A stretch of 30,578 nucleotides of DNA, from the IMG/VR virus record IMGVR_UViG_3300034102_000904, positions 1 through 30,578 of that record; one strand, written 5' to 3'. The number at the start of each line of letters is the position of its first letter. The first letter of the stretch is position 1. Made by a program: the position numbers and the translations under genes. Below are positions 1-30,578 of the stretch, piece by piece. Below the pieces are notes generated by a model. The model did no database searches, had not been told where the DNA came from, and was given only the letters and a program-made list of their open reading frames with translations. The stretch comes from a virus.

Positions 1-1426
1 AGTTGGCTTCTTTGTAGAATTGTTTGCGCTTGGTCAAATGGCGCTTGGCAAATTTACAAGTCGAAGTTATGTCCCAGATTTGAACATGCTCTTTGTCTTC
101 TGCTTTTCTTATCCCGCGTCCAATGCTTTGGATAACGCGGACAAAACTTTTCCCGGGTTCCACAAGAACCAAATTAAAAATCCTAGGGATATTAATACCC
201 ACAGCGGCAACACCATAGGTAGCCACAATAATCTTATCAGTGCTGTCTGCAACTTCATCATATTCATCTTGTCTATCTTTTGCTTTGGTTGCGCCTGACA
301 CAAATACTGCTCGCTCGCCCAGTCTCTCTACCAACTGTCGACCACATTCGGTGCGATCAACCAGTACCAGAGTGTTGCCTGTTTCATTTACATGGCGTAT
401 GAGTTCACTCATGGCATCCAGTCTGCCGGACTCTTCCAACAAGTATTTAAGCTCGCTTTGGTAGTTTGAGTATTCCACATGGTCCTGTAACTGCACAATG
501 TTCACATGGCACTGCGCCAGCACCCCTTGCTGTTGTAGTTCGTTGGCACTTAACTTGCTGATCACTGGACCTAGGCTTACTAGCAGAGCTTGGCTTTCAA
601 ACTTCTCTTTGGGCACAGTACCGGTCAATCCCCAACGAATTGGCACTCTAGCCATCACGCTGGTCAGCAGAGTTTTGAGTGCATCTGCTTTGGCCATGTG
701 TACTTCGTCTACCATCACACATACCACATCTTCAATAAAGTCCTGTATGGTCACATTGCCTATGCCTGCTTTGGTATTCTTTAACAACACATTCAAACTC
801 TGCCAAGTGCAGATTGTATGTGTGCAACCGTGTTCTTTTCTGTCGCCAAAGTAAACGCCCACGTCCAGGCCAAGATTGAGGTAGTCCTTTTCAGTTTGTG
901 TGACTAGACTCTTGTTAGGCACAATCACAATTGACCGTCCATATGGCTCTATACTGGCACTCAAGGCTGCTGTCATGATTGTTTTGCCTGCACCTGTGGC
1001 CACTTCTTGTATGCATTGTGGATTGGTCAAAAAGTTGTTCACAATCTCCACTTGGTAGTCACGCAACAGGATAGGTTGCCCTTCTGCAGGATGTCCTTTG
1101 GGCCAAGTCTTGTGTGCAAATGTTTGTTCTGTAACTTGAGCAAACTCAAATGTGGTAGAGTATTCTCTTTGATCATCAAGCTCAATATCGTAGTTGTAGC
1201 GTTCCAGGATGGGCATGATTTCTGGCAAGAGATTGGTGTATGTGCTACCGCCCAATTGGAAGTAGCTGACTTTGCCATCCCAACGACCCAGTCTTACTGC
1301 TGGTAGATATCTTGCGTAAGGTACATCGTACTTGAATGCATTGACCAAGGCCTTGCGCACATCCAAGTCGATGCCCTCTAGCTTGATGTTTACTTCATCT
1401 CGAATTTGTATGGTGCATTGTTTCAT
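1..1426 (-). CDS. uvsW: UvsW-type ATP-dependent helicase, C-terminus cut by window edge
   Basis: Superfamily 2 helicase that in T4 unwinds branched DNA and R-loops and helps switch from origin- to recombination-dependent replication. I translated the minus strand from ATG at 1426; the frame stays open to base 1 (about 475 residues), so the end lies outside. The N-terminal part has the UvsW DNA-binding signature (LGRWDGKVSYF). The helicase core shows Walker A ATGAGKT, a DEVH box (MVDEVHMAK), LTGT (motif III) and motif VI-like QSIGRGIRKAED. Its start overlaps the stop of the preceding 285-aa gene by ATGA, so translation is probably coupled. Family assignment is firm from the motif order and the T4 gene context (uvsX, gp32, gp17 nearby). 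Confidence 0.93.
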   Translation of the reverse strand, partial: MKQCTIQIRDEVNIKLEGIDLDVRKALVNAFKYDVPYARYLPAVRLGRWDGKVSYFQLGGSTYTNLLPEIMPILERYNYDIELDDQREYSTTFEFAQVTEQTFAHKTWPKGHPAEGQPILLRDYQVEIVNNFLTNPQCIQEVATGAGKTIMTAALSASIEPYGRSIVIVPNKSLVTQTEKDYLNLGLDVGVYFGDRKEHGCTHTICTWQSLNVLLKNTKAGIGNVTIQDFIEDVVCVMVDEVHMAKADALKTLLTSVMARVPIRWGLTGTVPKEKFESQALLVSLGPVISKLSANELQQQGVLAQCHVNIVQLQDHVEYSNYQSELKYLLEESGRLDAMSELIRHVNETGNTLVLVDRTECGRQLVERLGERAVFVSGATKAKDRQDEYDEVADSTDKIIVATYGVAAVGINIPRIFNLVLVEPGKSFVRVIQSIGRGIRKAEDKEHVQIWDITSTCKFAKRHLTKRKQFYKEAN

Positions 1427-2280
1427 TGTATAGTAACTTTGAGCACCCTTTGTTGGCGTGCTATTTCTTGTATGAGTTGTTGTGGTTGTCCGGCATACTG
1501 CAAATCTGCCACGGGAAAACGTAAGGGTTGTGCTATTGCATTATACACACTTGTGATGCCATGGGCAAGAAAAAAATCTTGGTGTTGATCAATGTACTGT
1601 TGCATGCCTGGCTCTTTGAAGCTTAAATCCTGATTGAAAAATGCCACATGAAAATCGGCACTGTAGTGACCAAACGGTCGGAATGCATCCTCACCTATGT
1701 ACTCATCATTGTCGTGTGCTAGGTCCTCAACTGTTTTTCCAATTTCACAATAATTGAGATACACAGTTCCAAATTGTATTTGCGGTTCACCCCATTGCGC
1801 CAACTGATCAGGATCAAGTTTCTTTGTTTTGGGCATACCAAACCAAGTGCAAACAAATCTTGGCTTCACACCTTCAAGCACAGTCTCACATCTATGCACT
1901 GCCAGGTTCAATTCTGACAGTGCCTGTCTCACAGCAACTGGTGCCTGTTGCCAGTATTCTGATGTCTGTTGATCTAGCAGTCCATGGTAGCGTTCAAAAA
2001 TGTTGTGCAAGTAATTGAGACTGTTTTGGCTCCAATCAAACCCACGTTCAATAATGGCTTCATGTTGGTTGATTGTTGTGATACATTGTTGGATCATAAT
2101 TTCGGCACGAATGCGCTCTTCCAATTGAGAGCCAAAGCCGTAAAATCTATCTGGATGATCTAATGGATAACTGCCGCGGGCTTGCATACGCTCAACCCAT
2201 AACTCAGCAAGAGGGGTTGCTCGTATTTTAAATTGTAATGTCAAGCCTTGGCTCAGATGTATCAGCAGGTGTTGCGGCAT
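1423..2280 (-). CDS. Hypothetical 285-aa phage protein upstream of uvsW
   Basis: No family recognised. The product is soluble, rich in Gln, His and aromatic residues, with no membrane segment or signal peptide. A central stretch (about residues 60-130) looks helical and may be a coiled or helical bundle; the second half holds many acidic and aromatic positions (DNDEYIGEDAFRPFGHY). It ends in an ATGA overlap with uvsW, so it forms a two-gene unit with the helicase behind the promoter at 2287-2315. The only ATG near the ORF start is at 2280, and no good ribosome binding site precedes it; the predicted transcription start falls on that ATG. A role linked to DNA handling is only suggested by the operon. 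Confidence 0.85.
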   Translation of the reverse strand: MPQHLLIHLSQGLTLQFKIRATPLAELWVERMQARGSYPLDHPDRFYGFGSQLEERIRAEIMIQQCITTINQHEAIIERGFDWSQNSLNYLHNIFERYHGLLDQQTSEYWQQAPVAVRQALSELNLAVHRCETVLEGVKPRFVCTWFGMPKTKKLDPDQLAQWGEPQIQFGTVYLNYCEIGKTVEDLAHDNDEYIGEDAFRPFGHYSADFHVAFFNQDLSFKEPGMQQYIDQHQDFFLAHGITSVYNAIAQPLRFPVADLQYAGQPQQLIQEIARQQRVLKVTIQ

Positions 2281-2286
2281 TGTAAC

Positions 2287-2315
2287 AGTATATACTTACC
2301 GCCGCAAGAAGTCAA
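2287..2315 (-). promoter_or_regulatory. Sigma70-type promoter for the 285-aa gene and uvsW
   Basis: Minus-strand -35 TTGACT (2310-2315) and -10 TATACT (2287-2292) are separated by exactly 17 bp. Only six bases (GTTACA) lie between the -10 and the ATG at 2280, so transcription would begin at or next to the start codon, giving a leaderless or nearly leaderless message. The T-run of the neighbouring terminator abuts the -35 box. Confidence 0.7.
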
Positions 2316-2344
2316 AAAGACAGGTACCTTTTTAGGGGTACCTG
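2314..2344 (-). terminator. Intrinsic terminator after the small-gene operon
   Basis: Perfect 8-bp inverted repeat CAGGTACC (2321-2328) / GGTACCTG (2337-2344) with an 8-base loop. On the minus strand the stem is followed by TCTTTTTG, a T-rich tail. It closes the operon that ends with the 71-aa membrane protein and lies directly before the next promoter, marking a transcription-unit boundary. Confidence 0.75.
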
Positions 2345-2352
2345 CCACAAAG

Positions 2353-2398
2353 CCCGGGCCGGAGCCAACCAATGCCCGGGTTAACCTTGGAGGGTTAA
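2353..2398 (-). repeat. Two further small hairpins after the 71-aa gene
   Basis: CCCGGGC (2353-2359) pairs with GCCCGGG (2374-2380), and TTAACC (2381-2386) pairs with GGTTAA (2393-2398), the latter overlapping the stop codon of the 71-aa gene. With the terminator at 2314-2344 they give three consecutive stems in under 90 bases. Neither is followed by a clear T-run, so they may stabilise the RNA 3' end or assist termination rather than terminate alone. Confidence 0.5.
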
Positions 2399-2610
2399 TC
2401 TTTTGAGTTGACTGTGGTCTTAAACAAGAAGCCACACAGGATAGTGATACCCCAGGCTTGCAACCAAGTGACTTCTTTCACAGAAGGCACTGCATCAACC
2501 AAACAACCATTCCACAGCATGTACACTGGCCAGCTCAGTAAGAAACTCAGTAACAGAATTCCTACAATACCAATCACAACTGCACCAACAAAAACTGCAA
2601 ATTTTTCCAT
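2395..2610 (-). CDS. Small two-span membrane protein, 71 aa
   Basis: Function unknown. An N-terminal hydrophobic segment (about residues 5-33, FVGAVVIGIVGILLLSFLLS) and a second weaker one near residues 50-64 (WLQAWGITILCGFLF) predict a small inner-membrane protein. The middle (LWNGCLVDAVPSVKEVTWLQA) resembles a motif common in small membrane proteins of aquatic phages, from memory only. The start ATG at 2610 has GGAG six bases upstream, which lies in the 3' end of the 38-aa gene, so the two are tightly coupled. It is the last gene before the terminator at 2314-2344. Confidence 0.8.
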   Translation of the reverse strand: MEKFAVFVGAVVIGIVGILLLSFLLSWPVYMLWNGCLVDAVPSVKEVTWLQAWGITILCGFLFKTTVNSKD

Positions 2611-2611
2611 G

Positions 2612-2728
2612 TCACGCTCCGTAGTATTCCAGGCACTTCACAGTAAAGCCTGCTTCGCGCTGTTCATCTGCTTCGTACTCGGTGTCCACCGAGTACAGGT
2701 ACAGGTCGCCATCCCATATTTCATACAT
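2612..2728 (-). CDS. Very small acidic protein, 38 aa
   Basis: A 38-codon ORF, ATG at 2728 and TGA at 2612-2614, with an excellent ribosome binding site (AGGAG six bases before the ATG). The product starts MYEIWDGDLYLYSVDTE and is rich in Asp, Glu and Tyr, with one Cys; no family recognised. It fills the gap between the AAA+ ATPase stop (2730) and the ATG of the membrane protein (2610), which makes it very likely translated. Its last codons carry the ribosome binding site of the next gene. Confidence 0.72.
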   Translation of the reverse strand: MYEIWDGDLYLYSVDTEYEADEQREAGFTVKCLEYYGA

Positions 2729-2729
2729 G

Positions 2730-3758
2730 TTAGGCTCCTGCTGGTTTCATAACAGTGGTCTCTGCCAGGCGCTTCCAGTTCAACACTGACATCTTGCGCA
2801 AGTCTGCAATCTTGAGAGCCATACGCAAACTCATCTCACGCAGACGATTTTTATTCTCGTCCATGAAGGCGATAATCTCGTCTTGCACACACTCGTCAAA
2901 GTCGTAGTCTGCAAACAACACACCGTCCTTGGCAATCTGCTTGATACGCAGGACCTTGTCACGCATGGTGTCCAGGGTCAAGTCCAAGTAGTGGCATCGG
3001 CTTTGCAGTGCATCCAAGTGGTCCCGCAATTTTTGCGAACGCATGGTGTCAAACTTCAAGTTGGTAATAAAAATTACCGAACCCTTGAACTCAAAACTGT
3101 CCGGAATGCCTTCGCTTCGCAGAATGCGACTGTCAGACAACCAGGAAATCTTACGCTTCTTGCCTGAGTCCAAGGCACCCTTGAGCAGGTTAAGAGCAAC
3201 GTCATCTAACAAGATGCTGTCACAGTCATCAAACACCAACACACAATTAGGATCTGAATACTTGTACAGGGTTTGGTACAGGCCAATGGGACTGGCTGAG
3301 CCTTTGACAACCTCGGCCTTAAGGCGTTTGCTGGCCAGTTTGTCGAACAAACAGGCCTTGTCAATTTCTTGCTCAACGCCGTAGCTCTTGCCCACGCCCG
3401 GGGGGCCACTCACAATCATAGCACGGATGTCGCCGCTCACACAGGCCTTGGTCATCTCATGCAGGATGTCAAAACGCTCACGGATACGATCCATGGCCTG
3501 TTCGTCTGTCTCTGCCACCACAGTGGGCTTGAATTTTACAGTGTTTTCTTGCACGGTTTCTCCTGAAGTATACTCAATGTCTGAAATGTTTTCTACCTTG
3601 ACGCGAATGGCAGCAGGGCAGTTGGGAAAGGTACCATCATTTTGCACGGTGACATAGCCACCTTTGGCACCAGTTTGGAATCCACTCACTAGAGTGAACA
3701 CTTGGTTTTGAACAGTTTTGTTGCGGTAAACGCCGCGAACGATACGAATTGCACTCAT
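2730..3758 (-). CDS. AAA+ family ATPase
   Basis: An AAA+ ATPase of 342 residues. Walker A GPPGVGKS sits at about residues 118-125 and Walker B VLVFDDCD at about 173-180. A sensor-1-like strand follows (VIFITNLKF), then DALQSRCHYLDL resembling the arginine-finger region. The first ~90 residues are a beta-rich domain without a recognised fold. I chose ATG 3758 (MSAIRIVRG) over an upstream in-frame start because GGAG lies six bases before it and the promoter at 3804-3832 overlaps the longer version. Similar ATPases occur in T4-like marine phages without an assigned role. It is not the clamp loader gp44 as far as I can judge, and its substrate is unknown. Confidence 0.85.
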   Translation of the reverse strand: MSAIRIVRGVYRNKTVQNQVFTLVSGFQTGAKGGYVTVQNDGTFPNCPAAIRVKVENISDIEYTSGETVQENTVKFKPTVVAETDEQAMDRIRERFDILHEMTKACVSGDIRAMIVSGPPGVGKSYGVEQEIDKACLFDKLASKRLKAEVVKGSASPIGLYQTLYKYSDPNCVLVFDDCDSILLDDVALNLLKGALDSGKKRKISWLSDSRILRSEGIPDSFEFKGSVIFITNLKFDTMRSQKLRDHLDALQSRCHYLDLTLDTMRDKVLRIKQIAKDGVLFADYDFDECVQDEIIAFMDENKNRLREMSLRMALKIADLRKMSVLNWKRLAETTVMKPAGA

Positions 3759-3803
3759 GGTTGGCTCCTTAGTGTGCTGTTGAACTTTGCTGTCTATGTG
3801 TGT

Positions 3804-3832
3804 ATTATAGCAAATTGGCATTTATTCGTCAA
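3804..3832 (-). promoter_or_regulatory. Early-type promoter copy 1 (before AAA+ ATPase)
   Basis: Minus strand -35 TTGACG (3827-3832), 17-bp spacer, extended -10 TGC-TATAAT (-10 at 3804-3809). The initial transcribed region continues ACACACATAGACAGCAAA, identical to copy 2. The -35 and spacer overlap the last codons and stop of the 60-aa gene. Confidence 0.88.
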
Positions 3833-4004
3833 CCGGCGCAAACAATGCTTGGCCTTGTTGCATAAAAACAACAAATGCTTCCATTGTGCTTTCGCTGTAT
3901 AGCATGCGACCGTGTTGTTTGATGTCTTGCAGAGTTTCCAACAAGGGCATGCCTAGGAATTCTGCTTCTTTTTGTAGGTGTTTGATTGCTGTGGCTATTT
4001 GCAT
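3822..4004 (-). CDS. Small hypothetical protein, 60 aa
   Basis: Starts MQIATAIKHLQKEAEFLG; a short, probably helical soluble protein, no family recognised and no membrane segment. ATG at 4004 has AGGAG five bases upstream and sits just after promoter copy 2, which argues strongly that it is a real early gene. Its last codons (for APVDE and the TAA) lie inside the -35 and spacer of promoter copy 1. Size and position fit the small host-takeover-type proteins of T4-like early regions, but nothing in the sequence shows a function. Confidence 0.75.
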   Translation of the reverse strand: MQIATAIKHLQKEAEFLGMPLLETLQDIKQHGRMLYSESTMEAFVVFMQQGQALFAPVDE

Positions 4005-4033
4005 TTGGGCTCCTTTTTGCTGTCTATGTGTGT

Positions 4034-4062
4034 ATTATAGCAGATCGGGATTTAATGGTCAA
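4034..4062 (-). promoter_or_regulatory. Early-type promoter copy 2 (before 60-aa gene)
   Basis: Minus strand -35 TTGACC (4057-4062), 17-bp spacer, extended -10 TGC-TATAAT (-10 at 4034-4039). The TGA stop of the 74-aa gene lies within the -35 box. The leader runs ACACACATAGACAGCAAAA straight into AGGAG. Confidence 0.9.
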
Positions 4063-4283
4063 CCTTTGGAATTCATTTTATCTAAAATTTCTTGCGACTG
4101 CAATCGACCTAATACTATAGTATACATCAAATATACCAGACCCCCAATAGCCAGTGTGGCCACGGTGTACTGAAGCAGTTCCACAGGTGCATACTTTAGC
4201 ACTACCTGAATTGCCACTACCATTATGGCCATGTATCCTAAAATTCCCAGGGTTTTTACTGCGGCTCTAACACGAATATTCAT
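4059..4283 (-). CDS. Small two-span membrane protein, 74 aa
   Basis: Begins with a basic stretch (MNIRVRAAVK) and then two hydrophobic helices at about residues 11-30 and 38-58 joined by a short YAPVELLQ loop, ending in a charged tail (LGRLQSQEILDKMNSKG). It is probably a small inner-membrane protein. No family recognised. ATG at 4283 is preceded by AAAGG at suitable spacing. It has its own promoter (copy 3), placed inside the 3' end of the preceding gene, and its stop overlaps the -35 of copy 2. Confidence 0.75.
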   Translation of the reverse strand: MNIRVRAAVKTLGILGYMAIMVVAIQVVLKYAPVELLQYTVATLAIGGLVYLMYTIVLGRLQSQEILDKMNSKG

Positions 4284-4285
4284 AT

Positions 4286-4768
4286 CTACCTTTCTTTGTA
4301 TGCCACTATTGTAGCAGATCGGGAATTATTGGTCAAGCCCCGCCAGTTTGGAGGGTTATTAGTACTAAAGTACACAGAATTGTGTAGCTGTTCTGTGGGC
4401 ACACCATGCTCCTTGTAGCCCTCTAGCACCATGTCAAAGTACCCATCTGAGGGCAGGCTGTCTAAGTGCCCAGGTTGCATAAAGTAAGTCATGGCGTTTA
4501 CAACACGACCTTGATGTAGTACTTTTTTAGTACGACGATTGTAGTAGTGCGGAAATCCTTCAAGGAGGTCCAGTGCGTCAAGACACTTGGGTGTGATGGT
4601 CCATAGCACGCCATCAACATAGCTATCAGGGCACTTTACAACATCCGCAGGACCTGCAAACCGAAACACATGGTCTAGCAAAACAGCACGACCGTGACTT
4701 ACCGCGGCCGGGCATCGCTGAGACATGCCTTGCGAGTTGGTGTTCATACCATAAGCAAAGTATAACAA
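4286..4768 (-). CDS. Gamma-glutamylcyclotransferase-like (AIG2/GGCT fold) protein
   Basis: GGCT-fold proteins typically convert gamma-glutamyl amines or peptides to 5-oxoproline and free amine; phage versions are of unknown purpose. The 160-aa product has the fold's N-terminal loop YFAYGMNTN (residues 3-11) and the conserved acidic residue in DLLEGFPHYYNR (Glu70), with DGVLWTIT before it. The length is typical. About the last 15 residues are encoded by the DNA of promoter copy 3, so the tail is probably not part of the fold. It lies 5 bp after the 68-aa gene and shares promoter copy 4 with it. Substrate cannot be inferred. Confidence 0.82.
   Translation of the reverse strand: MLYFAYGMNTNSQGMSQRCPAAVSHGRAVLLDHVFRFAGPADVVKCPDSYVDGVLWTITPKCLDALDLLEGFPHYYNRRTKKVLHQGRVVNAMTYFMQPGHLDSLPSDGYFDMVLEGYKEHGVPTEQLHNSVYFSTNNPPNWRGLTNNSRSATIVAYKER
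4308..4336 (-). promoter_or_regulatory. Early-type promoter copy 3, inside a coding region
   Basis: Minus strand -35 TTGACC (4331-4336), 17-bp spacer, extended -10 TGC-TACAAT (-10 at 4308-4313, one mismatch from TATAAT). It lies fully within the 3' end of the GGCT-like gene and would serve the 74-aa membrane protein whose ATG is at 4283. Confidence 0.82.
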
Positions 4769-4773
4769 AAGTA

Positions 4774-4980
4774 TTACCTTTTTAAGATTTCGTAAAATTG
4801 TTGATTGAGCGCATCCATTTCGCTCTGATCCACATAGAAGTCAGTACGGGGGTCATAGTAGGCGCCCTCTTTGTTGCAATAATACAACACTCTGCCTGAG
4901 AAGTTGAACGGGCCTTCCAGTCCAGCACGAGCACTGTATTTGTCGCGCATGTTGTCGACTTCAATAACCTTGTAACCCAT
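4774..4980 (-). CDS. Small hypothetical protein, 68 aa
   Basis: A soluble acidic protein starting MGYKVIEVDNMRDKYSARAG, with a Tyr-rich centre (GRVLYYCNKEGAYYDPRTDFY) that looks like beta strands, and a helical end (ALNQQFYEILKR). No family assigned; it has the look of small conserved proteins of T4-like phages. ATG at 4980 has AGGAG seven bases upstream, following promoter copy 4, so expression is well supported. The GGCT-like gene follows after 5 bp. Confidence 0.78.
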   Translation of the reverse strand: MGYKVIEVDNMRDKYSARAGLEGPFNFSGRVLYYCNKEGAYYDPRTDFYVDQSEMDALNQQFYEILKR

Positions 4981-5010
4981 GCCAGACTCCTGTTTGCTGT
5001 TTAAGTGTTA

Positions 5011-5039
5011 ATTATAGCAGAATGGAAATTATTGGTCAA
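5011..5039 (-). promoter_or_regulatory. Early-type promoter copy 4 (before 68-aa gene)
   Basis: Minus strand -35 TTGACC (5034-5039), 17-bp spacer, extended -10 TGC-TATAAT (-10 at 5011-5016). The leader carries the shared ACAGCAAA just before AGGAG. It lies directly downstream of the stop of the glycosyltransferase gene and restarts transcription at the cassette edge. Confidence 0.9.
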
Positions 5040-5049
5040 CCAACCAAAA

Positions 5050-5790
5050 CTAAACCCAAAGTTGTACAATTTTGGGGTCGCGTACTTCGTGCGGTTTGGG
5101 CTGGCCGTGAAACACCATCACGCAGGTATCAGAGTCAATCACAGCACCTGCTCCCGGCGAGCGAGGCACACGTATGGGAAAGTCGAACCCACCATCGGCA
5201 ATTTGCCAGCGATAACTTTTGATTCGATTGACGTCAAAGTATCTGCGATTGTTGTAGTCAATTGTGGCATTGAGATAGTCCTGGTCTCCGTGATACTGCC
5301 GTACAACTTTGGTCACGTCTTCAGATTTAAATTTTTCCCATACATGTTGATAACGCTCTACATTCCACCACATGATACTGCTGTTGATTCCAGAAAATGT
5401 TTCTTTTTGCAAGTATCTGAAATCTTTAATGCACCAAAACTTTTCTGTGTCAAGATGTGTGATCCACGTTATGTCTCCGTTGATCACAACATCCAAGTCA
5501 AAATACAACAAATCTCCTGAGTAATGTTCAGGATTAAACAACTGCATTTTGTACCACCAGGATTTTTTAGGACCGCCTATACCTGGCCAATCTTCCAAAC
5601 AATGTTTGATCATATGCGGTGGTACTGATCGATCATGTTCTGTGTAAACGTGCATTCTGCAGCCACCACTTAGATGTCGATTCAACATGTTGTACAGCCG
5701 TTCAACATATATCCAGTCATAACCAGTTCCGTGAATAACGCAGGCGCAGTCAATCATTTGGTCAGTGCGGGTTTGATTCTTTTTAGACAT
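5050..5790 (-). CDS. GT-A type glycosyltransferase (GT8-like)
   Basis: Predicted nucleotide-sugar glycosyltransferase of 246 residues. It opens with a short beta-alpha segment (CACVIHGTGYDWIYVERLYNML), then GPKKSWWYKMQLF typical of GT-A proteins around the acceptor groove, and YFDLDVVINGDI at about 96-107, where D98-x-D100 would bind the metal and sugar diphosphate. IMWWNVERY and FHGQPKPHEV near the end match the later GT8-like motifs (Asn-rich loop and metal-binding His). Its ATG directly abuts the TAA of the methyltransferase gene upstream. Sugar and acceptor are unknown; it is the last gene of the minus-strand left arm of the cassette. Confidence 0.82.
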   Translation of the reverse strand: MSKKNQTRTDQMIDCACVIHGTGYDWIYVERLYNMLNRHLSGGCRMHVYTEHDRSVPPHMIKHCLEDWPGIGGPKKSWWYKMQLFNPEHYSGDLLYFDLDVVINGDITWITHLDTEKFWCIKDFRYLQKETFSGINSSIMWWNVERYQHVWEKFKSEDVTKVVRQYHGDQDYLNATIDYNNRRYFDVNRIKSYRWQIADGGFDFPIRVPRSPGAGAVIDSDTCVMVFHGQPKPHEVRDPKIVQLWV

Positions 5791-6420
5791 TTAAAACTGC
5801 CAAACAATTTGGTACTCATCGTAGATTGGCAAATGATTTTTGCTCGCAAGATATTCTAATACTGCGCGACCTTTGCCTGTGCGTTGATAACTGTGGCACC
5901 AACGACTGTTGTCATCGATTGCAACCACAGTGCCTGGTCGTAAAACTGGTTCAATCTCTAAAAATTCTTTAAGGTGATGGTCGGCACTGGCCGTATCATC
6001 ATGCCAATCTACATCATAACTGTCTAAATAAAATAAATCAACTTGATCCAAATCTGTTTGCTGTTTTAACCATGCAACACTATCACCGCACGATACTTCA
6101 AATTGTGTGCTATTGACAAAATCTTTTGCTACTTCACAGGCTGCAGGATCTATATCTACACTACATACGTTTCCTCCGTGGTATTCAACAAAACGTGTGA
6201 ACAATGCCGCGCTTTGTCCATCAGACCAATTGTTAGCAGTTCGTAGCGTGCCAGTTTCAATGATATTAAAGTTTTTGGATTTTTGATTTAGCAACAATCT
6301 CCACATGATGTCAAATCCGATTGCACGATTGTATAATCCATGCGCCAATTGCCCGTGGCTATCAGCATTGATATTCAAAAGAGGATAGTAAGTTTTACGA
6401 TAATGTTCAAGCCAGTTCAT
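5791..6420 (-). CDS. Class I SAM-dependent methyltransferase (TylF/macrocin O-MT-like)
   Basis: A 209-residue methyltransferase. The SAM-binding motif I is IIETGTLR (53-60), followed by the acidic motif II strand VCSVDID (86-91, D89), a GDS motif (112-114) and the post-motif strand LFYLDSYDVDWHDD (129-142), which resembles metal-dependent sugar O-methyltransferases of the TylF type. I chose ATG 6420 over 6459 because it makes an ATGA overlap with the upstream gene. Neighbouring glycosyltransferases suggest that it methylates a sugar. The acceptor is not known. Confidence 0.8.
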   Translation of the reverse strand: MNWLEHYRKTYYPLLNINADSHGQLAHGLYNRAIGFDIMWRLLLNQKSKNFNIIETGTLRTANNWSDGQSAALFTRFVEYHGGNVCSVDIDPAACEVAKDFVNSTQFEVSCGDSVAWLKQQTDLDQVDLFYLDSYDVDWHDDTASADHHLKEFLEIEPVLRPGTVVAIDDNSRWCHSYQRTGKGRAVLEYLASKNHLPIYDEYQIVWQF

Positions 6421-7271
6421 GTTGAGCTTTCTAATGCAGGAGCAATTCTTTTTAGCCATATTCCTGTGCGTATTTCAGTTAGGGTATATTCAGTGTGGCA
6501 GATCTCTACCAGCCACCGATCTCGATTGATATCGTAAGACTTTTCTATGTTGGCCAGGCTCATGCCCACAGGTGCTGCCAAACTGCTCTCATGCACAATG
6601 GGCCTGCAACCTGCAATAGCGGCCTGCACACCAGGTCCCGAATTGTGGTTGACCACTGCATGATAGTTAAACCGCATGTCAAAGCTGTCGTAGGTGCCAG
6701 CAACCGGTCGAGGTTGTTCCACTGTGACATCAGGTGGTAACTGACTCAAGTTCAGTCGATTGCGTGGATGCGGGCGTATACTGATGGGCCGATCAGTGTG
6801 CTGTCTTACCAACTTAATTTGATCCAATACCCATTGTGTCATATCCATACCAGCAACTTGTAAACTGCGAGCATGTTGAGCAGCAATAACTACATTGGGA
6901 CTGGAGTTAAAAGTTATGGCCTGGCTGACATTCAGTGTGCATGGTCGATCCCAGTCTAAATTTTCTTCGTGTCCGTAGTATCCATCTCTTGTGATATTGT
7001 TTACTGCTACCTTCCAAGTCTGCCCACGATACAGCGCACCAATTTCCAAAACAATTACTGGTTTGTTTTGTGATCTATAGTGATCGTATACTGCTCGATT
7101 AGGTGCCATTCTCCCTGCCCACAGTACCGACCAAATTACAGCCGCATCAGATTCCATTGAATTTTCTTGTGTTTGTATACCGCGTGCCTGCAAGTAATCC
7201 AACACAGCTGACATTACAGGTCTGCTGTTTTGAGCACATTGAGAAGGAAAATAGGCTATGTTATTGATCAT
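6417..7271 (-). CDS. KpsS/KpsC-like GT-B type glycan protein, RPHP subtype (paralog A)
   Basis: A 284-aa protein resembling the C-terminal half of capsular polysaccharide KpsS/KpsC-type glycosyltransferases. It has TDRPISIRPHPRNR at about residues 162-175, where the RPHP motif is typical of the family, then HAVVNHNSGPGVQAAIAG, the nucleotide-sugar loop, but without the usual Glu. It is paralogous to the proteins at 8074, 11777 and 12696. The ATG at 7271 is 11 bp from the ATG of the divergent plus-strand operon. It ends in an ATGA overlap with the methyltransferase. The reaction is inferred from fold resemblance only; a non-catalytic role is possible because of the missing Glu. Confidence 0.72.
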   Translation of the reverse strand: MINNIAYFPSQCAQNSRPVMSAVLDYLQARGIQTQENSMESDAAVIWSVLWAGRMAPNRAVYDHYRSQNKPVIVLEIGALYRGQTWKVAVNNITRDGYYGHEENLDWDRPCTLNVSQAITFNSSPNVVIAAQHARSLQVAGMDMTQWVLDQIKLVRQHTDRPISIRPHPRNRLNLSQLPPDVTVEQPRPVAGTYDSFDMRFNYHAVVNHNSGPGVQAAIAGCRPIVHESSLAAPVGMSLANIEKSYDINRDRWLVEICHTEYTLTEIRTGIWLKRIAPALESST

Positions 7272-7282
7272 AAGTACGTGAG

Positions 7283-8077
7283 ATGAAACACACTGTAATT
7301 ACCACTTTCAACGCGGATGGTTATGCAAAGTACGGCCAACGCATGATTCAAACGTTTTTGCAAAACTGGCCAGTTGATCTGGTAGTGTATGCAGAAGGAT
7401 GTGACGTGACTGAAACAGCACCCAATCTTCTAGTGCGTGATATTGCTGTAGTCACCGAACTCACAGCATTCAAACAACAGTGGGCGGGTGTGCCCCGAGC
7501 CACAGGTGATGTCAGTGCTGATCCAATTAGATCGCAACGCAAGGATGCCGGCAAAGGATTCAAATGGGACGCTGTGAGATTTGCCCACAAGGTCTACAGT
7601 ATTTTCCATTGTGCAAAAAATGCACAAACTGATTGGCTGATTTGGATGGACGCAGACACTGTGTGCCATAGTCCTATCACTCAAATTGATTTAGCAAGAC
7701 TGTGTCCAGATACCATGGATCTTTGTTTTTTAGGGCGGCGTGGCAAGTTCAGCGAATGTGGACTGTACGCTATGAATCTTCGTAGCCAGCGCACAAGAGA
7801 TTTTCTAGCACAATTTCAAAGATATTATGATCAAGCCGAACAAGGTATTTTTACTCTAGCCGAATGGCATGATTCGTTTGTGTTTGATGCAGTAAGAAAA
7901 CATCATCCTCTAGCGGAGCTAGATTGGTCAAGTCATTTGATCACAGGCGAAGGCCATCCCTTGATCAACTCAGACTGGGGTGCATATTTGGATCATCTCA
8001 AAGGCAAACGTAAAATCACAGGTCGCAGTCCGGCCACAGACCTAAAGGTCCAACGAACAGAGGCATACTGGCAATGA
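7283..8077 (+). CDS. GT-A type glycosyltransferase, first gene of the plus-strand island
   Basis: A 264-aa glycosyltransferase. A Rossmann-like start (MKHTVITTFNADGYAKYGQRM) leads to KWDAVRFAHKVYSI and then DWLIWMDADTVCHSPI, where D123-x-D125 is the metal/nucleotide-sugar DxD. ECGLYAMNL and EWHDSFVFDAVRK follow, matching the acceptor-side motifs of GT-A enzymes. It differs clearly from the GT8-like proteins at 5050 and 13697. It begins 11 bp from the divergent gene A and has only a weak GTGAG before the ATG. Its end overlaps the next gene by ATGA. Sugar specificity cannot be read. Confidence 0.8.
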   Translation: MKHTVITTFNADGYAKYGQRMIQTFLQNWPVDLVVYAEGCDVTETAPNLLVRDIAVVTELTAFKQQWAGVPRATGDVSADPIRSQRKDAGKGFKWDAVRFAHKVYSIFHCAKNAQTDWLIWMDADTVCHSPITQIDLARLCPDTMDLCFLGRRGKFSECGLYAMNLRSQRTRDFLAQFQRYYDQAEQGIFTLAEWHDSFVFDAVRKHHPLAELDWSSHLITGEGHPLINSDWGAYLDHLKGKRKITGRSPATDLKVQRTEAYWQ

Positions 8078-8874
8078 ACTGGATATTTCTCAACAAAAAA
8101 AACTCTGACGAGTACATAGAAATGTTTGCTCGAGGATCTGGTGTTGTGCCAACAGAATTAGAAACATGGCGTTACGAAGATAGTGATGCTCCGCTGGTGA
8201 TCCGTGGCATCATGAAACACAAGATTATCAAACAGTGCTGGGAACACAAGAGACCGTTTTGGTACATGGATTCAGGATATGTTGGCAATAGGCCCAACCT
8301 TCAAAATCCACATGGATGGAAGCAATGGCATAGGCTAGTGGCCAACAACTTGCAGCACGGTGAGGTGGTGCCGCGGCCTGCTGATCGTTGGCAACGTCAC
8401 GGTATTGCCATGCCTGTACGTCGATATGGCAGCAAAATACTGCTGGCAGTGCCGGACGAAAAACCTTGTGTGTTTTACAATATCAATCTCTCAGAATGGA
8501 TTGAACAAACAGTTGCCACAATCAAGCAGCACACTGACCGAGAGATTGTGATACGTGAACGCAATCCCAATCGCCAGGCACGAGTGGCCAGTGACTTGCA
8601 ATCAGCACTAACTGATGTGCATGCTGTGGTTACGTATAATTCAATTGCAGCCACAGAAAGTGTGCTGGCTGGTGTGCCAGCATTTGCATTGGCACCATCA
8701 AACGCTGCTATTCCAGTGGCCAATACTGATCTATCTAAAATTCACAATCCGTGGTACCCCGAGCAAGATCAAATCTATGCGTGGGCATGCCACTTGGCTT
8801 ATGGGCAGTTTCACAATTCAGAACTGCTGGATGGTACTGCACAAAAAATATTACAGGAGACATATGATGCATGA
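8074..8874 (+). CDS. KpsS/KpsC-like GT-B type glycan protein, Glu-retaining subtype (paralog B)
   Basis: A 266-aa protein clearly homologous to the protein at 12696. Both share VIRGI.K.K, FWYMDSGYVGN-type, RPADRW-type, YNINLSEW-type and TDREIVIRE segments in the same order. The RPHP motif of paralogs A and D is replaced by RERNPNR, but the following loop TYNSIAATESVLAGVP keeps the Glu typical of KpsS-type GT-B enzymes. ATGA overlap with the GT-A gene before it; 11-base overlap with the FkbM methyltransferase after it. Probably a sugar transferase or a regulator of one. Confidence 0.72.
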   Translation: MNWIFLNKKNSDEYIEMFARGSGVVPTELETWRYEDSDAPLVIRGIMKHKIIKQCWEHKRPFWYMDSGYVGNRPNLQNPHGWKQWHRLVANNLQHGEVVPRPADRWQRHGIAMPVRRYGSKILLAVPDEKPCVFYNINLSEWIEQTVATIKQHTDREIVIRERNPNRQARVASDLQSALTDVHAVVTYNSIAATESVLAGVPAFALAPSNAAIPVANTDLSKIHNPWYPEQDQIYAWACHLAYGQFHNSELLDGTAQKILQETYDA

Positions 8875-9517
8875 ACATTATGGTTGGCACTTTCCCGACT
8901 TTGAAACACACTTTCCCAAAATGCTGAAAAAAAGCGTTGACAAGGGACTTCCGCCTGAATACCAAATTGCTGTGCGCAACCGCAGTATTGGTCTGTGTTC
9001 CAAACGCAGAACTGCACTGGACATTGGTGCCAATGTGGGCTTATGGAGTCGAGACTTGGTAGATAATTTTGCCAAGGTTGTTGCGTTTGAACCTGTGGCT
9101 GTGTTTAGAGAGTGTTTGGAAAAGAATGTGAGTGGCCCTAACTTTTTTATTAGTCCACTGGCACTAGGCGACCACGACACTCAAGCCACCATGATCATCA
9201 CAGAAGGCAATAGTGGGCACAGTCACTTGGATCCTGATACCCTGGGCACCGGCGATGTGCAAGTGGTAAAACTTGATAACTTAAACATGGAAGATGTAGA
9301 CTATATAAAGATAGACTGCGAAGGCTATGAATATCGTGTGTTGCAAGGTGCAGAACAAACTGTGAAACGTTGTAGGCCTATCATGGTGATAGAACAAAAG
9401 CCACATGATGCCTACAGCAAAGACTATGGACAATTTGCTGCCATAGCACTGCTGGAATCATGGGGTATGATCAAACTAGATCAAATTAGAGATGACTGGA
9501 TCATGGGATGGATGTAA
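8864..9517 (+). CDS. FkbM-family SAM methyltransferase
   Basis: A 217-aa FkbM-type O-methyltransferase. It has ALDIGANVGLWS (51-62, SAM motif I), VVAFEPVAVF (72-81, the characteristic FEP), and further on VDYIKIDCEGYEYRVLQGAE, the hallmark KIDxEGxE-xxVLxGA of FkbM proteins. I set the start at ATG 8864 (MMHEHYGW), because AGGAG lies at 8855-8859; the second ATG at 8867 has slightly better spacing. Longer in-frame readings run into the previous gene and lack a binding site. FkbM proteins often methylate sugars in polysaccharides and natural products, which fits the cassette. Confidence 0.88.
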   Translation: MMHEHYGWHFPDFETHFPKMLKKSVDKGLPPEYQIAVRNRSIGLCSKRRTALDIGANVGLWSRDLVDNFAKVVAFEPVAVFRECLEKNVSGPNFFISPLALGDHDTQATMIITEGNSGHSHLDPDTLGTGDVQVVKLDNLNMEDVDYIKIDCEGYEYRVLQGAEQTVKRCRPIMVIEQKPHDAYSKDYGQFAAIALLESWGMIKLDQIRDDWIMGWM

Positions 9518-10143
9518 ACATGGTCGATGATCCAGATAAGAGTGCCAACGACTCTGTGCAATGGGATCGCAAATGGACTACCGAAAAGTATCAAGCTAAA
9601 CGACGAGCAAATTTTGAAACTGTCGATGCATACCTAAATCAGCCTGTGGGTCGATTGCTAGACATCGGTTGTGGTTTTGCTTGGGAGTCAAGATGGTTCA
9701 ATGAAAAGTATGGCACTGAACTTTGGTTACTGGATGGAGATGCTAGTACTAATGCTACCAAATCTGAAACTGCCAGTTATGGTAACTGGAATACAGATTC
9801 CGACCAATTAAAATTTTATCACACATTTGATTTTTTAAATTCGAAATTACAAGAATTAGGTACAAAAAATTACCGCCTAATAGATGCAAACAATATCAAT
9901 ATACCCGGCGATGTTAAGTTTGATGTTATTACATCATGGCTCAGTTGCGGACATCACTATCCTGTAAAAACCTACATAGACTTGATGAAAAAACATTCAC
10001 ATGAAAACACTAGAATAATTTTAGACATTAGATGCAAGGGCACAGCCACAAACTACATTGGTGTAGATGGATTTGAAGTTGTGAATGTTGTGAGTAACGC
10101 AGGTGGCAAGAAACGAGCTAGTGTGGAAATAAAGTTGTTATGA
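9508..10143 (+). CDS. SAM-dependent methyltransferase
   Basis: A 211-aa class I methyltransferase. The SAM motif RLLDIGCGFAWESRWF occurs at about residues 49-64, then ELWLLDGDAS for motif II, and FDVITSWLSCGHHYPVKTYIDLM for the post-core strand and helix. The start ATG (9508) overlaps the FkbM stop by 10 bases; ATG 9520 is an alternative with two bases between the genes. It is AT-richer than the first genes of the island. It ends in an ATGA overlap with the 26-codon ORF. Substrate unknown; a sugar or lipid-linked acceptor is suggested by its neighbours. Confidence 0.82.
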   Translation: MDVNMVDDPDKSANDSVQWDRKWTTEKYQAKRRANFETVDAYLNQPVGRLLDIGCGFAWESRWFNEKYGTELWLLDGDASTNATKSETASYGNWNTDSDQLKFYHTFDFLNSKLQELGTKNYRLIDANNINIPGDVKFDVITSWLSCGHHYPVKTYIDLMKKHSHENTRIILDIRCKGTATNYIGVDGFEVVNVVSNAGGKKRASVEIKLL

Positions 10144-10220
10144 ACCCCTATTACTTAGAATCCGTAATAACAAGGCACAGAGTTCCAAAAACAACATACG
10201 TAGAGGTAAATTACAAATGA
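10140..10220 (+). CDS. Micro-ORF, 26 aa, overlapped at both ends
   Basis: ATG at 10140 overlaps the TGA of the preceding methyltransferase (ATGA) and its own TGA at 10218-10220 overlaps the ATG of the next methyltransferase (ATGA). The 26-residue product starts MNPYYLESVITRHRVPK and ends in EVNYK; it is basic and Tyr-rich with no recognised family. The exact double overlap matches every other junction of this operon, so it may be a true minigene or translational relay; alternatively it may be the remnant of a deleted gene. Confidence 0.5.
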   Translation: MNPYYLESVITRHRVPKTTYVEVNYK

Positions 10221-10780
10221 CCATAATCAATCCTGACTATCAAAAACAACTGAACCGCATGCATGCCAAAGGCAAATTTAGAAACGGTCACAAAGCCTAC
10301 AGAATTGTAGAGCAATTTCTTAAAGACTATCAACCCAGTAGTGTAATGGATTTTGGATGTGGCAAGGGTGCTTTAATTGCAGGCATTAAAGAACTGAACC
10401 CGGAAATTGTATCTGAAGGATATGATCCTGGCAATCCTGAATTTGCAAAATTGCCCAAAAAAACATTTGACGCTGTTGTCAGCACTGACGCTTTGGAGCA
10501 TGTTGAACCTGCTTACTTAGACGAAACATTGCGCATGATCAGCAGTAAAATGGGTCGCTGTGGATTTTTTAGAATTGCCTGCTATCCGGCCAAAAAGAAG
10601 TTACCCGACGGACGTAATGCACATTTGATTGTAGAATCACCTGAATGGTGGCGCGAAAAACTAGAGACAGTTATGGGAGTTAGGATTGTCTGGGAAGAAA
10701 TTAGCGTGTTTGACAAGTCCGATAAGTGGGACTGGGTCACAGGCCATAACTATGATGTGATAGTGGAGATTGCAGATTGA
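10217..10780 (+). CDS. SAM-dependent methyltransferase (Methyltransf_11/23-like)
   Basis: A 187-aa class I methyltransferase with SSVMDFGCGKGAL (41-53, motif I), EGYDPGNPEF (motif II region) and FDAVVSTDALEHVEP, the classic post-I motif (DALEHV) of the Methyltransf_11/23 group. Compact, with no extra domains; ends GHNYDVIVEIAD. ATG at 10217 overlaps the micro-ORF stop. The TGA overlaps the TTG start of the exostosin-like gene. A small-molecule or sugar acceptor is inferred from the context. Confidence 0.85.
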   Translation: MTIINPDYQKQLNRMHAKGKFRNGHKAYRIVEQFLKDYQPSSVMDFGCGKGALIAGIKELNPEIVSEGYDPGNPEFAKLPKKTFDAVVSTDALEHVEPAYLDETLRMISSKMGRCGFFRIACYPAKKKLPDGRNAHLIVESPEWWREKLETVMGVRIVWEEISVFDKSDKWDWVTGHNYDVIVEIAD

Positions 10781-11790
10781 TTAAGTTAATAGTGGTAGGC
10801 CGTCAAGGACCAAAAAGTGAAATTGACTCGTTTCGAACTTTGTCGTTTTCTTCTACTCCCCATCTTGTAGACATGCTCAAAGACTACATTGAGTTTGAAG
10901 ATTTTGATGCAACTAAAACTTACGATCCAACTGATATTTTTTTAATAATGGCACAGTTATATCGTGATCCTGTTGTAAGAGAACAATTTAGTGACTGTAA
11001 AGTAATTGTTGATTTATGTAGAGAAGGCATGATGGCAGACTGGGATCAAGTTTACTATTTGCTTGAACCTGGGCATGTGATCATGTACGGAAGTTATTCT
11101 GACGAGCCTGTGTCAAATGTTATATTTGTACCCAATTTTATGTGGTATAATGAAAGCCTTGACAACATAATCAAAGGACGAGATAGCTATGTTCCGAATA
11201 GAAATTATTCCCGTAAGTTTCTCATGCCCATTGGCAGAAAAAATAAAATTCGTGATCAAGTGGTAGAATTTTTAGAATCTCAACTTGAAGATTCATATTG
11301 GAGTTATATACGACGTAACAAGGCCTTGCCCGGGGAGTCAGAATCTGTACCTGGTGCCAAACGATGGGATACTAGACATCAAAATCCCATGTGGTATGAT
11401 GACACTTGTTTTAGTGTAGTAATTGAATCAGTGACTAGTTGGCAAGAAAAAATAGTGCCCATGCTGACTGAAAAAATATACAAGCCTATAGCATATCAAC
11501 ATCCTTTCATGGTCATTGGTGCAGCAGGCATTTTAAAATATGCACGGTCCCAAGGATTTGAGACATTTGAAAATTTGTTTGATGAAAGTTACGACGAAGA
11601 AACTGTGCTTGAAGTAAAATTAGACATTATTTTGCGTAACATCAAAAACTTTGAAAAAATACCGTATAGCCAGTTGACCCAGCAAAAATTACAACACAAC
11701 CACAAGTTGTTTTACAACAGATCAGTAATTCAACAAAGCATGATAGATTCTATTGTGCGACCAATAGAAGAATTTATCAATTTGTCTTAG
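10777..11790 (+). CDS. Exostosin-like glycosyltransferase-type protein, TTG start
   Basis: A 337-aa protein with a C-terminal signature seen in exostosin-like phage and bacterial proteins: FSVVIESV, then LTEKIYKPIAYQHPF, MVIGAAGILKY and FDESYDEE. The N-terminal part looks like a GT-B Rossmann half (KVIVDLCREGM, VIFVPNFMWYN). I take the start as TTG at 10777: GGAG at 10765-10768 sits eight bases upstream and TTGA overlaps the previous stop. It is the last gene of the plus-strand island; its tail overlaps the convergent gene by 14 bases. A distant relative lies at 18825-19829. Probably a glycosyltransferase, donor unknown. Confidence 0.72.
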   Translation: MIKLIVVGRQGPKSEIDSFRTLSFSSTPHLVDMLKDYIEFEDFDATKTYDPTDIFLIMAQLYRDPVVREQFSDCKVIVDLCREGMMADWDQVYYLLEPGHVIMYGSYSDEPVSNVIFVPNFMWYNESLDNIIKGRDSYVPNRNYSRKFLMPIGRKNKIRDQVVEFLESQLEDSYWSYIRRNKALPGESESVPGAKRWDTRHQNPMWYDDTCFSVVIESVTSWQEKIVPMLTEKIYKPIAYQHPFMVIGAAGILKYARSQGFETFENLFDESYDEETVLEVKLDIILRNIKNFEKIPYSQLTQQKLQHNHKLFYNRSVIQQSMIDSIVRPIEEFINLS

Positions 11791-12706
11791 TAAGATAAGG
11801 CAAAAACTTCTGCCAGATTAGCCCAGCACGACCATCTGCGTCTGACCAGTGTGCGGCTGCTAGATCATTGATCCATTGTGATCTATCAAACGACTGAGGT
11901 GACTCAATGTTATCTAAGTTTTTGTTGGCCACTGCCCAACTCACACAACTCTCATCATCAGCAAAAATTGGCACATTGGCCATGACCGCGGCCACGCTGG
12001 CTGAACTGTTGAAAAATACTGCGGCATGTGCATTTTGCAAATTATCTACCAATTTGGATTGTGCTGGGTCTACTATGGTTATGTTCGGCAATGACTGAAA
12101 TTTAGCAAAGTCTTCTAGCTTGTATGCACCTGGATGAGGCCTTACTAAAATATGTCTGCTAGAATGTACTCTAATGCGTTTTATCTTGATGCCTAACCAG
12201 TGTATGGGATCTAGCGTTTTCATAGCAAAGCCGCCATCACGTTGCATGCATATCAATATATGTCCATTTGGGTGAACTGCTGGCGCATCATGTAATTTGA
12301 TATTGAGTCTTGTGCTTATTTCCATCCACTTGTCATTGCTACTATTGTGGTTGGCATATTCTGCTCGATCATAAAATGGACCACCAACACTATAACGCAA
12401 GTAGGTGCCATAATCATCTAGATATTTCCAGCAACTGGCATCAATGCACATGGTGTGAAATTTACGGCGTTGTTGTTCAGCAATGATTTGTTTTCTTAAC
12501 GCAATATTTCTACCACCTGTGTTGGTTGTGGCCCAGCCCAACATTACTGCTAGCCTGCCTGGAACATAGTTGTAGTCATACTCTATTACCACGCTACCTC
12601 CACAGTGTTTGACTCCGGCAGCAAAACTTTCTAAACATTCAATTTTTCTAGAATGTTTTCGATAGTTAGCAACAGAGCTAACGTAGACTACTGCATCAAT
12701 GGTCAT
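11777..12706 (-). CDS. KpsS/KpsC-like GT-B type glycan protein, RPHP subtype (paralog D)
   Basis: A 309-aa protein of the same family as paralog A. It has HILVRPHPGAYK followed about 40 residues later by HAAVFFNSSASVAAVMANVP, that is, the RPHP motif is present but the loop Glu is missing. The N-terminal half (AVVYVSSVANYRKHSRKIECLESFAAG) looks like a Rossmann domain, and VMLGWATTNTGGRNIALRK resembles the acceptor-side region. ATG at 12706 overlaps the stop of paralog C by 11 bases. Its 3' end overlaps the convergent plus-strand gene by 14 bases. Probably a glycan transferase or a partner of paralog C. Confidence 0.7.
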   Translation of the reverse strand: MTIDAVVYVSSVANYRKHSRKIECLESFAAGVKHCGGSVVIEYDYNYVPGRLAVMLGWATTNTGGRNIALRKQIIAEQQRRKFHTMCIDASCWKYLDDYGTYLRYSVGGPFYDRAEYANHNSSNDKWMEISTRLNIKLHDAPAVHPNGHILICMQRDGGFAMKTLDPIHWLGIKIKRIRVHSSRHILVRPHPGAYKLEDFAKFQSLPNITIVDPAQSKLVDNLQNAHAAVFFNSSASVAAVMANVPIFADDESCVSWAVANKNLDNIESPQSFDRSQWINDLAAAHWSDADGRAGLIWQKFLPYLTKTN

Positions 12707-13700
12707 TTAGAATCCGCCAGGCAGTGCCGTCACGCATTTCTACTTCGGTAAACTGACAGTAGGCCATGTGCCTTGCCCAGTAAAGAACTTCATCTAGCGT
12801 GGGAATCTTTGGCGTTTCAATTTCACTAAGTGATTGGCTGCACAATGCGGCCGCGGCATTTGGTCCTAATGTGATAGCAGGCTTACCCAGCAACAATGCT
12901 TCGCCGGCTGCAATGCTAGAGAATGTGACTAAGCAATGCACATCTTGTGCCAGAGCCATTTCCATAGTGTTGTCACTGAGTCTAGCTGCTCGTGTTGCTT
13001 TGAGTCGAGTCACTACAGGACGATCAGTATATTTTTTTATTTCATCTTGTGTTTTTTCCAACCATTCTTCAAGGTTGATGTCGTACAAGTTTAAAAGTTT
13101 TTGACTAGGCGGTGCCAACAAGATATTGGTTCCAGGTTTAAATTTTGTCAATTGAACTTTAGTGCGAGCAAATCTATCACCGGGCCTCTCTATCATAGGA
13201 CCAAAATTTTGCACATCGTTTTTGGTAATTCTGTGATACAGTTTGCGTTTGCCGTTGCCAAAGTACCCTGTATCCATGTAATAAAAATCTCTGCCGGCGG
13301 CACGACATCCATCCATTTGTTTGCGTTTGGTGATACCACGTATCACAGCCGGAGCCATGGTATCTTGTTGTTTTTCCCAAGTTGAAATTTGTCCGCCTGC
13401 GCCTTGAACAAAACTTTGCAGTAATGGATCGTACATATGCCCTTTTCTTTCGTATCTGTATTCACTGTCTAGTGCCACAACTTGATTGACAGGCACAGCA
13501 GCCAATTGTTCTTGTAACTTTTCCAACGTAATGCCGTAGTACGCACCTTCGGGATCCACACGGTATTTCAATATGTTTTTAAACAGTTGTTGAATTTCTG
13601 GAACTGTTTGGTCCAACACATGTGGATCAGGTGGCGCAGGTGGTGCAGGAGGCGTGGGTGTAATATATGTTGTTTCGTCTTCGAGTTCCCAGTCTGTCAT
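12696..13700 (-). CDS. KpsS/KpsC-like GT-B type glycan protein with Pro-rich N-terminal extension (paralog C)
   Basis: A 334-aa homolog of the protein at 8074, sharing VIRGITKRK, FYYMDTGYFGNG, ERPGDRF, YDINLEEW and TDRPVVTR-type segments. The loop TFSSIAAGEALLLGKP keeps the Glu while RPHP is replaced (TRLKATRAAR). Before the shared core lie about 110 extra residues that start MTDWELEDETTYITPTPPAP, with a Pro-rich linker and a helical region (IQQLFKNILKYR). I take ATG 13700, which makes an ATGA overlap with the upstream gene; the longer reading needs a TTG. The extension may be an anchor or partner-binding segment. Confidence 0.75.
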   Translation of the reverse strand: MTDWELEDETTYITPTPPAPPAPPDPHVLDQTVPEIQQLFKNILKYRVDPEGAYYGITLEKLQEQLAAVPVNQVVALDSEYRYERKGHMYDPLLQSFVQGAGGQISTWEKQQDTMAPAVIRGITKRKQMDGCRAAGRDFYYMDTGYFGNGKRKLYHRITKNDVQNFGPMIERPGDRFARTKVQLTKFKPGTNILLAPPSQKLLNLYDINLEEWLEKTQDEIKKYTDRPVVTRLKATRAARLSDNTMEMALAQDVHCLVTFSSIAAGEALLLGKPAITLGPNAAAALCSQSLSEIETPKIPTLDEVLYWARHMAYCQFTEVEMRDGTAWRILNDH

Positions 13701-14383
13701 TCCGGCAACCTTTGTTGACAATAATCAGTGAGCATGCGTTCCCGATGCCACTCGTTGCCTTGTGGCGTATCAGCAAACTCGTGAAAGCATGGAGTGCCCA
13801 AGGTATAGTGTAAGAGCTTGGCGTCGGGGTTTGGCCCGTATTCATCAGGCAACCAATTCCATTCTGGCGGTAGTTCGCCTATGCGTTTGTCTTCTAGCCA
13901 CGAGAAGCGATGTAGTTCAGCACCTGTGGCTTTTTGCACAAATTCAGATGTGAGTTTTCTATTGGGATGACTGTTACAATTCCACAGTATCACACTTGAC
14001 CAGTTCTTGCGTGGATAGTCTTCGTTCTTTGCGCCAAGATATTTTTCAGTCATACGTGTTTTGTAATCGTGCTTGACTACCATAACATCTTTGTCATATT
14101 CTCGTAGGTTCCAAAGTTCCGCAATATCTCCGCGTACAATCATGTCGCCGTCAATGAATATTGCCCAGCCTTCGTATTGCATGAGATGTGGCACAAGGAA
14201 TCGTGTGTAGATAAAATGATTGCTGCCGTCTGTGTGTGTTTCGCTATAGTCTCGAAACAAGTTCAATGCCACTGGCACAATGGCCACTGGTTGACTGCTG
14301 TTGCGAATGATTGAATTTACACAGGTATGGTATGCAATTGCTTCTCGTGGGTCATACCCTACAAAAATTGGAATTGGTTTCAT
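13697..14383 (-). CDS. GT8-like glycosyltransferase
   Basis: A 228-aa GT-A glycosyltransferase with the GT8-like layout: PIPIFVGYDPREAIAYHTC at the N-terminus (donor base binding), YTRFLVPHLMQYEGWAIFIDGDMIV (D78-x-D80, metal and sugar diphosphate), SSVILWNC (acceptor loop) and KLLHYTLGTPCF (His of the late metal-binding motif). All expected motifs are present, so it is probably active. It overlaps the cytidylyltransferase-cupin gene (ATGA at 14380-14383) and paralog C (ATGA at 13697-13700). Similar proteins are frequent in aquatic bacteria and their phages; the sugar is unknown. Confidence 0.87.
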   Translation of the reverse strand: MKPIPIFVGYDPREAIAYHTCVNSIIRNSSQPVAIVPVALNLFRDYSETHTDGSNHFIYTRFLVPHLMQYEGWAIFIDGDMIVRGDIAELWNLREYDKDVMVVKHDYKTRMTEKYLGAKNEDYPRKNWSSVILWNCNSHPNRKLTSEFVQKATGAELHRFSWLEDKRIGELPPEWNWLPDEYGPNPDAKLLHYTLGTPCFHEFADTPQGNEWHRERMLTDYCQQRLPE

Positions 14384-15141
14384 TTGCGTTCAATGTCCTC
14401 TTCCACACAATCTTCTCCAAACTGTATTTCAATCAGTTTGAGTGGACGGTCAGTTTCGTTACACAGTTGGTGCCATTCGTTACGATTGATCCAACATGAC
14501 TCATGTATGGTCATGTGGTCTTTGACATCTCTATCTGTGCTGGAATCCAGTGTGTATACTGTGGCTTCGCCTTCGGCCACAAACCAAAACTCTGCTCGCT
14601 TGTCATGCCGTTGCATGCTCAAACAAGTTTTGGGAGTAACAGTAAGTTCTTTTAGTTTGGTGTTGGCGCCAACTTCGTGTAACACACGATAGTATCCCCA
14701 AGCTCGATCTGTCTTGGGCTTTTTCCAGTCTTCGAGAATCCACGAACTGGAATTCTTTTTATCTTCGCCGCCTACGCCAAACACAAATTCTAAATTAGAA
14801 TCTACCACATCCATCTCGGGAATGTTTTTGTCAGTGCGATCACCGCCATTGGCAAATACCAACGTTGCGTCGGGATAGTGTGCTCTAACTTGACGTATGA
14901 ACTCTTTGGCCGAGCCATCTGCATCGTCAAATGTATACACTTCGTCTACCATGGCAAGATTGTTTATCACACACAATCTTTCCGTCCATGGCATGAATGG
15001 CCGACCTTTTTTACGTGTGAGCCATTCGTCTGAATTGAGTCCCACAATCAGCATGTCGCCTAGGGTACGGGCAGCTTTAAAATAAGCAACATGCCCAGAG
15101 TGTAGCGGATCAAACCCGCCTGTAACAAGTACGATTTTCAT
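14380..15141 (-). CDS. Cytidylyltransferase-like domain fused to a ManC-type cupin
   Basis: A 253-aa two-domain protein. Residues 1-125 form a nucleotidyltransferase of the TagD/RfaE type, with VTGGFDPLHSGHVAYF (HxGH at 14-17) and the ISSTK-like position replaced by DKKNSSSWI (about 127-135). Residues about 148-253 match the cupin of type II phosphomannose isomerases: WGYYRVLHE, LTVTPKTCLSMQRHDKRAEF (His179, Glu184), WINRNEWHQL (His224) and IEIQFGEDCVEEDIER. It could activate a sugar or polyol phosphate and isomerise or epimerise a sugar. I set ATG 15141 because an upstream in-frame start would overlap the uvsY-like gene and lacks a binding site. Confidence 0.88.
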   Translation of the reverse strand: MKIVLVTGGFDPLHSGHVAYFKAARTLGDMLIVGLNSDEWLTRKKGRPFMPWTERLCVINNLAMVDEVYTFDDADGSAKEFIRQVRAHYPDATLVFANGGDRTDKNIPEMDVVDSNLEFVFGVGGEDKKNSSSWILEDWKKPKTDRAWGYYRVLHEVGANTKLKELTVTPKTCLSMQRHDKRAEFWFVAEGEATVYTLDSSTDRDVKDHMTIHESCWINRNEWHQLCNETDRPLKLIEIQFGEDCVEEDIERK

Positions 15142-15142
15142 G

Positions 15143-15158
15143 CAGGTATTTACACCTG
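15143..15158 (-). promoter_or_regulatory. Palindrome with TAAATA core just before the nucleotidyltransferase ATG
   Basis: CAGGT (15143-15147) and ACCTG (15154-15158) flank GTAAAT on the minus strand; the whole holds TGTAAATA, close to the T4 late promoter box TATAAATA. It sits only one base from the ATG at 15141, so it could be a late promoter giving a leaderless RNA, an operator or a chance match. A near copy precedes the radical SAM gene. Confidence 0.3.
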
Positions 15159-15602
15159 GATGTCTTCCATGCCTGCAGTTCTTAGGCGTACAACGTGCCC
15201 CATTTGCCACTGTTTGGTATCTAGCCCCTTCATGATACCCAACCATCGATTGCGTAGATATGCCACTTCGTTGATTATGGTTTCGTAATCAATTACTTCA
15301 TCTTCGCCATCCACATACTTTTCAGCATCTCGACTGGTAAGCGCACGAGCATAACCTTCTAGATACTTTTGAAAGTGTTTTCTACGGATTTTACGTAGTT
15401 GAATGTTGAGAAAGTTCAACACAGCTTCAATTTCTTGAAGCTGGTTGTACCTAAACTCAGTAATGCCCGGAAGTGCTGTTATGTTTTTTTCAACAATTCC
15501 AGCAATGCGGCAGTCTTTTTTGGCGTCAGTTATTTCACGCTCGTAGTGTGCTATAAAATCTGGAATAGCATCGAGATCGGCAACTACTCGACTATACCAC
15601 AT
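15150..15602 (-). CDS. uvsY: UvsY-like recombination mediator
   Basis: In T4, UvsY loads UvsX onto gp32-coated single-stranded DNA. This 150-aa helical, basic protein has the length and layout of UvsY from aquatic T4-like phages: an N-terminal YEREITDAKKD helix, RYNQLQEIEAVLNFLNIQLRKIRRKHFQ, SRDAEKYVDGEDEV, and the C-terminal block EVAYLRNRWLGIMKGLDTK followed by RLRTAGMED, which aligns with the end of T4 UvsY. The position two genes from uvsX and in the gp32 unit supports it. ATG 15602 overlaps the preceding stop (TAATG). The identification rests on resemblance and context, not strong motifs. Confidence 0.68.
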   Translation of the reverse strand: MWYSRVVADLDAIPDFIAHYEREITDAKKDCRIAGIVEKNITALPGITEFRYNQLQEIEAVLNFLNIQLRKIRRKHFQKYLEGYARALTSRDAEKYVDGEDEVIDYETIINEVAYLRNRWLGIMKGLDTKQWQMGHVVRLRTAGMEDIQV

Positions 15603-15868
15603 TAATTTTCCCAGTCGTCTTCGTTGTAATCCTCTTCTTCAGGATCCTCTTCTTCGTCGTCTTCTGTGTAGTCTTTGTCGTTGTCAAGATATGCTGTTAG
15701 TGCTCGTTTGATATCGGTGTCACCTTTGAATGCGGTCCGAATATCCTCAACATCACTATCATTGTCCATTAAAACTTGTACCACAGTTTCTGCTGCCTCG
15801 TTGCGATCAACTGTGTTTACAAATCGCTTGAGCTCTCCCCAAATTTCTGCTGCAACTGTTTCACTCAT
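15602..15868 (-). CDS. Small acidic protein between uvsX and uvsY, 88 aa
   Basis: Starts MSETVAAEIWGELKRFVNTVD and ends in a run of Asp and Glu with few other residues (from about residue 62 on), giving a very acidic disordered tail. No family recognised. ATG at 15868 overlaps the uvsX stop by ATGA; the stop overlaps the uvsY-like start by TAATG. An acidic tail of this sort could mimic DNA or bind UvsX or gp32, whose T4 homologs use acidic tails for protein contacts; this is inference from position and composition. Confidence 0.75.
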   Translation of the reverse strand: MSETVAAEIWGELKRFVNTVDRNEAAETVVQVLMDNDSDVEDIRTAFKGDTDIKRALTAYLDNDKDYTEDDEEEDPEEEDYNEDDWEN

Positions 15869-16920
15869 TCTGCTTCCTCCTCGCCGGTACTTACCTCTTC
15901 CTTGATATTTCCAAAGTCTTTCATCACAGTGTCAAGACAGTTATCATCATTGCGTTCCCAACCTTTGCGGAACTTCTTGATGATTTCACCTTCGGTTGTG
16001 GTAAACACTAGACTGTTGCCTTCTTTCTTGAGCAGTCCTTTTTTCTCAATCAAATCAGTTAATCCTGAGTAAGGACTCATACCTGTTGTGTAAGGAATCT
16101 TGACTTGCACGCCTTCGAATGGTTTGGCATAGCGTGTTTTCATTACTTTGCAACCAGCACGGATGCCCATGACATCAGTAATCTTGTTGCCGTCCTCATC
16201 CTCTTTCAGTTTCATTTTCTTCATGGCCACAACAATTGAGCTGGCGTAAATGAAACCTTGACCGCCACTAATTTTGTCGTCTGGGTCAAACATATCCTGG
16301 CTTGCGTATGTGTGATTGGTACAAACCAAACCCACATTGTATGAACCAAACATGTTCACACAGTTGCGCACCAAGGCGGTGAGAGCTTTGGGTTTACGTC
16401 CTAGATCACCCTTCATTTCGCCTGCATCAAACTGGTTCACATCAGTGGGCGTTAGCAACATACCCAATGAGTCAATCACAAACATGACCTTGGGACGCTC
16501 ACCATCAGGCAAGGCCTTGTAGTCACTCATGAATGTGGAGATAGTTTTAGCCACATCATCAATCATGGCCATACTCAGCTTGAGTAGTTTACTATCGCTT
16601 GTGTCAACTCCGAGTGCTTTGAGCCAATCTTCATCAAGAGCATTTTCACTGTCAATTAGCACCACAAAGATGCCTTGCTCTTGTGCGTTCTTCACAATGT
16701 TACCTGAACAGATATAACTTTTACCTGCACCCGAGTCGCCAGCAAACACAGTGACCTTGCCTAGTGGAATGCCACGGTTAAAGTCTCCTGAGATCAGGTA
16801 GTTCAAGGCATAGTTGCCTGTAGATATCCAGTCTGTAGGATCGTTAAATCCAATACTAAGACCATCAATGCTCTTAGTGATTTCCTTGCGGAACTTGCTT
16901 ACGTCAAATGGTTTTCCCAT
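15865..16920 (-). CDS. uvsX: UvsX recombinase (RecA family)
   Basis: Strand-exchange recombinase of T4-like phages, 351 aa (T4 UvsX is 391). Walker A GDSGAGKS at residues 61-68, Walker B VMFVIDSLGM at 145-154, and the region GLVCTNHTYASQDMFDPDDKISGGQGF at about 203-229, which corresponds to the RecA/UvsX DNA-binding loop region and the conserved Gly-Gly. ATG at 16920 has AAGGA upstream at about seven bases. It lies between the 257-aa unknown and the small acidic gene in the gp32 unit. Assignment is firm. Confidence 0.96.
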   Translation of the reverse strand: MGKPFDVSKFRKEITKSIDGLSIGFNDPTDWISTGNYALNYLISGDFNRGIPLGKVTVFAGDSGAGKSYICSGNIVKNAQEQGIFVVLIDSENALDEDWLKALGVDTSDSKLLKLSMAMIDDVAKTISTFMSDYKALPDGERPKVMFVIDSLGMLLTPTDVNQFDAGEMKGDLGRKPKALTALVRNCVNMFGSYNVGLVCTNHTYASQDMFDPDDKISGGQGFIYASSIVVAMKKMKLKEDEDGNKITDVMGIRAGCKVMKTRYAKPFEGVQVKIPYTTGMSPYSGLTDLIEKKGLLKKEGNSLVFTTTEGEIIKKFRKGWERNDDNCLDTVMKDFGNIKEEVSTGEEEAE

Positions 16921-16922
16921 GT

Positions 16923-17696
16923 TTATTCCTTTAGTATGCTTACTGTTTGTTTAACTTCTAAATTTCTTAACCAGATATTTTTAAGATCTAACACATTATC
17001 ATAGTAGTTGTGAAAATTGCCAATTGGCAAACTATTACCCAGTGCAGGCAACTTACGCTGTTGACACCATGTTTGATATTCAGGTGGTGGTGTAACAGTA
17101 TAAAATTTTTCTAACAAAATGTCAACCGCTCGTGTGGTTACAATATTAAAATTATTTGTTTCACTATCTGGCTCACTGCCAACACACCATTGATTATAAG
17201 TATCACGTCCTAAATTATCATAGTGTATGCTTATTTGGTACTTGTCTAGTGTCAGCATCTCTTCAACATCGTGTCTGCTAGGCACAAAAGTTTTGTACGT
17301 TTTGGACTCTAGTCGAACATATTTAAAATAAATTTCAACTTGATGAATCAGGTCATTGATCAAATTATAATCAATGCCGTTATGACTGCACAAATTTCCT
17401 AAATTAGGATGTTCGGAAATTTTTGAAACCCATTGTTTATGTAACAAATTAAAGTATGACTGATCTATTGACTTTTGTACTGTAAACTTTACAATTTTAA
17501 CACGGTCTAAAAATTGGTTAATGATATCCAACGCAGATAGTAGATTGTCCAGTACTTGATGAATCTTTGCATAATACATCGTTGCAGTGAACAAACTAGC
17601 ATCCGTGGTTACTGAATCGATCCATGTTTGAACAATTTTGTTTTTACATGGATCGATTAGCAATGTGTCACCAGTTTGATTAAAAACCAGTTTCAT
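16923..17696 (-). CDS. Hypothetical 257-aa protein between gp32 and uvsX
   Basis: No family recognised. Starts MKLVFNQTGDTLLIDPCKNK, rich in Asn, Gln, Tyr and Leu, AT-richer than its neighbours, no signal peptide or membrane segment. Helical stretches with regular leucines (LDNLLSALDIINQFLDRVKIVKF; about residues 50-72) alternate with polar loops; the end is ILKE. It follows gp32 by 7 bp and precedes uvsX by 2 bp, so it belongs to the recombination unit; AGGA lies immediately before the ATG (too close for ideal initiation). A role in DNA handling or late sensing is possible but not shown. Confidence 0.8.
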   Translation of the reverse strand: MKLVFNQTGDTLLIDPCKNKIVQTWIDSVTTDASLFTATMYYAKIHQVLDNLLSALDIINQFLDRVKIVKFTVQKSIDQSYFNLLHKQWVSKISEHPNLGNLCSHNGIDYNLINDLIHQVEIYFKYVRLESKTYKTFVPSRHDVEEMLTLDKYQISIHYDNLGRDTYNQWCVGSEPDSETNNFNIVTTRAVDILLEKFYTVTPPPEYQTWCQQRKLPALGNSLPIGNFHNYYDNVLDLKNIWLRNLEVKQTVSILKE

Positions 17697-17703
17697 TCCT
17701 GGC

Positions 17704-18702
17704 TTATTGCTTGTTTTGACGAGCGCGGATCATGGCCAAGATGTCTTGGGCATTACCACTAGGTTTGGCTGCTGTGACTGGCGCGGCAGCAGGTGCTGGT
17801 TCTTCATCAAATGCATCTTCGGCAACAGCCGCTGCTGGAGTAGCAACTTTGAGTACTGGCTTGGCAGCAGGTGCTGGTGTGTCTTCTGCATCACCGGCTG
17901 CGGCACCACCAGGTGCAGCCACGCCAGCTGGGCGGAAGTATTGACCCCAACGCTCAGTGTCGTATGGTTGTCCATCTACTGATGCTTCAAACATCTCTTT
18001 GATGACCTTCAACTCAACATCGCCGGGACGCTTGGGCAGGAATGTGCTCAAGTCATACAAGCCGTGAGTTTCAATTGCAGCCTGTTCAGCTTCTGTGAGT
18101 GCTGATTCTTTTCTAGCCCACTTGGAACTGTTGTAGTCAGCAAAACCACCCTTTTGTGTTTTGGTGATACGGAAGTCCAAGCCACGCATCAAGTCAGTTG
18201 GCAATTCTTCCAACTCAGGATCCATCAACGCACCCTTGATTAGAGTAAACAGCTGAGGTCCAATGATGAACTTACGGATGGGATTGTCCGGAGTTTTGTC
18301 TTCGGAGATGGGATTCTCACGCACAAAACCTTGGAACAGGTATGAACGTTTCTTCCAGTACTTACGACCCATGTCTTCAAGGCTCTTGTCCTTGAACCAA
18401 GTACGAACTTCTGCCAGTACCGGGCAGGCGTCTCCCCACATTTCCACGCAGGGTACTTGTACAAATACTTGTTTTGATTCCATCTCTCCTTTGACGCCAT
18501 TGAATGGCAGTCGGATCATTGCTCGTTCGACCCAGAAAAATGTGTTTTTTGTGTTACCGTCAGGTAGGAAGCGTAGTGTGGCCGATTGACCTTCTTCCAT
18601 GTTCCAGTGTGGATAAATTGCTCGATCGCCTCCACCTTGGTTTGAGTTGCCTTTTGTGTCAGCTGCCTGTAGTCTTGCTCGGATTTCTGCTAAAGATGCC
18701 AT
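17704..18702 (-). CDS. gp32: gp32-type single-stranded DNA-binding protein
   Basis: T4 gp32 homolog, 332 aa: coats single-stranded DNA and recruits replication and recombination proteins. The N-terminal region with LAEIRARLQAADTKGN corresponds to the self-association B domain. The OB core starts near YPHWNMEEGQSATLRFLPDG, with aromatic residues and the His/Cys region (VPCVEMWGDACPV, probable zinc ligands). The C-terminus is Ala/Pro- and acid-rich and ends in DILAMIRARQNKQ, a typical acidic-then-basic tail for partner binding. ATG 18702 is preceded by AAGGAG at good spacing. It is first in a unit that includes uvsX and the uvsY-like gene. Confidence 0.94.
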   Translation of the reverse strand: MASLAEIRARLQAADTKGNSNQGGGDRAIYPHWNMEEGQSATLRFLPDGNTKNTFFWVERAMIRLPFNGVKGEMESKQVFVQVPCVEMWGDACPVLAEVRTWFKDKSLEDMGRKYWKKRSYLFQGFVRENPISEDKTPDNPIRKFIIGPQLFTLIKGALMDPELEELPTDLMRGLDFRITKTQKGGFADYNSSKWARKESALTEAEQAAIETHGLYDLSTFLPKRPGDVELKVIKEMFEASVDGQPYDTERWGQYFRPAGVAAPGGAAAGDAEDTPAPAAKPVLKVATPAAAVAEDAFDEEPAPAAAPVTAAKPSGNAQDILAMIRARQNKQ

Positions 18703-18722
18703 AGTTTATTTCTCCTTAAAAA

Positions 18723-18765
18723 GTTGCCTATGTGTTGCCTATCTAAAATTAGATCTTTGTTGCCT
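18723..18765 (-). repeat. Three GTTGCCT repeats and an AT-rich stem in the gp32 leader
   Basis: GTTGCCT occurs at 18723-18729, 18734-18740 and 18759-18765 (AGGCAAC in the message). Between the second and third lies the inverted repeat ATCTA / TAGAT (18741-18745 and 18750-18754). T4 gp32 represses its own translation by binding its leader RNA; this arrangement is a candidate for a similar operator, by inference only. Confidence 0.55.
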
Positions 18766-18783
18766 GTGACGCACAAACAATAA

Positions 18784-18811
18784 AGCGCATACACCATGTA
18801 GTATATGCGCT
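18784..18811 (-). terminator. Inverted repeat: terminator or operator over the gp32 promoter -10
   Basis: AGCGCATA (18784-18791) pairs with TATGCGCT (18804-18811), 8-bp stem and 12-base loop. On the minus strand it is followed by TTTATTGTTTG, so it can act as an intrinsic terminator for transcription from the 334-aa gene. It also covers the -10 of the gp32 promoter (18800-18805), which suggests an operator role instead or as well. Confidence 0.6.
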
Positions 18812-18828
18812 ATTTGCCTTGGTGTCAA
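18800..18828 (-). promoter_or_regulatory. Consensus sigma70 promoter for gp32
   Basis: Minus-strand -35 TTGACA (18823-18828), exactly 17 bp, -10 TATACT (18800-18805). It gives a leader of about 90 bases before the gp32 ATG at 18702. The -35 overlaps the stop of the preceding 334-aa gene. Confidence 0.75.
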
Positions 18829-19829
18829 GAGTATTTATGAGCAAGTTGTTCTAAACTAATAATATCATAAGGCTTTTGCCGAAGCTGTTGTTGATTATGA
18901 GCAAACACATCAACATTGGCTACAAACAGCTCGTGCAGTTGTTCTATGTTTGATGCCAACTCTACCAAACTTTTGATATAGGCCATAAATCTAGGTTCCG
19001 TGGCAACTATATGTGAATCAGCGTCGTGATCTTCTACGTCATCCCAACTGTAATCTACTCCAATAGGTAGTTTCCATCCATCATTCACAAGAGTACGATA
19101 AAAATACCTTGGACCAAAATTCATCACAAATCTTCCCTGGATTAGCTGATCATAAGTTTTTTCCGAATACAGCACAGTGGGCCCTTTACACAATGACTCA
19201 ACTTGTGCTGATATGTATGTGTTGTCAAAATATTTTCTAGCAGGTGGTGCTGCCATCAATTTCTCAAGGTCTGTAACTCCAGTTTCACTTGGTAAACTTG
19301 CTGATGCAAGTTGTCCGCTATGGTAGCCAGAAAGATGTTTTACTTGATAGTATAAATGTTGTTTAATTGGCCAATTGTTTTTGCCGTACAAAGAAAGCAG
19401 TGCACCGGGCCGTCTAGCCAATTCTATAGGCCATTGATTGTAATTTTCGGGCGGCAATTGTTTCCATGTAGGCCGACGGTCAAGATACGCAGATTTAGTT
19501 CGATTCCAGTAGAAATCATAATGCAACAGATTTTTTATGCCAGGAATGGGTGTTTTACAAGCTGTTAATAATACAGTTGGTATGATTTTTTGATAATGCT
19601 CAACTAACGCAAGACATTCAGGGGGTGTTGCTGGGTGAGCGTGAAATACATCGTAGAAAACTAATTTTTTTACTAAGTGAGTTTTTATGTACTGCTTGAG
19701 TTTTTTTGAATCAACCCACCAAAAGTAAACCCATAGTTCGGTCGACTGTTGATTCTGAACTATGGGTAACCAGCTGGGATATTCAAAAATATTAGGATCG
19801 CTGCCGGGCAATAGTGCTACCTCATGCAT
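18825..19829 (-). CDS. Exostosin-like/glycosyltransferase-type protein, distant relative of 10777-11790
   Basis: A 334-aa protein whose C-terminal part (QVESLCKGPTVLYSEKTYDQLIQGRFVMNFGPRYFYR, around residues 208-250, then GVDYSWDD) aligns by eye with the ESV...LTEKIYKPI...MVIG...DESYDEE region at 10777-11790. The N-terminal half looks like a Rossmann domain (MHEVALLPGSDPNIFEYPSW; KKLVFYDVFHAHPATPPE). It is separated from the other glycan genes and sits between gp32 and the 808-aa phage gene. ATG 19829 has only a weak AGG upstream. It may be a glycosyltransferase acting with the cassette; confidence in function is limited. Confidence 0.62.
   Translation of the reverse strand: MHEVALLPGSDPNIFEYPSWLPIVQNQQSTELWVYFWWVDSKKLKQYIKTHLVKKLVFYDVFHAHPATPPECLALVEHYQKIIPTVLLTACKTPIPGIKNLLHYDFYWNRTKSAYLDRRPTWKQLPPENYNQWPIELARRPGALLSLYGKNNWPIKQHLYYQVKHLSGYHSGQLASASLPSETGVTDLEKLMAAPPARKYFDNTYISAQVESLCKGPTVLYSEKTYDQLIQGRFVMNFGPRYFYRTLVNDGWKLPIGVDYSWDDVEDHDADSHIVATEPRFMAYIKSLVELASNIEQLHELFVANVDVFAHNQQQLRQKPYDIISLEQLAHKYS
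18832..18839 (-). promoter_or_regulatory. Possible T4-type late promoter CATAAATA
   Basis: CATAAATA on the minus strand, one mismatch from the T4 late consensus TATAAATA. It lies in the last codons of the 334-aa gene, immediately before the early-type gp32 promoter, so gp32 might have both middle/early and late transcription. Motif match only. Confidence 0.4.
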
Positions 19830-19843
19830 GATTGCCTATTGTG

Positions 19844-22270
19844 TTATTTTAACAAAGCCAGTGATTTTATTCTTGCCAAAAGTGCGTTGTCAGCTTTGCT
19901 TTCATAGTAAGCCTCTTGCTGTTCTCCCATGACAGGAGCCACTGAACCAGCCACTGTGCCCATTTCGTACATGCCACATTCGGTTAGGCCGTGTTCTGGA
20001 CAGTATTCACCTTCCATGGTTGCATTGCATGAACCTTCTTTTATTTCTGTGTTTTTGTCTAGTTGGTCTGCAAAATGCGCAATTGCTGGACTCTTGCCTG
20101 CCATGTATGCATCAACGGCTGCGCCTTCGGGCATTATGCTAACATTGTCTTCGTCTAGTCCGGGATTGGATTGATAGTGGTTGTATGATGTTGCTACATC
20201 GCCTATAAAATCCTCGTCATACGAAATCAAATTGCGAGCAGATCTTGGTGTCATCCCAATAGCAATCAATTCATGATATACTGCATTATAAAAATCTTTG
20301 CTGGTTTTAAGTGTTGCCATTCCTGGTTTTTCGCGTGCCAACGTCTTGGCAACTATTTCATGGGTGTACTCAGAATTTTCATGAATACGACTTTCAGATA
20401 TAGGTACACCAGCATATTTCAGCATGTCATTGAGTTCTGTGTTTTCTGCCATTCTGCCTATAGCGCGACTGATACCAACTTTGCGATTGGCAATCTTAGG
20501 ATCTTTTTCAAATCGTCCAGGTTCTTTGCTTCCACCTGCAAATGCCTGACTTGCAACTCTAGCCCCTTTACGAAATCCGGTACTATTGCTACGGTCGGCT
20601 ACGTCATCAACTGCTTGGTTTACATAGTTGCTGAGTGTGCTGGGACTCAGCTCATCCAACTGATCTTCTGCCACGCCTCTTTTTCTCATGGCTGGATTGT
20701 TAGCGTCACCATAGCCGCCTTGTTTTGCCCAATCATACGGCTCTACGTTGCCCATGTTAACATTGGCTCCTTTGCCGACTGCTTGTTTTACACCGGCAGC
20801 TCGTTTTTGTTGGAACTTGGCATACTGGTCGCCTTCTGGTCCTTTAATTGCTGATGCTACGCCGTGTGCCCAACCTGCTTGGCCAGCTGCTTTTCTACCA
20901 TAACTACTCAATGTTGCTGGACTCAATTCAGCCAACTGATCTTCTGCCACGCCTTGTTCAGGAGTAGTGCCTGGTGCTTGTCGGCCAGCAGCAGGTGCCA
21001 CTGGCTGTTGTTGTTCAGCATCAGGTGTGGTGTTCATTTGAATGCCAAGTTCTTGCAGTCTGGCTTGCACATCTGTGTCATCCCAAATGTTAGCACGAGG
21101 ATCTTGTTCGGCCAAATCACCCAGGATATCAAACAATCGATCATCGCCGATGACATCATACAGTTGTTGTGTGGCATTGGTAGCATCTGGACCAACAATG
21201 AGTTCTTGGCTCATGAGTTCGTTTAGTTTGGCTTGTGCTTCTGGTGTATCTGGCAAGGCCCATGTGCCTTCCATGATGTTGTTTATCCAGTTTTCAAAAA
21301 TTTGTGCTTCTTTCATAGCGGTTCCTCGTTGTTGTATTTTGGCCAGTGTGGGCAATGCAGCCTCTATTCTGGCGTCTAATGTTTGTTCAATAAACATGGT
21401 CTTAAGATCTTCTACCAAGGCAGTTTCATCTCCAATGTCTGCTGGCGTCCAAGATTCAAAATATTGTGTGTATCCACGGCCTGTGGCCATGTGCTGTAGA
21501 TTTCCGCGCAGTTCACTATAGTAGTGCTGTGCAGTTTCTACCAGTTCTTGTGTTACGCCTTCAAACACTCGTTGTTGGCTGGCTCTATTGAATCTGCTCA
21601 ACACAGCCATTTCGCTTACAATTTCGTTGATGTGTTGCCCGCGAATGTCGTAAGGTCTGCCACCTTGTTTCACGTGTTCCAGCATGGCTCGGCCACCTGA
21701 CAGTTTCACAAATGGCAGTTTGAATCGTTCGCCTTCGGCTGTTTCAATGAACAAACTTTCCACATAGCGATAGCGTTTGTCATCTTCGCCAATCATTCGG
21801 TTGTGTTTAATCACCAGTCTGGCTTCTGTTTGCTCACCCACATAGCTGATTTTGCGTGTGCCATAGTAGCCTTCGAATAGGCCTTCTTTGATAGCTGCCA
21901 TACCTTGCATGGTATGTTTGAGTTGATTGATGTCTTTGGGACTGAATGTGTATCTGTGCTGTGTGGCAAAGTTCTTGAGTTCGGGTAAAAAGCCTGTTTC
22001 ACGTTCAGAGCCAAACCAGTCCAGTTTGTCCTGAGGATTTTCCATGGTCTTGCCTAGGTTGTCTCCAAAGAACAACTGTAGGTCGTTTTCGTCACCTAGT
22101 ACAATTACTACTGTGCCGTAGTTTTTTCCGGATCCTGCAACCCAGTCAAACGCAAACGTTTTGGCTTCGTCTGGTGAAGAGTCTTGCCCTTGTCCGTCTG
22201 TGTATTTGACGTCGTAGTCTTTGGTTGCCAGCAAGTCAGCAACGTCTTGAGAAATGTTTTCTATAGCCAT
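19844..22270 (-). CDS. Large uncharacterised phage protein (808 aa), probably late/virion-associated
   Basis: The N-terminal half (about residues 100-340) has a conserved-looking region: ARLVIKHNRMI, GERFKLPFVKLSGGRAM, EHVKQGGRPYDIRGQHI. I recall this pattern from uncharacterised large proteins of aquatic T4-like phages. A Gln/Pro/Ala linker (about 410-435) is followed by two copies of GVAEDQL.ELSP.TLS.Y about 91 residues apart, each with a basic helical tail. The C-terminus carries a Cys/His cluster (CNATMEGEYCPEHGLTECGM), a possible metal site. No transmembrane segment. It follows the terminase by 10 bp and is the last gene before the 334-aa protein. A structural or internal head role is inferred. 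Confidence 0.8.
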   Translation of the reverse strand: MAIENISQDVADLLATKDYDVKYTDGQGQDSSPDEAKTFAFDWVAGSGKNYGTVVIVLGDENDLQLFFGDNLGKTMENPQDKLDWFGSERETGFLPELKNFATQHRYTFSPKDINQLKHTMQGMAAIKEGLFEGYYGTRKISYVGEQTEARLVIKHNRMIGEDDKRYRYVESLFIETAEGERFKLPFVKLSGGRAMLEHVKQGGRPYDIRGQHINEIVSEMAVLSRFNRASQQRVFEGVTQELVETAQHYYSELRGNLQHMATGRGYTQYFESWTPADIGDETALVEDLKTMFIEQTLDARIEAALPTLAKIQQRGTAMKEAQIFENWINNIMEGTWALPDTPEAQAKLNELMSQELIVGPDATNATQQLYDVIGDDRLFDILGDLAEQDPRANIWDDTDVQARLQELGIQMNTTPDAEQQQPVAPAAGRQAPGTTPEQGVAEDQLAELSPATLSSYGRKAAGQAGWAHGVASAIKGPEGDQYAKFQQKRAAGVKQAVGKGANVNMGNVEPYDWAKQGGYGDANNPAMRKRGVAEDQLDELSPSTLSNYVNQAVDDVADRSNSTGFRKGARVASQAFAGGSKEPGRFEKDPKIANRKVGISRAIGRMAENTELNDMLKYAGVPISESRIHENSEYTHEIVAKTLAREKPGMATLKTSKDFYNAVYHELIAIGMTPRSARNLISYDEDFIGDVATSYNHYQSNPGLDEDNVSIMPEGAAVDAYMAGKSPAIAHFADQLDKNTEIKEGSCNATMEGEYCPEHGLTECGMYEMGTVAGSVAPVMGEQQEAYYESKADNALLARIKSLALLK
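20635..20955 (-). repeat. Intragenic 91-codon-spaced repeat in the 808-aa gene
   Basis: The segments encoding GVAEDQLAELSPATLSSY (about 20908-20960) and GVAEDQLDELSPSTLSNY (about 20635-20687) are nearly the same at DNA level (both read ACTCA-rich strings on the plus strand ending in CTTCTGCCACGCC). They mark an internal duplication of a small helical module. Confidence 0.65.
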
Positions 22271-22277
22271 AGTTTGT

Positions 22278-22284
22278 TATTTAG
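22278..22284 (-). promoter_or_regulatory. Possible late promoter GCTAAATAA before the 808-aa gene
   Basis: Minus-strand CTAAATA (within GCTAAATAA) lies 7 bases before the ATG at 22270 and overlaps the terminase stop codon. The same nine bases precede the 202-aa virion-type gene at 26811. The TAAATA core fits T4 late promoters, with a C instead of TA at the 5' side. Confidence 0.38.
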
Positions 22285-23864
22285 CGCATCATTGATATGA
22301 ATGGAAACGGCTCAACAATCATATCTCCGTGGTCTTTTAGGTGTGTGTCCAAGTCTGAGTGGTAGGTTTGCAACAACAACAGCATGCGCACCGCCAGCAA
22401 ACTGGCCATGACCAAATCGTCAGTTTCGCCGGGTTTTGCGGCATAGCTAGTGCCCATGGCCACAAACGTTTTGAGTTCTGATACCAAGGGTCTTGAGTTA
22501 ATTTTCATACGACCAGACTCTACCAAGATTTTGAACTTGTTACAGGCTGTGATTTTGCTTTTGTTTGTGGTGTTAAAGCCCTTGCGGAATCTGCGCCCTG
22601 TGGAGCCTGTAACTGAATTATCGCTGAGAAAGTATCCTGGAATGTTGTCTTCGCCATATTCTGCTATGCTGATCAAGGCAGCTTCACCAATGGTGTTGTT
22701 TTCCACTGAGAAATAAATGCTTTTTTCATCTTGAACTACCGCATGCAGTTCTTTAATGATATCTGCAAGAATTCGTATCTGTGTGGGAATGTCAGTTTTG
22801 TTGTGGCGCCATTCAGCAATTTGATCTGTAGTTCTAGCGTCAAAAACTTGTATGGCAGCAGGATCGCCACCTGTGCCCAAGCTGGGATCTAATGCCACAA
22901 CATACATGCCATCTTTAGTGGGAGTCTTGTACCAGCGTACTTGTCCAGTTCTGTGAATGGGTTCTGCACCTTCTAAATCCATCAGTTTGATAGGTGCTAT
23001 TAGTGTTTCGTCATTGATAACAAATTCACAATCCATCTCTCTGCGAAAACGTTCTTCGCCCAGCTGAGCCAACTGTTCTGCACCCCACTCGTCCCCGCGG
23101 TCAGGATGCTCGCGCCAGTATGATCTAAATGCTCGGAATCCGTTGATGCCAAGTTCTGTGGTGTTGCCGTGCTCATCTTCTGTCTTGTTAGCACCTTTCC
23201 ACAAGAACGCAAATTGATCCTCGTCTGAGTTGGGAGTACTTGTGATAATTGCTTTACCACCAGTGGCCAGTGTGGGCGAAATTGAAGTCCAAAACTCTTT
23301 GGCAATTGTGGGTCGCACAAACGCAAATTCGTCAGCGTACAGCAAGGATATTGACATACCCCGACCTGTTGTTTCTGTTGTGGTCTGACTCACAATGCGT
23401 GAGCCGTTTTCAAACTCTACTGATCCTTTGTTATAGCTAGTAGCACCTGCTCGAATGTGGTTAGGGCACAGTTCATAAGCATATCTTATACGTTGCATGA
23501 TTTCTTGTGCGCCTGTGTATTTGTGTGCGGCAATAAGAATTGTGGAGTCTGGCACAAACATAGCATACCACAACAGGTAGCCAGCAGCAGATGTTGACTT
23601 GCCTGTTTGTCGAGGCATCAAGGATATCGAATATCTGTAATTGTGATAGGTATGGATCAGTCGTTTTTGATAGTCAAAAGGATGATACAACATCTTGCCG
23701 CGTGTGGGGTGCTGAATAAAGAAAAAGTTATCCATGAAATACAGCGGTCCAGTCACAGGATCAGCACACATTGCAAACTCTGTTAGTTCTTGCTCAGTAT
23801 ATGTTTCAACCCTGTGCGGTGCTTTGACCAGCACTGTTTCTAAATTACTTTTTGGAGAAATCAT
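22281..23864 (-). CDS. gp17: Large terminase subunit (gp17), DNA packaging ATPase-nuclease
   Basis: Packages concatemeric DNA into proheads, 527 aa with ATG 23864 (T4 gp17 is 610). The ATPase domain has SLMPRQTGKSTSAAG (Walker A, about 81-95) and ISLLYADEFAF (Walker B with catalytic Glu, about 172-182), followed by AIITSTPNS (motif III, coupling). The nuclease domain has VVALDPSLGTGGDP (first Asp, about 326), YFSVENNTIGEAAL (Glu about 388) and GETDDLVMASLLA (final Asp), the RNase H-fold triad. I chose ATG 23864, an ATGA overlap with the oxygenase gene, rather than TTG 23879. Assignment is firm. Confidence 0.97.
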   Translation of the reverse strand: MISPKSNLETVLVKAPHRVETYTEQELTEFAMCADPVTGPLYFMDNFFFIQHPTRGKMLYHPFDYQKRLIHTYHNYRYSISLMPRQTGKSTSAAGYLLWYAMFVPDSTILIAAHKYTGAQEIMQRIRYAYELCPNHIRAGATSYNKGSVEFENGSRIVSQTTTETTGRGMSISLLYADEFAFVRPTIAKEFWTSISPTLATGGKAIITSTPNSDEDQFAFLWKGANKTEDEHGNTTELGINGFRAFRSYWREHPDRGDEWGAEQLAQLGEERFRREMDCEFVINDETLIAPIKLMDLEGAEPIHRTGQVRWYKTPTKDGMYVVALDPSLGTGGDPAAIQVFDARTTDQIAEWRHNKTDIPTQIRILADIIKELHAVVQDEKSIYFSVENNTIGEAALISIAEYGEDNIPGYFLSDNSVTGSTGRRFRKGFNTTNKSKITACNKFKILVESGRMKINSRPLVSELKTFVAMGTSYAAKPGETDDLVMASLLAVRMLLLLQTYHSDLDTHLKDHGDMIVEPFPFISMMR

Positions 23865-24433
23865 ATTGTAGTTATCCAACTATAGCTGCTTACTCGGAAT
23901 TGGTCAGCAGGAACTGGATTCAACATTGCATGCCATTGCAATTTTCTATATCCATCAGTTGGACAATTAATCATAACATATCCTGTATTAGGCAGCACTT
24001 CAAACTGATGTCGCAGTGCATCTGGCTGTTTGTAATGATAAAATGCAGTACCTAAATTGACAGCGCCAATCCAAGTCATTTGCATGGCGCCGGGCATTTC
24101 GCCGTCAGTGTGCATGGAGCAAGTAAATCCTGGTTCATCAACCCACCATGCAGTGCCTTGATAGTTCTGAACTTTGTGTCCGATAGCGTGTCCTATAATG
24201 GGCCAAAGCTGTTGACAAATTTGGTTCCATTCATGCTCCCAAGACAGTGCTGCATTATCTATGCGTCTGCGCGACCATAGTTCTTGTCCTTCTTGGCGTT
24301 GCCATGGTAGTGTCATCCAATCAGTAGAAATTATTTGATCCACCAACGGTTGTGGAAACACATCCGTGATTGCAAACAGATTGTTGTCTTGATCAACAGG
24401 TGTTACTTGCATAGGAATGCCAACTCCGGCCAT
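23861..24433 (-). CDS. 2-oxoglutarate/Fe(II)-dependent oxygenase-like protein
   Basis: A 190-aa protein with the double-stranded beta-helix oxygenase pattern. The iron triad is visible as MHTDGEMPG (His108, Asp110) and LQWHAMLNP (His168), and VSSYSW is preceded by Arg180, the usual 2-oxoglutarate ligand. The distance from HxD to the second His (about 60 residues) fits the family, which hydroxylates proteins, nucleic acids or small molecules. It overlaps the radical SAM gene by 31 bases (10 if ATG 24412 is used) and the terminase by ATGA. Substrate unknown; pairing with a radical SAM enzyme suggests a modification pathway. Confidence 0.78.
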   Translation of the reverse strand: MAGVGIPMQVTPVDQDNNLFAITDVFPQPLVDQIISTDWMTLPWQRQEGQELWSRRRIDNAALSWEHEWNQICQQLWPIIGHAIGHKVQNYQGTAWWVDEPGFTCSMHTDGEMPGAMQMTWIGAVNLGTAFYHYKQPDALRHQFEVLPNTGYVMINCPTDGYRKLQWHAMLNPVPADQFRVSSYSWITTI

Positions 24434-25551
24434 AAGCGTTCAAACTCTCCAGCTTTGTCTGGATGATATCGAGTTTCGTTATCGTGTATGTGTTTGAAAA
24501 ATGCTGTGTCAATTTTGCTGACTTTGTTCTCACTCAATCTGTCACGATAGGTGGCCAATGCATTGTCAAAGAACTGTCGTTCAGCAGGGGTAGCAATGTT
24601 CATAGCATAGAAGCGTTCAATCTCTGCTATAGCTTCCCGTGCCACACCTGCACCATGCAAGAACGGATCAAGGTATTCAGGCTGAAACAAGTTTTGCCAC
24701 AGCACTGTGGTTCCTGTATCTTCAGCAAACTGTCTTAACTCACAAATGCGTGTGGCATTGTATATGTTGTATACCGCATGTATACCACCCCATTGACCGT
24801 GTGTAGTCATTAGGTGTTTGATCTTACTCAAGTTTTCTTTGATTAACGCCCAGCTGGCACCGTGTCGCACATACTCCACTCGCTCACCTATATTGTCAAA
24901 GCTCATTGACCAACCTACTCGATTGCGTGTTGATAACTTTTGAAATATCTTGTTTGAATCCAAGTCCACATTCAAGTTTGTGATCAGCGTGACTATGGCA
25001 TCCTTGGGTATGACATCTAACAATCGATTGTTTTCTGGCAGCAACAACGGTTCGCCACCCACAAGTGCTACTTCGTGTATGTGTTCATAGTGTTGTTCAA
25101 TAAAATCGCATACTGAATCATAGTAAGGTCTTGCACCACTCTTGAATGGAATACCCTTAATGCTGGCCCATTTTGAACTGCATGACTCACCGCAATAGTT
25201 ACAACTCAAATTGCATGTGGTGTTCCAACGCACATCCACAATCACAGGATAGTGATACTGGTCTCCGGCTGTGGCATAATCAAAGTTGGGATTTACATTG
25301 TTGTGCCATTGACGTTCTGAATCAGCACCAAAGCGTTCGGCTCGCACACAGTTAGAACAGTATTCATGCGGCTTGCCTTGGGCCAAACTGGTGCGTATCT
25401 CTGACATGAGATTGGAATTTAATATTTGTTCAATTGTTTGGGTATTGAGGTTGCCCAGCATGTTGGGGTTGCCAGCACAGCAGGTTTTAACATCGCCACG
25501 GGGATTGATATGTAGGCCACGCCACGGAGCGGCACAATAGAAATTGCTCAT
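24403..25551 (-). CDS. Radical SAM protein with N-terminal SPASM/twitch-like cysteines
   Basis: A 382-aa radical SAM enzyme. The SAM-cluster motif is CNLSCNYC (Cys113, Cys117, Cys120) in TTCNLSCNYCGESC, followed by ALVGGEPLLLPENN (GGEP, SAM binding). Before it lies a SPASM-like set of Cys: YCAAPWRGL (Cys6), DVKTCCAGN (24, 25) and HEYCSNCVRA (65, 68), which probably binds an auxiliary Fe-S cluster; placing it N-terminal is unusual, as SPASM is normally C-terminal. I chose ATG 25551 (MSNFYCAAPW) because longer reading crosses the 63-aa gene. It is linked to the oxygenase and terminase genes by overlap. It may modify a protein or peptide; substrate unknown. Confidence 0.85.
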   Translation of the reverse strand: MSNFYCAAPWRGLHINPRGDVKTCCAGNPNMLGNLNTQTIEQILNSNLMSEIRTSLAQGKPHEYCSNCVRAERFGADSERQWHNNVNPNFDYATAGDQYHYPVIVDVRWNTTCNLSCNYCGESCSSKWASIKGIPFKSGARPYYDSVCDFIEQHYEHIHEVALVGGEPLLLPENNRLLDVIPKDAIVTLITNLNVDLDSNKIFQKLSTRNRVGWSMSFDNIGERVEYVRHGASWALIKENLSKIKHLMTTHGQWGGIHAVYNIYNATRICELRQFAEDTGTTVLWQNLFQPEYLDPFLHGAGVAREAIAEIERFYAMNIATPAERQFFDNALATYRDRLSENKVSKIDTAFFKHIHDNETRYHPDKAGEFERLWPELAFLCK

Positions 25552-25565
25552 CCTGTATTTACAGG
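25552..25565 (-). promoter_or_regulatory. Palindrome with TAAATA core before the radical SAM ATG
   Basis: CCTGT / ACAGG (25552-25556 and 25561-25565) flank AAAT on the minus strand, enclosing TGTAAATA, the same octamer that precedes the nucleotidyltransferase ATG at 15141. It abuts the ATG at 25551. A late promoter or translational site is possible. Confidence 0.3.
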
Positions 25566-25750
25566 TGTATTTGGATGAGCTGTGCTTTTGTTGTCGGGGT
25601 TTCTGGAGGACAGCAAAATCTAGGATTGCACCATTCGTCTTGGGTGTTATGGTAGTCGTTTGCATAAGCCAAACTAATACCTGCGCAACACAATCCTGCA
25701 AACACTATCTTTAAGATATTTTGTATTGTCATTATTCTGATTGTCTGCAT
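25559..25750 (-). CDS. Small exported Cys-containing protein, 63 aa
   Basis: The product has a signal-peptide-like N-terminus: a polar start, hydrophobic core (LKIVFAGLCCAGISL) and AYA-ND, a plausible signal peptidase I site at about residue 30. The mature part is about 33 residues with three Cys (EWCNPRFCCPPETP). ATG 25732 is an alternative start that gives a shorter signal peptide. No clear ribosome binding site precedes either. It sits between the exported nuclease and the radical SAM gene. It could be a small secreted effector or lysis-related protein; no family recognised, and chance ORF remains possible. Confidence 0.5.
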   Translation of the reverse strand: MQTIRIMTIQNILKIVFAGLCCAGISLAYANDYHNTQDEWCNPRFCCPPETPTTKAQLIQIHL

Positions 25751-25765
25751 TTTGTTGTTTGGCGG

Positions 25766-26206
25766 TTAGTTACACCAAGATGTTTTGGCTTCGCCGTAGT
25801 ATTCACGGGCAAAACCTTGTGCAATAAGCATTTGACGCAGGCTCTGTCCGTTTAACAAGACATCTCCTAGCACACGGCCACCATACTTGTCCCAGTCCAT
25901 GAGTACAACCTGACGTTGTGAAGCCTGAGCAACGGCTGCTTTAGTGAATGCTGAAGCTGCTTCGCCGCGCTGTGCTTCACTAGCACACTGAGCACGATGT
26001 CCTTTTTCAGGGGTGTCCACACCAAACACTCTGATTGAAAGTTCTTTTTTGAGTGGAGCAGGCAAGAAGTCTGCTTGAAAAGCCACTGTGTCACCGTCTA
26101 TGACTCTGGTGATTTGTGCGTCATAGGTCACACCGGGTTTTTGTCGGGGTTGTGCAATGGCCAGCACGGGTACGATGAGTAAGAGTAGGAAGAGTTTTTT
26201 TATCAT
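25766..26206 (-). CDS. Exported staphylococcal-type nuclease (SNase fold)
   Basis: Thermonuclease-like phosphodiesterase, 146 aa, with a clear signal peptide (MIKKLFLLLLIVPVLAIAQ, cleavage about residue 19). Mature catalytic landmarks match the family: RVIDGDTV (Asp residues 37 and 39 for Ca2+), LSIRVFGVDTPE (Arg59, Asp64, Glu67) and GRVLGDVLLNG (Arg111). This is a complete set, so activity is likely. ATG 26206 overlaps the 202-aa gene by ATGA, so it is translated with the virion-type genes. A secreted nuclease from a late operon might degrade DNA in the periplasm or medium, or act on infection; which is inference. Confidence 0.9.
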   Translation of the reverse strand: MIKKLFLLLLIVPVLAIAQPRQKPGVTYDAQITRVIDGDTVAFQADFLPAPLKKELSIRVFGVDTPEKGHRAQCASEAQRGEAASAFTKAAVAQASQRQVVLMDWDKYGGRVLGDVLLNGQSLRQMLIAQGFAREYYGEAKTSWCN

Positions 26207-26811
26207 GCTATTTGATATGTGCCAGAAAGATCAAAGTGTGCGCCTGATTGCCAGGCGCCTGTGGCCGGAGTGTTGAATTTCCAAACTAGATCAGTGGTGC
26301 TACCAGAATAGTATAGTTTCATGACTGTGGTGCTGTCAATGACGTCTGTGATTCCAGCAATATGGTACAAGGCAGGAGAACCAGCACCGGCTGTTTGATG
26401 CAGACTGCCGCCGGCCAGTCTAAATGTGTTTAGTGCGGGTGTGGGCAGTGTAATCTGATATCCTGTGCTGCCAAAGTTGGTAACTCCTGCAAAATCCACA
26501 TACACATGTATAAACATCAGCGGACCCATACGCACATAGGATGCTGTGGCAGTGCCGCCAGCAAATGTGCCTGATCCGTCAGTAAACTGCGGGTTGAATG
26601 TTGTGGTGCTGGTAACGCCAGATCCGTATGCAACCAAATTTAGATTTCCATTGACGTTGCCTACATAGATATCTTGTGTGAGTTGGTTGACTACTAATTC
26701 ACTAGGTCTAGCAACACCATTGTAATTGCCAATGGTTTCTTGTGCATTGTCTTTCATCACAGCACGGCTTATGCCTGTGATGTTGTCGTATGGTGGGGGT
26801 GGATTGGCCAT
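26203..26811 (-). CDS. Virion-type protein, probably tail fibre or decoration, 202 aa
   Basis: Gly-, Thr-, Ser- and Asn-rich, beta-strand type protein without membrane segments. The start MANPPPPYDNITGISRAVMKD and the segment PSELVVNQLTQDIYVGNVNGNL resemble N-terminal capsid- or baseplate-binding parts of phage fibre/appendage proteins. The rest (FTDGSGTFAGGTATASYVRMG, YQITLPTPALNTF) looks like a beta-rich receptor- or surface-facing domain. No ribosome binding site is apparent at 26811; GCTAAATAA lies 19-27 bases upstream. Followed by the nuclease gene (ATGA). Role as fibre or head decoration is inferred from composition and late context. Confidence 0.68.
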   Translation of the reverse strand: MANPPPPYDNITGISRAVMKDNAQETIGNYNGVARPSELVVNQLTQDIYVGNVNGNLNLVAYGSGVTSTTTFNPQFTDGSGTFAGGTATASYVRMGPLMFIHVYVDFAGVTNFGSTGYQITLPTPALNTFRLAGGSLHQTAGAGSPALYHIAGITDVIDSTTVMKLYYSGSTTDLVWKFNTPATGAWQSGAHFDLSGTYQIA

Positions 26812-26829
26812 AATAATTCTAAGTTGAAT

Positions 26830-26836
26830 TATTTAG
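26830..26836 (-). promoter_or_regulatory. Possible late promoter GCTAAATAA before the 202-aa gene
   Basis: CTAAATA on the minus strand (within GCTAAATAA, 19 bases before the ATG at 26811), in the short gap after the 129-aa gene. Same nine bases as before the 808-aa gene. Motif match only. Confidence 0.4.
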
Positions 26837-26848
26837 CAAAAAAAACAA

Positions 26849-27238
26849 TTAGCGTGGGTAGCCAACAAATGCTTTTACGGGGCTTGTTTTATCAACAAAG
26901 TTGGGTTCTGTACTGTCGGGAGTTGACACCAATTTCTTGCCACCGGGCGTGTTGGTCATGGTCAATGCTTGATCAATAAGTTGTGCAATGTTTGGACTCA
27001 TACCTGCTACCACGCCGTGTTCACCAAATGCTGTTTCGTCATGCCAGGCTGGAATGCTATCAACAATGCCATCTGTTCCAGCATCACTTCGTGCTCGAGC
27101 AAGAGCCACACCAAATCTATAGTTGCGATAAGGGTCAGCAGCACTCAGCCCCGGAACTACATATGTGTAACGCATGGGATCTGCTTGCTCAGGTGGCAAC
27201 ATAGCAGCCTGTTCACGAAGAAATTCTCTTGCTCTCAT
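26849..27238 (-). CDS. Small phage protein, 129 aa, paralog of the next gene upstream
   Basis: Starts MRAREFLREQ and ends TSPVKAFVGYPR. The 123-aa protein encoded just upstream starts MRALEFIAEN and ends TSPVTAFKGYPR, so both share start and end motifs with different middles. The middle has PYRNYRFGVALARAR and MSPNIAQLIDQAL, a helical, soluble region. ATG 27238 overlaps the upstream stop by ATGA. Probably a virion or assembly component by context; no family recognised. Confidence 0.74.
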   Translation of the reverse strand: MRAREFLREQAAMLPPEQADPMRYTYVVPGLSAADPYRNYRFGVALARARSDAGTDGIVDSIPAWHDETAFGEHGVVAGMSPNIAQLIDQALTMTNTPGGKKLVSTPDSTEPNFVDKTSPVKAFVGYPR

Positions 27239-27606
27239 CGTGGATAGCCTTTGAATGCTGTTACTGGGCTGGTGGCATTTACTCCTGGATGTTCTTGGCT
27301 GTGTAAATCGCCTTTGTTTAGATCTTTAAAATTGGATCCAGCGGCTCGGTATGCCATTAACAGCATGTTGTGTTCTTCTTTTGTGTAAGGCGCAGCAATG
27401 TCATATCGTCCAGCCCAACTTTCATTGTCTATTGTGGGAACAAAAGTTCCATCAGTAGCTGCGGTTGCCATCATAATTCTATTAAGTTCATACACACGAT
27501 CCGCAAGATTTTTGTCTCGAAATTTATGTAGACCTACAGTGGCATTTTGATTGCGTTTGCTAATCTTTCCAGCGCCATTTTCAGCAATGAACTCAAGTGC
27601 TCTCAT
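27235..27606 (-). CDS. Small phage protein, 123 aa, paralog of 26849-27238
   Basis: Starts MRALEFIAENGAGKISKRN and ends TSPVTAFKGYPR. The middle (NLADRVYELNRIMMATAATDG and YTKEEHNMLLMAYRAAGS) is helical and soluble. ATG 27606 is directly coupled to the 98-aa gene's stop. Shared termini with 26849-27238 indicate a duplicated small protein with diverged middle. Virion or assembly role is inferred from place only. Confidence 0.74.
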   Translation of the reverse strand: MRALEFIAENGAGKISKRNQNATVGLHKFRDKNLADRVYELNRIMMATAATDGTFVPTIDNESWAGRYDIAAPYTKEEHNMLLMAYRAAGSNFKDLNKGDLHSQEHPGVNATSPVTAFKGYPR

Positions 27607-27902
27607 CAGGCACTACCATAGCCAATCACACCTTCTTGTGCAGACGATGCTGTGCCAAGTTCTGCGGCAGTAAAGTTAGATCCAGTGACTGTTAATTTAT
27701 TTCCAGCACCAACATAAATTTGTGCCGAGTTGTTTGCTGGTATTGATGGTGCTGCACTCCAGATATTACCCACTGGTGAAGCTGTGCCCAATGCAGTTGC
27801 ATAAACATTATAAGTCACTGCGGTGTTGCCTGTTACAATTTCACATTTGTCTGTGTACCAGGTGGCATTGGCCACCGAAGTATAAACGTTTGCTTGACTC
27901 AT
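27606..27902 (-). CDS. Small beta-rich virion-type protein, 98 aa
   Basis: Thr-, Ala- and Asn-rich protein (MSQANVYTSVANATWYTDKC; SAQIYVGAGNKLTVTGSN) with alternating strand-like pattern and no membrane segment. This composition is common for phage head decoration or tail surface proteins. ATG 27902 overlaps the 58-aa gene by ATGA, and its stop overlaps the next ATG. No family recognised. Confidence 0.72.
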   Translation of the reverse strand: MSQANVYTSVANATWYTDKCEIVTGNTAVTYNVYATALGTASPVGNIWSAAPSIPANNSAQIYVGAGNKLTVTGSNFTAAELGTASSAQEGVIGYGSA

Positions 27903-28075
27903 TTGTTGTCCTTGTTGGGTTGACTGACCACGGGTTGAAATAGTTCACGACTTTGATACATCACTCCAGGAATTTCCACAGGTTGTTGTCTCACTGAAGG
28001 AATAACTGGAGGTACATATTCATTGGCTTTGCGTTGTGCCAATTCGGCTGCAAGTTCGCTGTATGGTCTCATCAT
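27899..28075 (-). CDS. Small hypothetical protein, 58 aa
   Basis: A 58-codon ORF with ATG at 28075 (a second ATG at 28072) and TGA overlapping the next gene's ATG (ATGA at 27899-27902). It starts MMRPYSELAAELAQRKANEY, a helical segment, then a Pro- and Gln-rich part with PPVIPSVRQQPVEIPGVMY. AAGGGG lies upstream of the ATG at suitable distance. It follows the 809-aa gene by 4 bp. The exact coupling supports that it is translated; function unknown, likely in virion assembly by place. Confidence 0.72.
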   Translation of the reverse strand: MMRPYSELAAELAQRKANEYVPPVIPSVRQQPVEIPGVMYQSRELFQPVVSQPNKDNK

Positions 28076-28079
28076 TTTT

Positions 28080-30509
28080 TTACCCCTTGTAGGCTGTCCA
28101 TTGGTTGGTCAAAGCAAAAATACTTTCTTCAACTTTTTTCTCTTTGTCTTTTGCAGCTTTTTTCATTGGCTCTTCTTTGTCGCCATCTTTGTCTATGTCT
28201 AAGAAGTCAGGCTTTTTGCCTTCTTTAATTCCTGCAATGCCACGCATGCGGTTTAAAGTTTGTTCAAAACTTTCTTCAAGTTCTTTTTCCTCGGCTTCTT
28301 CTTCAGTTTCTTCTTCTGCATCTTCTTTCATGGTGCGTTCCCATGGCTTGAGATTATCTTGTTGAATGCCAGACATTTCCATCATTCTACGAAGTTCTTG
28401 GTCATCTTCATATGTGTGTTGACGGTCTTCTTGGCTGGCCAATACTGGTACAGTTGATTGCCCAGTTGACTTAGGACCGTTCAACCCACCTGAATATTGT
28501 AGTGCATCGTCACTGGTTTCCTGGTCAGTTGGCCAATCTGGATTGTTTTCGTCCAGAGTTTCATGTACATCACCGCAACCGCAGCTACTCATACCGCAGT
28601 CTGCGCATGATTCTTCGCCTTGGTCCATTTCTTGTCCCATGCCCTCACCACCACCTAGTCCTGCATTTTTAAGCAGTCCTGCTAGTTTGAGTGCATCATC
28701 ATCTGTAGCAGTGATAGTCAAGCTCTTGCCGCCCTCAGTTGAGTCGCTCATGTTCACGCTCATTGATTCAGCAATCATCTTTTCCAGTTCGCGATTCATT
28801 GAATCGTAAATGCCTTTTCCATAGCTAAAGCCGCTTGATGCTGTTGGGGTGTCTGTGCCGCCTTGCTCTTTGACTTTTTTAGGCTTGTCCTCTTTGCTGT
28901 CTTTCTTTTCGTCGTACTCGATATCTTTGGCAACTTTCTTGCCGGCCTTTTCCGCCTTGGCATCTTCAGAGCCACGCTTCTTGCCGTGGATATCATCTTT
29001 CTTCTTCTCGTCGTACTCAATGTCTTTGGTAACTTTGCGGCCGGCCTTTTCAGCACGGTTGTCACGTTTGTTGGTTGACTCTTCGCCCATGGCCATTTCT
29101 TCGTCGTCACCTTCTTGATTCTGCATGTAGTCGTCCACAGCAGTCATCATGCTTTCAATCTTGGCCAACTTGGATTGTACCCATTCTGGCAAGTTGTCGT
29201 TGTCGCCTAGAATCTTTTCCAAGGCCTGAGCATGCCGCACCACAGTCTTGATGCTGTCTTTGGCCATGTCGCCTTCTTGGTCGTATTCGCCTTTTTCCGC
29301 TGGATCAAGGTCGTTTTCTTTGGTCATTAGTTTAGACCGACCTGATGGTCCTTTGGCACCCATTTTGCTGCCTGTGCCTGCTGGTCTACCACGACCACGC
29401 TTTTGTGGTTCAGTATCAGCAGCATCATCTGCACCTACTGAATTACCTTGGTCATCTACTCTGCGAGTTACTTTACGGCCTGTGGCAGTGTGTTCAATAT
29501 CATGCTTGTGGCCACGTTCAATGGATCCAACACGAGGTTTTTCTGCACGTGGCTTTTTCCATGATGTAAACGGATTGTTATCATCTTCTTCGGTAGTTTC
29601 TTGTTTGTTGCCGCCTTTACGGAGCATAGCAAAGTCATTAGCATCAAGTTTGCCATTTTTGTTCATGTCAATTTTCTTTTGCTTGGGACTCAATGCTGAT
29701 TTTATTGCTTCGGCAGCAACGTCACCTAGCATTTCGTCAACTTCTTTTTTGGCGCCGGCAATCTTGTCAGCAAAAGTGATTTTGTCTTTGGGTTCAGCGA
29801 GTGCGGCAAATGATTTTTGCTTGGCAGTCATTGGAGAACTTCCTTCGCCAAATTGTACATTGTCGCCTGCTGAGAATTGTGTGTTGGCCAAACGCTTTGG
29901 TAACCGACCTTTGGCAATGATAAAATCTAATTCGCGATCAGTTGGTCCAGCCTGTGCAAGATCGTTAGCTAGATCCTGCATAGCATCATTTTCCCACATG
30001 TCATCACCATACAATGCGGCAATGGCGTTTAACACTTTGTCAAAATCAATTGGGGCAGTTACTTCTTTAACTTGTTTTGGATTAGGTTCAGCACCAGGCT
30101 TCATGCCTGTTTGTGGCACACCCATCTTGCGTTGCAAGTCACGAATCATGTCAGCATCGCTGCCGTGTCCAACTTTGTCTAGTATGGCGCCGCCAACTTT
30201 CTTGGCCATGCCGCCTGCTTTCTTTATCATGTCGCCCATGCTTTCTTTGGCAGTTTTTTCACTGTCCATTCCTAGAGCAGCGCCTTCGTCTACTTCTTTG
30301 TTGTCATACTTGTCATACTTGGCACGAACAGGATCCAGGGCCTTGCCTTCACGTCCGGCCTTGGCCAGGGCTTCCATGCCTTGCTTGCCGTACTTTTCGT
30401 AACCCTTGGCAGCTCTACTCATGTCACGTTCGTTGAGTTGACCGTGTGTGGTTTCTGGTTTCTCACGAATGGAATCCAGCTTTTTGTTTAAGTCGTAAAA
30501 AAATGTCAT
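28080..30509 (-). CDS. Large low-complexity phage protein with EF-hand-like loops, 809 aa
   Basis: A strongly charged, Lys/Glu/Asp/Gly-rich, largely disordered protein. Visible landmarks: DMNKNGKLDANDF (about residues 279-291), an EF-hand/dockerin-type Ca-binding loop; two tandem copies of AEKAG-KV-KDIEYDEKK (about 482-535); CADCGMSSCGCGD (about 631-643), a Cys cluster able to bind metal; and near the end FLDIDKDGDKEEPMKKA, a second EF-hand-like loop that I recall in structural proteins of aquatic T4-like phages. Start ATG 30509 has GAGG upstream. No membrane segments. A scaffold or internal head/structural role is inferred from charge, size and late context. Confidence 0.78.
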   Translation of the reverse strand: MTFFYDLNKKLDSIREKPETTHGQLNERDMSRAAKGYEKYGKQGMEALAKAGREGKALDPVRAKYDKYDNKEVDEGAALGMDSEKTAKESMGDMIKKAGGMAKKVGGAILDKVGHGSDADMIRDLQRKMGVPQTGMKPGAEPNPKQVKEVTAPIDFDKVLNAIAALYGDDMWENDAMQDLANDLAQAGPTDRELDFIIAKGRLPKRLANTQFSAGDNVQFGEGSSPMTAKQKSFAALAEPKDKITFADKIAGAKKEVDEMLGDVAAEAIKSALSPKQKKIDMNKNGKLDANDFAMLRKGGNKQETTEEDDNNPFTSWKKPRAEKPRVGSIERGHKHDIEHTATGRKVTRRVDDQGNSVGADDAADTEPQKRGRGRPAGTGSKMGAKGPSGRSKLMTKENDLDPAEKGEYDQEGDMAKDSIKTVVRHAQALEKILGDNDNLPEWVQSKLAKIESMMTAVDDYMQNQEGDDEEMAMGEESTNKRDNRAEKAGRKVTKDIEYDEKKKDDIHGKKRGSEDAKAEKAGKKVAKDIEYDEKKDSKEDKPKKVKEQGGTDTPTASSGFSYGKGIYDSMNRELEKMIAESMSVNMSDSTEGGKSLTITATDDDALKLAGLLKNAGLGGGEGMGQEMDQGEESCADCGMSSCGCGDVHETLDENNPDWPTDQETSDDALQYSGGLNGPKSTGQSTVPVLASQEDRQHTYEDDQELRRMMEMSGIQQDNLKPWERTMKEDAEEETEEEAEEKELEESFEQTLNRMRGIAGIKEGKKPDFLDIDKDGDKEEPMKKAAKDKEKKVEESIFALTNQWTAYKG
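28903..29056 (-). repeat. Tandem in-frame repeat within the 809-aa gene
   Basis: Two ~50-base segments (about 28903-28957 and 29001-29055) share most bases (both hold CGTCGTACTC and GCCGGCCTTTTC) and encode AEKAG-KV-KDIEYDEKK. They are about 97 bases apart, in frame. Confidence 0.7.
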
Positions 30510-30514
30510 TTCAA

Positions 30515-30578
30515 TTATCCTCTTGGGTTGGCGCCGGTAGCGGGCTTGGGTTGACGCTTGATATTGGTCATAGGGCTT
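30515..30578 (-). CDS. C-terminus of an upstream gene, cut by the window edge
   Basis: The minus-strand frame enters from the right and ends in TAA at 30515-30517; its last residues read SPMTNIKRQPKPATGANPRG. It ends just before the 809-aa gene's ribosome binding site, which lies in its last codons. The SPM tail is similar in style to the SPV tails of the 129- and 123-aa proteins. Too short to assign. Confidence 0.55.
   Translation of the reverse strand, partial: SPMTNIKRQPKPATGANPRG

Follow-up and report, generated by a model that had tools for sequence, protein, structure and literature searches.

A glycan and methylation cassette lies beside uvsY

The DNA analyzed here (the window, 30,578 nt) is part of the genome of an uncultivated jumbo phage, and the contigs that carry its near relatives measure 340-364 kb. 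Inspection of its ORFs and junctions showed that positions 5050-15141 hold 13 contiguous glycan and methylation genes and are 99% coding, with three DxD glycosyltransferases, four KpsC-fold paralogs, one glycosyltransferase-like protein, four methyltransferases and one nucleotidyltransferase-cupin fusion. An initial annotation had described a ten-kb cassette here; its ORFs are present, and the cassette is more than a chance assembly because the block recurs in approximately 90 related contigs. The features are listed below.

2730..3821, minus strand: AAA-type protein, the other border of the slot in relatives (phrog_1250, E 4e-84)
5011..5039, minus strand: putative sigma70-like extended -10 promoter, TTGACC-17-TATAAT (11/12 consensus match; consensus match only)
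5050..5790, minus strand: GTa246, DxD glycosyltransferase with YFDLDVV (phrog_1962 glycosyltransferase, E 7e-27)
5791..6459, minus strand: MT222, class I SAM methyltransferase, Methyltransf_24 (PF13578, 35 bits, over cut-off; phrog_24975, E 1e-40)
6417..7271, minus strand: Kp284, KpsC-fold paralog with QxxxS and RPHP (Kp family profile)
7283..8077, plus strand: GTb264, GT-A fold transferase (AF2 pLDDT 93; invariant DxD, D123 and D125)
8074..8874, plus strand: Kp266, KpsC-fold paralog without QxxxD and HP (AF2 pLDDT 95; top PDB matches KpsC, WbbB and KrkA)
8864..9517, plus strand: FkbM-family methyltransferase (PF05050, 74 bits)
9508..10143, plus strand: MT211, class I methyltransferase (PF13489, 28.5 bits, barely above cut-off)
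10217..10780, plus strand: MT187, class I methyltransferase (PF13489, 38 bits; phrog_24759 methyltransferase, E 2e-26)
10777..11790, plus strand: Exo337, probable glycosyltransferase with a TEK motif (member of a large phage paralog family)
11777..12706, minus strand: Kp309, KpsC-fold paralog with QxxxG and RPHP (Kp family profile and motif counts)
12696..13721, minus strand: Kp341, KpsC-fold paralog with neither motif (joined to GT8 as one protein in 12 related loci)
13697..14383, minus strand: GT8_228, GT8-family transferase with IDGD (PF01501, Glyco_transf_8, 35 bits)
14380..15141, minus strand: NTcup253, HxGH nucleotidyltransferase plus type II mannose-6-phosphate-isomerase cupin (PF01467, 48 bits; PF01050, 72 bits)
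15150..15602, minus strand: uvsY, right border of the slot (phrog_231)
15865..16920, minus strand: uvsX recombinase, conserved flank (phrog_97, E 2e-67; 65% identical to Atu_ph07)

The proposal that nearly all of these genes are joined by ATGA overlaps was overstated: two overlaps are exactly ATGA and one is TTGA, and elsewhere neighboring genes share 10-43 nt, abut or are separated by 73 nt. The strand switches at one convergent pair (14-nt overlap) and at one divergent pair (11 nt apart). Two starts were corrected, that of the FkbM gene to near 8864, where AGGAGA precedes the ATG (the ORF start at 8615 was rejected), and that of NTcup253 to 15141 from 15246. The placement beside uvsY was confirmed, with uvsX, uvsY and a gp32-like SSB gene as the flank in the window. 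The putative promoter lies upstream of the small genes to the left of the cassette, and the T4 late promoter TATAAATA was not found within the window. A near-identity DNA search against GenBank phages gave no match.

Transferases, methyltransferases and donor supply

The three proposed DxD glycosyltransferases were each supported by a different line of evidence, GTa246 by its phrog, GTb264 by its fold and invariant DxD, and GT8_228 by Pfam. The GTa246 family comprises 41 ORFs among related loci. Foldseek matched the AF2 model of GTb264 to LARGE1/glycogenin (GT8) and GT6 enzymes; its Pfam hit to Glycos_transf_2 was slightly below the cut-off, and a PDB sequence-profile search gave no match. GT8_228 matched WbbM weakly in the PDB. 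The term 'exostosin-like' for Exo337 was not upheld: 0/19 relatives matched Pfam, which gave nothing useful for the window protein, and its PDB sequence profile returned nothing significant. At least 12 more members of this family occur elsewhere in one 364-kb relative.

Pfam recovered all four predicted SAM methyltransferases, as Methyltransf_24 ('TylF-like'), FkbM and two Methyltransf_23, together with both domains of the nucleotidyltransferase-cupin fusion, in which the cupin is MannoseP_isomer. PDB profile matches of NTcup253 were ethanolamine-P and glycerol-3-P cytidylyltransferases. An ADP-heptose pathway was considered and seems less likely: the nucleotidyltransferase resembles HldE2, but the SIS_2 heptose isomerase GmhA was absent from 6 related records and the PDB profile favors CTP-using cytidylyltransferases. 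The bacterial neighborhood of such fusions was discarded as a clue to the sugar, as in two annotated loci (SAR86 and SAR11) they adjoin gyrA or polA, not glycan loci.

The earlier view of a complete pathway was too strong because donor synthesis is incomplete; the donor set in the window consists of the NT-cupin, with no kinase, epimerase or dehydratase. Modules that swap in and out of related cassettes include KdsA (E 5e-88 to Kdo-8-P synthase), SAM synthetase, GDP-mannose 4,6-dehydratase, UDP-glucose dehydrogenase, a PseB/FlaA1-like dehydratase, a pyruvyltransferase-like gene, GT25 and GT17, so that dehydratases, UDP-glucose dehydrogenase or KdsA are present in some relatives' cassettes. Large relatives carry 2-4 epimerase-family genes outside the cassette. 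Given the bare NT-cupin in the window and the lack of SIS_2 in large relatives, donors must therefore be supplied in part by the host or by phage loci outside the cassette.

The block occupies a fixed slot and diverges faster than its flanks

The surroundings had been called a T4-like core; they are more precisely the terL-ssb-uvsX-uvsY backbone of a clade of aquatic, mostly lake-dwelling jumbo phages that is nearest to Atu_ph07, Phosso and GAP32. Within this clade, a fixed slot between uvsY and the AAA gene holds the block in approximately 90 related contigs, in either orientation. Among the classified loci, 92 carry the block (70 direct and 22 inverted) and 7 more are without it, and 19 state changes are required on the UvsX tree for the direct, inverted and absent alleles. 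In empty loci the span from uvsY to the AAA gene is 0.7-2.3 kb, and the cultured relatives Atu_ph07, Phosso and Vibrio 2.275.O have no block. The pathway reading of the initial annotation would have been in doubt had relatives carried these genes singly and scattered; instead, they are inherited together at one constant position. These phages are also rich in radical-SAM genes.

When UvsX was at least 97% identical, the flanks were 97-99% identical (medians: uvsX 99, uvsY 97, ssb 98 and terL 97), whereas inner cassette genes were often 60-85% identical (ortholog medians: Kp266 62%, MT222 60%, FkbM 69% and Kp284 72%). The locus behaves like a bacterial O-antigen or capsule locus. It shares with bacterial group 2 capsule and O-antigen regions the conserved borders and a variable modular middle (glycosyltransferases, donor synthesis, methylation/pyruvylation); it differs from them in that searches for Wzx, an ABC exporter and a lipid-carrier priming enzyme found none.

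KpsC-fold paralogs have lost the catalytic nucleophile

The four proteins first described as KpsS-like are mutual paralogs, and their predicted fold is that of the retaining Kdo transferases. The Kp266 AF2 model matched GT99 (WbbB), GT107 (KpsC) and GT140 (KrkA) enzymes at each of the 10 best PDB ranks and at nearly every rank of the top 20 (E 3e-6, prob 1.0, TM about 0.3-0.5). At the sequence level, Pfam gave nothing useful for the window proteins and weak DUF6716/Capsule_synth hits for relatives, Capsule_synth being below every threshold (best 0.094, in 1/42 relatives), and the PDB sequence profile matched WbbB below threshold.

In retaining beta-Kdo transferases, QxxxD carries the catalytic Asp nucleophile (PMC9587256, PMC12887879). 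This motif is missing from all four Kp proteins of the window. The Asp is replaced by Ser in Kp284 and by Gly in Kp309; QxxxS with RxHP was found in 53/53 members of the Kp284 line, and QxxxG with RxHP in 70/76 of the Kp309 line, in which four divergent homologs (L165, L077, L071 and L242) keep QxxxD. The CMP-binding motif (K/R)xHP is thus retained by all or nearly all members of both lines, and its spacing is similar to that of known enzymes (Q to H, 36 residues in Kp284 and Kp309, 37-38 in WbbB and KrkA). Kp266 and Kp341 have neither motif. The presence of KdsA in 2 related cassettes is only suggestive of CMP-Kdo donor use, and the KdsB family (CTP_transf_3) was not found in 7 records.

These features raise the possibility, still doubtful in our judgment, that Kp284 and Kp309 represent new glycosyltransferase families, descended from Kdo transferases, that would use a CMP-activated (ulosonic) sugar without the nucleophile through another, perhaps inverting, mechanism. 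The HP-less Kp266 and Kp341 might then use other donors or serve as scaffolds (as the fusion of Kp341 to GT8 suggests), and all four would belong to an exchangeable 'serotype' locus whose product coats the virions of jumbo phages.

The product most likely decorates a virion protein

DNA, the host surface and the virion had been named as targets. DNA is disfavored because a thymidylate-synthase-type (dCMP/dUMP) hydroxymethylase was found in 0/6 related records (three of 340-364 kb; the records may be incomplete), with the control positive; a Tet_JBP oxygenase search gave no match, its control also being silent. Glycosylation of hydroxymethyl-pyrimidines against restriction is known from T4-type relatives, and sets of glycosyltransferases that serve DNA hypermodification are on record (Pyle 2024, as cited in PMC12619734). 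Yet the accessory sugar dehydratases, the pyruvyltransferase-like gene and the diversity of glycosyltransferases go far beyond known DNA decorations, and we regard this target as very unlikely.

The virion and the host surface remain candidates. None of the window's cassette proteins showed a TM-like segment, and hence none resembles the membrane glucosyltransferase of gtr-type systems. The tested export families are absent from large relatives: the undecaprenyl-P sugar transferase (PF02397), Wzx (PF01943) and the ABC-2 exporter (PF01061) were not found in 5 related records with positive controls, nor was the GtrA flippase of gtr-type seroconversion by temperate phages in 5 records, by family searches that can miss divergent exporters. 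The 13 glycan and methylation genes stand in a row with no TM-like or exporter component found, which favors a virion glycan. The cassette adjoins recombination genes, not structural genes, which counts against this target. As a candidate acceptor, p808 varies among near relatives, but it was rejected since it looks like an internal or scaffold-type protein.

LPS-core transferases are likewise soluble cytoplasmic enzymes, and so host LPS keeps its place as a potential acceptor despite the lack of exporters. In that case, the enzymes would modify nascent LPS or capsule precursors at the inner face of the membrane during infection, and the host's exporters would display the product on the cell surface, so that competing phages could not adsorb and progeny would not be lost to debris (superinfection exclusion). 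The Kdo-transferase fold of the Kp proteins recalls LPS/capsule chemistry, as do KdsA in two cassettes, the GCT/HldE-type nucleotidyltransferase and FkbM methylation; diversification suits a host-surface target as well, and similar cyanophage clusters have been interpreted as changing the host surface against rival phages (PMC7824862). However, neither a membrane-bound part nor a flippase of the kind used in seroconversion was found, the Kdo-transferase nucleophile is absent from each of the four Kp proteins, and a lytic phage would gain only if infection is long. We consider this a substantial possibility, though not the leading one.

It is very unlikely that the product is a small, diffusible molecule (a glycoside or another metabolite derived from sugar) and not a polymer-bound glycan. 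Iyer et al. interpreted a second cluster of cyanophages as the source of a sugar/amino-acid secondary metabolite (PMC7824862), and the radical-SAM genes of these phages would suit such chemistry; however, up to eight successive glycosyltransferase-like proteins and the GT8-Kp fusion better fit assembly of a macromolecule-bound oligosaccharide, and neither a halogenase nor a carbamoyltransferase was seen in the window.

Taken together, we favor a methylated oligosaccharide on a virion protein, with nascent host LPS as a close rival and DNA unlikely. Mycobacteriophages offer a precedent, in that they encode glycosyltransferases that decorate virion proteins (Freeman 2023, as cited in PMC12619734); the present set is far larger and rich in methylation genes. 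For the order of reactions, the sugars, the acceptor and the benefit, we infer that NT-cupin would make or channel an activated sugar; that GT8, GTb, GTa, the Exo-like protein and the HP-bearing Kp284 and Kp309 would transfer sugars sequentially in the cytoplasm; and that FkbM and the three other methyltransferases would cap hydroxyls. With a virion protein as the most likely acceptor, the block would therefore set a phage surface 'type' that changes through gene replacement. A modular, diversifying glycan-biosynthesis locus of aquatic jumbo phages, in a fixed slot between uvsY and the AAA gene and acting on the virion, is our leading interpretation, at close to an even chance.

Discussion

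The initial annotation noted that phages carry isolated glycosyltransferases for DNA or receptor modification; clusters of this size are already known as well: T4-like cyanophages have LPS/polysaccharide clusters, including the 15-gene cluster of P-SSM2 (PMC7824862), and the present locus is a variant on them. Both are large contiguous sugar-gene clusters of big T4-like phages, polymorphic between relatives, with an HxGH nucleotidyltransferase (the S-SSM7 domain is 56% identical to that of the window), a cupin isomerase, several glycosyltransferase families and O-methyltransferases. In contrast, the present locus belongs to another phage clade, lies in the uvsY/AAA slot with direct, inverted and empty alleles, fuses the nucleotidyltransferase and cupin, carries four KpsC-fold paralogs whose catalytic motifs have changed, and lacks within the window the full donor-sugar set. 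Kp and GTb homologs also adjoin methyltransferases in Pelagibacter phage Mosig EXVC030M and podovirus ct7QV12 (Manatee Spring), in smaller clusters at other genomic positions with ~31-34% identity; Mosig adds a sulfotransferase, and the ct7QV12 Kp retains QVPQD and RPHP. A jumbo-phage survey (PMC13037316) does not mention glycosyltransferases.

If our interpretation is true, jumbo phages have a counterpart to bacterial O-antigen loci, a surface-type locus whose alleles are direct, inverted or empty, and antigenic diversification would therefore be no bacterial privilege. In addition, two large natural families have exchanged the recently described Asp nucleophile of KpsC/WbbB for Ser or Gly while keeping the CMP-binding motif, and close relatives that keep the Asp beside these families would offer a natural experiment on how this unusual mechanism is altered or dispensed with.

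Genome backbone and organization of the cassette

The window is an entire IMG/VR viral record of 30,578 bases. Read from right to left along the minus strand, it carries genes for a radical-SAM protein, terL, p808, a gp32-like SSB, uvsX and uvsY, followed by the cassette, small genes and an AAA protein. The T4-like core named in the initial annotation corresponds to the backbone terL, ssb, uvsX and uvsY. The window's UvsX shares 65% identity with that of Agrobacterium phage Atu_ph07 and ~66–68% with those of Phosso, CBB and GAP32, all four phages having genomes of 350–490 kb, and near relatives of NT-cupin, the nucleotidyltransferase-cupin fusion of the cassette, were found on 364-, 342- and 340-kb contigs; the core therefore belongs to an uncultivated jumbo-phage clade. 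UvsX was 83–99% identical to its counterparts on the best 80 IMG/VR contigs, and we tentatively read the clade as freshwater from the kind of samples.

The thirteen cassette genes take up 99% of window 5050–15141 and form three strand blocks, listed here with p808:

Leftward block behind uvsY: NTcup-GT8-Kp341-Kp309
Rightward block: GTb-Kp266-FkbM-MT211-MT187-Exo337
Leftward block: Kp284-MT222-GTa
19844–22270: p808, head-type protein, weakly matching a family of head/virion structural proteins

Family evidence bore out three DxD glycosyltransferases, four SAM methyltransferases including FkbM, and the combination of an HxGH nucleotidyltransferase with a MannoseP_isomer cupin in one protein; the label 'exostosin-like' for Exo337, a probable glycosyltransferase, was without support. 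The genes are tightly joined as first described, but not nearly all by ATGA overlaps, as only two exact ATGA overlaps and one TTGA overlap were found. Kp284 and GTb264 diverge head-to-head 11 bases apart (window 7271–7283), an arrangement that recurs in relatives, and this gap is without room for ordinary promoters. In a consensus scan, the best sigma70-like matches (11/12) lay immediately to the left of the cassette and in the vicinity of ssb-uvsX, and none fell within the cassette, a placement compatible with read-through from upstream genes. Two minus-strand promoter-like sites left of the cassette (window 5039–5011 and 4062–4034) have identical hexamers, TTGACC-17-TATAAT, with TG before the −10; this is likely an early promoter of the phage clade.

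Outside the cassette, two p808 sequences from phages with 97–98% identical terL and ssb flanks showed only 52–69% identity. The ssb-uvsX interval is a second variable slot: the gene lying there in the window, p257 (16923–17696), gives way to unrelated ORFs or radical-SAM genes in the relatives L022, L086, L146 and L159. The small early genes include a gamma-glutamyl cyclotransferase-like gene (window 4286–4768; phrog_2520).

Direct, inverted and empty states of the cassette slot

Across 160 fetched loci, cassette genes co-occur downstream of uvsY. When 103 loci, including the window, were sorted by what follows uvsY, the block was direct in 70 and inverted in 22, with Kp284 first and on the opposite strand; seven were cassette-free, uvsY adjoining the AAA gene at a distance of 0.7–2.3 kb (681 bases in L052), and four were unclear. 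These states need 19 changes on the UvsX tree, and for the direct label at least 13 are forced by its well-supported branches alone. Despite a shared terL-ssb-uvsX backbone, the cassette was not at the uvsY slot position in the cultured relatives Atu_ph07, Phosso and Vibrio phage 2.275.O.

L242, a 335-kb contig (G009:C57) of the Candidatus Neomarinimicrobiota MAG RS350, carries ssb, uvsX (77%), uvsY and largely the same families, and is probably a mis-binned marine relative. The same MAG holds a second contig with cassette genes (G009:C77), ssb, uvsX and uvsY being demonstrated for C57; both are probably jumbo-phage contigs in a bacterial bin.

In 32 loci with a UvsX identity of ≥97% to the window (2–15 distinct sequences per gene), median ortholog identity was 99% for UvsX, 97% for UvsY, 98% for SSB and 97% for TerL in the flanks; within the cassette it was 94% for NT-cupin, 93% for GT8, 84% for Kp341 and GTb, and low for Kp309 (73%), Kp284 (72%), FkbM (69%), Kp266 (62%) and MT222 (60%). 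Accessory genes also vary, encoding Kdo-8-phosphate synthase (L086 and L140; E 5e-88, much better than against DAHP synthases), SAM synthetase (L004, L022), GDP-mannose 4,6-dehydratase (L019, L063, L158), UDP-glucose dehydrogenase with an epimerase (L088), a Polysacc_synt_2 dehydratase with RmlD (L072), a pyruvyltransferase-like protein (L081), GT25, GT17 and extra methyltransferases. Bacterial serotype loci vary in this way. GT8 and Kp341 form a single ORF in 12 loci, which argues for joint action of the two proteins.

Elsewhere, at ~310–334 kb of a 364-kb relative (G001; L186–L187), a baseplate wedge gene and a 4,900-aa ORF are followed by an array in which at least five radical-SAM proteins alternate with Exo337-family glycosyltransferases, an unusually high number of radical-SAM genes for the tail region of a phage. 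In Pelagibacter phage Mosig (L164:12193–12810), a Kp/GT/methyltransferase cluster including a sulfotransferase adjoins ribonucleotide reductase and ruvC genes.

Nucleophile-lacking KpsC-fold paralogs and other enzymes

The four proteins initially called KpsS-like are mutual paralogs, each retrieving the others in profile searches. All of the ten best PDB matches of an AF2 model of Kp266 built from 42 relatives (pLDDT 95) were the retaining Kdo transferases KpsC, WbbB and KrkA (E 3e-6, TM 0.3–0.5), and its matches in a viral library were phage proteins and Tetraselmis virus 1 proteins labelled 'capsule polysaccharide biosynthesis'; Kp284, Kp309 and Kp341 were placed by family profiles. Two motifs define the retaining Kdo transferases: QxxxD, in which Asp serves as catalytic nucleophile, and the CMP-binding (K/R)xHP (PMC9587256, PMC12887879). 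Kp284 members have QxxxS (53/53) and Kp309 members QxxxG (70 of 76), each followed by RxHP at about the WbbB/KrkA spacing; neither a QxxxD-type motif nor (K/R)xHP was found in Kp266 or Kp341. Since the nucleophile motif is missing, the four paralogs fall outside GT99/107/140 by this motif test despite their fold. Four divergent homologs keep QxxxD and RxHP, including podovirus ct7QV12 and extra copies in L077 and L242 that each sit beside diverged paralogs. In the Kp tree, the QxxxS proteins make up a single, fully supported clade and the HP-less proteins, one excepted, a second, and the QxxxG line groups as sister with QxxxD copies. The parsimonious reading of these sequences is that a canonical enzyme was duplicated and its nucleophile repeatedly lost before marine and other phages split.

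The GTb264 model is a GT-A enzyme nearest to LARGE1, glycogenin (GT8) and GT6 transferases. The nucleotidyltransferase half of NT-cupin aligned best with ethanolamine-phosphate and glycerol-3-phosphate cytidylyltransferases, and the type II PMI cupin signature is kept in 21 relatives. SAR86, SAR11 and Rhodobacteraceae genomes encode homologs that are ~50% identical; the SAR86/SAR11 fusion (L211, L225 and other genome loci) is chromosomal, beside the housekeeping genes gyrA or polA and outside glycan loci.

Relation to known clusters and probable acceptor

Large polymorphic sugar clusters are already described in big T4-like phages, with P-SSM2 as prototype; they contain HIGH-superfamily nucleotidyltransferases, cupins, several GT families and O-methyltransferases, and have been read as acting on the host surface (PMC7824862). 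In 2025, glycosyltransferases were noted as core genes in another aquatic jumbo lineage (PMC12619734). Three features are new as far as we have checked: a fixed slot whose alleles are direct, inverted or empty; a set of four KpsC-fold paralogs that lack the nucleophile; and the occurrence of the NT-cupin fusion in phages.

None of the window's cassette proteins shows a transmembrane-like hydrophobic segment. Family searches, which can miss divergent proteins, found no undecaprenyl-phosphate sugar transferase, Wzx, GtrA or ABC-2 exporter in five related, possibly incomplete records (three of 340–364 kb) and no thymidylate-synthase-type hydroxymethylase in six such records. The enzymes therefore act in the cytoplasm, on a virion protein, on nascent LPS or on DNA that lacks the usual precursor. 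DNA is very improbable as the acceptor, given that hydroxymethylase absence, and nascent LPS, placed second, is a close rival of a virion protein, which we place first at close to an even chance.
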